Positions 1 through 64,000 of a DNA stretch of 64,000 nucleotides are shown here, piece by piece. The stretch comes from Solirubrobacter soli DSM 22325 (GTDB lineage: Bacteria > Actinomycetota > Thermoleophilia > Solirubrobacterales > Solirubrobacteraceae): assembly GCF_000423665.1 (NCBI RefSeq), contig NZ_AUIK01000010.1:186001-250000 (forward strand). The letters are read 5' to 3'. A model generated the notes under the pieces. The model saw only the letters and a program-made list of their open reading frames with translations, had not been told where the DNA came from and ran no database searches. A program made the position numbers and the translations under genes. The number at the start of each line of letters is the position of its first letter. Within the stretch, counting starts at the first letter, position 1.

Positions 1-333
1 GTGCTGCAGGAGATCGGCCGCCGCGCCGGGATCCCGGTGGGGATCGTCGCCAATGAGAACGGGCACTTCCTCGCCCACCAGCGGCTGACCGACGCCCGCG
101 TCCTGGACCCCCGCACCGGCCGGCTCGTCGACGCGGACGCGCTCGGCGTCCTGCGCTGGCAGTGCGGCCACCAGGTCGCCGCCGAGCTGCTCGACCTGCT
201 CCAGCCACGCTACGAGCGCAACGGCGACCTCACGCGTGCGCTGCACGTCGCCCGGCTGCGGACGACGCTGCCGTTCGAGGACATGGCCGAGGCCGAGCAG
301 CGCCTGCGCCGCATCACCTCCCGCCTGAACTAG
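1..333 (+). CDS. SirB1/transglutaminase-like protein, C-terminal part (5' end outside window)
   Basis: The reading frame is open at the first base and ends with TAG at 331-333, so the N-terminus lies outside the window. The visible 110 residues include ENGHFLAHQRL, which resembles the pGHFLvR-type segment of SirB1/UPF0162 transglutaminase-like proteins, and a helical C-terminus (PRYERNGDLTRALHVARLR) that resembles the TPR-like tail of that family. SirB1-type proteins are cytoplasmic and their biochemical role is poorly defined. The next gene begins 5 bases downstream on the same strand, so they may be cotranscribed. The family call rests on motif resemblance only. Confidence 0.5.
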   Translation: MLQEIGRRAGIPVGIVANENGHFLAHQRLTDARVLDPRTGRLVDADALGVLRWQCGHQVAAELLDLLQPRYERNGDLTRALHVARLRTTLPFEDMAEAEQRLRRITSRLN

Positions 334-337
334 AACG

Positions 338-937
338 TTGGACGGGTGGGCGACGACGGCGGAGCTCGCCGGGCCGCGACTGCACGACGCGCTCAAGGCC
401 TGCGGCGACTCGCTGAACACGGACCGACCCGACATCCAGGGCCAGCGGCTGGTCGAGGTGGTCACGTGGGTGCTCGCCGAGCCGATCGCGACGGCGCTGA
501 TCAACGACGAGCCGCTCCCGGACCTGCATCCGGACCACGTCGAGTTCTGGATCGGCGAGGACATGCGGATCCGGCGCCACGCCGAGGCCACCTTCGACGG
601 AGCGCCCGACGAGCACATCACGGCGCATCTGACACCGCTCATCGAGGCGGTCAACGCGACCACCAAACGCCCGACGAAGGCGCTCTGGCGCGCGGTCAAG
701 GACCGGACGGACGGCGCGATCGCCTGGATCGCCGAGACGACCGGCAAGCGCCAGCGCGCGTTCGAGCTGCTGCACGACCGCGCCGAGCTGCGCATGCTGG
801 ACCTGCGCACCCACGAGATGCTGCTCCACGTCCGCGAGGGCTGCTGTCTGTACTACCGGACCCCCGCGAACGTGAAGTGCTTCGGCTGCCCGCTCCTCGA
901 CGACGAGGAACGGCGCCGTCTCAGCGGCGTAGCGTGA
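338..937 (+). CDS. FhuF-like ferric-siderophore reductase, [2Fe-2S] C-terminus
   Basis: This is a 199-residue protein whose C-terminus carries CCLYYRTPANVKCFGCPLL, the C-C-x10-C-x2-C pattern of FhuF-type [2Fe-2S] ferric iron reductases. In that family the cluster reduces Fe(III) bound to siderophores in the cytoplasm. The N-terminal roughly 150 residues are helical without other recognised motifs. TTG at 338 is the first start after the preceding stop (a GTG lies at 346); no clear ribosome binding site is seen, so the start is uncertain. Its last 17 bases overlap the convergent secreted-protein gene. No siderophore transporter is visible nearby. Confidence 0.7.
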   Translation: MDGWATTAELAGPRLHDALKACGDSLNTDRPDIQGQRLVEVVTWVLAEPIATALINDEPLPDLHPDHVEFWIGEDMRIRRHAEATFDGAPDEHITAHLTPLIEAVNATTKRPTKALWRAVKDRTDGAIAWIAETTGKRQRAFELLHDRAELRMLDLRTHEMLLHVREGCCLYYRTPANVKCFGCPLLDDEERRRLSGVA

Positions 938-2501
938 GCGATCTCACGACGAGCTTGCCGCCGGCCTGCCGCAACTCGGCGCGCACCCGGGCCGCGGCGT
1001 GCTTGCGCAGCAGCGCCCGCCCCGCCGATGACAGCGCGAGCCGCACCGTCGCGGACTTGCCCGCCGCGACCGTGTACTTCGCCGACGCCGTCAAGGCGAC
1101 GGTCCGCTTCAAGCGCAGCGTCCCGCGACACGCGGTCTGACCCGCGCAGCGCACCACCACCGGCACCCGCGTACCCGACCTCTTCAACTTCGTCGACCGC
1201 ACGGACGCCACACCCGCGACCGGCTTGGGCGCAGGGACCACGGTCGGCGCAGGCGTCGGCGCCGGTGTCGCGACGGCCGTCGGCACAACGGTCGGGACAG
1301 GGGTCCGGATCGGCGTCGGCGGATCGGGCTCGCGCAGCAACCGCGCGAACAGCGGCTCCCCCGCGCTCACCCGCGTGAGCGTGAGCGTCCGGGTCACGCC
1401 GCTCACGGTCGCCTGCGCGGAGATCACACGATCGGCGGACAGGTCGATGCCCTCGGTCCCGGTCGCCGTCCAGCTCGATGTCAGCAACGGCAGCAACACC
1501 GTCGACGGACCGTCGGCCGGCACGGTCGCCGTTCCCGAGAACGGGACGGTCTGGGACGCTTCGGCACTGCGCGCGCCGTGCACCACGACGCCGCCGGTCA
1601 CCGTCGCGGCGCCACCGCTCCCCAGCCACGCCGCACGCTGCGCGGCGGTCAGCCGCAGGCGCAACGTCGCGCCGCCGAACGAGACCTCCTGGCCGTTGCC
1701 CACCCGCGGCGGCACGCGGGACAACGTGAGGTCGGCGTCGACCCGGTCGGCCAGCGGCGCACCGTCGACCGCGCCGGTCCAGCCCGGCACGGCGAACACG
1801 CTCAACGCGCCCGGGAGCACGTCGCCGAACGTGCCTCCCTCCAGCTCCTGCGTCGCTTGCAGGCAATCGAGGAAGAGCTTGGCGTCGCTCGCCAACGACG
1901 CCTCGACGTACAGCGAGCCGCGCACGCGGACGTCGTTGCCGTTGCGCCCGATGGGGAGCGGCGGCAGCGACTCGCCGAGCGCCTGGCGCACCTGCACCTC
2001 GCCGCCCGTCGCCGTCCACGACACAGGCGCGAACGGCGCCGCGATCACGATCAGGGACGAGCGCTGCTCGTCGACCTCTCCGCTCGGCAGCAGCTCGATG
2101 TGGGCGCGGGCGACCGTGTCGAGGGCGATCGGCGCCGTGACACCCTCCGCTGTGTTCGTGGCCTCGAGCGCAAGCCACGCCCGGACGGGCAGATCGGTGT
2201 CACCCGGCCCGATCATGCTGAAGTCGTAGGCGGTCTTGGGGATCCACGACGGCAGGACCGCCGAGACGGTCCCGTCCCGCAACACGACCTTGTCCCCGAC
2301 GGCGAGCTTCGCGTCGTTGGCGAGCTCGGTGCCACCCGCGTCGGTCAGCTTGCCGCTGAAGACCATCGGCACCGGCCGCCAGAGGCCGTCGTAGCTGTAC
2401 TGGCACTGGTTGTCGAACGACATCGCCGGGAAGGCGGAACCGCTCGCCGGCGCCACGAGGGCGCCGGCGAGCAGGCACAGCAGCGTCACCGCGAGGCGCA
2501 T
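921..2501 (-). CDS. Secreted protein of unknown function with C-terminal beta domain
   Basis: A 526-residue protein with a clear Sec signal peptide (MRLAVTLLCLLAGALVAPASGSA). The body is beta-rich, with several WTATG-type strands and two widely spaced Cys. A Pro/Thr linker at about residues 400-425 (PTPAPTVVPAPKP) leads to a last 100 residues of short beta strands typical of extracellular Ig-like modules. It is downstream of the gene at 2506-4068 on the same strand with a 4-base gap, and the two share the layout signal peptide / beta body / AP linker / basic beta domain. They are probably paralogues in one operon. I recognise no enzymatic motif; secretion and a structural or adhesive role are inferences. 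Confidence 0.75.
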   Translation of the reverse strand: MRLAVTLLCLLAGALVAPASGSAFPAMSFDNQCQYSYDGLWRPVPMVFSGKLTDAGGTELANDAKLAVGDKVVLRDGTVSAVLPSWIPKTAYDFSMIGPGDTDLPVRAWLALEATNTAEGVTAPIALDTVARAHIELLPSGEVDEQRSSLIVIAAPFAPVSWTATGGEVQVRQALGESLPPLPIGRNGNDVRVRGSLYVEASLASDAKLFLDCLQATQELEGGTFGDVLPGALSVFAVPGWTGAVDGAPLADRVDADLTLSRVPPRVGNGQEVSFGGATLRLRLTAAQRAAWLGSGGAATVTGGVVVHGARSAEASQTVPFSGTATVPADGPSTVLLPLLTSSWTATGTEGIDLSADRVISAQATVSGVTRTLTLTRVSAGEPLFARLLREPDPPTPIRTPVPTVVPTAVATPAPTPAPTVVPAPKPVAGVASVRSTKLKRSGTRVPVVVRCAGQTACRGTLRLKRTVALTASAKYTVAAGKSATVRLALSSAGRALLRKHAAARVRAELRQAGGKLVVRSLTLRR

Positions 2502-2505
2502 GGAC

Positions 2506-4068
2506 CTATCCGCGCTTGAGCGTGATCGTCTTGGTCACCGCCGTGCCACCGGCGACCGGCGTGAGCGTCAGCTTGACCTTCAGCGTCTTGCGCGACTTCA
2601 GCAGCGTCTTCGCCGTCTTGGAGAGCGAGAACTTGACGCTGCTCGCGCCTGGCTTGAGCGTGATCTTCTTGCCCGCCGCGACCGTGACCACCTTCTTGGT
2701 CCTGCCGACCTTGTACTTGTTCACGGTCTTGGCCGAGAGCGTGTACTCCGCGTCCTCGGCGTTCGGGTTGGTCAGCTTGAGCGTCACGCTGCCGGCCGAC
2801 GTCGGCTTCAGCGTCGAGGTCGATGCCAGCGTCACCGGCTTCGGCGCGGGAGCCGGGACCGGGACCGGAGCGATCGGCAGCGCCGCCGACGCGATCGCCG
2901 GCAGCGGCGCGAACGTCAAGCCGAAGCGCCCGCGCGAGCCGACCGCCTTCTGCTGCGTGCCCGCGCTGCCGCCGAGGTAGAAGCCCGGCATGTCCGGGTC
3001 GCCGACAGCCGCGTCGCCGCCCGCCGGGTCGACGTCGCCGAACAGCAGGTTCGGCTGCCCGCGCGAGATCTGCGTGTTGACGACCGTGACCTGGCCCGGG
3101 ATGCAGTCGTTGCTGGCGCCGTAGGCCTCGGTCTGGGCGCGCACGTAGACGCTGCCGTACGGGCGGACGTTCAGCGGCTTGTTGTAGCCCGGGTAGCCGT
3201 AGCCCTTGGACTCGACCTGGATGATCCCCATGCTCCCGGGCGCGGCGACGGTGAAGTCGACGGCCCCGGCGCCGGTGGGCGTCCAGGTCGTGCGCGGCAG
3301 GTCGAGGATCACGGGCTCGATCGCCGCCGTCGGCTCGTTGTCGGTGTAGAGCGCCGGGTTGGAAGGCGTGCCGGGCGTCGAGTCCTGGATGTTGATCTGC
3401 CAGTAGCCGCGCACGCGCACGGTCTGCACGCCCTGCGTGGTGTTCGAGCCGGCGATCGTCACCCACGCGTCGAGCGGGAACTGGCTGTTGCCGACGTGCG
3501 ACAGGTACCGGTGGGCGAGGTTCAGCGCCGGGGCCGCGGTGAAGTAGTCCGGCGTGTCCTTGGGCTGGTCGGCGAGCCGCATCTGCGGCAGGCCGGCCGA
3601 GACCTTGTTCGCGTAGACGTACACCGGCGCCTGCGACGTCCCTGTGTTGTACGACCAGTAGAGGACGTTGTTGTCGCCCGGGTTCGCGCGCTGGGAGAAC
3701 GAGCGGACCGTGTCCTCGTCCTGGCCGCGCGGGATGCCGCTGTAGCTCGCGGTCGCTCCGCCCGTGCGCTTGTACATCTGCACCGCCACCCGTGGGTCGG
3801 TGAAGGTGAGCTGCAGCTGCAGGTCGCGCAGCGCCAACGGCTGGCCGGGGACCGCCGTCAGCGGCGACGCGTCGGCGCGCGCGAGCGTGATCGCCAGCGA
3901 GTCGACGATGTCGTTCGCCGCCGGAGGATCATCCGGGTAGTTCTGGTTGGTGTAGCTCGCGAACGGGCTGATGCAGGACCAGCCGTTGCCGTCCGCCGCG
4001 GAGGCGGGGTTCGCTCCGACCGCCGCGGCGAGCGCCGCCAGCGGGATGAGCATGCTGCGTCGATTCAT
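2506..4068 (-). CDS. Secreted protein of unknown function, paralogue of the downstream gene
   Basis: Start chosen at ATG 4068: it gives a signal peptide (MNRRSMLIPLAALAAAVGANPASA) and is preceded by GGAG at a 7-base spacing. A longer frame to 4224 would put the signal peptide internally. The product is 520 residues. The body has repeated beta-strand segments and few Cys. After an AP-rich linker (PVPVPAPAPKP) the last roughly 105 residues are Lys/Thr-rich strands (VTLKLTNPN, KKVVTVAAGKKITL). It heads a two-gene operon with the gene at 921-2501 and is divergent from the phosphopantetheinyl transferase across about 148 bases. Function unknown; location is outside the membrane. Confidence 0.8.
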   Translation of the reverse strand: MNRRSMLIPLAALAAAVGANPASAADGNGWSCISPFASYTNQNYPDDPPAANDIVDSLAITLARADASPLTAVPGQPLALRDLQLQLTFTDPRVAVQMYKRTGGATASYSGIPRGQDEDTVRSFSQRANPGDNNVLYWSYNTGTSQAPVYVYANKVSAGLPQMRLADQPKDTPDYFTAAPALNLAHRYLSHVGNSQFPLDAWVTIAGSNTTQGVQTVRVRGYWQINIQDSTPGTPSNPALYTDNEPTAAIEPVILDLPRTTWTPTGAGAVDFTVAAPGSMGIIQVESKGYGYPGYNKPLNVRPYGSVYVRAQTEAYGASNDCIPGQVTVVNTQISRGQPNLLFGDVDPAGGDAAVGDPDMPGFYLGGSAGTQQKAVGSRGRFGLTFAPLPAIASAALPIAPVPVPAPAPKPVTLASTSTLKPTSAGSVTLKLTNPNAEDAEYTLSAKTVNKYKVGRTKKVVTVAAGKKITLKPGASSVKFSLSKTAKTLLKSRKTLKVKLTLTPVAGGTAVTKTITLKRG

Positions 4069-4216
4069 TCTCTGCTCCGAGATCGTGGGCCCGGAACGGC
4101 CCGAGTGGTTCAGAACAGGAGTGCCGACGCCCGCGGTGCCAGGCGCCCTTCCCCCTCTATGTAAAGCATCCTTGCCAACTACAGAACGGAGGATATTACA
4201 GCTACCCTCCGAGGAC

Positions 4217-4822
4217 GTGCGCACCGTCGAGGTCTGGCAGGCCGGTCTCGCTCAACCGCCCGAGCTGGTGGGCTGCCTGGAAGCGATGCTGTCCGACGCG
4301 GAGCGCACCCGCGCCGAGCGGCTGAGCTCCGCCCCGCGCTGGATCGTCGCCCGCGCCGCGCTGCGGATCGTGCTCGCCTCCCACCTCGCCGAGCACCCGG
4401 CCGACGTCGAGCTCGACACCGGCCCGCACGGCAAGCCCGAGATCCCCGGCTCCAGGCTGCGGTTCAACCTCTCGCACTCGGGGGACCTGGCGCTGATCGC
4501 GCTGACCCGAGACGCGGAGCTCGGCGTCGACGTGGAACGCACGTCGCGGCGCTCGACAGCGGTCGAGCGCACGCTCACCGACGGCGAGCGCTCGAGCCTG
4601 AACGGGCACGACCGCCACATCGGGCTGCTGCGGATCTGGTGCCGCAAGGAAGCGATGGCCAAGGCGGGCGGCGGCGGCCTCGGGTGGGCCCCGGAGACGT
4701 TCGACACGAGCGCCCCGGGCTCGTTCTCGCTGTCCGACCTGCGACTCCAGGACGGCTACGTGGGCGCGGTGGCGGTCCTTGGTCCTCCCGCCGACATCGC
4801 GTTGTACCGCGTCGCGTTCTGA
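4217..4822 (+). CDS. 4'-phosphopantetheinyl transferase, Sfp type
   Basis: Sfp-type enzymes transfer the phosphopantetheine arm of CoA to a Ser of acyl/peptidyl carrier proteins. The order of motifs fits: HGKPEI then RFNLSHSGDLALIAL, the Mg-binding GVDVE, and WCRKEAMAKAGG. GTG 4217 gives 201 residues, short of the usual roughly 220. An in-frame TTG at 4172 is an alternative. A GGAGG sits at 4188-4192, oddly far from the GTG, so the start is unsure. No polyketide or peptide synthetase is in the window, so its carrier-protein partner is elsewhere. It is divergent from the secreted-protein operon, and the first protease promoter lies over its 3' end. Confidence 0.85.
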   Translation: MRTVEVWQAGLAQPPELVGCLEAMLSDAERTRAERLSSAPRWIVARAALRIVLASHLAEHPADVELDTGPHGKPEIPGSRLRFNLSHSGDLALIALTRDAELGVDVERTSRRSTAVERTLTDGERSSLNGHDRHIGLLRIWCRKEAMAKAGGGGLGWAPETFDTSAPGSFSLSDLRLQDGYVGAVAVLGPPADIALYRVAF

Positions 4823-4864
4823 GTAAAGATCCCGCGTGGGCGCGGCATGAACGCCGCGGGGTCT
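4802..4864 (+). promoter_or_regulatory. Promoter and hairpin leader of protease gene 1
   Basis: TTGTAC (4802-4807) and TAAAGA (4824-4829) are spaced by 16 bases and overlap the end of the transferase gene. Downstream, CGCGGC (4841-4846) can pair with GCCGCG (4853-4858), followed directly by GGGTCT (4859-4864), 16 bases before the ATG at 4881. The hairpin-GGGTCT arrangement recurs before all four protease genes. Promoter boxes are matched by eye. Confidence 0.5.
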
Positions 4865-4880
4865 CACAGAGAGGGCAAAG

Positions 4881-7322
4881 ATGAGGGGTAAGTACGTCGC
4901 CGGCCTGGCGACGGCGCTGGCGCTGGGTACGCCGGCTTTGGCCGTCGCGGGTCCGCCCGCGCCGGTCGATGCGCAGAACTGGACGTTCCAGGACAACTTC
5001 ACCTGGAACGACTACCACCCGATCCCCGGCAAGGACTACTCGGATCCGAGCATCCAGCCGACCGTGAAGAAGTGGAAGGTCGCGCTCGTCCTGACCGACT
5101 TCCCGGACAAGACGTTCTTCGTCTCGCAGCCGGCCGGCTCGACGATCTACGGCACGCCGACGATCGAGGCGCATGACATCCCGCGCGCCGACGTCCCGGC
5201 GTTCTACCGCGACTTCCTCAACAAGCCGCAGCCGCTGAACCACTTCCAGACGATGAACCGCTATTGGATGGAGGACAGCTACGGCAAGTACGGCGTGCAG
5301 CTCGACTCGTTCGGGCCGTACAAGCTGCCGGGCAACTCCTACCAGTACTTCCTGACCGACCAGCAGGGCGCGGCGAACAATCCGGCGCACTGCCCCCAGC
5401 TGACGCCGGCCAAGCCGTGCAACCTGAACTTCCGCACCGACGCCCGCGCCGCGTGGCTGGCCGACGTCGGCGCGGCCAAGATCGCCGAGTACGACAACAT
5501 CTTCTACGTCTCCGCCGGCGAGGACGAGTCGTCCACGTGGCAGGAGTTCGGCGAGATGAAGTTCCTCACGCAGAACGATGTCACGGACGCGTTCGGCCCG
5601 AAGGCCTACGGCGACCTCAACCAGACCAACTGGGCGGTCTCCCGCTACGTGCCGTGGAGCTCGTGGGTGACGGTGGCGAACATCTGGCCCAACGCGAGCG
5701 GCAACACCTCGGTCGAGGGCGAGAGCTCGGGCATGGGCACCTACGCCCATGAGCTGACCCACAACCTCGGCCTGCCCGACAACTACAACAACCCGTTCAC
5801 GTCGCCCTACCAGCGGACCGCGACGGGCATGTGGGACATGATGAGCCGCGGCCAGTTCAACGGCGCCGGCGGCCAGCACACGCGCTACCTGATCCCGCCG
5901 ACGACGGGCTCGGCGCTGGGCTCGCAGCACAACATGCGCAACAAGCGCTTCCTGAACTTCCTCACCGACAACGACATCCTGCGCCTGAACCGCGACGGCC
6001 TGAAGTCGTCGGGCATGGCGGTCGCCGATGTCACGGCGCGCGAGGTCGCGCCGACCACCGGCGAGATCTCGGGCGTGACGATCGTCCTCGACGGCGCCGG
6101 TGACACCGGCGCGCCGTGCGACTACGTCCAGAACCCGTACTGCGACGGCGTGCGCACCCAGGCCAACGGCACGATCACCGGCAAGTACAACAACTTCCAC
6201 ATGGAGGTCGTGCAGCAGATCGGCTCGGACTCCTTCGACCCGGGCCACGGCGTCCTGATCTCGAAGTCCAAGAACACGGCGTCCAGCTGCGGCAACTTCA
6301 GCTGCTTCGTGTGGTTCATCGACGCCCACCCGGAGGACATCAACCGGGTCGACTACATCGGCCCCGACGGGCAGCCGCGGCTGGCCACCCCGGGCGACGA
6401 GCGCCAGAAGAACGACGCGACGTTCAACGCGGGCACCAACTCCGGCACGCTGTCCGAGTACGAGGACACGGCCAACCGCCTGCACTTCTACATCCTCGAC
6501 AAGCGCACCGACGCCCAGGGCGTCCTGCACTACAAGGTCGGCGTCCGCTCGCTCGACGGCTCGGGCCCGCAGACGCGCGGCGTCGCGCTCGCCTCGCCGC
6601 AACTGGGCAACGCCGAGGGCTACGCGACCTGCACGTTCGACCTCAAGAACACGGGCGCGATGGCCGCGGTGCCCAACGTCCACCCGCAGGACGCCTCCGC
6701 GTACCTGGACAGTGACATCTACCGGCTCTCCGCCTCGGCCACCGGCACGGGCTGGAGCGCCTACCTGAAGAACCAGTTCGCGTCGGCCGAGTTCGGCCAG
6801 TCGGTCAGCGTCCCGGTCTACATCGAGAAGGGCACCGGCGCGGGCACGGTCACGCTCAACGCCGTGTCCGAGTCGGACCCGTCCAAGACCGCCTCGGCGG
6901 TCTGCACGCTCGCCGACGGCACCGTCGGCGGCGCCGTCCCGGCGACGCTGGCGCTGACGATGGGCGCTCCGGCCAGCTTCGGCGGCTTCACCCCCGGCCT
7001 CGGCAAGGACTACTTCGCTTCCACCACCGCGACCGTCGTCTCGACGGCGGGCGACGCGACCCTGACCGTGGCCGACCCGTCGGCCACGGCCAACGGCCAC
7101 CTGGTCAACGGCACGTTCTCGCTCCCGCAGGCGCTGCAGGCGTCCGGCTCGACGTCGGGTACGTACGCCGCGCTGCCGACCGCGCTGAAGGCCTACAACG
7201 GCCCGGTCTCCAACGACGTGGTCCCGGTCAGCTTCAAGCAGACCATCGGGGCCAACGACGCGCTGCGGACGGGCGCGTACACCAAGACGCTGACGTTCAC
7301 GCTCAGCACGACCACACCGTAA
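4881..7322 (+). CDS. Secreted M6-family zinc metalloprotease 1 with shared C-terminal tail
   Basis: An 813-residue protein: signal peptide 1-23, catalytic region with the zinc motif HELTHNLGLPDNY at residues 290-302 (HExxHxxGxxD, as in immune-inhibitor-A-type M6 peptidases), then TGMWDMMSRG, a likely Met-turn. The middle is beta-rich. The last about 130 residues, from PATLALTMGAPASFGGF to TLTFTLSTTTP, are the tail domain found in seven proteins of this window. It is first of four tandem paralogues, all on the same strand. M6 peptidases act outside the cell on protein substrates; the substrate here is unknown. ATG 4881 has the purine-rich GAGAGGGC upstream. Its own terminator follows at 7338-7363. 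Confidence 0.9.
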   Translation: MRGKYVAGLATALALGTPALAVAGPPAPVDAQNWTFQDNFTWNDYHPIPGKDYSDPSIQPTVKKWKVALVLTDFPDKTFFVSQPAGSTIYGTPTIEAHDIPRADVPAFYRDFLNKPQPLNHFQTMNRYWMEDSYGKYGVQLDSFGPYKLPGNSYQYFLTDQQGAANNPAHCPQLTPAKPCNLNFRTDARAAWLADVGAAKIAEYDNIFYVSAGEDESSTWQEFGEMKFLTQNDVTDAFGPKAYGDLNQTNWAVSRYVPWSSWVTVANIWPNASGNTSVEGESSGMGTYAHELTHNLGLPDNYNNPFTSPYQRTATGMWDMMSRGQFNGAGGQHTRYLIPPTTGSALGSQHNMRNKRFLNFLTDNDILRLNRDGLKSSGMAVADVTAREVAPTTGEISGVTIVLDGAGDTGAPCDYVQNPYCDGVRTQANGTITGKYNNFHMEVVQQIGSDSFDPGHGVLISKSKNTASSCGNFSCFVWFIDAHPEDINRVDYIGPDGQPRLATPGDERQKNDATFNAGTNSGTLSEYEDTANRLHFYILDKRTDAQGVLHYKVGVRSLDGSGPQTRGVALASPQLGNAEGYATCTFDLKNTGAMAAVPNVHPQDASAYLDSDIYRLSASATGTGWSAYLKNQFASAEFGQSVSVPVYIEKGTGAGTVTLNAVSESDPSKTASAVCTLADGTVGGAVPATLALTMGAPASFGGFTPGLGKDYFASTTATVVSTAGDATLTVADPSATANGHLVNGTFSLPQALQASGSTSGTYAALPTALKAYNGPVSNDVVPVSFKQTIGANDALRTGAYTKTLTFTLSTTTP

Positions 7323-7337
7323 GCTCACAAAAGCCCT

Positions 7338-7363
7338 GCTCCGTGGACGAATGTCCACGGAGC
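7338..7363 (+). terminator. Hairpin terminator after protease gene 1
   Basis: A perfect 11-bp stem, GCTCCGTGGAC (7338-7348) with its complement (7353-7363), closed by a GAAT loop. It begins 15 bases after the stop codon. There is no strong T-run. The core CTCCGTGGA recurs in the hairpins after genes 2 and 3. Confidence 0.75.
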
Positions 7364-7368
7364 TGGAC

Positions 7369-7431
7369 TTGACCGTCCGTTTTCTCCGTCGCAATATGGC
7401 CCGACGCGGTGCGCGAGCACCGCGAGGGTCT
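7369..7431 (+). promoter_or_regulatory. Promoter and hairpin leader of protease gene 2
   Basis: TTGACC (7369-7374), 17 bases, CAATAT (7392-7397). The leader then holds an 8-bp hairpin CGCGGTGC/GCACCGCG (7405-7412 / 7417-7424) with a GNRA-type GCGA loop, one A, and GGGTCT (7426-7431), 16 bases before the ATG at 7448. Confidence 0.6.
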
Positions 7432-7447
7432 AAAAGAAGGGGAATAC

Positions 7448-9871
7448 ATGAAGGTGCTTGGAGCCGCCGGGATGGCGGCGCTGCTGGCGCTGGCCGCGCC
7501 GGCGGTCGCGAGCGCGGGTGCTCCCGCGCCCGTCGATCCGCAGAACTGGTCCTTCCAGGACAACCTCACCTGGAACGACTACAAGCCGTTGCCGGGAACG
7601 GACTACTCCAACCCGGACGTCCAGCCGACGGTGAAGAAGTGGAAGGTCGCGCTCGTCGTGACGGACTTCGCGGACAAGGGCTTCACGATCTCGCAGCCCG
7701 CGGGCTCGACGATCTTCGGCACGCCGACCACGGACGCCAACCAGGTCCCGCGCGATCAGGTGCCGGCGTTCTACCGCGACTTCCTCAACAAGCCGCAGGC
7801 GCTCAATCACTTCCAGACCATGAACCGGTACTGGATGGAGGACTCCTTCGGCAAGTACGGCGTGCAGCTGGACGCCTTCGGTCCGTACCGCCTCCCGGGT
7901 CGTTCGTACCAGTACTTCCACGACTACACGACGAACGCGCACTGCCCGGACGCCGCGCACTACCCGTGCACGCTGAACTTCCGCACCGACGCGCGCGCCG
8001 CCTGGCTGGCCGACGTCGGCACGGCCAAGATCGCCGAGTACGACAACATCTTCTACGTCTCCGCCGGTGAGGACCAGTCCTCGACCTGGCAGGAGTTCGG
8101 CCAGATGAAGTTCAAGACGCAGGACGATGTCACAGACGCCTTCGGTCCGAAGGCGTTCGATCCGCTGCAGACCAACTGGGCTCCGACCCGGTACGTGCCG
8201 TGGTCCTCGTGGGCGTCGTCGTCGACGATCTGGCCCAACGCGTCGGGCAACACGTCGATCGAGGCCGAGAGCTCCGGCATGGCGACCTACGCCCACGAGC
8301 TGACGCACAACCTCGGCCTGCCGGACAACTACGGCAACCCGTTCGGCACCACGCAGCAGCGCGCCGCCACGGGCATGTGGGACATGATGAGCCGCGGCTC
8401 GTTCAACGGCCCGGGCGGCCAGCACACCCGCTGGCAGATCCCGCCGACGCAGGGCGCCGCGCTCGGCTCGCAGCACAACATCCGCAACAAGCGCGTCCTG
8501 AACTTCATCGGCGACAACGACCTGCTGCGGCTCAACCGCGACGGGCTCGCGACGTCGGGCATGGCGGTCACCGATGTCACCGCGCGTGAGACGGCGCCGT
8601 CAGGCGGCGAGATCTCCGGTGTCAACATCGCGCTCAACGGCGCGGGCGACAAGGAACCGCCCTGCAACTACCTGACCGACCCGACCTGCGACGGCGTTCG
8701 CACGTCCGGCTCCTCGGTCACGGGCAAGTACGACAACTACACGATGGAGGTCGTGCAGCAGATCGGCTCGGACTCCTTCAGCCCGGGTCACGGCGTCCTG
8801 ATCTCCAAGACGAAGAACACCGCGTCCTCCTGCGGCTCCTCGAGCTGCTTCGTGTGGGTCGTCGACGCGCACCCGGAGGACATCAACAAGGTCGACTTCG
8901 TCGCCGCCGACGGCACCGTCAACAAGGCCACCATCGGTGACGAGCGCCAGAAGAACGACGCCTCGTTCAATGCGGGTCTGAACTCCGGCTCGTCCTCGGA
9001 GTACGAGGACACGGCCAACCGCCTGCACTTCTACATCCTCGACAAGCACACCGACGCGCAGGGCATCCTGCACTACACGGTGGGCGTGCGCTCGCTCGAC
9101 GGCTCGGGCCCGCAGACGCGCGGCGTCGCGCTGGCCTCGCCGGCGCTCGGCACCGACGCGGGTTACACGACCTGCACGTTCGACCTCAAGAACACGGGCG
9201 CCTCGGCGGCCGTCCCGGCCGGCACGCACCCGCAGGACGCGTCGGCCTACCTCAACAACGACATCTACCGCCTCTCGACCACGGCCACGGGCACCGGCTA
9301 CGCCGCGTACCTCAAGAACGCGTTCGCGACGGCCAAGTTCGGCGAGTCGGTCTCGGTCCCGGTCTACATCGAGAAGGGCACGGGCTCCGGCACCGTCACG
9401 CTCAACGCCGTGTCGGAGTCGGATCCGTCCAAGACGGCCTCCGCCGTCTGCACCCTGGCGGACTCGAGCGTCGGCGGCTCCGTGCCGGCCACGCTCGCGC
9501 TGACGATGGGCGCTCCGGCCAGCTTCGGCGGGTTCACCCCCGGCCTGGGCAAGGACTACTACGCCTCGACGACGGCCACCGTCGTCTCGACCGCCGGTGA
9601 CGCGACCCTGACGGTCGCCGACCCCGACGGCTCGGCCAACACCGGCCATCTGGTCAACGGCACGTTCGCGCTGCCGTCGGCGCTCCAGGCCTCCGGCTCC
9701 ACCGCCGGCGCCTACTCGGCGCTGCCGGCCACGCTGAAGACCTACAGCGGCCCGGTCTCCAACGATCCGGCTCAGGTGAGCTTCAAGCAGACGATCTCCG
9801 ACCACGACGCCCTGCGCACGGGCACCTACGCCAAGACGCTGACCTTCACTCTCAGCACCACCACACCGTAG
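7448..9871 (+). CDS. Secreted M6-family zinc metalloprotease 2 with shared C-terminal tail
   Basis: ATG 7448 is chosen because it starts a standard signal peptide (MKVLGAAGMAALLALAAPAV) and follows AGAAGGGGA; an upstream in-frame GTG would add 13 charged residues. The protein has 807 residues. The zinc motif HELTHNLGLPDNY lies at about residue 283, with TGMWDMMSRG after it. The tail runs from PATLALTMGAPASFGGF to the C-terminal TLTFTLSTTTP. It is very close to genes 1 and 3, indicating tandem duplication. It has its own promoter, leader and terminator, so expression is likely monocistronic. A secreted peptidase of unknown substrate. Confidence 0.9.
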   Translation: MKVLGAAGMAALLALAAPAVASAGAPAPVDPQNWSFQDNLTWNDYKPLPGTDYSNPDVQPTVKKWKVALVVTDFADKGFTISQPAGSTIFGTPTTDANQVPRDQVPAFYRDFLNKPQALNHFQTMNRYWMEDSFGKYGVQLDAFGPYRLPGRSYQYFHDYTTNAHCPDAAHYPCTLNFRTDARAAWLADVGTAKIAEYDNIFYVSAGEDQSSTWQEFGQMKFKTQDDVTDAFGPKAFDPLQTNWAPTRYVPWSSWASSSTIWPNASGNTSIEAESSGMATYAHELTHNLGLPDNYGNPFGTTQQRAATGMWDMMSRGSFNGPGGQHTRWQIPPTQGAALGSQHNIRNKRVLNFIGDNDLLRLNRDGLATSGMAVTDVTARETAPSGGEISGVNIALNGAGDKEPPCNYLTDPTCDGVRTSGSSVTGKYDNYTMEVVQQIGSDSFSPGHGVLISKTKNTASSCGSSSCFVWVVDAHPEDINKVDFVAADGTVNKATIGDERQKNDASFNAGLNSGSSSEYEDTANRLHFYILDKHTDAQGILHYTVGVRSLDGSGPQTRGVALASPALGTDAGYTTCTFDLKNTGASAAVPAGTHPQDASAYLNNDIYRLSTTATGTGYAAYLKNAFATAKFGESVSVPVYIEKGTGSGTVTLNAVSESDPSKTASAVCTLADSSVGGSVPATLALTMGAPASFGGFTPGLGKDYYASTTATVVSTAGDATLTVADPDGSANTGHLVNGTFALPSALQASGSTAGAYSALPATLKTYSGPVSNDPAQVSFKQTISDHDALRTGTYAKTLTFTLSTTTP

Positions 9872-9883
9872 GTTCATCTGGCT

Positions 9884-9913
9884 CTCCTCCGTGGACGCAA
9901 GTCCACGGAGGAG
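9884..9913 (+). terminator. Hairpin terminator after protease gene 2
   Basis: A perfect 13-bp stem, CTCCTCCGTGGAC (9884-9896) pairing with 9901-9913, and a GCAA tetraloop (GNRA). It begins 12 bases after the stop and shares the CTCCGTGGAC core with the hairpin after gene 1. Confidence 0.75.
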
Positions 9914-9916
9914 CGC

Positions 9917-9981
9917 TTGACCAGCGCCTTTATCTCCCCTGAATATGGCTCTCACGCGGCTCGCCAGTGCCGCGAGGGTCT
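9917..9981 (+). promoter_or_regulatory. Promoter and hairpin leader of protease gene 3
   Basis: TTGACC (9917-9922) and GAATAT (9941-9946), 18 bases apart. The leader hairpin CGCGGC/GCCGCG (9955-9960 / 9969-9974) is followed by one A and GGGTCT (9976-9981), 17 bases before the ATG at 9999. Sequence and order closely match the leader of gene 2. Confidence 0.6.
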
Positions 9982-9998
9982 AAAGAGAGGGAAGATTC

Positions 9999-12449
9999 AT
10001 GAAGGTGCTTGGAGCCGCCGGTTTGGCGGCTGTGCTCGCGCTGGCGACGCCGACGGTCGCGTCGGCCGCCGGCCCGCCCGCGCCCATCGATCCGCAGAAC
10101 TGGTCCTTCCAGGACAACTTGACCTGGAACGACTACCACGCGCTGCCCGGCACGGACTACTCCAACCCGGACATCCAGCCGACGGTCAAGAAGTGGAAGG
10201 TCGCGCTCGTCGTCACCGACTTCGACGACAAGCCCTTCTATCTCTCCCAGCCGGTCGGCAGCTCGGTCTTCGGCACGCCGACGACCCAGGCGCACGACAT
10301 CCCGCGCGCCGACGTCCCGAACTTCCTGCGCGACTTCCTCAACAAGCCGCAGGCGCTCAATCACTTCCAGACCATGAACCGGTACTGGATGGAGGACAGC
10401 TTCGGCAAGTACGGCGTCCAGCTCGACGCCTTCGGCCCCTACCGCCTGCCGGGCCACTCCTACCAGTACTTCATGACCGAGTTCGGCGGCAACGCCAACC
10501 TCGCGCACTGCCCGGCGCTGACGCCGGCGCACCCGTGCAACCTGAACTTCCGCACCGACGCCCGCGCGGCGTGGCTGGCCGACGTCGGCCAGACCGTCAT
10601 CAACGGCTACGACAACATCTTCTACGTCTCCGCCGGCGAGGACGAGTCCGCCACCTGGCAGGAGTTCGGCGAGATGAAGTTCAAGACCATGGACGACGTC
10701 ACCGACGCGTTCGGCCCGAAGGCCTACGGCGACCTGACCCAGACCAACTGGGCCGTCACCCGCTACGTGCCGTGGTCCTCGTGGGCGGCCGTGTCCGGCA
10801 TCTGGCCGAACGCGAGCGGCAACACGTCGATCGAGGCCGAGGCCTCCGGCATGGCGACCTACGCGCACGAGCTGACCCACAACCTGGGCCTGCCGGACAA
10901 CTACAACAACCCGTTCGGCACCGTCCAGCAGGTCACCGCGACCGGCATGTGGGACATGATGAGCCGCGGCTCGTTCAACGGCCCGGGCGGCCAGCACCAG
11001 CGCTACCTGATCCCGCCCACGCAGGGTGAGGCGCTGGGCTCCCAGCACAACGTGCGCAACAAGCGCGTCCTGAACTTCATCACCGACAACGACCTGCTGC
11101 GGCTCAACCGCGACGGGCTCAAGCAGTCGGGCATGGCCGTGGCCGACGTCACCGCGCGTGAGACCGCGCCCTCAGGCGGCGAGATCTCGGGCGTGAACAT
11201 CGTCCTCGACGGCACCGGCGACAACGAGCCGCCGTGCTACATCAACGGCACGCTGACCACCCCCAACTGCGACGGCGTCTCGCGCAACGCGGCGGGCACG
11301 ATCGGCAACAAGTGGAACAACTACACGATGGAGGTCGTGCAGCAGATCGGCTCGGACTCCTTCGACCCGGGCCACGGCGTCCTGATCTCCAAGACCAAGA
11401 ACGCCAACTCCTCCTGTGGCTCGTACAGCTGCTTCGTGTGGGTCGTCGACTCGCACCCGGAGGACATCAACCAGGTCGACTTCGTCTCCGCCGACGGCAC
11501 GCCGAAGAAGGCCACGGTCGGCGACGAGCGCCAGAAGAACGACGGCTCGTTCAACGCCGGCCTGAACTCCGGCTCCTCGTACGAGTACGAGGACGCGCCG
11601 AACCGCCTGCACTTCTACATCCTCGACAAGAAGGCCGACGCGCAGGGCATCCTGCACTACACGGTCGGCGTGCGCTCGCTCGACGGCTCCGGCCCGCAGG
11701 CGCGCGGCGTCTCGCTCGCCACGCCCACGCAGGGCGCGGCCGACGGGTTCACCACCTGCACGTTCAACCTCAAGAACACCGGCGCCTCGGCCACGACGCC
11801 GAACGTCCACCCGCAGGACGCGTCCGCGTACCTGAACAGCGACATCTACCGGCTCTCGGTCTCGGCGAACGGCACGGGCTGGAACGCGTACCTCAAGAAC
11901 GCGTTCGCGACCGCCAAGTTCGGCGACTCGGTCAGCGTCCCGGTCTACATCGAGAAGGGCACGGGCGCGGGCTCGATCACGCTCAACGCCGTCTCGGAGA
12001 GCGACCCGAGCAAGTCCGCCACGCAGATCTGCACGTTCGGCGACTCGACCGTCGGCGGCTCCGTCCCGGCGACGCTCGCCCTGACCATGGGCGCTCCGGC
12101 CTCGTTCGGCGCGTTCACCCCCGGCCTCGGCAAGGACTACTTCGCCTCCACCACGGCGACCGTCGTCTCCACCGCCGGTGACGCCGCGCTGACCGTCGCC
12201 GATCCGTCGACCACGGCCCCCGGCCATCTGGTCAACGGCACGTTCTCGCTCCCGCAGGCGCTGCAGGCGTCCGGCTCCACGTCGGGCACCTACGCCGCGC
12301 TGCCGACCACGCTGAAGACCTACAGCGGGCCCGTCTCCAACGACGTCGCCCCGATCAGCTTCAAGCAGACCGTCGGCTCGAGCGACCCGCTTCGCACGGG
12401 CACCTACGCGAAGACCTTGACGTTCACCCTGTCCACGACCACCCCTTAG
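9999..12449 (+). CDS. Secreted M6-family zinc metalloprotease 3 with shared C-terminal tail
   Basis: An 816-residue protein with a signal peptide (MKVLGAAGLAAVLALATPTV). The zinc motif HELTHNLGLPDNY is at residues 290-302, then TGMWDMMSRG. The C-terminal tail from PATLALTMGAPASFGAF ends in TLTFTLSTTTP. The N-terminus is almost identical to gene 2. The RBS is the purine-rich GAGAGGGAAG before ATG 9999. Third of four tandem copies, flanked by its own promoter/leader and a 13-bp terminator. The family call is firm; the substrate and the advantage of four copies are unknown. Confidence 0.9.
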   Translation: MKVLGAAGLAAVLALATPTVASAAGPPAPIDPQNWSFQDNLTWNDYHALPGTDYSNPDIQPTVKKWKVALVVTDFDDKPFYLSQPVGSSVFGTPTTQAHDIPRADVPNFLRDFLNKPQALNHFQTMNRYWMEDSFGKYGVQLDAFGPYRLPGHSYQYFMTEFGGNANLAHCPALTPAHPCNLNFRTDARAAWLADVGQTVINGYDNIFYVSAGEDESATWQEFGEMKFKTMDDVTDAFGPKAYGDLTQTNWAVTRYVPWSSWAAVSGIWPNASGNTSIEAEASGMATYAHELTHNLGLPDNYNNPFGTVQQVTATGMWDMMSRGSFNGPGGQHQRYLIPPTQGEALGSQHNVRNKRVLNFITDNDLLRLNRDGLKQSGMAVADVTARETAPSGGEISGVNIVLDGTGDNEPPCYINGTLTTPNCDGVSRNAAGTIGNKWNNYTMEVVQQIGSDSFDPGHGVLISKTKNANSSCGSYSCFVWVVDSHPEDINQVDFVSADGTPKKATVGDERQKNDGSFNAGLNSGSSYEYEDAPNRLHFYILDKKADAQGILHYTVGVRSLDGSGPQARGVSLATPTQGAADGFTTCTFNLKNTGASATTPNVHPQDASAYLNSDIYRLSVSANGTGWNAYLKNAFATAKFGDSVSVPVYIEKGTGAGSITLNAVSESDPSKSATQICTFGDSTVGGSVPATLALTMGAPASFGAFTPGLGKDYFASTTATVVSTAGDAALTVADPSTTAPGHLVNGTFSLPQALQASGSTSGTYAALPTTLKTYSGPVSNDVAPISFKQTVGSSDPLRTGTYAKTLTFTLSTTTP

Positions 12450-12458
12450 TCGAGTGTT

Positions 12459-12490
12459 CGGCCTCCGTGGATCATTTTCCACGGAGGCCG
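12459..12490 (+). terminator. Hairpin terminator after protease gene 3
   Basis: A perfect 13-bp stem, CGGCCTCCGTGGA (12459-12471) with 12478-12490, and a 6-base loop TCATTT. It shares the CCTCCGTGGA core with the two previous terminators. Confidence 0.75.
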
Positions 12491-12492
12491 TC

Positions 12493-12554
12493 TTGACCTG
12501 ACCTTTAGCTCTCCGCGACCATTCATGAGAGGGCGGCAAGATGCCGCTGGGTCT
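12493..12554 (+). promoter_or_regulatory. Promoter and hairpin leader of protease gene 4
   Basis: TTGACC at 12493-12498 matches the -35 boxes of genes 2 and 3, but the -10 is weak (around 12517-12524). The leader hairpin GCGGCA/TGCCGC (12533-12538 / 12542-12547) has a 3-base loop, then one T and GGGTCT (12549-12554). AGGAGGG follows, before the ATG at 12569. Confidence 0.5.
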
Positions 12555-12568
12555 ATAGGAGGGCTTAG

Positions 12569-15052
12569 ATGAGGGGAACTCGCGCCGCGGTCGCAGCGGC
12601 GTTGGCCGTTCTCGCCGCGCCTGTCGCCGCCAACGCGGCCGACACTGCGCCGGCACCGATCGATCCGCAGAACTGGTCCTGGCAGGACGAGCTCACGTGG
12701 AACGACTACAAGAAGCTGCCGGGACCGGACTACTCGGACCCGAGCATCCAGCCGACCGTGAAGAAATGGAAGGTCGCGCTCGTCGTGACCGACTTCCCGG
12801 GCACGCCCTACACGATCACGCGCCCGCAGGGCGGGACCGTGTTCGGCACGCCCACCGCCGAGGCGCACGACATCCCGCGCGCCAACGTCGCCACGTTCCT
12901 GCGCGACTTCTACAACACGCCGCAGCCGCTCAACCACTTCCAGACCATGAACCGGTACTGGATGGAGGACTCCTTCGGCCGCTACGGCGTGCAGCTCGAC
13001 GCCTTCGGCCCCTACGAGCTGCCCGGCCGCCAGTACCAGTACTTCCTCAACGACCAGGGCTCGAACAACACGCGCTGCCCCACGGCCGCGACCACGCCCT
13101 GCAACAAGAACTTCCGCACCGACGCGCGCGCGGCCTGGCAGGCCGACGTCGGCGCGGCCAAGATCGCCGAGTACGACAACGTCTTCTACACCTCCGCCGG
13201 CGAGGACGAGTCCTCGACCTGGCAGGAGTTCGGCGAGATGAAGTGGATGACGCCGGAGGAGGTCACCGACCCGTTCGGCCCGGACCAGTTCGATTCCACG
13301 TTGCCGACCAACTGGGCCGCCACGCGCTACGTGCCGTGGACGTCGTGGGTCTCGGCGGCCACCAACTGGCCCAACGCGTCGGGCAACACGTCGGTCGAGG
13401 CGGAGAGCTCGGGCATGTCGACGTACGCCCACGAGCTCTCGCACAACCTCAACATCCCGGACAACTACGGCAACCCGTACGCGACGATCCAGCAGCGCGG
13501 GTTCACCGGCATGTGGGACATGATGAGCCGCGGCACGTTCAACGGCCCGGGCGGTCCTCACACCCGCTTCCTGATCCCGCCGACGCAGGGCTCCTCGCTC
13601 GGCTCGCAGCACAACCTGCGCAACAAGCGCTTCCTGAACTTCGTCTCCGACGGCGACCTAGTGCGCCTGAACCGCAACGGCCTGGCGTCGTCGGGCCTCG
13701 CGGTGGCGGACGTGACCGCGCGCGAGGTGCCGCATTCGACCGGCGAGGTCGCCGGCGTGCGGATCGAGCTCGACGGGGCGGTCGGCGACAACGCGACGCC
13801 CTGCAACTACCAGACCGATTGGCGCTGCGACGGCGTGCGCACGCAGGGCACGACGGTCACCGGCAAGTACAACGCGTACACGATGGAGGTCGTCCAGCAG
13901 ATCGGGTCGGACTCCTTCGACCCGGGCCACGGCGTCCTGATCACCAAGGTCAAGAACAGCTCCTCCAGCTGCGGCGGGTCGTCCTGCTTCGCGTGGATCA
14001 TCGACTCGCACCCGGATGACATCAACCACGTCGACTTCGTCCGGCCGGACGGCACGCCGAAGATCGCGACGCTCGGCGACGAGCGCCAGCTCAACGACGC
14101 GTCGTTCAACGCGGGCCTGGACTCCGGCTCCTCGTACGAGTGGACCGACGAGCGCAACCGCCTGCACTTCTACGTAGTCGACAAGACCACCGACGCGCAG
14201 GGCATCCTGCACTACAAGGTCGCCGTGAAGTCGCTCGACGGCGCGGGCCCGCAGAGCCGCGGCGTCGCGCTGCAGTCCGGCGTCTCGACCGAGGTCGCCC
14301 CCGGCCAGTGGTCGACCTGCACGTTCACTCTGAAGAACACGGGCGCGGCGGCGGCGACCGATCCGGCCCTGCACCCGCAGGACCAGAGCGCGAACCTGAC
14401 CTCGGACGTCTACCGCCTGTCGGCCACGGCGACGGGCACCGGCTGGAGCGCGAAGATCCTCAACGCGCTGACCGCCGTCAAGTTCGGCGAGTCGGTCAAG
14501 GTCCCGGTCTACGTGACCAAGGGCACGGGCGCCTCGGCCAACGGCACGGCCTCGCTGACGGCCACCTCGGAGAGCGACCCGTCCAAGACCCAGACCGCGG
14601 TCTGCGGCCTCGGCTCGGGCGACGTCGGCGGCTCGGTGCCGGCGACGCTCGCGCTGACCCTCGGCACGCCGGCCTCGTTCGGCGCCTTCACGCCGGGCGT
14701 CGGCAAGCTCTACGCGGCGTCGACCACGGCCAACGTGATCTCGTCCGCCGGTGACGCGACCCTCACGGTCGCCGACCCGTCGGCGACCAACATCGGCAAG
14801 CTCGTCAACGGCACGTTCGCCTTGAACCAGCCGCTGATGGCGCAGGCCTCCTCCCCCGCCGCCGGTCCGGCGGGCGCGTTCGCGGCGGTCGGCGGCTCGG
14901 CCGCGCCGACGCAGCTGGCGAAGTGGACGAACCCGGTCGCCAACGACCCGGTGACGATCGGCTTCCAGCAGACGATCCTGGCGTCCGAGCCCCTGCGCAC
15001 GGGTGCGTACGGCAAGACGCTGACGTTCACGCTCTCCACCACGACGCCTTAA
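12569..15052 (+). CDS. Secreted M6-family metalloprotease 4, divergent paralogue
   Basis: An 827-residue protein with signal peptide (MRGTRAAVAAALAVLAAPVA). The zinc region at residue 288 reads HELSHNLNIPDNY: the HExxH and the Asp are kept, but the Gly of HExxHxxGxxD is Asn. The Met-turn TGMWDMMSRG is intact. The tail, starting PATLALTLGTPASFGAF, carries a small Ala/Pro insertion and ends in TLTFTLSTTTP. It is the most divergent of the four copies. A strong AGGAGGG precedes ATG 12569. The downstream hairpin at 15069-15100 is unrelated in sequence to those after genes 1-3. Probably still zinc-binding, but activity may be altered. Confidence 0.85.
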   Translation: MRGTRAAVAAALAVLAAPVAANAADTAPAPIDPQNWSWQDELTWNDYKKLPGPDYSDPSIQPTVKKWKVALVVTDFPGTPYTITRPQGGTVFGTPTAEAHDIPRANVATFLRDFYNTPQPLNHFQTMNRYWMEDSFGRYGVQLDAFGPYELPGRQYQYFLNDQGSNNTRCPTAATTPCNKNFRTDARAAWQADVGAAKIAEYDNVFYTSAGEDESSTWQEFGEMKWMTPEEVTDPFGPDQFDSTLPTNWAATRYVPWTSWVSAATNWPNASGNTSVEAESSGMSTYAHELSHNLNIPDNYGNPYATIQQRGFTGMWDMMSRGTFNGPGGPHTRFLIPPTQGSSLGSQHNLRNKRFLNFVSDGDLVRLNRNGLASSGLAVADVTAREVPHSTGEVAGVRIELDGAVGDNATPCNYQTDWRCDGVRTQGTTVTGKYNAYTMEVVQQIGSDSFDPGHGVLITKVKNSSSSCGGSSCFAWIIDSHPDDINHVDFVRPDGTPKIATLGDERQLNDASFNAGLDSGSSYEWTDERNRLHFYVVDKTTDAQGILHYKVAVKSLDGAGPQSRGVALQSGVSTEVAPGQWSTCTFTLKNTGAAAATDPALHPQDQSANLTSDVYRLSATATGTGWSAKILNALTAVKFGESVKVPVYVTKGTGASANGTASLTATSESDPSKTQTAVCGLGSGDVGGSVPATLALTLGTPASFGAFTPGVGKLYAASTTANVISSAGDATLTVADPSATNIGKLVNGTFALNQPLMAQASSPAAGPAGAFAAVGGSAAPTQLAKWTNPVANDPVTIGFQQTILASEPLRTGAYGKTLTFTLSTTTP

Positions 15053-15068
15053 CGGCTCGCGGCCTTAT

Positions 15069-15100
15069 CCTCCCCGGCTCCTATACCAGTGCCGGGGAGG
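15069..15100 (+). terminator. Hairpin between protease 4 and dodecin; may also mask the dodecin RBS
   Basis: A perfect 10-bp stem, CCTCCCCGGC (15069-15078) with GCCGGGGAGG (15091-15100), and a 12-base loop. The right arm contains the GGGGAGG that serves as Shine-Dalgarno sequence for the dodecin ATG at 15110. It can therefore act as a terminator for the protease gene and, if transcribed through, hide the RBS. Confidence 0.55.
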
Positions 15101-15109
15101 AGAGGCCCA

Positions 15110-15325
15110 ATGGCTGAGAGCGTCTACCGGGTGACCGAGGTCATCGGTGTCAGCAGCGAGTCGTGGGAAGGTGCCGCCCGTGCGGCGGTCGAGACCGCGG
15201 CCCGGACCGTCCGCGACCTCCGGGTCGCCGAGGTGGTGCGTCAGGACGTGACGATCGGCGACGGCGGCGTCGTCAACTTCCGCGTCCGGCTCGCGATCTC
15301 GTTCAAGTACGACACCGGCGAATAG
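15110..15325 (+). CDS. Dodecin (flavin-binding storage protein)
   Basis: A 71-residue protein that matches the dodecin family along its length: VYRVTEVIGVSSESWEGAAR at the start, then AARTVRDLRVAEVVRQDVTI, and FRVRLAISFKYD at the end. Dodecins assemble as hollow dodecamers that bind flavins in the cytoplasm. ATG 15110 is placed 9 bases after GGGGAGG; an in-frame GTG at 15089 lies inside the upstream hairpin and is rejected. The stop lies in the palindrome at 15324-15350 that separates it from the convergent gene. Confidence 0.9.
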   Translation: MAESVYRVTEVIGVSSESWEGAARAAVETAARTVRDLRVAEVVRQDVTIGDGGVVNFRVRLAISFKYDTGE

Positions 15326-15350
15326 ATAAAGGGGCCTGACCCCTTTATCT
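15324..15350. terminator. Bidirectional terminator made of a GGGGTCAGGCCCC-family palindrome
   Basis: AGATAAAGGGG (15324-15334) pairs perfectly with 15340-15350 around a CCTGA loop. It contains both convergent stop codons. The central 13-mer is the reverse complement of GGGGTCAGGCCCC, which occurs at 37576-37588 and three times at 55662-55738. A/T runs on both sides suit termination in either direction. Confidence 0.75.
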
Positions 15351-15803
15351 GCCGAACGTCCGCACGAACTGGTGGGCTCGGCCCTGGAGGGCCTCCACCA
15401 GCGTGCGGACCTCGGCCAGGTCGGAGCGCAGCTCGCGATCGCCGACCTCGACCGGGAGCATCGAGTCCTGGAGCTCGACGAGCGCGTTGTCGGCCTCGTC
15501 GATCGCCTCGCCGGCGCGTTCGAGGAACGCGCGGGCGCCCTGGGACGGCGCGCCGGCGTTGGGCTGCCCGAACGTGCGGGTCGGGAGCGAGTAGCGGGTG
15601 GCGAACGCGGTGTGGGTGCGCTGCGCGCGGCCGAAGGCCGTTTGCACGCCGCGGAAGAGCTCCTCCTCCAGGCGGTCGGCGGAGTTGTCGTCGAGCAGCT
15701 CGTAGGCCGCGCCGAGGACCGCGAGCGCCATGGCGAGCTCCTCGATCGCGATCGCGAGGTCGTCGAGCAGCTGTTGCCGCGCCTCGGCGGTCACATAGGT
15801 CAT
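15345..15803 (-). CDS. Hypothetical helical protein coupled to SET-domain gene
   Basis: A 152-residue protein starting at ATG 15803, which overlaps the stop of the upstream SET gene as ATGA and has GGAG 8 bases upstream. The sequence is almost all alpha helix: an acidic N-terminal helix pair (QQLLDDLAIAIEELAMALA) and a C-terminal Glu/Asp-rich helical half (AGEAIDEADNALVELQDSML). No Cys, no signal peptide and no recognised motif. The overlap implies translational coupling and perhaps a physical partnership with the SET protein. Function unknown. Confidence 0.75.
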   Translation of the reverse strand: MTYVTAEARQQLLDDLAIAIEELAMALAVLGAAYELLDDNSADRLEEELFRGVQTAFGRAQRTHTAFATRYSLPTRTFGQPNAGAPSQGARAFLERAGEAIDEADNALVELQDSMLPVEVGDRELRSDLAEVRTLVEALQGRAHQFVRTFGR

Positions 15804-16159
15804 GGGTCGGGCTCCAGGTTGCGCGTGGACCACCACTCCTCGCCGTAGTCGATGGTGAGCTCCTCGCCCGCATCGACGTCACGCGTGGTGACGAACGTGA
15901 TCACCCGAGGACCGTCCTGGACGTACTCGCAGTTGGCCTCGTAAGAGTGGTTGTAGAGCATGCCGTAGCCGAGCAGCAGGATGACCTCGTGCTCGTCCTC
16001 CGCCGAGCCGAACACGTAGTCCCCGAGCCGGCCGGTGACGGTGTCCTCGGGCAGTTCCAGCGTCGGGCACGACTCGACGGACTCGCCCTTCTCGAACGCG
16101 CGCGTGGCGAACACGCCCCGGCCGTAGGGCCCTTCCTTGATCTCGATCCCGTCGTGCAT
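15800..16159 (-). CDS. SET-domain protein (putative protein lysine methyltransferase)
   Basis: A compact 119-residue protein consisting of little more than a SET domain. GRGVFATRAFEKGE is the N-terminal SET motif, YNHSYEANCEY carries the NHS cofactor-binding motif, and AGEELTIDYGEEWW is the ELT-DYG motif. SET proteins transfer methyl groups from S-adenosylmethionine to lysine. No post-SET cysteines are seen, as is usual for small bacterial SET proteins. Its substrate is unknown; the coupled downstream helical protein is a candidate. It is divergent from the ion-channel gene with 45 bases between starts. Confidence 0.85.
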   Translation of the reverse strand: MHDGIEIKEGPYGRGVFATRAFEKGESVESCPTLELPEDTVTGRLGDYVFGSAEDEHEVILLLGYGMLYNHSYEANCEYVQDGPRVITFVTTRDVDAGEELTIDYGEEWWSTRNLEPDP

Positions 16160-16204
16160 CGGCAGCGCACCTTAGCCGCCGGAACGCCGGATACGGTCCC
16201 GCGC

Positions 16205-16858
16205 GTGTTGAGACTCCTCGGCAAGGAACCGTCGGCCGTCCTGCTGGCGGTCCAGCTGGCCGGCGTCCTCCTCTATCCGTTCATGGAAGGCCAGGGCACG
16301 GGGCAGGCGCTGTTCGCGATCTTCGGGATCGTCGCGCTCGGTCTGGTGGTGCTGGCCGTGCGGGCCTCGCCGGCGTTCACGTGGATCGCGCTGCTGCTCG
16401 GGATCCCGGCCACGGTGCTGTTGATCATCGAGGCGTTCGCCGGCACCGAGGGGCTTCTCGCCTACTCGTCGGCGCTCGAGGCGCTGCTGTACTTCTACGC
16501 CGCGTACGCGCTGATCGCGTACATGCTCGCCGACCACGAGATCACGCGAGACGAGTTGTTCGCGGTCGGCGCGACGTTCACCCTCGTCGCGTGGGGCTTC
16601 GCGCACGTCTACACGGTCTGGCAGGAGATCGAGCCGCACAGCTTCATCGCGGCGATCAACCCGGACAGCCCGCGGACCTGGATGGAGCTGCTCTTCCTGA
16701 GCTTCACCACGCTCTCGAGCACGGGCCTGAGCGATGTCGTGCCCGTCGAGCCGTTCGCCCGCAGCCTCTGCATGATCGAGCAGGTCGCGGGCGTGGCCTA
16801 CATCGCGGTCGTGGTCTCCCGCTTGGTCGCGCTCACGATCCCGCGCCCGCGGGCGTGA
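16205..16858 (+). CDS. Membrane ion channel-like protein (potassium channel family)
   Basis: A 217-residue membrane protein with about six hydrophobic segments. Between the last two is FTTLSSTGLSDVVPV, which lines up with the pore helix and selectivity filter (TTVGYGD type) of two-TM potassium channels, followed by the inner helix AGVAYIAVVVSRLV. The filter reads TGLSD instead of TVGYGD, so ion selectivity cannot be assumed. GTG 16205 is the first reasonable start; no RBS is evident, so it may be leaderless. Its 3' end overlaps the convergent glycogen synthase gene by 26 bases. Confidence 0.75.
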   Translation: MLRLLGKEPSAVLLAVQLAGVLLYPFMEGQGTGQALFAIFGIVALGLVVLAVRASPAFTWIALLLGIPATVLLIIEAFAGTEGLLAYSSALEALLYFYAAYALIAYMLADHEITRDELFAVGATFTLVAWGFAHVYTVWQEIEPHSFIAAINPDSPRTWMELLFLSFTTLSSTGLSDVVPVEPFARSLCMIEQVAGVAYIAVVVSRLVALTIPRPRA

Positions 16859-18026
16859 GGCTGCGGTAGAGCTCGGAGGTCTGCTCGGCGATCGCCGGCC
16901 AGGCGAAGCTCGCCACCGCCCGCTCGCGCCCCGCGCGCCCCATCGCGTTCGCCCTCGCCGGGTCGGCGATCAGCGTGTTCACCCGCTCGGCGAAGTCGGC
17001 GGCGTACCGCTCCGGGTCGCGCGGCACGCCGGTCCCGTCGTCGCCGGGCTCGATCGGCACCAGGAACCCGGTCTCGTCGTCGACGACGACCTCGACGATC
17101 CCGCCCGTCGCGGTCGCCACGACGGCCGCCTCGCAGGCCATCGCCTCGAGGTTGACGATCCCGAGCGGCTCGTAGATCGACGGGCACGCGAAGACGGTCG
17201 CGTGGCTAAGGATCTGGATCACCTCGGGCTTGGGCAGCATCTGCTCGATCCAGAACACGCCCTCGCGCGACGCGCGCAGCTCGTCGACCTTGGCCTCGAC
17301 CTCGGCGCCGAGCTCGGGCGTGTCGGCGCTGCCCGCGCACAGCACCAGCTGGGCGCTGGGATCGAAGTGGCGGGCCGCGTCGAGCAGGTGCGTGACGCCC
17401 TTCTGGCGGGTGATGCGCCCGACGAAGACGACGCTCGGCTTGGACGGGTCGATGCCGTGCTTGGCGAGGACCTCGGTGCCCGGGTCCGGCTCGTACTCGG
17501 CCGTGTCGATCCCGTTGTAGATCACGTGGACGTTCGCCGGGTCGATCTTCGGATAGACGCTGAGGATGTCGCGCTTGGTGCCGTTGGACACCGCGATCAC
17601 CGCGTCGGCGTTCTCGAGCGCGGTCCGCTCGCAGAAGCTCGACAGCCGGTAGCCGCCGCCGAGCTGCTCCTCCTTCCAGGGCCGCAGCGGCTCGAGCGAG
17701 TGCACCGTGGCCACGTGCGGGATGCCCCACAGCAGCTTCGCCAGGTGCCCGCCGAAGTTCGCGTACCAGGTGTGCGAGTGGGCGAGGTCGGCGTCCTGCG
17801 CGCCCGCGGACATCGTCAGGTCGATGCTCACCGCCCGCAGCGCGGCGAGCTCGGGCGCGTCGCCGGACAGCGCGTCCCACGCCGTGTGCGGCACGTCACC
17901 CGTCCCCCACGCGTGCACCGTGACGTCCTCGAACGCCCGCAGCTCGCGGGCGAGGTACTCGACGTGCACGCCCGCCCCGCCGTAGACCTCCGGCGGGTAC
18001 TCGCGGGTCATCAGCGCAATTCGCAC
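16833..18026 (-). CDS. glgA: Glycogen synthase, actinobacterial GT4 type
   Basis: A 397-residue GT-B glycosyltransferase of family 4. MRIALMTREYPPEVYGGAGV is the nucleotide-sugar enzyme start, FVGRITRQKGV marks the donor domain, and YEPLGIVNLEAMACEAAVVA is the conserved E-x7-E donor-binding region. Actinobacterial members (GlgA/GlgM) use ADP- or GDP-glucose to extend alpha-1,4-glucan or make maltose-1-phosphate. It lies downstream of glgC and pgm on the same strand, forming a gene set for glucose-6-phosphate to glucan. Length matches the family (about 390). Confidence 0.9.
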   Translation of the reverse strand: MRIALMTREYPPEVYGGAGVHVEYLARELRAFEDVTVHAWGTGDVPHTAWDALSGDAPELAALRAVSIDLTMSAGAQDADLAHSHTWYANFGGHLAKLLWGIPHVATVHSLEPLRPWKEEQLGGGYRLSSFCERTALENADAVIAVSNGTKRDILSVYPKIDPANVHVIYNGIDTAEYEPDPGTEVLAKHGIDPSKPSVVFVGRITRQKGVTHLLDAARHFDPSAQLVLCAGSADTPELGAEVEAKVDELRASREGVFWIEQMLPKPEVIQILSHATVFACPSIYEPLGIVNLEAMACEAAVVATATGGIVEVVVDDETGFLVPIEPGDDGTGVPRDPERYAADFAERVNTLIADPARANAMGRAGRERAVASFAWPAIAEQTSELYRSLTPAGAGS

Positions 18027-18114
18027 AACGCCTCACTCTCGTTCGCGCCGCGGAAGCGAGCCGCCAGGCGAGTTTCCGCCGAAGTATGCGAGCGCGCAGC
18101 GCGAGTCATACGAC

Positions 18115-19344
18115 TCATTCCGTCACCCGCATCCCCTTGGGGACGACGACGATGCCGCCCTCTGAGACGTGGAAGCGCTCGCGGTCCTTCTCCGCGTCGA
18201 CGCCGATCTCCACGCCCTCCCCGATGTAGACGTTCTTGTCGAGGATCGCCCTCCGAACGACCGCGCTGCGGGCGATCTCGGTCTCGTGCATGACGATCGA
18301 GTCCTCGACCAGCGAGTACGAGTGCAGGTGGGCGAGCGGCGAGAGGATCGAGCGGCGCGCGGTCCCGCCCGAGAGCACGACCCCGGCGCAGACCATCGAG
18401 TCGACCGCGTGCCCGCGGCGGCCCTCCTCGTCGAACACGAACTTGGCCGGCTGCGTGATGCCCGGCCACGTGTGGATCGGCCAGTCGTGGTTGTACATGT
18501 TGAAGATCGGGTGGACCGAGATCAGGTCCATGTGCGCGTCGTAGTAGGCGTCGAGCGTGCCGACGTCGCGCCAGTAGCCCTTGTCGCGCTCGGTCGCGCC
18601 CGGCACCTCGTTGGAGGAGAAGTCGTAGACCTGCGCGTCGTTCTGGGAGACCAGCGCGGGGATGATGTTGCCGCCGAGGTCGTGCTTGGACGTCTCGTCG
18701 GCGGCGTCGGCCGAGACCGTGCTGATCAGCGCCTCGGTCGAGAAGACGTAGTTGCCCATCGAGGCGAAGACCTCGTTCGGGGAGTCGGGGAGACCGACCG
18801 GGTCGGATGGCTTCTCCCGGAACGCGGCGATGTCACGCCCGTTGGCGGCGGTCTCGATGACGCCGAACTGGTTCGCCTGGTCGATCGGGACCCGCAGCGC
18901 GGCGACGGTCACGCCCTTGCCGGACGCGATGTGCTGCTCGACCATCTGGCGCGGGTCCATGCGGTAGATGTGGTCGGCGCCGAAGACGATGATGTGCTCC
19001 GGCCGTTCGTCGGCGATCAGGTTGTAGTTCTGGTAGATCGCGTCCGCCGAGCCGACGAACCAGCGCGGCCCGAGCCGCATCTGCGCCGGCACGGGCGTCA
19101 CGTAGTTGCCGAGCAGCGGCGACAGGCGCCACGTGGTGGTCACGTGGCGGTCGAGCGAATGGCTCTTGTACTGCGTCAGCACCACGATCTGGTGGTAGTT
19201 GGCGTTGACGAGGTTCGAGAGCGCGAAGTCGATCAGCCGGTAGTTGCCGCCGAACGGCACGGCGGGCTTGGCGCGGTCGGCCGTCAACGGCGCGAGGCGC
19301 TTGCCCTCGCCGCCCGCGAGGACCATGGTCAGAACTCGGCTCAT
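18115..19344 (-). CDS. glgC: Glucose-1-phosphate adenylyltransferase
   Basis: A 409-residue ADP-glucose pyrophosphorylase that makes ADP-glucose from glucose-1-phosphate and ATP. Motifs are [20 protein letters not shown] (nucleotide binding), [10 protein letters not shown] (Asp for catalysis/metal), AAFREKP, and a left-handed beta-helix C-terminus. Length is normal. The 88-base gap to glgA holds a short GC-rich inverted repeat near 18090-18105 and no gene. The gap to pgm holds the junction element at 19363-19410. Confidence 0.95.
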
Positions 19345-19362
19345 GCGACGCTCCGAAATCGG

Positions 19363-19410
19363 GATGCCTGATCAGCCCCGCTGATCCCGTAACTGCGGTG
19401 GTTCAGGCTC
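19363..19410 (-). repeat. 48-nt junction element, copy D (pgm/glgC)
   Basis: On the minus strand GAGCCTGA begins just after the pgm stop and TCAGGC closes the element, the two 6-base arms (19403-19408 and 19366-19371) being perfect complements 31 bases apart. Inside, GATCAGC-GGG-GCTGATC makes a second hairpin. The element ends 18 bases before the glgC ATG. It shares length, arm spacing and invariant interior bases with copies at 22439, 27350 and 63822. Confidence 0.7.
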
Positions 19411-19411
19411 C

Positions 19412-20965
19412 TCATGCCAGGATCTCCCGCGCGTCGTTGATGATCTGCTCGAGGTGCTCCGGGCCCTTCAGGGACTCGGCGTAGAGCTTGTAGATGTCCT
19501 CCGTGCCGGAGGGCCGGGCGGCGAACCAGCCGTCGGCGGTGACGACCTTCACGCCCCCGATCGCCGCCCCGTTGCCCGGCGCGGTGGTCAGGATCGCCTG
19601 GATCGGCTCGCCCGCCACCTCGGTCGCGGAGATGTCCGACGGCTCGAGCTTGAGCAGCTTCTCTTTGCGCTCGGGCGTGATCGGCGAGTCCGTCCGCTTG
19701 TAGGCGGGCGCGCCGAAGCGGGCGGTGAGTGCCTGGTAGCGCTCCCCCGGATCCTTGCCGGTCTTGGCGACGATCTCGGCCGCCAGCAGCGCGAGCAGGA
19801 TGCCGTCCTTGTCGGTCGACCACGGCTTGCCGTCGAGGCGCAGGAAGGACGCGCCGGCGCTCTCCTCGCCGCCGAAGCCGAGCGAGCCGTCGACGAGGCC
19901 GTCGACGAACCACTTGAAGCCGACGGGGACCTCGACGAGCCGGCGACCGAGGTCGCGGGCCACGAGGTCGATCATCGTCGAGGACACGAGCGTCTTGCCG
20001 ATCCCCGCGTCGCCCCAGTCGCGGGCGCCGCCGAACAGGTACTCGATCGCCACCGCGAGGTAGTGATTCGGGTTCAGCAGCCCGGTGGAGGGCGCGACGA
20101 TCCCGTGCCGGTCGGCGTCCGGGTCGCAGGCGACCGCGATGTCGAACCGGTCCTTGTACTCGATCAGCCCGCTCATCACGTACGGCGAGGAGCAGTCCAT
20201 GCGGATCTTGCCGTCGTGGTCGAGCGGGACGAAGCGGAACGTCGGGTCGACCTCGTCGTTGACGACCTCGAGGTCGAGCCCGTGGACGTCGGCGATCGCC
20301 TGGAAGTAGGCGACGCTCGCGCCGCCCAGCGGGTCGGCGCCGATCCGCACGCCCGCGTCCCGGATCGCGTCGATGTCGATCACGTTCGGAAGATCTTTGA
20401 CGTACGCATCCACGTAGTCGTGTGGCGCTGTACGTGCGTCTGCAGTGTCGATCGCGGTGCCCAACAGCTCGTTGGCGACCGCCTCGACGCGCTTGGTGAT
20501 GTCGGTGCCGGCCGGCCCGCCGCTCGGCGGGTTGTACTTGTAGCCGCCGTCCTCGGGCGGGTTGTGGCTCGGCGTGAGCACGATCCCGTCGCTGCCGGGG
20601 TGGGTGAGGATCGCGTGGCTGAGGGCCGGAGTCGGCGTGTAGCCGTCCGCGGCGTCCACCCGGACGTCGATCCCGTGCGCGCTGAAGACGCTGATGGCCG
20701 TGTGGAACGCGGGCTCCGAGAGCGCGTGCGTGTCGCGCGCGACGAACAAGGGCCCGGTGATCCCCTCCGACCTTCGATGCCGGGCGATCGCCTCGCTGAT
20801 GGCCAGGACGTGGGCTTCGGTGAACGTGCCCTTGAGCGATGTGCCGCGGTGGCCGGAGGTCCCGAACGAGACCGGGCCCCTGGGTTCGCGGCGATATGCG
20901 GCGTAGAGCTCGTCGAGGTCGACGAGCATCGCCGCGTCTGGACGGGTGCCTGCGGAGGGGCTCAC
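19412..20965 (-). CDS. pgm: Phosphoglucomutase (alpha-D-glucose phosphate-specific)
   Basis: A 517-residue enzyme that interconverts glucose-6- and glucose-1-phosphate, supplying glg[16 protein letters not shown], the phosphoserine loop [17 protein letters not shown], metal loop DPDADRHGI and sugar loop [11 protein letters not shown] are all present. GTG 20965 is chosen because [19 protein letters not shown] aligns with the N-terminus of mycobacterial PgmA; longer starts add an unrelated 30 residues. It is divergent from the WS/DGAT gene with only 38 bases between starts. Confidence 0.92.
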
Positions 20966-21003
20966 GCGGCGAACGATGGCACGACTGTGGATAGTGTGCG
21001 CGC

Positions 21004-22428
21004 ATGCGGCAACTGACCAGCCTCGACGCGCAGTTCCTGGCGCTCGAGAACTCACGCCAGACGGGCCATGTGGGCAGCCTCGCCATGCTCGACGCGTCGA
21101 CGGCCCTGAGCGGGGAGTTCGGGATCGAACAGGTCAAGCTGCTGCTCTCCGAGCGCGCTCCCCAGCTCCCGCCGCTGCGCTGGCGGCTGGCGACCGTGCC
21201 GCTCGGGCTCGACCACCCCTACTGGGTCGAGGAGGCCGAGATCGACCTCGGCTACCACGTCCGCGAGATGGCGCTCGCCCACCCGGGCACCGACGAGCAG
21301 CTGGCCGACCAGGTGGCGCGGATCATGTCGCGGCCGCTCGATCGCGCCCGGCCGTTGTGGGAGCTCTACGTGATCGAGGGCCACGAGTCCGGCCTCGTGT
21401 GCGTTCTGACCAAGATCCACCACGCGGTGATCGACGGGTTGTCCGGGGCCGAGATCATGGCGCTGCTGCTCGACCTGACGCCGGAGGGACGCGAGGCGCC
21501 GCCGGCGGCCGACGACGATCTCGCCGACCCGCCGCCCACGGGCCTGCAGATGTTCGGGCTCGGGCTGCTCGGTCTCCCCCGCTACCCGGTCCGCATGCTG
21601 CGGGCGCTGCCGAAGGCGATCCCCAACCTCGAGGACACGCCGTTCGGGATCTTCCCGGGGGCGGGCACGCTGTCCAAGGTGGCGGGTGTCCTCAACCGCG
21701 ACGGCGTCGAGCGGCCGGACATGGTCGCGCCCAAGACGATCTTCAACGGCCGTGTCTCACCGCACCGGCGCTTCGTCTTCGGCCAGCTCCCGCTGAGCGA
21801 GTTCAAGGCGGCCAAGAACAACCACGGGGCGACGGTCAACGACGTGGTCGTGAGCGTGTGCGCGGGCGCGGTGCGGCGCTGGCTGATCGAGCACGACGAC
21901 CTGCCGGACACGCCGCTGGTCGCCCAGGTGCCGGTGTCCGTGCGCACCGGCGAGCAGTTCGGGACCTACGGCAACCGGATCCTGCTGATGGCCGCGCCCC
22001 TGTTCACCGACGAGCCGGACCCGGTCGAGCGGCTGCGCCGGACCCACGAGGCGCTGGCGGACATGAAGGAGCGCCACAAGGCGCTGCCCGCCGAGCTGCT
22101 CCAGGACGCCAACAACTTCATCCCGCCCGCGGTCTTCTCGCGCGCCGCGCGGCTCACGTTCGGCTTCTCGACCTCGCGCCCCGGCCGTCCGACCTGGAAC
22201 CTCGTGATCTCCAACGTGCCCGGCCCGCAGTTCCCGCTCTACATGGCGGGTGCGAGGCTCGAGGCGAACTACCCCGTCTCGGTCATCACCGACGGCATGG
22301 GGTTGAACATCACCGTGATGAGCTACATGGGGCACATGGACTTCGGGATCGTCGCCGACCGCGACCAGATGCCCGATCTGGACGTGCTGATGGACTACCT
22401 GCGCGAGGAGCTGGAAGCGCTTGAGTAG
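21004..22428 (+). CDS. WS/DGAT-type O-acyltransferase
   Basis: A 474-residue bifunctional wax ester synthase/diacylglycerol acyltransferase family protein. The catalytic HHAVIDG (HHxxxDG) is at about residues 140-146, and the C-terminal domain has the [10 protein letters not shown] motif typical of the family. These enzymes make triacylglycerol or wax esters at the membrane. TAGTGT about 9 bases before the ATG could serve as -10 of a near-leaderless promoter. It is followed on the same strand by kynA with junction element A between them. Confidence 0.92.
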
Positions 22429-22438
22429 CGACGAGAAC

Positions 22439-22486
22439 GAGCCCGGCGCACGGCTGCGAGGGGGCCAACCGCGGGTTTCGGGCATC
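22439..22486 (+). repeat. 48-nt junction element, copy A (acyltransferase/kynA)
   Basis: GAGCCCGG at the 5' end and TCGGGC at 22478-22483; arms GCCCGG (22441-22446) and TCGGGC pair with one G-T, exactly 31 bases apart. It starts 10 bases after the upstream stop and ends 27 bases before the kynA GTG at 22514. It lies inside the N-terminal extension that an earlier TTG start would create. Confidence 0.7.
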
Positions 22487-22513
22487 GCGGGCGCCTCGGA
22501 GAACAGGCGTCGC

Positions 22514-23341
22514 GTGGAGGAAGGGGTCACGCGCGACCTGCGCGGCCGCCTCACCTACGCCGGCTATCTCGACCTCGAGAAGCTGCTCGACGCCCAGCAC
22601 CCGCTGAGCGACCCCGAGCACCACGACGAGCTGCTCTTCATCATCCAGCACCAGACGAGCGAGCTGTGGATGCGGCTGATCATCCACGAGCTCGACGAGG
22701 TGCTCGCGCGGTTGGCCGTCGACGACCTCGGCCCCGCGCAGAAGGGGCTCGCGCGCGTGAAGCAGATCCAGCGCCAGCTCTTCGAGCAGTGGGGCGTGCT
22801 CTCGACGCTGACCCCGAGCGAGTACGTGAAGTTCCGCGACGTCCTCGGCCCCGCGAGCGGCTTCCAGTCGCTCCAGTACCGGATCATCGAGTTCCAGCTG
22901 GGCAACAAGAACCGCGAGATGCTCGAGGTCTTCGCCTACGACGAGGCCGCCTACGAGCGCCTGCGGCGCGTCCTGGAGGCGCCGAGCCTCTACGACGAGT
23001 TCCTCCGGCACCTCGCCCGCCGCGACTACGCCGTCCCGCCCGACTGCATCGACCGCGACTTCTCCGAGCCCCACCGCCGCCGCGACGACCTGCTCCCCGT
23101 CTTCAAGGCCATCTACGACGCCCCCAAGCGCGACTGGGAGGCCTACGAGATGTGCGAGGAGCTGATCGACGTCGAGGAGTCCTTCCAGCTCTGGCGCTTC
23201 CGCCACATGAAGACCGTCGAACGGATCATCGGCCACAAGCGCGGCACCGGCGGCTCCTCCGGTGTGGGGTTCCTCCGTGCCGCGCTGGACCTGACGTTCT
23301 TCCCGGAACTGCTCGACGTCCGGACCGAGATCGGCTCCTAG
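22514..23341 (+). CDS. kynA: Tryptophan 2,3-dioxygenase
   Basis: A heme enzyme opening the indole ring of L-tryptophan to N-formylkynurenine, the first step of the kynurenine pathway. [31 protein letters not shown] (with the proximal His region), and [14 protein letters not shown] are family hallmarks. From GTG 22514 the product is 275 residues, the usual size. A TTG at 22421, overlapping the upstream stop, would add 31 residues encoded by junction element A and is less likely. No kynureninase or formamidase is visible in this window. Its stop overlaps that of the convergent catalase. Confidence 0.93.
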
Positions 23342-24840
23342 CGGTTCGCGACGTCGCGCGAGCGCGAGAACCGTCCCTCGCGCGCCGCGACGCCGAGGCC
23401 GGCGGCCACGCGCGCGCCAAGGTCGGCGTCGACGGCGCTCCAGTAGGCGACCACCCGCTCTTGCGTCGAGGTCGCCACGTCATCGCTCGCGTGGCCGACG
23501 ATGTTCTCGACGAGGTGATCGCGATCGAGGTCGCTCATCACGTCGTTGTAGAGCGTGCGCGGCTGCGAGAAATCGTCGTCCTCGGCGTGCGCGACATTCG
23601 CGTAGCGGCCGATCTCGGCGCCCTCGACCGACCAGCCGACGTCCGCGCCCAGGTCCGGGTCGGCCATCGGGCCGCCGTGCGAGTTGGGGGCATAGACCGG
23701 CTGCGCGCCCGCGTGCCGGTAGGTCATGTGCCCGTCCTTGTTGTAGGAGTGCACCTCGGACTTCGGCGCGTTGATCGGCAGCTGCTCGTAGTTCGTGCCG
23801 ATCCGGTGCAGGTGGGTGTCGTGGTAGCTGAAGATGCGGCCCATCAGCATCTTGTCCGGGCTCAGGCCGATCCCCGGCACGAGGTTCGCGGGCGAGAAGC
23901 CGGCCTGCTCGACCTCGGCGAAGAAGTTGGCCGGGTTGCGGTCCAGCGTCATCCGGCCCACCTCGATCAGCGGGTAGTCGGAGTGCGGCCAGACCTTCGT
24001 CAGGTCGAACGGGTTGAACCGGTACTCCGCGGCCTCGGCGAACGGCATCACCTGGACGTGCATCGTCCACGTCGGCGCGTCGCCCGAGTCGATCGCGTGG
24101 CGCAGGTCGCGGCGGTGGAAGTCCGGGTCCTCGGCGCTCATCGCGTCCGCCTCGGACTGGGTGAAGTTCTCGATCCCCTGGTCGGTGAGGAGGTGGTACT
24201 TGACCCAGAACTTCTCGCCGCCGGCGTTCATCCAGCTGAACGTGTGCGAACCGAACCCGTGCATGTGCCGGTAGGTGCGCGGCGTCCCGCGATCGGACAT
24301 CAGGATCAGCACCTGATGCGCGCTCTCGGGCGAGAGCGTCCAGAAGTCCCACTGCATGTCGTTGGACCGCATGCCGGTGTCGGGCAGGCGCTTCTGGGAA
24401 TGGATGAAGTCCTGGAACTTCGACGCGTCGCGGACGAAGAACACCGGCGTGTTGTTGCCGACCAGGTCGTAGTTGCCCTGCTCGGTGTAGAACTTCAGCG
24501 CGAACCCGCGCGGATCGCGGACCGTGTCGGCGAAGCCCTGCTCCCCCGCCACCGTCGAGAAGCGCGCGAACATCGCCGTGCGCCGGCCGGGCTGGAACAG
24601 GTCCGCCTTGGTGAACTGGCTGACGTCGCCCGTGACCTCGAAGAACCCGTGCGCGCCGCTGCCCTTGGCGTGCACCACCCGCTCCGGGACGCGTTCGCGG
24701 TTGAAGTGCTGGATCTTCTGGACCGTGTAGTGGTCATGGAGGACCGTGGGACCCTGCGGGCCGACCGTCAGCGAGAACTCGTCGCTGGAGGCCGGGATTC
24801 CGGAGTCGGTGGTCGTCGTGGGGCGTGTCTCGTCGGCCAT
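23338..24840 (-). CDS. katA: Catalase (monofunctional, heme)
   Basis: A 500-residue small-subunit catalase that dismutates hydrogen peroxide. The active-site His segment is [12 protein letters not shown], the Asn segment [14 protein letters not shown], and the heme-Tyr motif [17 protein letters not shown] 24840 has GGAGAGG upstream; a longer frame to 24873 lacks an RBS. Convergent with kynA, whose stop overlaps by 4 bases. The assignment is firm; the symbol katA is conventional. Confidence 0.95.
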
Positions 24841-24882
24841 ACACCACACCTCTCCAACCTTGCTGCGGATCAAACCGCCACG

Positions 24883-25056
24883 TCAGGCCCCCGGGACGTA
24901 GCGGTCGCAGCGCGACGGGTCGCCGGACTCGAGGCCGAGGAGCCACGCGTCGCGGCGCTGCTCGGGCGTGCCGTGATGCTCGGCGGACTTCGCCGTCCCC
25001 GCACCCGGGCGCGCCGAGTGCGAGGAACAGAGTGAAAGGCAGGTGAGCGCGCGCAC
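24883..25056 (-). pseudogene. Remnant of a zinc metallopeptidase-like gene (C-terminal fragment)
   Basis: A 57-codon frame from GTG 25056 to TGA 24883 encodes HHGTPEQRRDAWLLGLESGD then PSRCDRYV. This resembles the extreme C-terminus of neutral zinc metallopeptidases of the YpfJ type (GTSxQRxxWFxxGxxSGxxxxCDTF). The catalytic HExxH part is absent and no signal peptide precedes it, so I read it as the leftover end of a deleted gene. It sits in the largest non-coding gap (24841-25070). It could instead be a small real gene. Confidence 0.4.
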
Positions 25057-25070
25057 CGAAGGCGCGAACT

Positions 25071-25865
25071 CTACGGGCCGATGTCCACCCAGACGGCGTG
25101 GATCTCGGAGTCGATCTCGGCCATGTCGGTGGCCCAGACCTGGAGCTTGTAGCGGCGCAGCTTGTCGCGCAGGGCCTTCGGCGGCTTGATCGAGGCGCTC
25201 ACCTCGCCCGCGTTGGTCTCCACGACCTCGGTGGCGACGACCTTCTTGCCGCGCTTGAGCCGCAGCGTCAGCGTCCCCGCCTCGGAGACGCGGACCTTGA
25301 CCTTGGCCGCCGTCTCGGTCTCCTTGACCGAGAGCAGGTCGACGGTCGGCGCGGTGGTGTCGCCCTCCTCGAAGACCGTCGGCGGCGTCGTGGTGTTGGG
25401 CAGCGCCGGCGGGCCGGTCGGGGCGTCCGGGTCCTCCCAGTTGGGGTCGGTCCAGGGCTGGCCCGGGTCCAGCGGCGCGCCCGGGTCGGTCGTGCCGACC
25501 ACGAGCTGGCCGTTCATGCCGCCCTGGGTCAGGCCGCCATGGATCGAGCAGTAGAACTGGTACGTCCCGGGCGCGTCGAGCACCTTCGTCGCCTTCGGCC
25601 CCAGGTAGGACGCGCCCAGCTGCTGCGGCGCGCCGCCGGGGGCGACGAGCCACAGGTCGTGGGTCGCCGCGTTCGGGTTGCCCGGCTGCGTGAAGCGCCA
25701 CTCGATCGTGTCCCCCACCTGCGCGGGCACGTTGCGCGGCGTCCAGAGCGTGCGGAACGTCGGCGTGTCGAACGCCTGGATCGCCCGCGTCACCGCGGCC
25801 GAGGCCGACGCCGTCGGGAGGACGGCGGCCGCGACGAGCGCGCCGATCAGGACCCGGCGGATCAC
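25071..25865 (-). CDS. Secreted cupredoxin-domain copper protein
   Basis: GTG 25865 overlaps the stop of the multicopper oxidase gene as GTGA, so the two are translationally coupled. The 264-residue product has a signal peptide (VIRRVLIGALVAAAVLPTAS) and a plastocyanin-like domain at about 28-130. The type-1 copper ligands are visible: His in AATHDLW, and Cys-His-Met in YCSIHGGLTQGGM. After a Pro/Thr linker the last 90 residues form a Lys-rich beta domain. It is likely an electron carrier or copper donor for the adjacent oxidase outside the membrane. Confidence 0.85.
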   Translation of the reverse strand: MIRRVLIGALVAAAVLPTASASAAVTRAIQAFDTPTFRTLWTPRNVPAQVGDTIEWRFTQPGNPNAATHDLWLVAPGGAPQQLGASYLGPKATKVLDAPGTYQFYCSIHGGLTQGGMNGQLVVGTTDPGAPLDPGQPWTDPNWEDPDAPTGPPALPNTTTPPTVFEEGDTTAPTVDLLSVKETETAAKVKVRVSEAGTLTLRLKRGKKVVATEVVETNAGEVSASIKPPKALRDKLRRYKLQVWATDMAEIDSEIHAVWVDIGP

Positions 25866-27328
25866 GCGACCACCTCCATCTGGCCCATCATCGACATGTC
25901 GCCGTGCTCGGCGGCGTGGCAGTGGAAGACGTAGACGCCCGAGTAGTAGTCGAAGTACGGCCGCACGACCACCGTCTGATGCGCGTAGACGGGGACCGTG
26001 TCCTTCCAGCCCGCGTCGCCCGGATGCGGCGGTTGCCCGTCGATCGAGACGATCCGGAAGTGGTAGCCGTGCATGTGCATCGGGTGCGTGCGCTCGGACG
26101 TGTTCACCCACGTCCAGAGCTCGGTCGTCCCCTGCCGCGGCTTGGCGTCGATCCGGTTCTCCGAGAAGCCGCCGCCCGCGATCCGCCACACCGAGCCGCC
26201 GCCGGCCAGACCCTCGAAGGTCAGCGGCCACGAGCGCTCCATGTTGACCTCGGGCAGCTCCTCGTCCTCGGCGAGCTGCTTCGGGATTCGCGCCTCCTCG
26301 GCGCCGCCCTTGACGACGTCGAAGCGCATCACCGCGGTCGTCGAGGACTCGCCGATCGTGTTGCGCAGGACGACCTTGGAGCCGACGCCGAACTGGCGGA
26401 AGTCGACCAGCACGTCGACGCGCTCGGCCGGCTCCATCGGGATCGACGTGCGCGCCACCGGCTTGCCCGGCAGCAGCCCGCCATCGGAGCCGATCTGGAT
26501 CATCTTGCGCCCGTTGCCCAGCTCGAGCTTGTAGGGCCGGGCATTGGACGCGTTGAGGAACCGCAGCCGGTAGATCCGCCGCTCGACCGTCATCCGCGGC
26601 GCGACCGCGCCGTTGACGAGGATCGTGTCGCCGCGGAAGCCGCGGTCGAGGTCGAACCGGTAGCGGAAGGAGCCGTCGGCGTTGAACGAGCGGTCCTGGA
26701 TCATCAACGGCACGTCGTACTTGCCCTGCGGCAGGTCGAGGTGCGCATCGTCCTTGTCATCCAGCAGGTAGAAGCCGGCCAGGCCCGCGAACAGCGTCAG
26801 GTGCGTCTCGCCGTGCGCGTGGTCGTGGTACCAGAGCGTCGCCGCGCGGGCGACGTTCGGGTACTTGTACAGCCGCTCCGTCCCGGTCGGGATGAAGTCG
26901 TGCGGGTGGCCGTCGAACTGCGGCTCCGTCACCCCGCCGTGCAGGTGCACGTTCAGGTCGCGCCCGCTCTGGTTGATCTGGCGGATCTGCACCTCGCGCC
27001 CGCGCGTGGCCTTGATCGTCGGCCCCGGGTAGAGGCCGTTGTAGCCCAGCACCGGCGTCTCGAGCCCGGTCAGGATGTCCGCCGTTCCCGGCTTCATCGT
27101 GATCGTGTACTGCTCGAGGTCCTTGGTCGCCGACGTCGGCGTGGCCACCGGCGGGATCGGCAGGTCGTGCTGGAAGGCGTCGAACGGGGTCGAGGACGCC
27201 GAGCGCACGAACGCCGAGGTCTTCTTGCCGTTCGTCGCCTTGCGCGGGTCGGCCTTGAAGGAACAGACCAGGGCGATGCCCCCGAAGCCGCGGGTCAGCG
27301 CGCCGCGGCGGGTGATTCCGTCGCTCAT
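25862..27328 (-). CDS. Multicopper oxidase (CotA/bilirubin oxidase-like)
   Basis: A 488-residue laccase-type oxidase. All four copper motifs are present: HLHGG (about residue 130), WYHDHAHGETHL, HPMHMHGYHF and the type-1/trinuclear motif HCHAAEHGDMSMM. The arrangement resembles CotA-like and bilirubin oxidases, which couple one-electron oxidations to reduction of oxygen to water. The N-terminus has RRG and a Gly-rich segment that could be a weak Tat or lipoprotein-like signal (ITRRGALTRGFGGIALVCSF). It is coupled to the cupredoxin gene and sits downstream of junction element C. Confidence 0.92.
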   Translation of the reverse strand: MSDGITRRGALTRGFGGIALVCSFKADPRKATNGKKTSAFVRSASSTPFDAFQHDLPIPPVATPTSATKDLEQYTITMKPGTADILTGLETPVLGYNGLYPGPTIKATRGREVQIRQINQSGRDLNVHLHGGVTEPQFDGHPHDFIPTGTERLYKYPNVARAATLWYHDHAHGETHLTLFAGLAGFYLLDDKDDAHLDLPQGKYDVPLMIQDRSFNADGSFRYRFDLDRGFRGDTILVNGAVAPRMTVERRIYRLRFLNASNARPYKLELGNGRKMIQIGSDGGLLPGKPVARTSIPMEPAERVDVLVDFRQFGVGSKVVLRNTIGESSTTAVMRFDVVKGGAEEARIPKQLAEDEELPEVNMERSWPLTFEGLAGGGSVWRIAGGGFSENRIDAKPRQGTTELWTWVNTSERTHPMHMHGYHFRIVSIDGQPPHPGDAGWKDTVPVYAHQTVVVRPYFDYYSGVYVFHCHAAEHGDMSMMGQMEVVA

Positions 27329-27349
27329 CGCACGACCTCGGCGCCATCT

Positions 27350-27397
27350 GACGCCTGAAACCCGCGGCTGGGGCCGCGGCGAACGTGGGTCAGGCTC
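27350..27397 (-). repeat. 48-nt junction element, copy C (triple cupredoxin/multicopper oxidase)
   Basis: On the minus strand GAGCCTGA overlaps the stop of the upstream gene and TCAGGC (plus strand 27353-27358) closes it 31 bases after the 5' arm (27390-27395), a perfect 6-bp pairing. The interior forms CCGCGGC-CCCA-GCCGCGG (27362-27379). It ends 21 bases before the oxidase ATG. Same length and spacing as copies A, B and D. Confidence 0.7.
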
Positions 27398-29144
27398 ATC
27401 GCGCGCGTCCCTTGCCCTTGAGGTTGATCTTCCGTGTCACGGTCGTCTGACCGATCGGCCCCGCCAGCGTGAGCGTGGCCGTGGTCTTGACCGTGCCTCT
27501 CCAGTCATCCAACGCCGCCTCGGCGGCGTCGTTCGGTTTCAGCTTGACCGTGAAGCGCCCGTTGGCGTCGCAGGTCGCCTTGGCCTGGCTGAGCTTGGTG
27601 CCCTTGAGGCCGATCTGATCGGCGACCGCCTTGGAGACCGTCAGGGTCATCGTGCCCGACCCGGCCGAGACGCAGCGGGCGACGACCTTCAGCTTGCCCT
27701 TGAGGAACTGCGCGACCGTCGTGGTCTTGACCGCGGGCGCGTCGATCGCCGCCCAGATGTTCGCCACCTTCGCCGGCGTCGTGTCGCGCGGCGGCTCGGG
27801 CGTGGCCGTGACCGTCGGCGTCGCGGTCGGCGACGTGGTCGGGACCGGCGTCGGCTCCGTACCGTCGTCGTTGCGGACCGTGATCGATCCGGTCATCTCC
27901 GTCGCGTGGGCGGAGCAGACGAACGAGTAGACCCCGGGCGTGTCGAACGTGCACTCGCCGGTCCAGCTCGCCGGCTGCGCGAACGCGGGCAGCGGCGGGC
28001 CGGGGGTGATCGCGATGCCGGTCTTCTGGACGCACGAGGTCGGCGCCGTGGTGAACACGACGTTGTGCGCGCTCGTTCCCGCGGGGTAGCTGAAGTCGAC
28101 GGTCGCGCCCTTGTTGACCGTGACGGTGTTGTCGGCCGCGTCGGAGCTGGACGCGTCCTGGAACCAGTTCTTGACCGTTGGGCTGGTCGTGTCGTGGGCG
28201 ACGATCCCGGCGCGGCCGACCGGCGTGGTCGTCGGCGTCGCGGTAGGCGTCGCCGTCGGCGTGGCGGTCGGGGTCGCGGTCGGCGTCGGAGTCGGCTCGC
28301 CACCCGCCTCGACGATGACCGTGCCGCTCATCTCGGCCGGGTGCGTCGAGCAGACGAACGTGTACGTGCCCGGCGTGTCGAAGGTGCAGGTGCCCTCCCA
28401 GCCGATCCCCTGCGCGAAGCCCGGCATCGGCGGCGCGTTGTCCGGGTCCAGGAACGGGACCGTGTTGGCCATCTTGGTCTGCGGGCACAGCGCCGGCTCG
28501 GGCGCGTTCGGGAACGTGACGTTGTGCGCGCTGGCGCCGGCCGGGTAGGCGAACGTGACCGTCCCGCCCGCCTTGATCGTCACTGAGTTGTCGTTCGCGT
28601 CACCCGTGACGTCCTGGAACCAGTTGCGCAGCGGGCTGGCCGAGTCGTGCGCCTCGACGCGCGCGGTGTTGGGCGTCGAGGTCGGCGTCGCGGTGGGCGT
28701 CGCCGTCGGGGTTGCCGTCGGGGTCGCCTCGGCGTGGACGACGACCGTCCCCTTGTTCTTGTCCGGGTCGACCCCCGAGTGGTACGTGTACGTGCCGGGC
28801 CTGGTGAACGTGCAGGTGCCGGCCCACGGCGCGGCCTGCAGCCACCACGGCAGCGTCGTCCCATCACCCCAGACGGGTCCTTCCGTCTGCTGGCACGACG
28901 CCGGCTCGAGGCTGCCGCGGTCCCACACGACGTTGAAACGACCCGTGCCGGTCGGGTAGGCGAAGTTCACCTTCCCGCCGACGAGGATGTCAACGGTCGC
29001 GGGCGCGAAGCCACCCGCATCCGACACGACGACGCTTGCCGAAGACGGCGGGTCTGCCTGACCCAGAGCAAGCGCAGGAACGACTGCTGCCGCCATCGTG
29101 GCGCAGACGACCCATGGCAGGTATCTCCTCCTCCTGCGGCCCAA
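27396..29144 (-). CDS. Secreted protein with three cupredoxin domains in tandem
   Basis: A 582-residue protein. TTG 29144 is preceded by AGGAGGGGG at 6 bases. Signal peptide 1-27; cupredoxin-like domains at about 30-136, 158-278 and 312-420, joined by ATPTATPT linkers; a C-terminal beta domain at about 460-582. Domains 2 and 3 keep ligands His (SAHNVTF, SAHNVVF) and Cys-His-Met (CSTHPAEM, CSAHATEM). Domain 1 lacks them (FNVVW, YHSGVDPDKNKG) and probably binds no copper. Unlike its relatives at 35650 and 37594 it lacks the TLTFTL tail. Likely an extracellular electron-transfer or copper-binding protein. Confidence 0.85.
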   Translation of the reverse strand: MGRRRRRYLPWVVCATMAAAVVPALALGQADPPSSASVVVSDAGGFAPATVDILVGGKVNFAYPTGTGRFNVVWDRGSLEPASCQQTEGPVWGDGTTLPWWLQAAPWAGTCTFTRPGTYTYHSGVDPDKNKGTVVVHAEATPTATPTATPTATPTSTPNTARVEAHDSASPLRNWFQDVTGDANDNSVTIKAGGTVTFAYPAGASAHNVTFPNAPEPALCPQTKMANTVPFLDPDNAPPMPGFAQGIGWEGTCTFDTPGTYTFVCSTHPAEMSGTVIVEAGGEPTPTPTATPTATPTATPTATPTTTPVGRAGIVAHDTTSPTVKNWFQDASSSDAADNTVTVNKGATVDFSYPAGTSAHNVVFTTAPTSCVQKTGIAITPGPPLPAFAQPASWTGECTFDTPGVYSFVCSAHATEMTGSITVRNDDGTEPTPVPTTSPTATPTVTATPEPPRDTTPAKVANIWAAIDAPAVKTTTVAQFLKGKLKVVARCVSAGSGTMTLTVSKAVADQIGLKGTKLSQAKATCDANGRFTVKLKPNDAAEAALDDWRGTVKTTATLTLAGPIGQTTVTRKINLKGKGRAR

Positions 29145-29180
29145 CGGAGTCCCCCTCCTGAACGTATTAACGCGACCGGA

Positions 29181-29209
29181 ATCCTACGGGATTGTCAGAC
29201 AATCCGCAA
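29181..29209 (-). promoter_or_regulatory. Promoter with operator-like palindrome for the triple cupredoxin gene
   Basis: On the minus strand TTGCGG (plus 29204-29209), 17 bases, TAGGAT (29181-29186). The spacer is filled by a 17-bp palindrome at 29189-29205 with 8-bp arms GGATTGTC/GACAATCC and one central base. A palindrome between the -35 and -10 boxes is the classic place for a repressor. Confidence 0.6.
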
Positions 29210-29231
29210 TGACTTTGGGTTTATTGCGAGA

Positions 29232-31355
29232 CTAAACAAACCGCCCAGGCCACCAGTTCTTCTCATTTAACAGGAGAGCGACGGACGGAACAAAGAACGT
29301 GCGAACGAGGAAGGCGTCGACGATCAGGCCGAGCGACACCGTGAAGCCGACCTGGAAGAGCGCCTCGAGGTCGAGCGCCATGAGCGCGGCGAACGTGCCC
29401 GCGAGGATCAGGCCGGCCGAGGTGATGACCCCGCCCGTCCGCTCCAGGCCGGCGATCACGGCCTCGCGGGTGCTGAGACCACGGCGATGCTCCTCGCGGA
29501 TCCGGGTCATCAGGAAGATGTTGTCGTCGACCCCCAGCGCGACCAGGAAGATGAAGCAGAAGATCGCCAGGTTGGGGTCCGATCCGGACTGCCCGAGGAC
29601 GTGGGTGAAGATCAGCGAGGAGATCCCGAGCGCGAACGCGAACGACAGGATCACGGTGCCGATCAGGTACAGCGGCGCCACCACGCAGCGCAGCAGGGCG
29701 ATCAGCACGATCAGGATCAGGATCAGGACCAGCGGCACGATCAGCTTCGCGTCGCGGTGCAGCGCCTGCAGGTTGTCGTGGTTCTCGGCCGTCACACCCC
29801 CGATCAGCACCGTCTGCCCCTGCCCCGCCTTGCGCGCGACGTCGCGGATCCGCGGGATCATGTCCATCGTCGAGCGTTTGAACGGGTCCACCGAGAGCAG
29901 CACCTCGGTCGAGATCAGGTTGCCGTCGGTGGACTGGGAGTCGGTGTTGGCGTCGGCGATGCCCTTGGTGATGCGCAGCTGGTCGCGGACCTGGAGCGCG
30001 ACCGGCGCGGACGTGACGAGGTCCAGCGGCGCGACCCGGCCGGGCGGGAAGCGCTTGAGGATCAGCTCCTGCCCCTGGACGGACTCCGGGGCGTTGCGGT
30101 ACTGCTGGGAGAGATCCAGGTAGTCGCGGCCCTCGAGGTTGCCGAGCGCGCCGAGCGCGAGGAGTGCGGCGCAGCCGAACGCGAGCCGACGCGGGTGGCG
30201 GCGGACGAGCTCCGAGACGCGCTTCCACCCCGGACCGACCGCGGGAGCCTCCGGCTCGACCTTGGGGATCGCGGGCCAGAACGCCCGCCGGCCGAACGCC
30301 ACCAGCAGCGCCGGCATCAGCGTCAGCCCCACGGCCATCATCACGACGATGCCGAGCGCGAGGATCGGCCCCATCTCGCGCGTCGCGTTGAAGTCGGCGA
30401 GGCCGAGCACGAGCATCGCGGCGACGACGATCCCGCCCGAGGCGAGGATCGCCGGCGAGGTGCGCGCGGTCGCCCGTGCCGCCGCGGCGTCCACGTCCGC
30501 GTCGCGGCGCAACTCGTCGCGGAAGCGGCTGACGATCAGCAGGCAGTAGTCGGTGCCCGCGCCGAACATCAGCACGATCAGGATCGCCGTCGACTGGCCG
30601 CTGACCGTCGTCGCGCCCGCCTCGACGAGGCCATAGACAGCACCCGTCGCGATCAGGTAGGCGATCGCCACCACGCCCAGCATCAGCGCCGCGATCAACG
30701 GCGAGCGATACGTCAGCAGCATCAGGGCGAGGACGAGCACCATCGTGATCGTCAGCAACGTCCCGTCGATCCCCTCGACCGCGGCGCTGCGGTCGGCGTC
30801 GAAGCCCGCGGGGCCCGTCACGAAGCTGCGCAGCGGCTCCGCGGTCGGCTTCGGCGCGATCGCGCGGATGGCGGCGACGTCGCGCGACACCGACTCGGTG
30901 TCGTCCTTGCGGCTGATCACCGGGACGAGCACCATCGTCTCGGGCGAGTCGTTGGAGAACGCCGACGGCGGGTTCTCCGGGCCGAGGTCGTGGCCGATGT
31001 CGCCGCACGCCACGCCGCCGGGGGCGCCGACGCCCTGGAGGTTCGGCAGCGTCGGCGAAGCGCAGATCTTGTCCATCGTCTCCGCGATGAGGCTGTTCTG
31101 CTCGTAGATCGAGCCGCGCGTCGCCTGGAACGCGATCACCGCGGTCGACCACGGTCCTTCCCGGAAGCGGCCGTCGAGCAGGTGGTGGACGGTCGTGGAC
31201 TCCGCCCCACGTGCCCGGAACGTCTCGCTCTCGTCAGCCGCCTTGGCCTGGAGCTTGGGCTGCAGGCCGGCGAGCGCGACGGCGAGCAGCAGCCAGGTGC
31301 CGATCACCAGCCAGCGCGAACGCCGCCCGAGTGGGAAGGAAGTGAAAGTACGCAT
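29232..31355 (-). CDS. MMPL/RND-family membrane transporter
   Basis: A 707-residue integral membrane protein with two six-TM halves, each preceded by an extracytoplasmic loop: TM1 at about 15-33, loop to about 200, five TM helices to about 365, TM7 at about 390, a second loop, five more helices. The conserved GAGTDYCLLIVSRFRDEL and GVDDNIFLMTRIREE lie in TM4 and TM10 as in MMPL proteins, where such Asp residues relay protons. Family members export lipids or small molecules. The start (ATG 31355) lies only 10 bases after a terminator-like hairpin. Substrate unknown. Confidence 0.88.
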   Translation of the reverse strand: MRTFTSFPLGRRSRWLVIGTWLLLAVALAGLQPKLQAKAADESETFRARGAESTTVHHLLDGRFREGPWSTAVIAFQATRGSIYEQNSLIAETMDKICASPTLPNLQGVGAPGGVACGDIGHDLGPENPPSAFSNDSPETMVLVPVISRKDDTESVSRDVAAIRAIAPKPTAEPLRSFVTGPAGFDADRSAAVEGIDGTLLTITMVLVLALMLLTYRSPLIAALMLGVVAIAYLIATGAVYGLVEAGATTVSGQSTAILIVLMFGAGTDYCLLIVSRFRDELRRDADVDAAAARATARTSPAILASGGIVVAAMLVLGLADFNATREMGPILALGIVVMMAVGLTLMPALLVAFGRRAFWPAIPKVEPEAPAVGPGWKRVSELVRRHPRRLAFGCAALLALGALGNLEGRDYLDLSQQYRNAPESVQGQELILKRFPPGRVAPLDLVTSAPVALQVRDQLRITKGIADANTDSQSTDGNLISTEVLLSVDPFKRSTMDMIPRIRDVARKAGQGQTVLIGGVTAENHDNLQALHRDAKLIVPLVLILILIVLIALLRCVVAPLYLIGTVILSFAFALGISSLIFTHVLGQSGSDPNLAIFCFIFLVALGVDDNIFLMTRIREEHRRGLSTREAVIAGLERTGGVITSAGLILAGTFAALMALDLEALFQVGFTVSLGLIVDAFLVRTFFVPSVALLLNEKNWWPGRFV

Positions 31356-31365
31356 TCGAAAAAGG

Positions 31366-31402
31366 CCGTCCCCCCACCGCTGACCAAGCGATGGGGGGAC
31401 GG
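31366..31402 (-). terminator. Intrinsic terminator / attenuator in front of the MMPL gene
   Basis: On the minus strand a 15-base stem (31388-31402 with 31366-31380, one mismatch) around a 7-base loop is followed by CCTTTTTC, a good intrinsic terminator for the upstream 1141-residue protein gene. It also forms most of the MMPL 5' leader, because the MMPL ATG follows 10 bases later. Confidence 0.7.
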
Positions 31403-31441
31403 TTATACGGCACCTGGGAGCCTTACGCCAAGGGCGTAAGG
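31402..31441 (-). promoter_or_regulatory. Putative MMPL promoter and a second hairpin
   Basis: TTGGCG (plus 31426-31431) and TATAAC (31402-31407) are 18 bases apart on the minus strand, which would start transcription at the edge of the terminator hairpin. The -35 lies in a 9-bp hairpin CCTTACGCC/GGCGTAAGG (31421-31429 / 31433-31441) just downstream of the preceding gene. Confidence 0.4.
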
Positions 31442-31449
31442 GACCTGCT

Positions 31450-34400
31450 TTACGGCGTGGTGGTGGCCAGGGTGAAGAGCAGGGTCTTCGAGTACTGGCC
31501 CGCGCGGAGGGCGTCGTTCGCCGCGACCGGCTGCTGGAAGCCCAGCGTCACCGCGTCGTTGGAGATCGGCGCCGCCCAGTTGAGCAGTGTCAGCGGGCTG
31601 CCGGAGACATCCGCGTATGTCGTGTTCGGGTTGGCGGCGTTGGTGGCGCGCGCCTTCAGGGCCTGCGGCAGGAACGACGTCCCGTTCGCATGCACCAGGC
31701 GGCCCGGAGCGGTCGTGCCCGGGTCGACGACCGTCAGCGCCGCGTTGCCCGCGGAGGAGACGACGTTGGCCGTGGTCGACGCCGTGTACGTGTTAGCGAC
31801 GGCCGGCACGATCGCGCCGAACGTGGCCGGAGCGCCGAGCGTCAGGCCGAGGACGGTCGGGACCGTCGCGGTGACCGTGGACGGCTCGGTCGTCGGGACG
31901 TCGACGTCGAACGTCTTGGTCGAGACCTGGCCGTCCGCGTACGTGACCGCCAGGGTCGCCTGCTGCTTGCCGCCCTTGAGGTACGTGTAGGTCGCGGTCG
32001 GGCCCGACTGCTTGGACCCGTCCGGGAAGCTCCACTCGTAGGAGACGCCACCGGACTTGCCGATGTTGAACGCCACCTTGCTCGAGTTGCCGGTGGTGTA
32101 CTGCGGGTCGGGACCCGGAGTGTCGTCGCCGCCGGTGTACGCGAAGCGCCAGACGCCGGTGTTGGCGTTGGAGATCGTGAAGTTCGAGCCGGAGTAGCTG
32201 GCCACGTAGAGCGCGCCGTCGGCCCCGAAGTCGAGGTCGATGGTGCGGTTGTTGTTCATCAGGCTGGTCGGGACGATGCCGTACAGCGAGTCGGCCGAGA
32301 CCGGCGCGCCGCCGTCGAACTCCGTCGCCGGATCCATGAGCAGCGCGTGGCGGATGTTCGTGCCGCCGGCGAAGTCCGACAGGAACCAGCGGCCGTCCCA
32401 GTAGGCGGGCCAGGCGCCGGCCTTGGCGTTGTCCGGACGGCGGTACGTACCGGCCGTCATCGGGGCCTGGCTGCCACCGAACGCGAACGGGCAGCGACGG
32501 AACGCGTTCTCGTCGTTGGCCGCGGTGTTCGTGGCGTTGTAGATCGCGACCCCGTTGGCGTTGCGCTTGAAGTCGTAGCAACCGCCCTGCGGGCCGTACC
32601 AGATGTTGACCGGCTTCGGGGCGGGGATGTCCTTCAGGCCCGTGTTGTACGGGGAGTCGTTGGCGACCGGCTTGCCCGACGTGCAGTCCCAGAAGGCGCC
32701 CGTCTGGCCGTCCGCGCCACCGCCGACCGTGCCGCGCACGTTGTCGGTCAGGTTCGCCGCGCCGCCGCCGCCCGTGGTGGACGGGAGCTTCGCGCGATAG
32801 TCGAACCGGTTACCGGCCTGGCAGTAGGGCCAGCCGTAGTTGCCGGCCTTGTTGATCTGCGTCGCGTTCTCGGTCTTCGCCGGACCCCACGTGGTGGAGT
32901 TCGTGCCCTGGTCGGGGCCGACCCACGAGGCGGAGATCTTGTCCGTCTTGGAGTCGATGTCGATCGAGTACAGGTTGCGCACGCCCATGGCGAAGACCTC
33001 GGGCTTGGCCAGCTTGTCCTTCACGGCCTGGCTGTCCTCGGGGAACAGGTTGCCGCCGTTCGGGGCGTCGGCGCCCGGGATCGTGTACGTCGTGCCGATA
33101 CCGGGGACGTTGCCCGGGTTGTCCATCGGGTGGATGCGCAGCAGCTTGCCTTCCCAGGCGTTGGTGTTGCCCGAGGTCTGGCGCGCGTCGGCGAAGGAGA
33201 TCGTGCCGCCGCCGGACGTCGTGTTGTGGTTGGCGCGGACCACGCCGTCGACCGGGACGGTGTAGTTCGGGCTCGAGTTGGTGTAGCCGCCGTTGTTGGA
33301 GTTCGGCGTGTTGCCCGTGTTGTCGCCGGAGGCGAAGTACAGGTTGCCCTTGGAGTCCCAGTCCATCGAGCCGCCGAGGTGGCAGCAGGAGTAGACCTGG
33401 GTCATCCAGTGGAAGATGACCTTCTCCGAGCCCGCGACGAGCGTCTTGGTCGCCGGGTCGTAGGTGAAGCGCGACAGTCGCCGCTCGCCCATGAACGACT
33501 GGCGGTCGAAGCCCGGGCCGAGCTGCTTGGCCGGGTCGGTCGTGTACGTGCCCTGCTCACCCATGAAGTACGGGTGGTACTGGACGTAGATGTACGGGCG
33601 GCCGTTGGTGAAGTTGGGGTCCAGGGCGATGCCGAGGATGCCCTGCTCGTCCTTGGACGTCTGGCCCGACTCCGAGCCGCCGCCCTTGGCGCCGAAGACC
33701 GTCAGGTCGGCGACCTTGGCGACCTTGGCCGCGTTCTGGTCGTCGGAGCCGGCGACGTTCGGATCCCACACGTGGATCGTGCCGCAGCCCTTGCCGACCG
33801 TCGGGCGGCCGAGGCTGTCCAGCGGCGCGTCCCAGTTCGTGGTCTGTGGCATGTTCTGGAAGCAGACCGCGCGGCCGGCGTAGAACACGCGACCGTCCTT
33901 GGCCATCGCGAGGCCGTCGATCTCGCCCGTGAACGGGTTCAGGCCCTGCGTGTCGCCGGGCGGCGCCGGGTTCGGCACGGCCGGGTTCTGCGGCGTCAGG
34001 CGCGTCGCGGTGTAGTTGGAGTTGATCGTCGCCTTGCAGTTGCCGCGGACCATGCCGGCGGCCCACTGGATGGCGCCGAGCAGCTGCTTCTTGACGGCGT
34101 CGTCACCGTAGGAAGCGGCGGTCCCGCCGAGGCCGGTGTAGAAGGAGCGGCCCTGCTGGACGTCACGGCACCACGACAGCGCGCGCTCCTGCTGCGGCTG
34201 GATCGTGTTGGTCGTGCCCGTGAAGCGGGTGACGGCGTCGTTGGTGACCGACGTGCCGTCGGGCAGCACGTTGAAGCGCACGCGGGCGACCGTGTGGACC
34301 TGACCCGTCGGGTTCGCGGTCCAGGCGTAGTAGTTGTCCGAGTGGGCCTTCCACAGCAGCGGGTTGGCGCGCGTGGCCGGGTGGACGCGGTCGAGGAACT

Positions 34401-34875
34401 CGACGTCCTGCGCGGAGACCGCGGACGCGGCCGTCGTGCGCGGGTTGCCCGTGAGGCCGATGAGCGTGTCGAAGAAGGCGTTGCCCTCCTCGAGCTTGGC
34501 CGTCTCGCCGATGCCGACGAAGCCGCCGCCGCCCTGGACGTAGCCCTGCAGCGAGGCTTCCTGCTCCGGGTTGAGCGCGTCGCCCGCCGAGTTGACGAAC
34601 GTGACCGCGCGATAGCCCGCGAGGTTCGCCGTGCTGATCTTCGTCGCGTCGTTGGTGACGTCGACGGTGAAGTTGTTCGCAGCGCCCAGCGCCTGGATCG
34701 CGGCCGCGGCGGGTGCGGTGGCGTCGTTCGCTGCGCCGGCCGTCCCCGTGAACACGAGCACCTTGCCCGCGTCAGCCGACGCCGGCGAAGCCCCGAGCAT
34801 CGCGGTGAGCGCGAACGCTCCACCCATTGCAAGCACCGCACGCGTGCGGCGTCCCACAGCTGTTCCCATCCCCAC
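31450..34875 (-). CDS. Secreted ThuA-like plus PQQ-type sugar dehydrogenase-like protein with shared tail
   Basis: A 1141-residue secreted protein. Signal peptide 1-34; residues about 36-265 resemble the ThuA/trehalose-utilisation fold (GKVLVFTGT, EQEASLQGYVQGGGGFVGIG). About 290-900 is a six-bladed propeller of the soluble PQQ glucose/sorbosone dehydrogenase type (EQGILGIALDPNF, GGSMDWDSKGNLYFASGDN, GNYGWPYC). About 925-995 is PKD-like (VSYEWSFPDGSKQSGPTATY). The last 140 residues are the shared tail ending in LLFTLATTTP. Probably oxidises or binds a sugar at the cell surface. GTG 34875 or ATG 34869 may be the start; GGAGGAGG lies upstream. Confidence 0.85.
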   Translation of the reverse strand: MGMGTAVGRRTRAVLAMGGAFALTAMLGASPASADAGKVLVFTGTAGAANDATAPAAAAIQALGAANNFTVDVTNDATKISTANLAGYRAVTFVNSAGDALNPEQEASLQGYVQGGGGFVGIGETAKLEEGNAFFDTLIGLTGNPRTTAASAVSAQDVEFLDRVHPATRANPLLWKAHSDNYYAWTANPTGQVHTVARVRFNVLPDGTSVTNDAVTRFTGTTNTIQPQQERALSWCRDVQQGRSFYTGLGGTAASYGDDAVKKQLLGAIQWAAGMVRGNCKATINSNYTATRLTPQNPAVPNPAPPGDTQGLNPFTGEIDGLAMAKDGRVFYAGRAVCFQNMPQTTNWDAPLDSLGRPTVGKGCGTIHVWDPNVAGSDDQNAAKVAKVADLTVFGAKGGGSESGQTSKDEQGILGIALDPNFTNGRPYIYVQYHPYFMGEQGTYTTDPAKQLGPGFDRQSFMGERRLSRFTYDPATKTLVAGSEKVIFHWMTQVYSCCHLGGSMDWDSKGNLYFASGDNTGNTPNSNNGGYTNSSPNYTVPVDGVVRANHNTTSGGGTISFADARQTSGNTNAWEGKLLRIHPMDNPGNVPGIGTTYTIPGADAPNGGNLFPEDSQAVKDKLAKPEVFAMGVRNLYSIDIDSKTDKISASWVGPDQGTNSTTWGPAKTENATQINKAGNYGWPYCQAGNRFDYRAKLPSTTGGGGAANLTDNVRGTVGGGADGQTGAFWDCTSGKPVANDSPYNTGLKDIPAPKPVNIWYGPQGGCYDFKRNANGVAIYNATNTAANDENAFRRCPFAFGGSQAPMTAGTYRRPDNAKAGAWPAYWDGRWFLSDFAGGTNIRHALLMDPATEFDGGAPVSADSLYGIVPTSLMNNNRTIDLDFGADGALYVASYSGSNFTISNANTGVWRFAYTGGDDTPGPDPQYTTGNSSKVAFNIGKSGGVSYEWSFPDGSKQSGPTATYTYLKGGKQQATLAVTYADGQVSTKTFDVDVPTTEPSTVTATVPTVLGLTLGAPATFGAIVPAVANTYTASTTANVVSSAGNAALTVVDPGTTAPGRLVHANGTSFLPQALKARATNAANPNTTYADVSGSPLTLLNWAAPISNDAVTLGFQQPVAANDALRAGQYSKTLLFTLATTTP

Positions 34876-34910
34876 TCTCCCCTCCTCCGAAGACGAACTG
34901 CCCCGTCCCG

Positions 34911-34987
34911 ATGCTATTCAGCTTCCGGTACTCATGTCAACAGCTTTTGCATCGCGAATTCGCAAAAGTCGTGGATTACGCTAGGGA
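34911..34987. promoter_or_regulatory. Divergent promoters sharing a TTTTGC-N11-GCAAAA site
   Basis: For the minus-strand gene: TTGACA (plus 34935-34940) and TAGCAT (34911-34916), 18 bases apart. Abutting the -35 is a 25-bp inverted repeat CTTTTGC-N11-GCAAAAG (34944-34968). For the plus-strand lipoprotein: TTCGCA (34959-34964), 17 bases, TAGGGA (34982-34987). A similar site lies at 37477-37501 and a degenerate one at 43721-43744. Confidence 0.6.
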
Positions 34988-35021
34988 CACGCAAAAAAGG
35001 GTGCGCGATGAGGAGAGAAAG

Positions 35022-35600
35022 ATGAATCCACGGAGGGTCAGAACGGCGCTAGCCGTCCCGTTGGTCGCGGGATTGCTGGCCGGCTGCGGGGGTTCCAGCG
35101 ACAAGCCGGCGCCGCCCGAGAAGGGCAAGGTCGTCCGTGGCGAGACCGAGACCGGCATGAAGATGACGGTCGACACCTTCCTCCCGGTCGCCGACGATCC
35201 GGTCCTCAAGAAGCTCGATGCCTACAGAGCGAAGGGTCACTACCCCGCGGTCGACTACCACCGCGTCACGGCCGACAACACGGCCGGTCAGGTGCCGGAC
35301 CAGGGGCGCGAGGTCACGTTCGCCAAGGACGCCAACGCGATCGCGACGGGCCAGGGCGTGGAGACCCGCTTCGTCTGCGACCTGCTGCGCTTCGAGTGGG
35401 TGCCGTTGCAGGGCATGGAGCAGGCGCACGCCGAGCTCCAGGACGAGCTCTGCAAGAACGGGCCGCCGAAGCCGAATGGCATCGAGCCTGGTCAGAAGCA
35501 GGTCTACTACGTGATCACCGACCGCGGTTTCGGGCAGCGCGGTATCAGAAGCCAGAAGATCTTCGGGCCGCGCAGCGCGGAGTTCACCCCGGCCACGTGA
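35022..35600 (+). CDS. Putative lipoprotein of unknown function
   Basis: A 192-residue protein with a lipobox signal (LVAGLLAGC at residues 15-23), so it should be lipid-anchored at Cys23 on the outer face of the membrane. ATG 35022 follows GGAGAGAAAG. The mature part is charged with two further Cys (RFVCDLL, DELCKNG), which may form a disulfide. No family recognised. Divergent from the ThuA/dehydrogenase-like gene with a common operator-like repeat, so the two may be co-regulated. A strong hairpin follows the stop. Confidence 0.75.
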   Translation: MNPRRVRTALAVPLVAGLLAGCGGSSDKPAPPEKGKVVRGETETGMKMTVDTFLPVADDPVLKKLDAYRAKGHYPAVDYHRVTADNTAGQVPDQGREVTFAKDANAIATGQGVETRFVCDLLRFEWVPLQGMEQAHAELQDELCKNGPPKPNGIEPGQKQVYYVITDRGFGQRGIRSQKIFGPRSAEFTPAT

Positions 35601-35607
35601 TACGGCT

Positions 35608-35642
35608 CGAGGGCCGCGGCGGTTCGACCGCCGCAGCCCTCG
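35608..35642. terminator. Convergent hairpin terminator
   Basis: Stem of 15 bases (35608-35622 with 35628-35642) with one C-A mismatch and a 5-base loop TTCGA. It sits 7 bases after the lipoprotein stop and 7 bases before the end of the opposing gene, so it can serve both. Confidence 0.75.
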
Positions 35643-35649
35643 TCGTTCG

Positions 35650-37404
<1,755 letters not shown>

Positions 37405-37444
37405 CCCGACAGCTCCCCCTCCGATGGACCCCGTAGCGGCGCAG

Positions 37445-37501
37445 AACTTATCGGCGCCTCACGCACAAGTCAACGACTTTTGCGCCACGAGTGCGCAAAA
37501 C
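37445..37501 (-). promoter_or_regulatory. Promoter with adjacent inverted repeat for the double-cupredoxin gene
   Basis: Minus strand TTGACT (plus 37468-37473), 17 bases, TAAGTT (37445-37450). Directly upstream of the -35 is a 25-base site at 37477-37501, with TTTTGCGC and GCGCAAAA arms and a 7-base centre. It matches the site at 34944-34968 at most positions. Confidence 0.65.
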
Positions 37502-37528
37502 ATGAGAGCTGTCAGCTGCAATACAGGG

Positions 37529-37561
37529 GAGCCGCGGCGGAGGTTTAGACCGCCGCGGCTC
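37529..37561. terminator. Hairpin terminator downstream of the 2015-residue protein gene
   Basis: A perfect 12-bp stem GAGCCGCGGCGG (37529-37540) with 37550-37561 and a 9-base loop. It lies between the end of the large surface-protein gene and the promoter of the next gene on the same strand. Confidence 0.7.
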
Positions 37562-37571
37562 CGAACGTCCC

Positions 37572-37592
37572 TAAAGGGGTCAGGCCCCTTTA
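37572..37592. repeat. GGGGTCAGGCCCC-family palindrome
   Basis: TAAAGGGG (37572-37579) and CCCCTTTA (37585-37592) around a TCAGG loop, immediately after the stop of the 2015-residue protein gene. It is nearly the same sequence as the terminator at 15324-15350, in reverse orientation, and shares its 13-base core with the tandem array at 55662-55757. Confidence 0.75.
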
Positions 37593-37593
37593 T

Positions 37594-40500
37594 CTACGGT
37601 GTCGTCGTCGAGAGCGTGAACGTCAGCGTCTTCGTGTACGCCCCGCTCCGCAACGGCTCGTTCGCCCCGATCGTCTGGCGCAGCGTGATCGTCACCGCGT
37701 CCGCGGAGATCACGGTCGGGTAGGTCAGCAGCGTCAGCGGGTTGGCGGCACCCGTGATCGGCGCGAACGCCGCCGTCGGCTGCACCGGGCTGGTCGCCCG
37801 CGCGTTGATCGGGTTCACGAGCGCGCTCGTGCCGTTGACCATCCGGCCCGTCGCGACGTCGCTCGGGTCGGCGACGGTCAGGGCCGCGGTCGCGGCCGAG
37901 CTCGTCACCACCGCCGTGGTCGAGGCCGTGTAGTCGGCGCCCACACCCGGCGTGAACGCGCCGAACGTCGCCGGCCCGCCGAGCGTCAGCGCCAGCGTGG
38001 GCGGCACGTCGCCGGTGATCACGGTCGGGACGCTCGTCGCGGTCGGCGTCGCCGTCGGGGTGGCCGTCGGCGTCGCGGTGGGCGTGGCGGTCGGCGTCGC
38101 CGTCGGGGTGGCCGTGGGCGTCGCCGTCGGGGTCGGCGTCGCGACCGCCTCGACCGTGAACGCCCGGGTCGCCGGCGTGGCGTCGACGTTGCCCGCCGCG
38201 TCCTTCGCCCGCACCGAGAACGTGTAGTTCCCGAGCGTGGCCGTCGTGTACGCCTGCGGCGACGTGCACGCGGCGTAGGTCCCCGCGCCGGACGGCGTGT
38301 CGAGCTTGCACTCGAACGTCGCCCCCGCCTCGGACGTGAACGTGAACGACTGGCTCGTCGAGGTCGTCGTCCCGCTCGGGCCGCCCGTGATCGTCGTGTC
38401 CGGCGCGACCGTGTCCACGGTGAAGGCCCGCGTCGCGGGCGTCGCGTCGACGTTGCCGGCCGCGTCGGTCGCGCGCACGCTGAACGTGTACGCCCCGTTG
38501 GCCGTCGTGCTGTACGCCTGCGGCGAGGTGCAGGCCGCGTAGGTGCCCGCGCCGGACGGCGTGTCGAGCTTGCACTCGAACGTCGCCCCCGCCTCGGAGG
38601 TGAACGTGAACGACTGGCTCGTCGAGCTCGTCGTCCCGGTCACGCCACCGGTGATCGTGGTGTCCGGCGCGGCCGTGTCGACCGTGAACGTCCGCGTGGC
38701 CGGCGACGCGTCAGGCGTCCCCAGGCCGTCGGTGGCCCGCACGCTGAACGTGTACGAGCCGTCCGCCAGCGCGGTGTAGGCCTTCGGCGTGGTGCACGCG
38801 GCGTAGGTGCCGGTCGCCGCGCCCGGACCGTCGAGCTTGCACTCGAAGGTCGAGCCCGGCTTGGTCGAGCTGAAGCCGAACGACGGCGACGCGTTGTTGG
38901 TCGTGCCGGTCGGGCCGCTCGTGATCGAGGTGTCCGGCGCGGAGGTCTCGACGGTGAACGTCCGCGTCGCGGGCGTCGCGTCGACGTTGCCGGCAGCGTC
39001 CGTCGCCCGCACCGAGAACGTGTACGAGCCGTCCGCCAGCGGGCCGTAGGCCTTCAGCGACGTGCAGCTCGCGTATGTGCCCGTCGAGGCACCCGGGCCG
39101 TCGAGCTTGCACTCGAACGTCGCCCCCGCCTCGGACGAGAACCCGAACGACGGCGACGCGTTGTTGGTCGTGCCGGTCGGACCCGACGTGATCGTCGTGT
39201 CCGGCGCCGCCGTGTCGACCGTGAACGAGCGGGTCGCGGGGCTCGGATCCGGCGTGCCGGTCGAGTCCGTCGCCCGCACCGTGAACGTGTACGAACCATC
39301 CGCCAGGCCGCTGTAGGCCTTCGGCGACGTGCACGCGGCGTACGAGCCCGTGGCGGCCCCCGGGCCGTCGAGCTTGCACTCGAACGTTGACCCGGCCTTC
39401 GTCGAGGAGAACGTGAACGACGGGGACCCACTGTTGGTCACGCCGCTCGGACCCGAGTTGATCGTCGTGTCCGGCGCGGCCGTGTCAACGGTGAACGTCC
39501 GCGTCGCGGGCGAGCCGTCGACGTTGCCGGCGGCATCGGTCGCCCGCACCGAGAACGTGTACGCGCCGTCCACCAGCGGGCCGTAGGCCTTCGGCGACGT
39601 GCAGGCCGCGTACGTGCCCGTCGTCGCGCCCGGCCCGTCGAGCTTGCACTCGAACGTCGAGCCCGTCTCGGAGCTCGTGAACCCGAACGACGGCGAGGCG
39701 TTGTTCGTGGTGCCGGTCGGACCCGAGTTGATCGTCGTGTCCGGCGCCGCCGTGTCGACCGTGAACGTCCGCGTCGCGGGGCTCGGATCCGGCGTCCCCG
39801 TCGGGTCGGTCGCGCGCACCGAGAGGGTGTACGCGCCGTCGGCCAGCGGACCGTAGGCCTTGGGCGAGGTGCAGGCCGCGTACGTGCCCGTCGTCGCCCC
39901 CGGGCCGTCGAGCTTGCACTCGAACGTCGACCCGGCCTTCGTCGAGGAGAACGTGAACGACGGCGAGGCGTTGTTCGTCGCGCCGCTCGGACCGGTGTTG
40001 ATCGACGTGTCCGGCGCGGCCGTGTCGACCGTGAACGCCCGCGTCGCGGGCGTCGCGTCCACGTTGCCGGCTGCGTCGGTCGCCCGCACCGAGAACGTGT
40101 AGGCGCCGTCGACCAGCGGACCGTAGGCGCGCGGCGAGGTGCAGCTCGAGTAGGTGCCGGTGGTCGCGCCCGGGCCGTCGAGCTTGCACTCGAACGTCGA
40201 GCCCGTCTCGGAGCTCGTGAACCCGAACGACGGCGAGGCGTTGTTCGTGGTGCCGGTCGGGCCCGAGTTGATCGTCGTGTCCGGCGCGGCCGTGTCGACC
40301 GTGAACGACCGCGTCGCGGGCGTCGCGTCGACGTTGCCGGCGGCATCTGTCGCCCGCACGCTGAACGTGTAGGCCCCGTTGGCCGTCGTCGTGTACGCCT
40401 GCGGCGAGGTGCACGCGGCGTAGGTGCCCGCCCCGGCCGGCGTGTCGAGCTTGCACTCGAACGTCGACCCGGTCTCGGAGCTCGTGAACGCGAACGACGG

Positions 40501-43500
40501 CGCCGTGCCGTTGGTCGCGCCCGACGGACCCGACGCGATCGTCGTGTCGGGCGCCGCCGTGTCGACCGTGAAGGAGCGGGTCGCCGGCGTCGCGTCGGTG
40601 TTGCCCGCGGCGTCGGTCGCCCGGACGGAGAACGTGTAGCTGCCGTTCGCGGTGCTGGTGTACGCCCGCGGCGAGGTGCAGGACGCGTAGGTCCCCGCGC
40701 CCGCCGGCGTGTCGAGCTTGCACTCGAACGTCGCACCCGCCTCGGACGTGAACGTGAACGACGGCGCCGTCTGGTTCGTCGTCCCGGTCGGGCCGCCCGT
40801 GATCGTCGTGTCGGGCGCGGCCGTGTCGACCGTGAAGGAGCGCGACGCGGCGGTGGCGTCGACGTTGCCGGCCGCGTCGGTCGCGCGCACGAGGAACGTG
40901 TACGCGCCGTCGGCCAGCGAGCCGAGGATGCGAGGCGACGTGCACGGGCCGTAGGAGCCGACCGCGGCGCCCGGGCCGTCCAGGCGGCACTCGAACGTCG
41001 AGCCGGTCTCGGTGCTCGTGAACGTCATCGTCGTGTTGTTGACGTTGATCGGGCCGTTCGCGCCGCCCGTGATCGTCGTGTCCGGGGCGGCGGTGTCGAC
41101 CGTGAACGCGCGCGTCGCCGGCGACGGGTCAGGCGTGCCCAGGCTGTCGGTCGCCCGCACGCTGAACGTGTATGCGCCGTCCGCGAGCGAGCTGTACACC
41201 CGCGGCGAGGTGCACGCGGCGTAGGTGCCGGTCGCCGCGCCCGGGCCGTCGAGCTTGCACTCGAAGGTCGAGCCGGACTTCGTGGAGGTGAACGCGAACG
41301 AGGGCGAGGCGTTGTTGGTCGTGCCCGTCGGGCCGGACGTGATCGAGGTGTCCGGCGCGGAGGTCTCGACGGTGAACGCGCGCGTCGCCGGCGTGGCGTC
41401 GACGTTGCCGGCGGCGTCGGTCGCGCGCACGGAGAACGTGTAGGAGCCGTCCGTCAGCGGGCCGACGACCCGCGGCGACGTGCAGCTCACGTACGTCCCG
41501 GTCGTCGCGCCTGGGCCGTCGAGCTTGCACTCGAACGTCGACCCGGTCTCGGAGCTCGTGAACCCGAAGGACGGCGAGGTCTGGTTGGTCGTGCCGGTCG
41601 GACCCGAGTTGATCGTGGTGTCCGGAGCGGCCGTGTCGACGGTGAACGAGCGCGTCGCCGGCGTCGGATCGACGTTGCCCGCGGCGTCGGTCGCCCGCAC
41701 GCTGAACGTGTAGGCGCCGTTGGCGGTCGTCGTGTACGCCTGCGGCGAGGTGCAGGCCGCGTAGGTGCCCGCACCGGCAGGCGTGTCGAGCTTGCACTCG
41801 AAGGTCGAGCCGACCTCGGTGCCCGAGAACTGGAACGACGGCGCGGTGCCGTTGGTCGTCCCGCTCGGGCCGCTGTTGATCGTGGTGTCGGGCGCGGCCG
41901 TGTCGACCGTGAACGAGCGCGTCGCCGGCGTCGCGTCGACGTTGCCCACCGCGTCGGTCGCCCGCACGCTGAAGGTGTACGTGCCGTCCGCGAGCGAGCT
42001 GTACGCCCGCGGCGAGGTGCAGCTCGCGTACGTGCCCGTCGTGGCGCCGGGGCCGTCGAGCTTGCACTCGAACGTCGCCCCCGCCTCGGACGAGAACCCG
42101 AAGGACGGCGACGCGTTGCTCGTCGCGCCCGAGGGACCCGAGCCGATCGTCGTGTCCGGCGCCACCGTGTCGACCGTGAAGGAGCGGGTCGCCGGCGACG
42201 GGTCGACGTTGCCGGCCGCGTCGGTCGCCCGCACGCTGAAGGTGTAGGCGCCGTTGGCCGTCGTCGTGTACGACCGCGGCGAGGTGCAGGACGCGTACGT
42301 CCCCGCGCCCGCCGGCGTGTCGAGCTTGCACTCGAACGTCGCGCCGGCCTCAGACGTGAACGTGAACGACGGCGCCGTCTGGTTCGTCGTCCCGGTCGGG
42401 CCGCCGGTGATGGTCGTATCCGGTGGCCCTGTGTCCACCGTGAAGGATCTGGTCGCCGGTGTCGGGTCGACGTTGCCCGCCGGGAACGCCGAGCGGACGC
42501 TGAAGGTGTAGTTGCCGTTGGCGGTCGTGGTGTAGGCGGCGGGCGACGTGCAGGCCGCGTACGTCCCCGCGCCGGACGGCGTGTCGAGCTTGCACTCGAA
42601 CGTCGCCCCTACCGCTGTGGATGTGAAGGTGAACGACGCGTTGGTCGTGTTGGTCGGCCCCTGCGGGCCGCCCGTGATGTTCGTGTCCGGGGGCGTCGGC
42701 GTCGCGGTGGGCGTCGCGGTCGGTGTCGGTGTGGCCACCGGTTCGACGACCACCGTGCCGGTCATCTCCGGATGGATGCCGCAGACGAAGCTGTATGTCC
42801 CGGCGGCATCGAACTGGCAGTAGCCCTCCCAGCCCGCGGGTTGGAACGAGTCCGGCATCGGTGGGACCGTGTCGGCGTCGTTGACCGGGAACGACGGTGA
42901 GTTCTTGGTCTTGACGCACGTCGCCGGCTTCGGGTTGGTGTTGAACGCGACGTTGTGGACGCTCGTGCCCGACGGGTAGTTGAACGTCACGCGCTCGCCG
43001 GCCTTGATCGTGACGCTGTGGTCCGAGGTGTCGGAGGAGGAGGCGTCCTGCCACCAGTTGGGGACCCCGTCGTGGCCCGAGATCGTCGCTCCGGTCGGCG
43101 TGCTCGTCGGGGTGGCGGTCGGGGTCGCGGTGGGCGTGGCGGTCGGGGTCGCCGTCGGCGTCGGCGTGACGGACCCGGTCACGATGACCTCGCCCGTCAT
43201 CGCGGTGCCGTGGGCCTCGCAGAAGAACGTGTAGGTGCCGGAGGCGTTGAACTTGCACTCGCCCGCCCACCCCGGTGACTGCGAGTGGTCAGGCAGCGGC
43301 TCGACCGTGTTGGTGTCGGGCTCGAAGCCCTCAGGGGCCTCGGTCTGGACGCACGACGTGGGCTTGGCCTCGTCGTCGAAGATCACGTTGTGAACGCTGT
43401 TGTTGGTCCCGTTGGCGGGGTAGGTGAAGGTGACGGTGTCGCCCGGGTTGATCGTCACCGAGTTGTCCTCGGGGGCCGTCCCGTTGGCGTCCACGTAGAA

Positions 43501-43641
43501 GTTGTCGCCGACGACGAACGCGCCGTTCGCCTTCGGTTGCTGCGGCTGCGGGTCACGCGCGGGAGCGCCCCACGCGAGCGTGGGGACGACGATGACCGCG
43601 ATCACCGCGCACGCCAGCCATGGCAAGACCGACTTCCTCAT
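37594..43641 (-). CDS. Giant surface protein: two cupredoxins, 17 Ig-like repeats, shared tail
   Basis: A 2015-residue secreted protein. ATG 43641 is chosen (signal peptide [28 protein letters not shown] upstream); a TTG at 43650 is possible. Cupredoxin domains lie at about 35-157 and 184-300 with His and Cys-His-Met ligands (CEAHGTAM, CGIHPEM). Residues about 316-1832 hold 17 Ig-like repeats of roughly 89 residues, each with two Cys (FECKLD and ACTSP contexts) and an SFTVDTAAPDTTI-type junction. An ATPTATPT linker and the shared tail (ending TLTFTLSTTTP) follow. Looks like a wall-attached stalk presenting copper domains; binding partner unknown. Confidence 0.88.
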   Translation of the reverse strand: MRKSVLPWLACAVIAVIVVPTLAWGAPARDPQPQQPKANGAFVVGDNFYVDANGTAPEDNSVTINPGDTVTFTYPANGTNNSVHNVIFDDEAKPTSCVQTEAPEGFEPDTNTVEPLPDHSQSPGWAGECKFNASGTYTFFCEAHGTAMTGEVIVTGSVTPTPTATPTATPTATPTATPTSTPTGATISGHDGVPNWWQDASSSDTSDHSVTIKAGERVTFNYPSGTSVHNVAFNTNPKPATCVKTKNSPSFPVNDADTVPPMPDSFQPAGWEGYCQFDAAGTYSFVCGIHPEMTGTVVVEPVATPTPTATPTATPTPPDTNITGGPQGPTNTTNASFTFTSTAVGATFECKLDTPSGAGTYAACTSPAAYTTTANGNYTFSVRSAFPAGNVDPTPATRSFTVDTGPPDTTITGGPTGTTNQTAPSFTFTSEAGATFECKLDTPAGAGTYASCTSPRSYTTTANGAYTFSVRATDAAGNVDPSPATRSFTVDTVAPDTTIGSGPSGATSNASPSFGFSSEAGATFECKLDGPGATTGTYASCTSPRAYSSLADGTYTFSVRATDAVGNVDATPATRSFTVDTAAPDTTINSGPSGTTNGTAPSFQFSGTEVGSTFECKLDTPAGAGTYAACTSPQAYTTTANGAYTFSVRATDAAGNVDPTPATRSFTVDTAAPDTTINSGPTGTTNQTSPSFGFTSSETGSTFECKLDGPGATTGTYVSCTSPRVVGPLTDGSYTFSVRATDAAGNVDATPATRAFTVETSAPDTSITSGPTGTTNNASPSFAFTSTKSGSTFECKLDGPGAATGTYAACTSPRVYSSLADGAYTFSVRATDSLGTPDPSPATRAFTVDTAAPDTTITGGANGPINVNNTTMTFTSTETGSTFECRLDGPGAAVGSYGPCTSPRILGSLADGAYTFLVRATDAAGNVDATAASRSFTVDTAAPDTTITGGPTGTTNQTAPSFTFTSEAGATFECKLDTPAGAGTYASCTSPRAYTSTANGSYTFSVRATDAAGNTDATPATRSFTVDTAAPDTTIASGPSGATNGTAPSFAFTSSETGSTFECKLDTPAGAGTYAACTSPQAYTTTANGAYTFSVRATDAAGNVDATPATRSFTVDTAAPDTTINSGPTGTTNNASPSFGFTSSETGSTFECKLDGPGATTGTYSSCTSPRAYGPLVDGAYTFSVRATDAAGNVDATPATRAFTVDTAAPDTSINTGPSGATNNASPSFTFSSTKAGSTFECKLDGPGATTGTYAACTSPKAYGPLADGAYTLSVRATDPTGTPDPSPATRTFTVDTAAPDTTINSGPTGTTNNASPSFGFTSSETGSTFECKLDGPGATTGTYAACTSPKAYGPLVDGAYTFSVRATDAAGNVDGSPATRTFTVDTAAPDTTINSGPSGVTNSGSPSFTFSSTKAGSTFECKLDGPGAATGSYAACTSPKAYSGLADGSYTFTVRATDSTGTPDPSPATRSFTVDTAAPDTTITSGPTGTTNNASPSFGFSSEAGATFECKLDGPGASTGTYASCTSLKAYGPLADGSYTFSVRATDAAGNVDATPATRTFTVETSAPDTSITSGPTGTTNNASPSFGFSSTKPGSTFECKLDGPGAATGTYAACTTPKAYTALADGSYTFSVRATDGLGTPDASPATRTFTVDTAAPDTTITGGVTGTTSSTSQSFTFTSEAGATFECKLDTPSGAGTYAACTSPQAYSTTANGAYTFSVRATDAAGNVDATPATRAFTVDTVAPDTTITGGPSGTTTSTSQSFTFTSEAGATFECKLDTPSGAGTYAACTSPQAYTTATLGNYTFSVRAKDAAGNVDATPATRAFTVEAVATPTPTATPTATPTATPTATPTATPTATPTATPTATSVPTVITGDVPPTLALTLGGPATFGAFTPGVGADYTASTTAVVTSSAATAALTVADPSDVATGRMVNGTSALVNPINARATSPVQPTAAFAPITGAANPLTLLTYPTVISADAVTITLRQTIGANEPLRSGAYTKTLTFTLSTTTP
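38147..42695. repeat. Seventeen roughly 267-bp repeats encoding Ig-like domains
   Basis: About 4.5 kb of tandem, closely similar coding units on the minus strand. Two flavours occur: one with LDTP(A/S)GAG and ANG, the other with LDGPGA(T/A)TG and ADG. They do not alternate strictly. Near-identity of neighbouring units points to recent expansion by unequal exchange, and copy number may vary between strains or be collapsed in short-read assemblies. Confidence 0.9.
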
Positions 43642-43687
43642 GCCCAACACTCCCCCTCCAGAAGCACACCCTCGGACCGAAGGCCGA

Positions 43688-43744
43688 ACCCTACGTTCCT
43701 TACGACATCAAGTCAACGGACTTGAGCCTTCAGAGGGGCAAAAC
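43688..43744 (-). promoter_or_regulatory. Promoter and degenerate operator-like site of the giant surface protein
   Basis: Minus strand TTGACT (plus 43711-43716), 17 bases, TAGGGT (43688-43693). Upstream, 43721-43744 begins GTTTTGC and ends CTCAAG, a weaker version of the 25-base repeat before the other two tail-protein genes. It overlaps the end of the RidA gene. Confidence 0.5.
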
Positions 43745-44119
43745 TGCCGTCGCCTCGATCTCGACACGCGCAGAAGCCTCCACCAGCGCGACCACCTGGA
43801 CGACGGCCATCGCCGGGAAGTGCTTGCCCATGACCTCGCGATAGGCCACGCCGATCTCCCGCTGGTGCGCGAGATAGTCCTCGCGGTCGGTGATGAACCA
43901 GGTCATCCTGGCGACATGCTCAGGCCGGCCGTCGGCCTCGGCGAGCACGGCGACGATGTTGAGCAGCGCCTGGCGCACCTGGCCCGCGAGGTCGGGCGCG
44001 AAGACCCCGGCCGAGTCCCAGCCGACCATCCCGCCCACGAAGACGAGCCGCCCCTCGGCGACCATGCCGTTCGCGTACCCGCGCGGCTCCGGCCAGCCCG
44101 GCGGCTGCAGCCGCCTCAT
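43730..44119 (-). CDS. RidA/YjgF-family protein
   Basis: A 129-residue RidA-type protein, starting at ATG 44119, which overlaps the ligase stop as ATGA. Family features are VFVGGMVGWDSAG near the N-terminus, QVRQALLNIVAVLAEADGRP, and VVALVEASARVEIEATAVL at the end. An Arg in ASARVEIE matches the catalytic Arg that binds the substrate carboxylate in deaminating RidA proteins. RidA hydrolyses reactive enamines/imines to ketones and ammonia. Being last in the aromatic CoA operon, it could release the amino group during 2-aminobenzoyl-CoA breakdown; that is inference. Confidence 0.85.
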   Translation of the reverse strand: MRRLQPPGWPEPRGYANGMVAEGRLVFVGGMVGWDSAGVFAPDLAGQVRQALLNIVAVLAEADGRPEHVARMTWFITDREDYLAHQREIGVAYREVMGKHFPAMAVVQVVALVEASARVEIEATAVLPL

Positions 44120-45639
44120 GCCGACCGCTCCCGCAGCACGTTGCGCTGGACCTTGCCGGTGGGCGTGCGCGGCAGCGCGTCGACGAACTCGATCCGCCGC
44201 GGGTACTTGTACGGGGCAATCAGCGCCTTGACGTGGTCCTGCAGCTCGCGCGCGTCGACCGTCGCGCCGGCGACCACGTAGGCCATCACGACGTGCCCGC
44301 GCTCGGCGTCGGGCGCCGCGACGACCGCGCACTCGGCCACGGCCGGATGCTCGAGCAGCGCCGCCTCGACCTCGAAGCCGGAGATGTTGTAGCCCGAGGA
44401 GATGATCATGTCGTCGGTCCGCGCCGAGAACCAGAAGTAGCCGTCGGCGTCCATCGAGAACGCGTCGCCGGTCAGGTTCCAGCCGTCGCGGACGTAGACC
44501 GACTGGCGCTCGTCGTCGAGGTAGCGGCAGCCGGTCGGCCCGCGCACCGCGAGCCTGCCGACCTCGCCGGGCGCGAGCGTGGTCATGCCGTCGTCGACGA
44601 TCCGCGCCTCGTAGCCCGGCACCGGCCGCCCACAGGAGCCGGGCCGCGCCTCGCTCGCGGGCGCGGCGATGAAGATGTGCAGCATCTCGGTCGAGCCGAT
44701 CCCGTCGACGATCCGCAGGCCGGTCTTCTCGAACCAGGCGTCCGAGACCGCCGCGGGCAACGGCTCCCCCGCCGACACGCACGTGTGCAGGGAGCCCGGG
44801 ACGTCCTGGCCGAGCATCGCGCGGTAGGCGGTCGGGGCGGTGAAGAGCGTCGTGACGCCGTGGGCGCGGAGCGTGTCGAGCAGGTCCGCCGGCTTCGGCA
44901 CCGGCGCCATCGCCGCGCCGAAGCGCATCGGGAACAGCACCTGCCCGCCGAGCCCGAACGTGAACGCGATCGGCGGCGTCCCGGAGAAGACGTCGCCGGG
45001 CTGCGGGTCGAGGATGTGGCGGGCGAACGTGTCGCACGTGGCGAGCAGGTCGCGATGGCAGTGCACGCACCCCTTGGGCGGCCCGGTCGTGCCCGACGTG
45101 AACGCGATGATCGCGACGTCGTCCGCGGCCGTCTCGACGGGGTCGAACGACCCGCGCGCGGGGACGTCCTCGAGGGCGATGACGCGGAGCGCGGCGGCGG
45201 GCGGCCCGGCCGCGCCGCCGGGGGGCGCATCCGCGGCGGCGAGCTCGCCGGCACGCGCCACTTCGGCCGCCAGCGCGCGGGGCGCGAGCGCGACCGCGGG
45301 GCGCGCCTTCGCGGCGACCTTCGCGATCTCCCCCGCCCGCAACAGCGGCATCGTCGCCACGACGATCCCGCCCGCGAGCAGGATGCCCAGCCACGCCGCG
45401 ATCGCCTCGGGCGTGTTCGGCGAGTGCAGCAGCACCCGCTCGCCCGGCTCGATCGCCAACGCTTCCGCCACGGCGCGAGCCCGCTCGCCCAGCTCGCCGT
45501 AGCTCCAGCCGCCGGCGATCGCCGTCCCCTCGTGGCGCAGCAACTCGGCCGCGGCGTTCACACGGTCCGGGCCGTCCAGCACGAGCAGGTCGGGCCACTG
45601 CTCGAGCGGCGGCAGATGATCGCGGGCGTAGGTGTCCAT
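44116..45639 (-). CDS. Benzoate/2-aminobenzoate-type CoA ligase (AMP-forming)
   Basis: A 507-residue ANL-superfamily ligase. The P-loop is FTSGTTGPPKGCVHCHRDLL; GIGSTEMLHIFIA is characteristic of the benzoate-CoA ligase group; then TRTDDMIISSGYNISGFEVE-like hinge residues and the catalytic Lys in PTGKVQRN. It activates an aromatic acid with ATP and CoA in the cytoplasm. Coupled to its neighbours (TGATG with the dehydrogenase, ATGA with RidA). With the monooxygenase/reductase in the same operon, anthranilate (2-aminobenzoate) or salicylate is the likely substrate. Confidence 0.87.
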   Translation of the reverse strand: MDTYARDHLPPLEQWPDLLVLDGPDRVNAAAELLRHEGTAIAGGWSYGELGERARAVAEALAIEPGERVLLHSPNTPEAIAAWLGILLAGGIVVATMPLLRAGEIAKVAAKARPAVALAPRALAAEVARAGELAAADAPPGGAAGPPAAALRVIALEDVPARGSFDPVETAADDVAIIAFTSGTTGPPKGCVHCHRDLLATCDTFARHILDPQPGDVFSGTPPIAFTFGLGGQVLFPMRFGAAMAPVPKPADLLDTLRAHGVTTLFTAPTAYRAMLGQDVPGSLHTCVSAGEPLPAAVSDAWFEKTGLRIVDGIGSTEMLHIFIAAPASEARPGSCGRPVPGYEARIVDDGMTTLAPGEVGRLAVRGPTGCRYLDDERQSVYVRDGWNLTGDAFSMDADGYFWFSARTDDMIISSGYNISGFEVEAALLEHPAVAECAVVAAPDAERGHVVMAYVVAGATVDARELQDHVKALIAPYKYPRRIEFVDALPRTPTGKVQRNVLRERSA

Positions 45640-46712
45640 CAGCGCAGCAGCTCCCGGGCGATGATCAGTTGCTGGACCTCACTGGCGCCTTCGTAGATGC
45701 GCAACGCGCGGATCTCGCGGTAGAGCTCCTCCACCGGATGGCCTGCCCTGACGCCGAGCGCGCCGTGCAGCTGGACCGCGGCGTCGATCACCTGCTGCGC
45801 GGCCTCGGTCGCGTGCAGCTTGGCCATCGCCGCTTCCTTCGTGACGCGCCCGCCGGTCGTGTCCTTGACCCACGCCGACCGGTAGACGAGCAGCGCGCTG
45901 GCGTCGATCGCCAGCGCCATGTCGGCGAGCTTGGCCTGCACGAGCGGAAGCTCGCTCATGGCGCCGCCGAACAACCGGCGGGCGCGCACGCGTGCGAGCG
46001 CCTCGTCCAGCGCCCGCCGCGCGAACCCCAGCGCCGCGGCCCCGACGGTCGAGCGGAAGACGTCCAAGGTCGAGAGCGCGATCTTCATCCCCGCGCCCGG
46101 CGGGCCGAGCGGCTCGGCGGGCGTGTCGTCGAAGACCAGCGTGGCGAGCGGGTGCGGCGCGATCACGTCGATGCGCTCGGCGACCTCGACCTCGCCCGCC
46201 TCGACGATGAACGCGCTGATGCCGGCCTCGTCGCGCGCGAACACGGTGTAGAAGTCCGCGATCCCGCCGTTGGAGATCCACGTCTTGGTCCCGGTGAGGC
46301 GGTTGCCGGACGCGCGGGTCGTCATCGCCGCGACATCGCTTCCCGCGTCGGGCTCGGAGAGGGCGAACGCGGCGATCTTCTCCCCCGCCGCGACCGCCGG
46401 CAGGTAGCGCTCGCGCTGCGACGCGTCTCCGAACAGCGAGATCGGGCCCGATCCCAGTCCCTGCATCGCGAACGCGAAGTCCGCGAGCCCGTCGTGGCGG
46501 GCGAGGGCCTCGCGCGCGAGGCACAGCGTGCGGACGTCCAGCGACCCGACGGTGTGCTCGAGCCAGCCGTCGCGGGCCAGGGCGCGCACGAAGCCCCGGC
46601 AGCGCGCGTCGACGTCGTCCTCCAGCGCGTCGGGCAGATGCGCGGCCGCGAACGCCGCGAACTCGCGATGGCGGTCCTCGAAGAACGGCCAGTCAATCTC
46701 CTTCGAAGACAG
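45639..46712 (-). CDS. Acyl-CoA dehydrogenase with non-canonical start
   Basis: FAD-dependent acyl-CoA dehydrogenase. [19 protein letters not shown] is the flavin/substrate-binding motif, TKTWISNGG the central strand, and [20 protein letters not shown] plus [16 protein letters not shown] the C-terminus with the usual Arg/Glu region. The first ATG/GTG/TTG in frame (GTG 46589) would remove the N-terminal helices. The homologous-looking text ([16 protein letters not shown]) runs on upstream, so translation must start at CTG 46712 (AAGGAG 4 bases upstream) or ATT 46697. From CTG it has 357 residues. Overlaps the hydratase gene by about 20 bases. Confidence 0.8.
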
Positions 46713-47472
46713 GGCGCTCCTTCCCGATGAACGCGTGGTAGGCGCGCTCGAAGTCGCGCGTCTGCATGCAGATCGCCTGCGCCTGCGCCTCGGCCTCGAT
46801 CGCGGCCGGCAGGGACATGTCCCACTCCTGGTCGAGCATCGTCTTGGTGATGCCGTGCGCGAACGTCGGTCCGCTCGCCAGCGACGCCGCCAACTCGGCC
46901 GCCGCGTCCTCCACAGGGTCGGCGAGGCGGTTGAAGAAGCCCCAGCGCTCGGCCTCCTCGGCGCCCATCGAGCGCCCGGTGAACAAGAGCTCGGCGGCCC
47001 GGCCCTGGCCGATGATCCGCGGCAGCATCGCGCACGCGCCCATGTCGGCCCCGGAGAGCCCCACGCGCGTGAAGAGGAACGCGACCTTGGCGCGCGGCGT
47101 GCCGAGCCGGATGTCCGACGCGGTGGCGATCATCGCCCCCGCGCCCACGCACACCCCGTCGATCGCGGTGATCACCGGTTGCGGACAGCCGCGGATCGCC
47201 TTGACCAGGTCGCCGGTCATGCGGGTGAAGCGCAGCAGGCCGCGCATGTCCATCTCGGTCAGCGGGCCGATGATGTCGCGCACGTCCCCGCCTGAGCTGA
47301 AGTTCCCCTGCTCGCCCGCGATCACGACGACCTTGACGTCATCGTCGTAGACGAGCTCGCGGAAGTGGTCGCGCAGCGCCGCGTAGGACTCGAACGTCAA
47401 CGGGTTCTTGCGCTCGGCGCCGATCAGCGTGACGAAGCCGACGCCGTCGCGGACGTCCCAACCGAAACTCAC
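46693..47472 (-). CDS. Enoyl-CoA hydratase/isomerase family protein
   Basis: A 259-residue crotonase-fold protein. The oxyanion-hole motif is [11 protein letters not shown] and the second is [18 protein letters not shown]; the catalytic loop reads [18 protein letters not shown], with acidic Asp where crotonases often have Glu. GTG 47472 overlaps the SDR stop as GTGA. It probably hydrates or cleaves a ring-derived enoyl-CoA in the operon's aromatic pathway. Family certain, exact reaction not. Confidence 0.87.
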
Positions 47473-48146
47473 TGTTGAATCCCCCCGCCGTCCATGATCA
47501 GCGACTGCCCGTTGATCGCCCCGGCCTCCGGCGCCGCGAAGAACGCGACCGCGAACGCGACCTCCTCGGGCTCGATCAGCCGCCCCAGCGCGGCCATCTT
47601 CGCCAGCGCCTCCTCGCCGTCGTCGCGGCCGGTCCGCTTCTCGATGTTCGCGATCGTCGCGTCGGTCATGTCAGAGCGCACGTACGCGGGACAGACGGAG
47701 TTGGCCGTCACGCCCGTCCCGGCGACCTCCGCGGCGACCGACCGCATGAACCCGAGCACCGCGTGCTTGGAGGCCGTGTACCCGGACGTGTAGCGCGAGC
47801 CGACGTGGCTCGCGGCACTCGCGACGGTCACGATCCGCCCGAACCCGCGCTCGCGCATCCCCTCCAGCACCGCGCGCGTGCACAGGAACGCACCGGTCGC
47901 GTTGACGCCGATCTGGCGCTCCCACTCCGCCAAGGTCGTGCGCTTGACCGGCGCGCTGGAGGAGACGCCCGCGTTGTTGACGAGGACGTCGACCTCGAGC
48001 GAGCCCAACACCCGCGCGACCGCGTCCTCGTCGGTCACGTCGAGGTCCGCGCTGCTCAACGGCAGCACCTCGTGGCCGGCCGCCTCGAAGTGCGCCGCGA
48101 TCGCCGTCCCGATCCCGCGCTTGCCGCCCGTCACGACGACCTTCAC
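47469..48146 (-). CDS. Short-chain dehydrogenase (hydroxyacyl-CoA dehydrogenase candidate)
   Basis: A 225-residue [11 protein letters not shown] nucleotide loop (TGxxxGxG), NNAG, and the catalytic Ser-Tyr-Lys in [19 protein letters not shown], with [10 protein letters not shown] after it. GTG 48146 overlaps the monooxygenase stop as GTGA, so it is coupled to it. The preference for NAD or NADP is not clear. In a beta-oxidation-like operon it would oxidise the 3-hydroxyacyl-CoA formed by the hydratase. Confidence 0.87.
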
Positions 48147-50296
48147 GCGGGCACCCCGCTCTCGAACCGCCGCATCGGCATCCGCCGCACGTCCTTCCCG
48201 GTCTGCGGCGGCCGCGAGCCGCTCCGGTACTGCGGGATCCAGTGCATGTCGACTCCTTGATCGGCGGCGGCGTGCAGGGTCCAGTGCGGATCCCACAGGT
48301 GCGGACGGGCGAGCGCGCAGAGATCGGCGCGGCCCGCGAGGATGATCGTGTTGACGTCGTCGTAGCTGGAGATCGCGCCCACCGCGATCACCGGGATGCC
48401 CGCCTCGTGGCGGATCCGGTCGGCGTACGGCGTCTGGTAAGAGCGGCCGTAGGCGGGCTTCTGGTCGGGCGAGACCTGGCCGGTGGAGACGTCGACGATG
48501 TCGCAACCGGCCTCGACCAGCCGGCGGGCGAACACGACCGCGTCGTCGCCGTCGAACCCGCCCTGGACCCAGTCCGTCGCGCTGATCCGCACGCTCATCG
48601 GCTTCTCGGCGGGCCAGACCGCCCGGCACGCCGCGAAGACCTCGAGCGGGAACCGTGCGCGATCCTCGCCGTACTCGTCGTCGCGCACGTTGGTGAGTGG
48701 CGACAGGAAGCTCGACAGCAGGTAGCCGTGCGCCATGTGCAGCTCGAGCAGGTCGAAGCCGGCCTCGTCGGCCATCCGCGCCGCGCGCACGAAGTCGTCT
48801 CGCACCGCGTCCATGTCCGCGCGGGTCATCTCCCGCGGGACCTGCGAGACCCCCGCCAGATACGGCAGCGGCGAGGGCGCGATCAGCGGCCAGTTGCCCT
48901 CGGGCAGCGGCTGGTCCTCGCCCTCCCACAGCAGTTGCGTCGAGCCCTTGCGCCCCGCGTGGCCCAGCTGCGCGCCGATCGCCGACCGCGAGTGCTCGTG
49001 CACGAAGTCGACGATCCGCTTCCACGCGGCGAGATGCTCGGGCTCGTACATCCCGCCGCAGCCGGGGGTGATCCGCCCATCCGCGCTCGTGCAGATCATC
49101 TCGGTCATCACCAGCCCGGCGCCGCCGATCGCCCGCGACCCGAGGTGCACGAGGTGGAAGTCGCCGGGCGTCCCGTCGACCGAGCTGTACATGTCCATCG
49201 GCGAGACCACGACGCGGTTGGCGAGCTCGAGACCGCGCAGCTTCAACGGCGTGAACATCGGCACGGCGCCGGTCACGGAGGCGACGAAGTCCGGGTCGCG
49301 CATCTGCAGCTCGCCGTGGGTGATCCGGCGCGAGCGCGTCAGCAGGTTGAACGCGAACGTGCGCGGGTCCTGGCCCATGTAGCGGGAGATCCCCTCGAAC
49401 CACTCCAGCGACCCCTGCGCCGCGCGCTGCGTGCTCTCCACGATCGGGCGGCGCTCGGCCTCGTAGGCGTCGATGTCGCCCTCGCGGACCGCCCACGCGA
49501 GCGAGATCGCGTCCTCCATCGCCAGCTTGGTACCGCTGCCGATCGAGAAGTGCGCCGTGTGCGCCGCGTCGCCGAGCAGGACCGTGTTCCCGTCCCGCCA
49601 GCGCTCGTTGCGGACCGTCACGAAGTTGATCCAGCGCGTCCGGTTCTCCACCAGCTCGTAGCCGAACAGCTCCTCGCAGGCGGCCTTGTCCAGCGGCAGC
49701 GCGTCCGTCGTCTCGACGATGAACGTGCTCATGTCGTCGCTGTACGGATACGCGTGGACCTGGACGACGCCGCGCGGCGTCTCGGCGATCAGGAACGTGA
49801 AGGACTCGAAGACGTGCGGCGTGCCGAACCAGGCATACGTGGCGCGACGCCGGTCGAGCGTGGTTCCGAACGCGTCGCCGCGAAGGGTGCTGTTGACGCC
49901 GTCGGCCGCGACCACCAGGTCACCGTCGAGCGAGGCGACCTCGGACCGGAAATGCAGGTCGACCCCCAGCTCACGCGCCCGCGTCTGCAGGATGTTCAGG
50001 AGCTGCTTGCGCCCGAGCGCCGAGAACCCGTGCCCGCCGCTGGTGACCACCTCGCCGCGGTAGTGCACGTCGATCTCGCTCCAGCGCACGAAGCGGCGCG
50101 TGATCTCCGCGTACGTCTCCGGGTCGGCGGCCTCGAACGCGGAGAGCGTCTCGTCGGAGAAGACCACCCCGAAGCCGAACGTGTCGTCCGGCGCATTGCG
50201 CTCGTGCAGCACCACCTCGTGCGCCGGGTCGAGCCGCTTCAAGAGGATCGAGAGGTACAACCCGCCGGGGCCGCCGCCCGCGATCGCGATCCGCAT
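48143..50296 (-). CDS. Fused flavin monooxygenase / old-yellow-enzyme (2-aminobenzoyl-CoA or salicylyl-CoA type)
   Basis: A 717-residue fusion. Residues about 1-340 are a class A FAD monooxygenase: [22 protein letters not shown]-type motif [13 protein letters not shown], and [20 protein letters not shown]. Residues about 350-700 are an old-yellow-enzyme reductase: [28 protein letters not shown] and [17 protein letters not shown] (active-site His-x-x-His type region). This architecture is that of 2-aminobenzoyl-CoA monooxygenase/reductase and of proteins annotated bifunctional salicylyl-CoA 5-hydroxylase. First gene of the operon, near-leaderless behind TATTCT. Confidence 0.9.
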
Positions 50297-50302
50297 GACC
50301 GG

Positions 50303-50348
50303 AGAATAACCGGGGGGCTGCCGCCCCCCGGACCCCCCGCTTTATGCT
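50303..50348. promoter_or_regulatory. Back-to-back promoters around a G/C-rich hairpin
   Basis: TATTCT (minus strand, plus 50303-50308) lies 6 bases before the monooxygenase ATG and TATGCT (50343-50348) 10 bases before the isomerase ATG; both genes would be leaderless or nearly so. Between them is a 9-bp hairpin CCGGGGGGC/GCCCCCCGG (50310-50318 / 50323-50331). No -35 boxes are recognised, suggesting activator dependence. Confidence 0.45.
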
Positions 50349-50358
50349 TCGCGCCTCT

Positions 50359-51354
50359 ATGGCACGACCAGTCACTTTGTTCACCGGCCAGTGGGCCGAC
50401 CTCCCGCTCACCGAGCTCGCCGCGAAGGCCGGCGCCTGGGGCTTCGACGGCCTGGAACTGGCTTGCTGGGGCGACCACTTCGACGTCGACGCCGCGCTCG
50501 CGGACGCGAGCTACTGCAAGGAACGTCGCGAGCTGCTCGAGAGCCACGGCCTGAACGTCTGGACGATCGGCAACCACCTCGTCGGCCAGGCCGTCTGCGA
50601 TCGCATCGACGCGCGTCATCAGGGCGTCGTGCCGCCGGACGTGTGGGGCGACGGCGACCCCGAGGGCGTCCGCCAACGCGCCGCCGACAAGCTCAAGGAC
50701 ACCGCCCGCGCCGCCGCGCGCCTGGGCGTGACCACGGTCACCGGCTTCACCGGCTCGCCGATCTGGCACCTCGTCTACTCGTTCCCGCCCAACGACTTCG
50801 ACGAGATCGAGCGCGGCTACGAGGAGTTCGCCGAGCGCTTCGCGCCGATCATCGACGTCTTCGACGCCGAGGGCGTCAAGTTCGCGCTCGAGGTCCACCC
50901 GACCGAGATCGCCTACGACTTCGTGACCACGCGCAAGACGCTGGACGCGCTCGACAACCGCGAGGGCTTCGGCATCAACTTCGACCCGTCGCACTTCGAG
51001 CACCAGTTCCTCGACAGCGCGGCGTTCGTCACCGAGTTCGCCGACCGCATCTACCACGTCCACGTCAAGGACTCGATCAAGCGCCTCGACGGGCGTCGCT
51101 CGATCCTCGGCGGGCACCTGAACTTCGGCGAGGACGCGCGCGGTTGGGACTTCGTCTCCCCCGGCCACGGCGACGTCGACTTCGAGGAGCTGTTCCGCGC
51201 GCTGAACCGGATCGGCTACCAGGGCCCGCTCTCGATCGAGTGGGAGGACTCCGGGATGGACCGCGACTGGGGCGCCCCGGACGCGCTCGCGTTCGTGCGC
51301 TCGACCGACTTCTCCCCCTCCACGGTGGCGTTCGACGCCGCGTTCGAGCGTTAG
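50359..51354 (+). CDS. Sugar phosphate isomerase/epimerase-like TIM-barrel protein
   Basis: A 331-residue xylose-isomerase-like TIM barrel. [36 protein letters not shown] and SIEWED are the conserved metal-binding strands (Glu, Asp/His, His, Glu). Such enzymes isomerise or epimerise sugars or act as inosose dehydratase-like lyases. ATG 50359 is preferred over ATG 50344, which overlaps the -10. The next gene overlaps its 3' end, pointing to a two-step sugar or polyol conversion with the dehydrogenase. Confidence 0.82.
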
Positions 51355-52222
51355 CCGCGTCGCGATCGCAGGTGGCGCCGGCGGCGTTGGCTCGTCGCTG
51401 GCGTTCAGCCTGCTGCTCCGCCCGGAGCCGTTCGACGTCGTCGTGATCGACCGGCGGCCGGAGAAGGTCGCCTCGCACGTGATGGATCTCGAGCAGGTGC
51501 TCGGCCTCGGCGGCACCGCGTCCGTGGCCGCGGGTGCGTGGGAGGAGCTGGACGGCGTCGACGTGCTGGTCGTCTGTGCCGCGACGGCGCTCACCGCCAA
51601 CACCTCACGCGAGGTCTACCTCGAGGCCAACAGCGCGATCGTCGACGGGATCGCGGCGCGGCTGGACGGCTGGGGTGGCGTGGTGGTCATGGTCACCAAC
51701 CCCGTCGACCCGCTCACCGCGCGGCTGGCCCGGGCGCTGGGCGACCGGCGGCGGGTCGTCGGCTACACCCTCAACGACACGTTGCGGCTGCGGACGGCGA
51801 TCGCGGCGTCGTTCGGCGTGCCCGCGTCGGCCGTTGAGGCGTGGGTGCTCGGCGAGCACGGCGACCGCGCTGTCCCGATCTTCAGCCGCGTGCGGGTGCA
51901 CGGCGAGCCCGTGACGCTGAGTGCTGAGCGGCAGGCCGAGGCGGCCGGGTTCGTCCGCACCTGGTACCGGCGCCACGTCGCACTCGACGCCAACCGTTCC
52001 TCGACGTGGACGAGTGGCGCCGGCGTCGCGGCGCTGGTGGCCGCGATCGTCGCCGGGACGGTCGGTCCGTGGGTGGTGTCAACGCTGCTTGACGGCGAGT
52101 ACGGGATCTCCGGAGCGTCGGTCGGGGTTCCCGTAGTACTCAAACCGGGCGGGGTCGAGCGGGTGCTCGAGTGGCCGCTGACGGACGCCGAGCTCGCCGC
52201 GCTGCGCTACGCGGCGCGCTGA
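51350..52222 (+). CDS. Malate/lactate dehydrogenase-family protein with unclear start
   Basis: Residues [17 protein letters not shown] form the NAD-binding loop. [14 protein letters not shown] supplies the substrate Arg, TNPVDPLT the Asn strand, [10 protein letters not shown] the Asp-Arg pair, and [13 protein letters not shown] the catalytic His: a full L-2-hydroxyacid dehydrogenase set. The first ATG/GTG/TTG in frame is GTG 51443, which would delete the NAD loop. The frame is open back to 51350 (GTT), overlapping the isomerase stop. About 290 residues from there. The actual start codon is unresolved. Substrate could be malate, lactate or a related hydroxyacid. Confidence 0.75.
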
Positions 52223-52935
52223 ATGTCCATCAGGTACGCGATGTGCGCGCGCATCGCCTTCTCGGCGGCGGCGGGCTGACGGCGGCGGACGGCGCGCTGG
52301 ATGTCGCGGTGCTGGCGCAGGATCTCCGCCCCATCGACGAGCGGGGAGATCTTCTCGATTAGCTGCGGCTGGAGCACCTCGAGGATCCAGCCCGTGAACG
52401 CGAGCAGCAGCTCGTTCCCGGCGGCCTCGGCGAGGATCTGGTGGAAGCGCTTGTCGGCGTCGTTGAACGGGGGCGTCCCCGGCTTGTGCTCGGCGGCCTC
52501 GTCGATCGCGGCCTGCAGCGCCGCCGCGGTCTCGTCGGTCGCGTTGGCCGCTGCCAGGCCGGCGAGCGGGACCTCGAGGAACATGCGCGCGTCCAGCAGC
52601 TCGCCCAGCGAGACGGTCTCGGTGGCGAGCATCATCGAGATCGACTCGGTGACGTTGCGGGACATGCCCTCGCTCGGGGTCCGGGCGACGAAGATCCCGC
52701 CCGCGCGGCCGCGACCGACGCGGATCAGGTGCGAGGAGGCGAGCAGCCGCAGCCCCTCGCGCAGCGTGGGGCGCGAGACGCCGAACTCCGTCGCGAGCTC
52801 TTGCTCGGTCCCGATCCGGTCCCCGGGTTGCAGGCCCTCGCGCTCGAGATAGCGGCGGATCTCCAGGGCGATCTGATGACTGGCATCGACGCTCGCGGGG
52901 GCGAAACGCTGACGCGGGAGCTCGGACGCGGACAT
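52207..52935 (-). CDS. GntR-family regulator, FadR/FCD type
   Basis: A 242-residue regulator. The winged helix-turn-helix (GTEQELATEFGVSRPTLREG) is at about 40-75, followed by an all-helical FCD ligand domain with the metal-binding Asp/His pattern (DADKRFHQIL, ILRQHRDIQRAV, MRAHIAYL). FCD regulators respond to organic acids and usually repress nearby genes. Convergent with the dehydrogenase gene, overlapping by 16 bases, and so a candidate regulator of the isomerase/dehydrogenase pair. Confidence 0.9.
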   Translation of the reverse strand: MSASELPRQRFAPASVDASHQIALEIRRYLEREGLQPGDRIGTEQELATEFGVSRPTLREGLRLLASSHLIRVGRGRAGGIFVARTPSEGMSRNVTESISMMLATETVSLGELLDARMFLEVPLAGLAAANATDETAAALQAAIDEAAEHKPGTPPFNDADKRFHQILAEAAGNELLLAFTGWILEVLQPQLIEKISPLVDGAEILRQHRDIQRAVRRRQPAAAEKAMRAHIAYLMDIQRAA

Positions 52936-52969
52936 CGAGCGCCCATCCTACGCGAGCGCAAACATAAAA

Positions 52970-53599
52970 TCATTTCTCTAGAGCGACGACGCCGCCGCCG
53001 ATGAAGTCGAGCGCGAGCTCCAGCAGCTCGTCGAACGACTGATCGCCGCGCGCCGCGCGGGCGTTGGCCTCCATCAGCGCGACCGCCGTGGTCTCCCCCG
53101 CGATCCGCGCGACCAGCGAGTCCCCCGGCTCGTCGAGCTCCTCGGCGAACGCGACGGCGAGCATGTCCGCGAGCGGACGCACGTGCCGGCGCTCCAGCGC
53201 CCACAGCTCCGGGTCGCGGGAGATCGCCTCCTGGCGCAGGCGCGCGAAATCCGTGCCGTTCACCGCCCGGGCGCGCACCGCGGCGGCCGAGACGTCGTCC
53301 TGCTCGATTGACTCGCGACGGGCCCACTCCCCCACAACGGTGACCACTTTTGCGCCAGGTTCGCGGTTCATGAGCCGCTCGCCGAGCCGGTCGATCGCCT
53401 CCGAATAGGCCGCGAAGACGATGCCTTCCTTGCTCGGGAAGTACGTCGAGACGGTCCGCGGGGCCACCTCCGCGGCATCCGCGATCGCCACCAGCGTGGT
53501 AGCTGTGAAGCCATCACGGGCGAACAGCTCAAGGGCGACCCGCGTGATCGTCGCGCGCGTGCGCTCCTTCTTTCTGGCCCTTAACCCAGGGTTTTCCAC
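52970..53599 (-). CDS. TetR-family transcriptional regulator
   Basis: A 209-residue protein with the TetR N-terminal DNA-binding domain: KERTRATITRVALELFARDG, then the helix-turn-helix TLVAIADAAEVAPRTVSTYF with PSKEGIVFAAY. The C-terminal ligand domain is variable and gives no clue to the ligand. GTG 53599 has no clear RBS and may be leaderless. Same strand as the GntR gene with a 34-base gap; divergent from the LuxR-type gene across 135 bases. Confidence 0.9.
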   Translation of the reverse strand: MENPGLRARKKERTRATITRVALELFARDGFTATTLVAIADAAEVAPRTVSTYFPSKEGIVFAAYSEAIDRLGERLMNREPGAKVVTVVGEWARRESIEQDDVSAAAVRARAVNGTDFARLRQEAISRDPELWALERRHVRPLADMLAVAFAEELDEPGDSLVARIAGETTAVALMEANARAARGDQSFDELLELALDFIGGGVVALEK

Positions 53600-53734
53600 G
53601 GGGTTGTAACGCTACCGGTCAGCGCATCTCAACGCAAATTTACAGTGGTTAGCAAGATTGCTTCCGCTTGTTGGTTTGTCAAGTATCCGCTACTGATCTA
53701 GTGAGCACGCTGTCATGCCTCACCAACGTCGCAC
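53600..53734. promoter_or_regulatory. Divergent promoter region between TetR and LuxR-type genes
   Basis: An A/T-richer 135-base region. For the plus strand TTGTCA (53676-53681), 17 bases, TAGTGA (53699-53704). AGCAA-GA-TTGCT (53651-53662) is a short inverted repeat that could bind a regulator. No terminator or small ORF is convincing. Confidence 0.4.
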
Positions 53735-54472
53735 TTGATCGAAGAACTTGTCAGCGCCAATGGCTTCTCTCCCGAGCCGGAGCACGGCGCGCTCATCACC
53801 GGACTGCTCGAAGCCGTCGCGTCGGACTCTGTCCCGGCCGAACGGCTCGCCAACGCGGGCGCGGAGCGACTCTCCACGGTCGTCGGGGACACCTGCATCG
53901 TCTCGCTCCTCCACGGCCGCTTCCTCGAGCCCATCGCCGTCTCTGACCGCCTCGACGAGGCCGTAGAGGCGCTCAGGCCACTCGTGGGTCAACGCGTTGC
54001 GGCGGGCCAGCGTCACGACCTCGGGGGCTACATCGAGCGCTTCGGCCTCGGCGCCGAGTTCATCGCCTCGATGCGCGCCCACGGGCGCGTGGTCGGTCAG
54101 GTCGTCGCGCTGCGGCGCGGGCAGCCGCGCCCCTTCACGCCGGGCGAGCTGCGCGTGATCCAGGTCGTCGCCGACGTGATCGCGCTCGGCCTGGAAGACC
54201 GCCGCGAGCCCGCCGGCGCCGAGGACGGCCTCGTGGCCGCCGACGCCGCCCCGGACAAGCTCAGCCGCCGCGAACGCGAGATCCTCGCCCTGCTCGCGCT
54301 CGGACACACCAATCGGGAGATCGCCGAACGCGTTCATCTGAGCGTCCGGACAGTCGAATGGCACCGGGCGAGGATCCAGTCCAAGCTGCATGTGACTGGG
54401 CGCGCGGCACTCGCGCGCATCGCCCGCCAGCACGGCTTGGTTGGCGGTACGGCAGTCGACCCGTTGGAGTAG
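53735..54472 (+). CDS. LuxR-type regulator with GAF-like sensor domain
   Basis: A 245-residue protein: residues about 10-150 resemble a GAF domain (VGDTCIVSLLHGRFLEPIAV, GELRVIQVVADVIALGLED). About 175-235 is a LuxR helix-turn-helix (LSRREREILALLALGHTNRE, IAERVHLSVRTVEWHRARI). No receiver domain, so it is not a classical response regulator. TTG 53735 is the annotated start without a clear RBS; a later start is possible. It is followed after 4 bases by the HD-GYP gene, suggesting a signalling operon. Confidence 0.8.
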   Translation: MIEELVSANGFSPEPEHGALITGLLEAVASDSVPAERLANAGAERLSTVVGDTCIVSLLHGRFLEPIAVSDRLDEAVEALRPLVGQRVAAGQRHDLGGYIERFGLGAEFIASMRAHGRVVGQVVALRRGQPRPFTPGELRVIQVVADVIALGLEDRREPAGAEDGLVAADAAPDKLSRREREILALLALGHTNREIAERVHLSVRTVEWHRARIQSKLHVTGRAALARIARQHGLVGGTAVDPLE

Positions 54473-54476
54473 GTTC

Positions 54477-55637
54477 ATGGCTGAGGCTCCACGGAGCATG
54501 GAGATCGGCTCACACCTCCAGCGGATGGGGTGCTACAGCGCCCTCATTGCTGAGCGGCTCGGGTGCGACGCGGATCTCATCCGGATCGCCGCCCGACTCC
54601 ATGACGTGGGAATGGCCGCCGTCTCAGGCGCGGTGACCAGCAAGCCCGGCGCGCTGACCCCCAACGAGCGCCGCGAGCTCGAGGCGCACCCTGGCCTGGG
54701 CCACGCCATGCTGACCGGCTCGGGGGTCGAGCTGCTCGAGACCGCCGCCGAGATCGCGCTCTCGCACCACGAGCGCTTCGACGGTGCCGGGTACCCGCGC
54801 GGGCTGGCGGGTGAGGAGATCCCGCTCGCCGGACGGATCGTCGCTGTCGCCGACGCGTTCGACGCCCTCACCACCGATCGCGTGTATCGCAGCGCGGGCA
54901 GCGTCGAGCAGGCGGTCGAGACGCTGCGCGCGGAACGCGGCCGCCATTTCGACCCGCGCGTGGTCGACGCCTTCGTGGACGCCCTCTCCGAGGCGGTCGA
55001 GATCCACGCCCGCTACGCCCCCGCGCCGGAGGAGCAGCCGGCGATGATGCCCGAGGACCGCCAGATCACGCTGCAGGCGGCCGCGGCCACCCTCGCGATC
55101 TCGCCCAGCCGCCTGCGCCGCTGGGCCGACGAGGGCCGGATCCCGAGCGTGCGCACGGCGGGCGGGCACCGCCGCTTCTCGCTCGCCGCCGTCCGCCGCC
55201 TCGCGGCCGAGAGCGGCGTGCGACCGACCGTGCGACCGGTCGAGCCGCCTGGCGAGCCGCTCCCGCTCCTGGCCGAGAACCTCCGCGCCCACGGCCGCCA
55301 GCTGGCAGCCGCCGCCGCGGCCGCGATCTACCGCGAGGGCCCGGTGGGCTGGTTCGCCTCCGACGCCGCGGTCGGCCACCTGCTCGACTGGAGCATCGAC
55401 CTCGGCGAGAGCTGCGAGTCCGGCGTCTACGCCAGCGCCCTGCAGTCGACCACCTCCCTGATGACCCGCGCGCAGGGTCACGCCGCCACCCTGCTCGAGC
55501 GCCACGCCTTCCTGGAGCGCTTCGGTCAGGTGTGCGTGCGCACGCTGGTGCGGACAGGCGCCGAGCGCGAGGAGATCGCCGGCACCCGCCGCCTCTTCGC
55601 CTCCCTGCAGCAAGCCCTGCTCGAGGCCCGCGACTAA
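54477..55637 (+). CDS. HD-GYP-like domain fused to a MerR-type DNA-binding domain
   Basis: A 386-residue protein from ATG 54477. Residues about 5-165 match HD-GYP phosphodiesterases: YSALIAERLGCDADL, AARLHDVGM, LSHHERFDGAGYPRGLAGEE and AVADAFDALTTDRVYR. About 200-245 is a MerR/excisionase helix (LAISPSRLRRWADEGRIPSV, GGHRRFSLAAVRRL). About 260-386 is an alpha-helical domain of unknown type. HD-GYP proteins cleave cyclic di-GMP; joining one directly to a DNA-binding domain suggests control of transcription by the nucleotide. Next to a LuxR-type regulator. Confidence 0.82.
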   Translation: MAEAPRSMEIGSHLQRMGCYSALIAERLGCDADLIRIAARLHDVGMAAVSGAVTSKPGALTPNERRELEAHPGLGHAMLTGSGVELLETAAEIALSHHERFDGAGYPRGLAGEEIPLAGRIVAVADAFDALTTDRVYRSAGSVEQAVETLRAERGRHFDPRVVDAFVDALSEAVEIHARYAPAPEEQPAMMPEDRQITLQAAAATLAISPSRLRRWADEGRIPSVRTAGGHRRFSLAAVRRLAAESGVRPTVRPVEPPGEPLPLLAENLRAHGRQLAAAAAAAIYREGPVGWFASDAAVGHLLDWSIDLGESCESGVYASALQSTTSLMTRAQGHAATLLERHAFLERFGQVCVRTLVRTGAEREEIAGTRRLFASLQQALLEARD

Positions 55638-55661
55638 CGGCTTGCATACACCTTGCACCCC

Positions 55662-55757
55662 GGGGTCAGGCCCCGGTATGCAAGTCGTATGCAGGGGTCA
55701 GGCCCCGGTATGCAAGTCGCATGCAGGGGTCAGGCCCCGGTATGCAAGTCGTATGCA
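55662..55757. repeat. Three 32-bp tandem repeats carrying GGGGTCAGGCCCC
   Basis: Units 55662-55693, 55694-55725 and 55726-55757 differ at one base. Each is GGGGTCAGGCCCC plus a 19-base tail with TATGCA twice. It lies between two convergent genes (stop 55637 and stop 55770), so it may terminate both. Core shared with 15331-15343 and 37576-37588. Confidence 0.85.
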
Positions 55758-55769
55758 AGGCCTGCTGGG

Positions 55770-56891
55770 TCAGCCGACTTCGACGACCAGCGCGGCGCCG
55801 GTGTCGCCGGCGGCGCAGCCGGTGAACAGGCCGCGACCGCCGCCGCGGTCGTGCAGCGCCCAGATCAGCTCGACGATGCCGCGGGCGCCGGTGGGGCCCT
55901 GCGGGTGGCCGTAGATCAGCGAGCATCCGTACGGGTTCATCGCGTCCAGGTCGGCGCCGGTCTCGCGGGCGAACCAGAGGTCGTTGACCGCGAACGGGTT
56001 GTGGGTCTTGATGAGGTCGATCTGGTCGAGGGTCAGGCCGGCGTCGTCGAGCGCCGCCTGGGCGGCCGGGACGGGCGCCTTGGGCATCTCGCCGCGGGCG
56101 ACGCGGGCGAAGCCGGAGCTGAGGATCTTCACCTCGGCGGGCGCGGACGTGACGATCAGGCCGGCGCAGCCGTCGGCCGGGTGCGTCTGGGAGCCGTAGG
56201 AGACGACGCCGCCCTGCGTCACGGGCTTCAATCCCGCGAGCGTGTCGAGCGGCGCGGGGCGGATGCCCCAATCGGCGGCGATCTCGTCGCGCTTGACGGT
56301 GATCGGGACCATCCAGCGCTCCTGGAAGCCGTTCAGCGACTCCTCGTACTGCTCCCAGCGGCGGGCCGTGACGGCGTCGACCTCGGCCTTGGAGAAGCCG
56401 CCCTGCTCGGCGACGCGCTCGGCGGTGGCCAGCATGCCCTCGCCGGTGTTCGGGTCGCACCCGAAGGAGTCCATGACCCAGTTCTCGCTCTGCGGCGTCC
56501 CGCCGGGTGCCTTCGCGGACGGGTAGACGACGTGCGGGCCGTTGCTCGTGCGGTCGGTGAGGACGACGAGGCGGGTGCCGGTCCCGCCGGACGCGGCGGC
56601 GTGGATCGCGGCGACCGACGTCGCGCACGCCTGCATGATCAGCGGCCCGCTGACCGCGTCGAGGCCGAGCCTGGCGGCCAGCGTCGGAGCGCCGTAGAAG
56701 GACTCCTTCTGCGGGACCGTCAGGCCGAGCACGAGCTCGTCGATCTCGCCGATCTCTCGCTCGTCGAGTGCCCGCTTCGTCACCTGAGCGGCGACGTTGA
56801 GGCTCGAGACCTCGGCCGCCGGCCCCTGCCAGCGCACGAACGGCGACGACCAGGCGGCGTTCAACGGGATGTATGCGTTCTCGAACTTCAC
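55770..56891 (-). CDS. Thiolase-family protein
   Basis: A 373-residue thiolase-fold enzyme. The nucleophile Cys is in MQACATSV, the catalytic His in GHPQGPTGAR, and the second Cys in FTGCAAGDTGAALVVE. The usual NEAFA strand reads HNPFAVND. GTG 56891 overlaps the thioesterase stop as GTGA; starts further upstream lie in the thioesterase gene. Likely cleaves a 3-ketoacyl-CoA from aromatic-acid breakdown, releasing acetyl-CoA; the atypical motifs mean a condensing role is also possible. Confidence 0.83.
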   Translation of the reverse strand: MKFENAYIPLNAAWSSPFVRWQGPAAEVSSLNVAAQVTKRALDEREIGEIDELVLGLTVPQKESFYGAPTLAARLGLDAVSGPLIMQACATSVAAIHAAASGGTGTRLVVLTDRTSNGPHVVYPSAKAPGGTPQSENWVMDSFGCDPNTGEGMLATAERVAEQGGFSKAEVDAVTARRWEQYEESLNGFQERWMVPITVKRDEIAADWGIRPAPLDTLAGLKPVTQGGVVSYGSQTHPADGCAGLIVTSAPAEVKILSSGFARVARGEMPKAPVPAAQAALDDAGLTLDQIDLIKTHNPFAVNDLWFARETGADLDAMNPYGCSLIYGHPQGPTGARGIVELIWALHDRGGGRGLFTGCAAGDTGAALVVEVG

Positions 56892-57307
56892 TTGGGCCTC
56901 ACTGCAATCGTGACCCGGCTCACCGCGACGAGCCGGTCTTCGGAATCGGTGTGGTCGATCTCCCAGACCCACGTGGTGCGGCCGCGGTGCCGCGCCCGGG
57001 CGCGGGCCGTGATCCACTCCCCGCGCGCGGGCTTGAGGAAGCTGGTGTCGTTGGCGGTCCCCATCGCGGCGAACCCCTCGGGATGGACGTGCTTGACCGT
57101 CGCCTCGGTGGCGATCATCTCCGCCAGCGCCGCGTAGGCGCCGCCGTGGACGAGCCCGAACCGCTGGCGGACGCGATCGGCGATCGGGAAGCGCGCGACC
57201 GCCTCCCCGTCGCCGATCGAGACGACCTCGAAGCCGAGCACGCCGTCCAGGCAGTCCGCTTCGCCGACGACCTCGTCGCCGGTCGGGGGCATCCCGACGG
57301 GACTCAT
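56888..57307 (-). CDS. PaaI-like hotdog-fold thioesterase
   Basis: A 139-residue single hotdog domain with RFGLVHGGAYAALAEMIATE, the PaaI/4HBT-II motif whose Gly-rich helix holds the substrate and whose Asp/Glu attacks the thioester, and NDTSFLKPARG on the next strand. PaaI hydrolyses ring-hydroxylated phenylacetyl-CoA and may rescue stalled CoA. ATG 57307 lies in the left arm of an inverted repeat with its partner at 57368-57379. Coupled to the thiolase by a GTGA overlap. Confidence 0.87.
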   Translation of the reverse strand: MSPVGMPPTGDEVVGEADCLDGVLGFEVVSIGDGEAVARFPIADRVRQRFGLVHGGAYAALAEMIATEATVKHVHPEGFAAMGTANDTSFLKPARGEWITARARARHRGRTTWVWEIDHTDSEDRLVAVSRVTIAVRPK

Positions 57308-57379
57308 GGCCGAGATCGGCGGATCGCCGGCCAGATCGACGGGCGGGGCCCGCCGGAATCCGTCGGGTCGGCCATGAGT
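57302..57379 (-). promoter_or_regulatory. Inverted repeat and possible 23-codon leader before the thioesterase
   Basis: ACTCATGGCCGA at 57302-57313 is repeated as its exact reverse complement at 57368-57379, 54 bases apart. On the minus strand each arm carries an ATG context. A small frame from ATG 57375 (MADPTDSGGPRPSIWPAIRR and three more residues) ends as ATGA on the thioesterase start. It could be a leader peptide or simply a transposed repeat at a gene junction. Confidence 0.35.
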
Positions 57380-57383
57380 TCCG

Positions 57384-59204
57384 TTACCGGCAGATGATCA
57401 CCTCGACTCCCGGCTCGTCGGCGAACAGCGCGGCGACGTGGACCGCGCGGCGCTCGAGCGCGGCGCGCTGGTTGACGTAGCCCTTGTCGGTGATCTCGTT
57501 GGCGTCCAGCGACGGCGGCTCGGCCAGCAGGACCACCCGCTCCACCCGCATCGAGGACGCGGGGTTCGCTCGGTTGTAGGCGATAAAGCGCTCGCGCAGG
57601 AACTCGGCCAGCTTCGGTGAGCGGACCAGCTCCTCGGCCCCGGCGTCCGGCTCGCCCGCGATCTCCTTCGCCGCGCCGACGTTCGGCCACGCGAGCAACG
57701 CCACGTAGTCGCGGTCGTGGCCGCAGACGACCGCGTCCATCAGCAGCGGCGAGGCGGCCGCGAGCGCGGCGATCCGCAGGTTGCCGACCGAGACGAACGT
57801 GCCGGTCGTGAGCTTGAAGTCCTCGACCACGCGGCCGTCGAAGACGAGGCCCTTGTTCGGGTCCTCGGGGTCCTCGAGCTTGCCGGCGTCGCCCGTGCGG
57901 TACCAGCCGTCCTCGTCGAACGCCTTCTCGTTGAGCTCGGGCTGGGCGAGGTAGCCCTGCGTCACGTTCGGCCCCTTCACCCGCATCTCGAGCTTGCCCT
58001 CGACCGGCGTCAGCTTGATCTCGACGCCCGGCACCGGGACGCCGATCACGCCCGCGCGGTCGATCGGGAAGTGCGCGGCGGTCGCCAGCGGCGAGGTCTC
58101 CGTCAGGCCCCAGCTCGACGTCATCATCACCGGCTCGCCGCGCTCCTCGCGGGCGACGTTCTCGAGCCGCGTCCAGAGGTCCTGCGGCAGCGCGGCCGCG
58201 GCGTAGAAGATCAGGTCCAGGCGCTCGAAGAAGCGGGCGCGCAGGTCGGCGTCGCGCTCCAGGAACGGCAGCAGCGCGCCGTAGCCCGCGGGGACGTTGA
58301 AGTAGATCGTCGGCGCGATCTCCGTCAGGTTGGAGACCGTGATCGGGATCAGCGGCGGCGCGGGCCGGCCCGCGTCGATGTACATCGTCCCGCCGCGCTT
58401 GAGGATCAGGTTGAAGTTGTGGTTGCCGCCGAACGTGTGGTTCCAGGGCAGCCAGTCGACGAGCACCGGCGGCGTGTCGTCGGTGAACGGCCAGATCTGG
58501 GCCAGCGACTGCTGGTTGGCGACGAGCATCCCGTGGGTGTTCAGGACGCCCTTGGGCATCGCCGTGGAGCCGGACGTGAACAGGACCTTCGCGAGGCTCT
58601 CCGGCCCGACGCCGGCCAGCGCGCGCTCGACGTCCTCGGTCGCGGGCGTGTCGACGAGCTCGCCGAACGCGGTCGCGCCGGTGCCCTTGGTGAGGACGAT
58701 CTCCGCGCCGCCGAAGTCGACCGCGCTCAGCACGCCGCCGAACGGCGCCGCGTCGGCCGCGTAGACCAGCCCCGGCTTGACGAGGGCGGCGATGTGCTTG
58801 ACCTTGCCGAAGTCCTGGCTCATCAGCGAGTAGGCGGGCGAGACCGGGACCACGGGCACGCCGGCGAGGAAGCCGCCGAGCGTCAGCAGCGCGTGGTCGA
58901 GCGCGTTGCCCGACAGGATCATCAGCGGCCGCTGCGGGCCGAGGCCGCGGTCCAGCAGCGCCTGCGCGATCGACGTCGCCTGGCGGTTCGCGTCGCCCCA
59001 CGTGAGGTTGACCCACTCGCCGTCGCCGCCACGCTCGGCGAGGAAGACGTGGTCCGGCCGCTCGGCCGCCCAGCGCCGCAGCAGGACGCCGAGGCTGGCC
59101 TCGTAGGGCTCGAGCTCCATCGTGCTGCGCAGGACGCGACTGCCGTCCGGCAGGTCGGTGCTGACGATCTGCGGTGGCGCCAACCGTGGCTGTACGACGG
59201 TCAT
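57384..59204 (-). CDS. fcs: Feruloyl-CoA synthase-like AMP-dependent ligase
   Basis: A 606-residue ANL ligase. The P-loop is LFTSGSTAMPKGVLNTHGML, A5-type motif SSWGLTETSPLA, the hinge DGRVVEDFKLTTGTFVSVGN characteristic of feruloyl-CoA synthases, and C-terminal EITDKGYVNQ with the catalytic Lys. Feruloyl-CoA synthase activates ferulate or other hydroxycinnamates. ATG 59204 overlaps the stop of the acetoacetyl-CoA synthetase-like gene as ATGA. No feruloyl-CoA hydratase/aldolase is seen nearby, so the side chain may be shortened by the thiolase route. Confidence 0.85.
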   Translation of the reverse strand: MTVVQPRLAPPQIVSTDLPDGSRVLRSTMELEPYEASLGVLLRRWAAERPDHVFLAERGGDGEWVNLTWGDANRQATSIAQALLDRGLGPQRPLMILSGNALDHALLTLGGFLAGVPVVPVSPAYSLMSQDFGKVKHIAALVKPGLVYAADAAPFGGVLSAVDFGGAEIVLTKGTGATAFGELVDTPATEDVERALAGVGPESLAKVLFTSGSTAMPKGVLNTHGMLVANQQSLAQIWPFTDDTPPVLVDWLPWNHTFGGNHNFNLILKRGGTMYIDAGRPAPPLIPITVSNLTEIAPTIYFNVPAGYGALLPFLERDADLRARFFERLDLIFYAAAALPQDLWTRLENVAREERGEPVMMTSSWGLTETSPLATAAHFPIDRAGVIGVPVPGVEIKLTPVEGKLEMRVKGPNVTQGYLAQPELNEKAFDEDGWYRTGDAGKLEDPEDPNKGLVFDGRVVEDFKLTTGTFVSVGNLRIAALAAASPLLMDAVVCGHDRDYVALLAWPNVGAAKEIAGEPDAGAEELVRSPKLAEFLRERFIAYNRANPASSMRVERVVLLAEPPSLDANEITDKGYVNQRAALERRAVHVAALFADEPGVEVIICR

Positions 59205-61037
59205 CGTTCTCTCCTCATCCCCTCACTGAACTGCACGAACGCATCGAGGGCAAGTGGGTCCAGCAACGCGCCTCTCGATGCCACTTCATCGGCCGCCGCC
59301 CCGCACAGGATGCGCTTGACGGGGGCCTCGAGCTTCTTGCCGGTCAGCGTGCGCGGGATCGCCGGGACAGCGGCGATCGTGTCCGGCACGTGGCGCGGCG
59401 AGAGCTCGGACCGCAGCGCCCGCGCGATCCGCGAGCGCAGGTCGTCGTCGAGCCCCTCGGCGACGACGAACAGCAACAACTCCCCTGAGCCGCCGCCGTC
59501 GTCCTCCAAGTGCACGACGAGGCTGTCCTGCACCTCGGCGAACTCCTCGACGACGCCGTAGAGCTCGCTCGTCCCCATCCGGACACCGCCGCGGTTGAGC
59601 GTCGCGTCCGAGCGCCCGGTGATGACACAGGTCCCCTGCTCCGAGAACCGCACCCAGTCCCCCTGGCGCCAGACGCCCGGGTACATGTCGAAGTAGGCGG
59701 CGCGGTAGCGCGATCCGTCCTCGTCGCCCCAGAACGCCACCGGCATCGACGGCATCGGCTGCCGGATCACCAGCTCCCCCAGCTCGCCGACGAGCTCGTT
59801 TGCGTCGAGGTCGTAGGCGGCGGTGTCGACGCCGAGGCAGCGGCCCGCGATCTCGCCGCGGTACACGGGAAGCATCGGGCAGCCGGAGACGATCGCGCTG
59901 CACACGTCGGTCCCACCGGAGCCGTTGATCAGCAGCACGTCGGGGCCGAGCTGCTCGTAGACGTAGTCGTAGCCCTCGGGCGGGAGCGGCGAGCCCGCGG
60001 TGGCGAGGCGGGTGATCCGGCCCTTGGGAATCCTGACGGCGGCCTTCCGGCAGGCCATCAGGTAGGCGGGGCTGACGCCCACGATCGTCGCCTCGGTCTC
60101 CTCCGCCACGCGCCACAGCTGGTCGAGCTCCGGCCACGCGACGTCGCCGTCGTACAGGACGATCGACGCGCCGAGCAGCGGCGCGCTGACGAGCGCGTTC
60201 CACATCATCCACGCGGTCGTCGTCGGCTGCAGGAGCCGGTCGCCGGGCTGGATGTCCCACGTGAGCCCGAGGTTCTTGAGGTGCTCGAGCAGGATGCCGC
60301 CGTGGCCGTGCACGATCGGCTTCGGCAGCCCGGTCGTGCCGGAGGAGAAGAGGACGTAGAGCGGGTGGTCGAAGGGCACCGGCTCGAAGGCGAGCTCGCC
60401 CGTCCCGGAGGGCAGCTCGGTCAGCGCGTGTTCGAGCGTCGGCAGGCCGGCGCGGATCGCCTCCAGCTCGGCGCGGCGGTCGATCTCGCGTCCGCGGTGC
60501 GTGTAGCCCTCGACGGCCAGCAGCACCTTCGGCTCGACTTGACGCGAAGCGGTCGATCACCGACCGCGGGCCGAACTCGGGCGAGACCGCGGCCCAGATC
60601 GCGCCGAGGCTCGCGGTCGCCAGGAACGCGACCAGCGTGTCGGGGACGTTGGGCAGGTAGGCGACGACGCGATCCCCCTTGCCCACCCCGAGCGCCTTCA
60701 GGCCCGCGCGGGCGTTCGCCACGCGCCCGCGCAGCTGCGCCCACGTCAGGTCGGTTCCGGGTCGCGCGACGACCACGACGCCGTCGCGGCCATCCAGCAG
60801 GCGCTCGGCGTAGTTGAGCGTCGCGCCCGGGAACCACTCGGCCCCGGGCATGTCGCGCGAGCCCAGCACCCGCTCGGCGTCCAGGTCGACGTCGTAGAAG
60901 TCCGCCAGCGCGCCCCAGAAGCCCTCGAGGTCCGTCACCGACCAGCGCTGGAGCGCGTCGAAGTCCGCGAAGCCGTTGCGCTCCGCGAAGCGCCGCATCG
61001 CGCTGTCCCGGCCGTCTGGACTCCAGAGGACCTGCAC
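59201..61037 (-). pseudogene. Acetoacetyl-CoA synthetase-like gene with a one-base frameshift
   Basis: Two overlapping frames make one recognisable protein. The first (from ATG 61037) covers the N-terminus to about GPRSVIDRFA; the second continues with VEPKVLLAVEGYTHRGREI, then LFSSGTTGLPKPIVHGHGGI to the stop at 59201. Removing the single extra A at plus position 60542 restores one 611-codon frame (GCG CAA GTC GAG). The full protein would activate acetoacetate with CoA (acetoacetyl-CoA synthetase type; usual length about 650). Either a real loss-of-function or a sequencing error. Its stop overlaps the fcs start, so fcs would still be reached in the second frame. Confidence 0.85.
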
Positions 61038-61047
61038 GCCGCTGACG

Positions 61048-62490
61048 CTACAGCGCGCGCTTGACGACGACGGACTTCGTGTCGGTGTAGTAGTCCAGCG
61101 CCTCGGAGCCGTGCTCCTTGCCGTAGCCGGAGGCCTTCAGGCCGCCGAACGGGAGCTCGTCGTAGACCTTGGTCGGCGAGTTGATCCAGGTGTAGCCGCA
61201 GTCGAGCTCGGCCGCGACGCGCTCCGCCGTCTGCAGACTGCTCGTCCACAGCGAGGAGCCGAGGCCGAACGGCGAGTCGTTGGCCAGCTCGATCGCCTCG
61301 TCGAGGTCCTTCACCCGCCAGATCGGCAGCGCGGGGCCGAAGACCTCCTCGCGCGCCATCGGCGAGTCCCTGCCGGGCTCGAGAACGACCGTCGGCTCGT
61401 GGAACCAGCCCTTCTCCAGGCCCTCCGGCCGCCCGCCGCCGGCGAGGATCTCGCCACCGGACTCCGCGATCTGGCGCTCCATGATCGCCCGCTGCTTCTC
61501 GGTGTGCATCGGCCCGAGCTGGGAGTCGGCGTCGCTGCCGATCCCCACCCGCAGGCGCTTGGCCTTCGCCGCGACGGCCTCGATGACCTCATCCGCGACG
61601 CTCTCGAAGACGTAGAGCCGCTTGATCGCCAGGCACGCCTGGCCGCAGTTGTAGAAGCGGCCCATCGCCGCGGCGCTCGCGGCCTTCTTGAGGTCGGCGT
61701 CGTCGCAGATGATCATGGGGTCGCTGCCGCCGAGCTCGAGCGTCACGCGCTTGGACCCGGCCGCGGCGAGCGCGTGCACGCGCTCACCCACCGGCGTGGA
61801 GCCTGTGAAGGCGACCTTGCGCACGCCCGAGTGCGTGACGAGCGCCTCGCCCACCACCGCCCCCGCGCCGGGGACGACGTTCAACACGCCCGCGGGCAGA
61901 CCGGCCTCGTGGAAGATCTCGGCGAGGCGCAGGGTCGTGAACGGCGTCGTGTCCGCGGGCTTGGCGACGACCGTGTTCCCGGCGAGGAAGGCCGGGCCGA
62001 GCTTGTTGCACAGCAGCGTCGTCGGGAAGTTCCACGGGACGATCGCGGCGACGACGCCGAGCGGGCGGCGCAGCGTGCGTGCCTCGACGCCGGGGTCGAC
62101 GTTGTGGACGCTGATCCCGCGCACCTGGCGCGAGAGACCCGCGTAGTGCTCGAGCGTGTCGGCCGCCTTGTGCAGCTCGATCTTGGCCTCGCGGATCGTC
62201 TTGCCCTGCTCGGCGACGAGGATCGGCGTAAGCTCGTCCACGTGCGCCTCGAAGGCCTCCGCGCACGCGTGGATGATCCTGCCGCGGTCGGCGTAGCCGA
62301 GCCGGGCCCAGTCCCTGAATGCCGCCTGTGCGGCAGCCACCGCCCGATCGGCGTCCTGCGCCGTGGCGTCGGTGACCCGCCCGACCAGCTCGCCAGTGCC
62401 CGGGTTCGTGATCTCCCGTTGCTCGCCGGACAGCGATTCCGCCGTCCCGGCGATGAACGGACCGGCCTCGATCAGGGTCTGAATGCTCAC
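61048..62490 (-). CDS. NAD(P)-dependent aldehyde dehydrogenase
   Basis: A 480-residue ALDH. PWNFPTTLLCNKLGPAFLAG (catalytic Asn), FTGSTPVGERV (cofactor loop), LELGGSDPM (general-base Glu) and FYNCGQACLAIKR (nucleophile Cys) are all present, with EEVFGPALPIWRV near the C-terminus. Closest style is succinate-semialdehyde/benzaldehyde-type. In this operon it could oxidise vanillin-like aldehydes, but the substrate is not determined by the sequence. It heads the operon, 10 bases before the synthetase-like gene, under a promoter that interlocks with that of paaA. Confidence 0.88.
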   Translation of the reverse strand: MSIQTLIEAGPFIAGTAESLSGEQREITNPGTGELVGRVTDATAQDADRAVAAAQAAFRDWARLGYADRGRIIHACAEAFEAHVDELTPILVAEQGKTIREAKIELHKAADTLEHYAGLSRQVRGISVHNVDPGVEARTLRRPLGVVAAIVPWNFPTTLLCNKLGPAFLAGNTVVAKPADTTPFTTLRLAEIFHEAGLPAGVLNVVPGAGAVVGEALVTHSGVRKVAFTGSTPVGERVHALAAAGSKRVTLELGGSDPMIICDDADLKKAASAAAMGRFYNCGQACLAIKRLYVFESVADEVIEAVAAKAKRLRVGIGSDADSQLGPMHTEKQRAIMERQIAESGGEILAGGGRPEGLEKGWFHEPTVVLEPGRDSPMAREEVFGPALPIWRVKDLDEAIELANDSPFGLGSSLWTSSLQTAERVAAELDCGYTWINSPTKVYDELPFGGLKASGYGKEHGSEALDYYTDTKSVVVKRAL

Positions 62491-62510
62491 GGGTTCTCCT
62501 CGCCAACGCC

Positions 62511-62551
62511 TTGACGGTGCCCAGACTAGACGATACGCTGGCGTTCGTCAA
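62511..62551. promoter_or_regulatory. Interlocked divergent promoters with imperfect palindromic operator
   Basis: Plus strand (paaA): TTGACG (62511-62516), 17 bases, TACGCT (62534-62539). Minus strand (aldehyde dehydrogenase): TTGACG (plus 62546-62551), 17 bases, TAGTCT (62523-62528). The two face each other and overlap. An imperfect palindrome GACGATACGC-TG-GCGTTCGTC (62529-62549) spans both -10 areas and could bind one repressor for both operons. Confidence 0.6.
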
Positions 62552-62578
62552 TTCTTTGTCACACGTGAGGAGAGCACA

Positions 62579-63511
62579 TTGACCGCCACCGTCGAGGAAC
62601 TCGCGCCTCGCACCGAGGACGAGGTCCGCGCGCATCTCGCCGCCGGCAAGCTGGTCGAGGGGCTGCAGCACATGTCGCCGGAGTACCTGAAGGGCATCCG
62701 GCGCATCCTCACCGTGTCCGCCGACACCGAGCTGGTCTCAGCGCCCGCGTACCTGCGCGCGGCCGCGCACGCGCCCGCGTTGAACAACTTCGGCTCCGCG
62801 GTCTCGATCATCCAGGACGAGCTCGCCCACGCCCACATCGGCTACCGGCTGCTGGGTGACCTCGGCGTCGACATGCAGGCGCTGATCTACGAGCGCGAGC
62901 CGTCGGCCTTCAAGTACCCGTACGCGTTCGACGTGCCGCTCGACAGCTGGTACGAGATGGTCCTGGCCAACGCGCTGTACGACCAGGCCGGGTTCGTGCT
63001 CTTGAGCGACGTGCACCAGCACTCGACCTTCGGGCCGTGGAAGCGCGCGCTGGCCAAGGTCGACAAGGAGGAGACCTTCCACCTGCGCCACGGGCGCACG
63101 TGGGTGAAGAAGCTCGCCGCCGACCCGGCCGACAAGGCTCGGTTGCAGTCCTCGCTGGACTGGATGTTCATCCTGACCCTGGAGTGGTTCGGCCTGCCGG
63201 ACGAGCGCAAGAAGCACGGCATCCAGCTCGAGTACGGCTTCAAGGGCAAGTCCAACGACGAGCTGCGCCAGGACTGGATGGGGCACGTCGTCCCGTTCAT
63301 GGACGAGGTCGGCCTCGAGGTCCCCGCCCACTACGACGAGGCCACCGATCGCTACGTGATCGACTGCCCGTTCCCGCAGCAGTTCGACTCCGACACGAAG
63401 ACCTGGGGCGGCACGGAGATCTCGTGGGACGAGGTCATGGTCCGCTGGAAGGGCCGCGGGCCGATGAACGAGACCTATGTCGCGAAGCTCCAGAAGGGGT
63501 ATCGCGGATGA
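62579..63511 (+). CDS. paaA: Phenylacetyl-CoA epoxidase subunit PaaA
   Basis: A 310-residue diiron oxygenase catalytic subunit. Ligand motifs EX2H are in QDELAHAHIG and KEETFHLRHG, with earlier helix Glu in the N-terminal half; NNFGSAVSIIQDE and KKLAADPADKARLQSSLDWM are typical of PaaA. The complex epoxidises the ring of phenylacetyl-CoA using oxygen and NADPH. TTG 62579 has GAGGAG 6 bases upstream. The stop overlaps the next ATG (ATGA). First gene of the paa operon that runs off the window. Confidence 0.92.
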   Translation: MTATVEELAPRTEDEVRAHLAAGKLVEGLQHMSPEYLKGIRRILTVSADTELVSAPAYLRAAAHAPALNNFGSAVSIIQDELAHAHIGYRLLGDLGVDMQALIYEREPSAFKYPYAFDVPLDSWYEMVLANALYDQAGFVLLSDVHQHSTFGPWKRALAKVDKEETFHLRHGRTWVKKLAADPADKARLQSSLDWMFILTLEWFGLPDERKKHGIQLEYGFKGKSNDELRQDWMGHVVPFMDEVGLEVPAHYDEATDRYVIDCPFPQQFDSDTKTWGGTEISWDEVMVRWKGRGPMNETYVAKLQKGYRG

Positions 63512-63819
63512 CCGTCGAAGCTCGGTTGTGGTCCGCGCTGCGCGAGGTCGAGGACCCCGAGATCCCGATCTCGGTGGTCGGCATGGGCCTGATCGTCGAC
63601 CTGGCCTACGACGCCGGCGTCGTCGACGTCAAGCTCACGTTCACCGCGATGGGCTGCCCCGCGATGGAGTTCATCCAGGACGACATCCGCGAGCGGCTGC
63701 TGCAGGAGCCCGAGGTCCACGAGGTCCGGATCGAGATCGTGTGGGACCCGGTGTGGACCCGGTCGATGATCCGCGAGGAGGCACGGGACAAGATGCGTTC
63801 GCTGGGGATCGTGGCGTGA
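63508..63819 (+). CDS. paaD: PaaD-like MIP18/DUF59-family protein
   Basis: A 103-residue protein of the DUF59/MIP18 family: EVEDPEIPISVVGMGLIVDL at the start and GCPAMEFIQDDIRERLLQEP with a conserved Cys, then VWDPVWTRSMI. PaaD helps mature the Fe-S of the epoxidase reductase. It is shorter than E. coli PaaD and lacks the C-terminal four-Cys zinc-like segment. ATG 63508 overlaps the paaA stop. Position between paaA and paaB differs from the E. coli order. Confidence 0.8.
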   Translation: MTVEARLWSALREVEDPEIPISVVGMGLIVDLAYDAGVVDVKLTFTAMGCPAMEFIQDDIRERLLQEPEVHEVRIEIVWDPVWTRSMIREEARDKMRSLGIVA

Positions 63820-63821
63820 TG

Positions 63822-63869
63822 GAGCCCGGACCACGCCGTGCAGGGACCGACCGCCCGGTTTCGGGCATT
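63822..63869 (+). repeat. 48-nt junction element, copy B (paaD/paaB)
   Basis: GAGCCCGG begins 2 bases after the paaD stop; arms GCCCGG (63824-63829) and TCGGGC (63861-63866) pair with one G-T and are exactly 31 bases apart. It ends 14 bases before the paaB GTG. A 22-codon frame (ATG 63819 to TGA 63887) runs through it and overlaps both flanking genes, but its codons are the element itself. Confidence 0.7.
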
Positions 63870-63883
63870 CCGGGGGTGGCGCA

Positions 63884-64000
63884 GTGAGTAGGGGAACCGT
63901 CTGGGAGGTCTTCGCCCGCAAGGCCTACGAGGAGCCGCTGCACCACGTCGGCACCGTCACCGAGGACGACGAGGACCTCGCGCTCGTCTCCGCCCGCTCG
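63884..64000 (+). CDS. paaB: PaaB, phenylacetyl-CoA epoxidase subunit (cut by window end)
   Basis: Thirty-nine codons from GTG 63884 are visible: TVWEVFARKAYEEPLHHVG, then DDEDLALVSARS. This is the start of PaaB, the small bridging subunit of the phenylacetyl-CoA epoxidase (pattern YEVFVR....HVGS....DxxxALxxAR). The rest lies outside the window. No clear RBS; translation could be coupled through the small frame across element B. Confidence 0.85.
   Translation, partial: MSRGTVWEVFARKAYEEPLHHVGTVTEDDEDLALVSARS

What the first reader, a model, noticed from the sequence alone, without database searches (positions are those of the whole stretch)
37594..43641. 2015-residue copper-tipped stalk with 17 two-cysteine Ig-like repeats
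Two cupredoxin domains at the N-terminus, 17 near-identical repeats with a disulfide-type Cys pair each (34 Cys), then a TP linker and the tail. The repeat count looks recently expanded. Copper centres at the end of a long surface stalk suggest contact electron transfer or copper capture.
Basis: partly seen in the sequence, partly recalled or inferred. Interest (0 to 1): 0.6.

Follow-up and report, generated by a model that had tools for sequence, protein, structure and literature searches.

The report
Copper-tipped stalk with unnamed C-terminal domain
A soil bacterium (genus Solirubrobacter) encodes a long secreted protein with two copper-binding domains, a rod of 17 Ig-like repeats and a C-terminal domain that no family library names but that ends 100 or more exported proteins in this genome; it sits beside a multicopper oxidase gene, which suggests electron traffic at the cell surface.

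Summary
The gene is real: one 2015-codon frame (37594-43641, minus strand) with a signal peptide, two plastocyanin-type cupredoxins with His/Cys/His/Met ligands, 17 Big_13 Ig-like repeats with two Cys each, Thr-Pro linkers and a 137-residue tail. "Near-identical, recently expanded" is wrong: the repeats average 73% amino-acid identity, fourfold sites are near the composition background, and the longest exact repeat is 86 bp. Other Solirubrobacter species carry the same architecture with 11, 14, 16 and 20 repeats. (2) The neighbourhood ThuA/dehydrogenase-tail, cupredoxin protein, multicopper oxidase is conserved in all six species examined. Best reading: a surface-held copper redox module in which the cupredoxin pair passes electrons towards the multicopper oxidase. 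Copper capture is the main rival. Surface attachment and electron transfer are inferred, not shown. Interest lies mainly in the tail.

The parts
43564..43641 (-). signal peptide, residues 1-26 ([26 protein letters not shown])
   Evidence: sequence; closely similar start in relatives and in the neighbour gene; ribosome-binding-site-like GGAGGGGGA upstream
43174..43524 (-). cupredoxin 1, residues 40-156; ligands H84, C141, H144, M148; extra Cys pair C97/C129
   Evidence: PF00127; ligands align with plastocyanin 2plt; conserved in relatives
43087..43173 (-). Thr-Pro linker 1
   Evidence: sequence
42733..43086 (-). cupredoxin 2, residues 186-303; ligands H229, C287, H290, M293; extra Cys pair C242/C275
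   Evidence: PF00127/PF13473, second stretch
38140..42690 (-). 17 Big_13 Ig-like repeats, residues 318-1834, two Cys each
   Evidence: TRF period 270, 16.2 copies
38008..38139 (-). Thr-Pro linker 2 before the tail
   Evidence: sequence; the 24 residues before the tail are predicted without strand and with low confidence
37597..38007 (-). C-terminal tail domain, residues 1879-2015, ending at the stop codon; no Pfam, NCBIfam or PDB sequence match
   Evidence: own-genome copies; AlphaFold pLDDT 95.1
35650..37404 (-). neighbour: two cupredoxins + Thr-Pro linker + tail, no Ig repeats; cupredoxins 72% identical to the stalk's
31450..34875 (-). ThuA + glucose/sorbosone-dehydrogenase-type propeller + PKD + tail
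   Evidence: PF06283 4.5e-42; PF07995 1.3e-14; tail
29232..31355 (-). MMPL transporter inside the cluster (also in G003)
27396..29144 (-). triple-cupredoxin protein without the tail; its first domain lacks the Cys ligand
25862..27328 (-). multicopper oxidase with intact copper motifs (HLHG, WYHDHAH, HPMHMHG, HCHAAEHGDMSM)

Best explanation
A secreted copper redox protein held at the cell surface. The C-terminal tail, shared with 100 or more exported proteins of this genome, acts as the attachment module. The 17 Ig-like domains form a disulfide-stabilised rod (about 65-70 nm if extended, inferred from roughly 4 nm per domain) that places two type-1 copper centres at the distal N-terminus. The copper pair shuttles electrons between a donor (a small molecule, or the neighbouring dehydrogenase-like propeller) and the neighbouring multicopper oxidase, which would reduce oxygen. 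Shown here: domains, conserved copper ligands, export-type signal peptide, conserved gene cluster, strict C-terminal position of the tail. Inferred: surface attachment, disulfides, rod geometry, copper loading, direction and partners of electron flow.
For: Type-1 ligand set intact in both domains and in all 11 cupredoxins of five stalk genes. Same architecture in other species with 20, 14, 16 and 11 repeats. Cluster ThuA/dehydrogenase-tail, cupredoxin protein, multicopper oxidase present in all six species examined, with the stalk directly upstream in three; oxidase motifs intact in all. In the named-species loci 109 of 110 tail frames end exactly at the stop and 98 of 103 closed frames start with a signal-peptide-like segment. 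Tail carriers include many hydrolases of the kind that act outside the cell: M14 carboxypeptidases in 14 of 51, also S8, S15, M6, M28.
Against: No localisation, copper or redox data. The dehydrogenase donor is doubtful: own and G003 copies keep the His and Arg-Asn positions of PQQ glucose dehydrogenase, but four relatives carry Arg and Ser-Asp there, and PqqE reaches its cut-off only in G003, not in this genome. In G002 and G004 the stalk lies away from the cluster, and the G004 stalk has a third cupredoxin and a different C-terminus instead of the tail. Cupredoxin tips of the own stalk are closest to its own neighbour gene, not to other species' stalks, so strict orthology is not shown. Multicopper oxidase plus cupredoxins also fits copper detoxification.
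Confidence: 0.42

Rival explanations
1. Copper capture or detoxification at the surface: the cupredoxins bind Cu and the multicopper oxidase oxidises Cu(I), as in CueO/CopA-type copper resistance.
For: Multicopper oxidase and several cupredoxins in one conserved cluster; seven cupredoxin domains encoded within 18 kb.
Against: The ligands are the single-site redox type, not a Met- or His-rich multi-site store; no copper efflux ATPase or copper regulator was recognised among the cluster members examined, although not every frame was scanned; one Cu per domain is a poor store for a 2015-residue protein.
Confidence: 0.25
2. Adhesin or matrix protein: the rod and tail matter and the cupredoxin fold at the tip is used for binding, with little redox role.
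For: Repeats hit adhesin-type models (Ca_tandemer, Big_13); repeat number varies 11-20 between species as in surface rods.
Against: All copper ligands are kept in every tip domain of five genes, which binding alone would not require; conserved link with a multicopper oxidase.
Confidence: 0.18
3. The tail is an export or sorting signal (like type IX CTDs in position and use), removed or used during secretion, rather than the final anchor.
For: Strict C-terminal position on many unrelated exported proteins, as for known C-terminal sorting domains.
Against: No match to the sorting-domain models in NCBIfam. No dedicated secretion machinery was looked for. A monoderm has no outer membrane to cross (general knowledge).
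Confidence: 0.2
4. Repeat number or the frame is an assembly or gene-calling artefact.
For: Draft genome, 50 contigs, 8% contamination estimate.
Against: Longest exact repeat is 86 bp; same architecture in five species from separate assemblies.
Confidence: 0.03

Closest known systems
Plastocyanin/amicyanin-type cupredoxins (PF00127)
   Same: His/Cys/His/Met type-1 ligand order, Pfam and PDB sequence matches
   Different: two in tandem at the end of a long Ig rod; each carries an extra Cys pair
Big_13 / Ca_tandemer Ig-like repeat proteins
   Same: 17 repeats match PF19077, 16 stretches match NF033510
   Different: every repeat of the five stalk genes has exactly two Cys
WxL domain of Firmicutes (PF13731)
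   Same: in position and use: C-terminal module of many exported proteins. WxL binds peptidoglycan and AlphaFold predicts insertion of a partner strand (PMC10599100)
   Different: no Trp-x-Leu motifs; PF13731 finds nothing above cut-off in this genome; many more copies
Csu/type 1 pilin and tip-adhesin pilin domains
   Same: best fold matches of the tail: CsuA/B 7zl4_B Z 8.7, rmsd 2.6, 117 aligned, 20% identity; also the C-terminal pilin domains of CfaE, CsuE, FimH, PapG; same place at the C-terminus of a two-part protein
   Different: no sequence match to SCPU PF05229 above cut-off; no usher or chaperone sought; Foldseek E only 8e-3

Membership tests
Type-1 cupredoxin (PF00127) | His, Cys, His, Met ligands in order, family HMM above cut-off | tested here: met
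   49.9 bits vs cut-off 21.2; alignment to 2plt
Type-1 cupredoxin (PF00127) | binds copper and is redox active | not testable with these tools
   needs protein
Big_13 Ig-like repeat | HMM above cut-off, tandem copies | tested here: met
   334 bits, 17 stretches
[quoted passage not shown]
   best own-genome match 11.1 bits vs cut-off 25; tails lack the motif
WxL domain (PF13731) | binds peptidoglycan | not testable with these tools
   needs binding assay
SCPU / archaic chaperone-usher pilin (PF05229) | family HMM match | tested here: not met
   nothing over cut-off in the genome; the 29 tails match no SCPU model in Pfam
SCPU / archaic chaperone-usher pilin (PF05229) | incomplete Ig fold closed by a donor strand | tested here: inconclusive
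   fold matches Z up to 8.7, near the level of common arrangements; no strand upstream of the tail; coordinates were not inspected
LPXTG sortase substrate | LPXTG-like motif, transmembrane segment and basic end at the C-terminus | tested here: not met
   protein ends ...YTKTLTFTLSTTTP with no such elements; one sortase gene in the genome
Type IX secretion CTD | NCBIfam sorting-domain match | tested here: not met
   no NCBIfam match for the tail query nor in the tail region of the whole protein
PQQ glucose/sorbosone dehydrogenase (neighbour 31450-34875) | catalytic His and PQQ-binding Arg-Asn | tested here: inconclusive
   present in own and G003 copies, replaced in four relatives; assignment of positions rests on alignment and general knowledge
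Multicopper oxidase (neighbour 25862-27328) | four copper-binding motifs | tested here: met

The most novel reading that the evidence does not exclude
The tail is a pilin-like incomplete Ig domain that lets 100 or more exported proteins of a monoderm actinobacterial genus be docked on a common surface receptor by strand donation: a surface-display system parallel to WxL and to tip adhesins, here carrying a copper electron-transfer stalk among its clients.
Probability: 0.15. Interest if true: 0.85.

Novelty: new variant of a known kind. Interest (0 to 1): 0.55.

Why it matters
If the tail is an attachment domain, it would give a function to a C-terminus shared by about a hundred exported proteins of one genus, with no annotation at that end, and a handle for displaying proteins on these little-studied soil bacteria. 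If the cupredoxin tips pass electrons to the multicopper oxidase, it would be an example of copper-based rather than haem-based redox chemistry at the surface of a Gram-positive bacterium, testable in cultured Solirubrobacter species.

Tried and rejected
Naming the genus through the cupredoxin part failed; the tail alignment gave it. Tail against Pfam member by member, NCBIfam and PDB sequences: nothing credible. WxL and SCPU models against the whole genome: nothing above cut-off. No WxL structure appeared among the fold matches, which does not exclude that fold. Idea that a strand just upstream completes the tail fold: the 24 upstream residues are predicted without strand and at low confidence. 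Recent expansion and read-collapse of the repeats: rejected. Literature searches found no description of this tail or of a cupredoxin/dehydrogenase/oxidase cluster of this kind; the library holds open-licence papers only. A first extraction of tails ignored strand and is superseded. The first PDB search with the cupredoxin part used wrong coordinates and was redone.

Full report
Observation. The frame 37594-43641 on the minus strand is open for 2015 codons. From the N-terminus it holds a signal peptide, two plastocyanin-type cupredoxins (PF00127) joined by a Thr-Pro linker, 17 Big_13 Ig-like repeats of 88-90 residues with two Cys each (34 of 41 Cys), a second Thr-Pro linker and a 137-residue tail that ends at the stop codon.

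Repeats. They are not near-identical or recently expanded. Mean identity is 73% (aa) and 77% (nt); the closest pair reaches 91% nt. Fourfold sites agree at 61% where composition alone gives 55%, and the longest exact repeat is 86 bp, so neither a burst of recent copying nor collapse of short reads is likely. The same architecture was found with 20 repeats (S. taibaiensis), 16 (S. deserti), 14 (G002) and 11 (S. phytolaccae, where a third cupredoxin and another C-terminus replace the tail); species names come from contig lengths shared. All 78 repeats of the five genes have exactly two Cys. End repeats match end repeats across species. The cupredoxin tips of the own stalk are, however, closest to those of the neighbouring gene 35650-37404 (72% identity), so local duplication or conversion has occurred and strict one-to-one orthology is not claimed.

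Copper sites. H84, C141, H144, M148 and H229, C287, H290, M293 form two type-1 ligand sets; the set is kept in all 11 cupredoxin domains of the five stalk genes and aligns with plastocyanin 2plt. Copper loading itself was not testable.

Neighbourhood. On the same strand follow a two-cupredoxin protein with the tail (35650-37404), a ThuA + dehydrogenase-type propeller + PKD protein with the tail (31450-34875), an MMPL transporter (29232-31355), a triple-cupredoxin protein (27396-29144) and a multicopper oxidase (25862-27328). The run ThuA/dehydrogenase-tail, triple cupredoxin (double in G003), multicopper oxidase is present in all six species examined, with the stalk directly upstream in own, G005 and G001 (in own with the two-cupredoxin gene between). 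Oxidase copper motifs are intact in every copy checked (the last motif, HCHxxxHxxxxM, was read by eye in the window copy). The dehydrogenase role is uncertain: two positions expected to matter for PQQ are kept in own and G003 only, and PqqE passes its cut-off only in G003.

The tail. A neighbour's tail used as query gave 231 matching pieces in the 9.3 Mb genome. Two strict codon-level motifs of its end each count 113 in the own genome and 33-88 in six other genomes of the genus, with zero matches to the reversed control patterns. An HMM of 29 tails finds many in all seven genus genomes and none or one in 34 other genomes of the family and order; a wider look over about 400 genomes of the class, which scored only ten candidates per genome, found at most three copies outside the genus. 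All 78 named loci are Solirubrobacter. In them 109 of 110 tail frames end exactly at the stop and 98 of 103 closed frames begin with a signal-peptide-like segment by a simple home-made rule, not SignalP. Among 51 carriers 14 are M14 carboxypeptidases; others are S8, S15, S9, M6 and M28 peptidases, ThuA proteins and more. No library names the tail. AlphaFold predicts it with pLDDT 95 as an all-beta domain. Its best fold matches are pilin-type domains (CsuA/B Z 8.7, rmsd 2.6, 117 aligned; tip-adhesin pilin domains; archaeal threads), but the aligner's own notes place a best Z of 7-8 among values common for unmatched models, and Foldseek E is 8e-3, so this is a lead. The 24 residues upstream form no strand. 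In Csu pili such a fold is closed by a donor strand from the next subunit (PMC9452303), and in WxL proteins a partner strand is predicted to insert (PMC10599100); whether anything of the kind happens here is open.

Interpretation. The best-supported reading is a surface-held copper redox protein serving a conserved multicopper-oxidase cluster (confidence 0.42). Copper handling, a plain adhesin, and a sorting-signal role for the tail are live rivals. The stalk by itself combines known parts; the tail is the element without a known name. Whether it is truly undescribed outside the open-access library and these databases cannot be settled here.

Limits. The own genome is a draft with an 8% contamination estimate. 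No experimental data bear on localisation, copper content or electron flow.

Noticed in passing
window 4851-15052 (+): Four tandem M6-like (immune-inhibitor-A type) peptidase paralogues with frames of 821-832 aa, each ending in the same tail domain.
   Followed up: partly
window 55662-55757: Three near-perfect 32-bp direct repeats (GGGGTCAGGCCCCGGTATGCAAGTCGTATGCA, 96% match).
   Followed up: no
L132:509-8779 and L133:505-8604: Tail carriers with open frames of 2756 and 2699 aa in the same genome, matching the ThuA/dehydrogenase query in part.
   Followed up: no
window 34809-35600 (+): Small putative lipoprotein on the opposite strand inside the cluster; a relative lies next to the ThuA gene in G003 (L128:4260-4877). 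No Pfam match.
   Followed up: partly
L131:3692-5222: Short tail proteins near a contig end, one with a single cupredoxin-like domain directly before the tail.
   Followed up: no
G283, G338, G227, G023, G014, G081: One to three tail copies in other genera of the same family; transfer, loss or misbinned contigs not distinguished.
   Followed up: no
G003:C1:106515-107564: PqqE above its cut-off in only one of seven genus genomes, one of the two whose dehydrogenase keeps the PQQ-type residues.
   Followed up: no
window 38140-42690: NCBIfam labels the repeats OmpL47-type beta-barrel and Ca_tandemer adhesin; the names could mislead automatic annotation.
   Followed up: no
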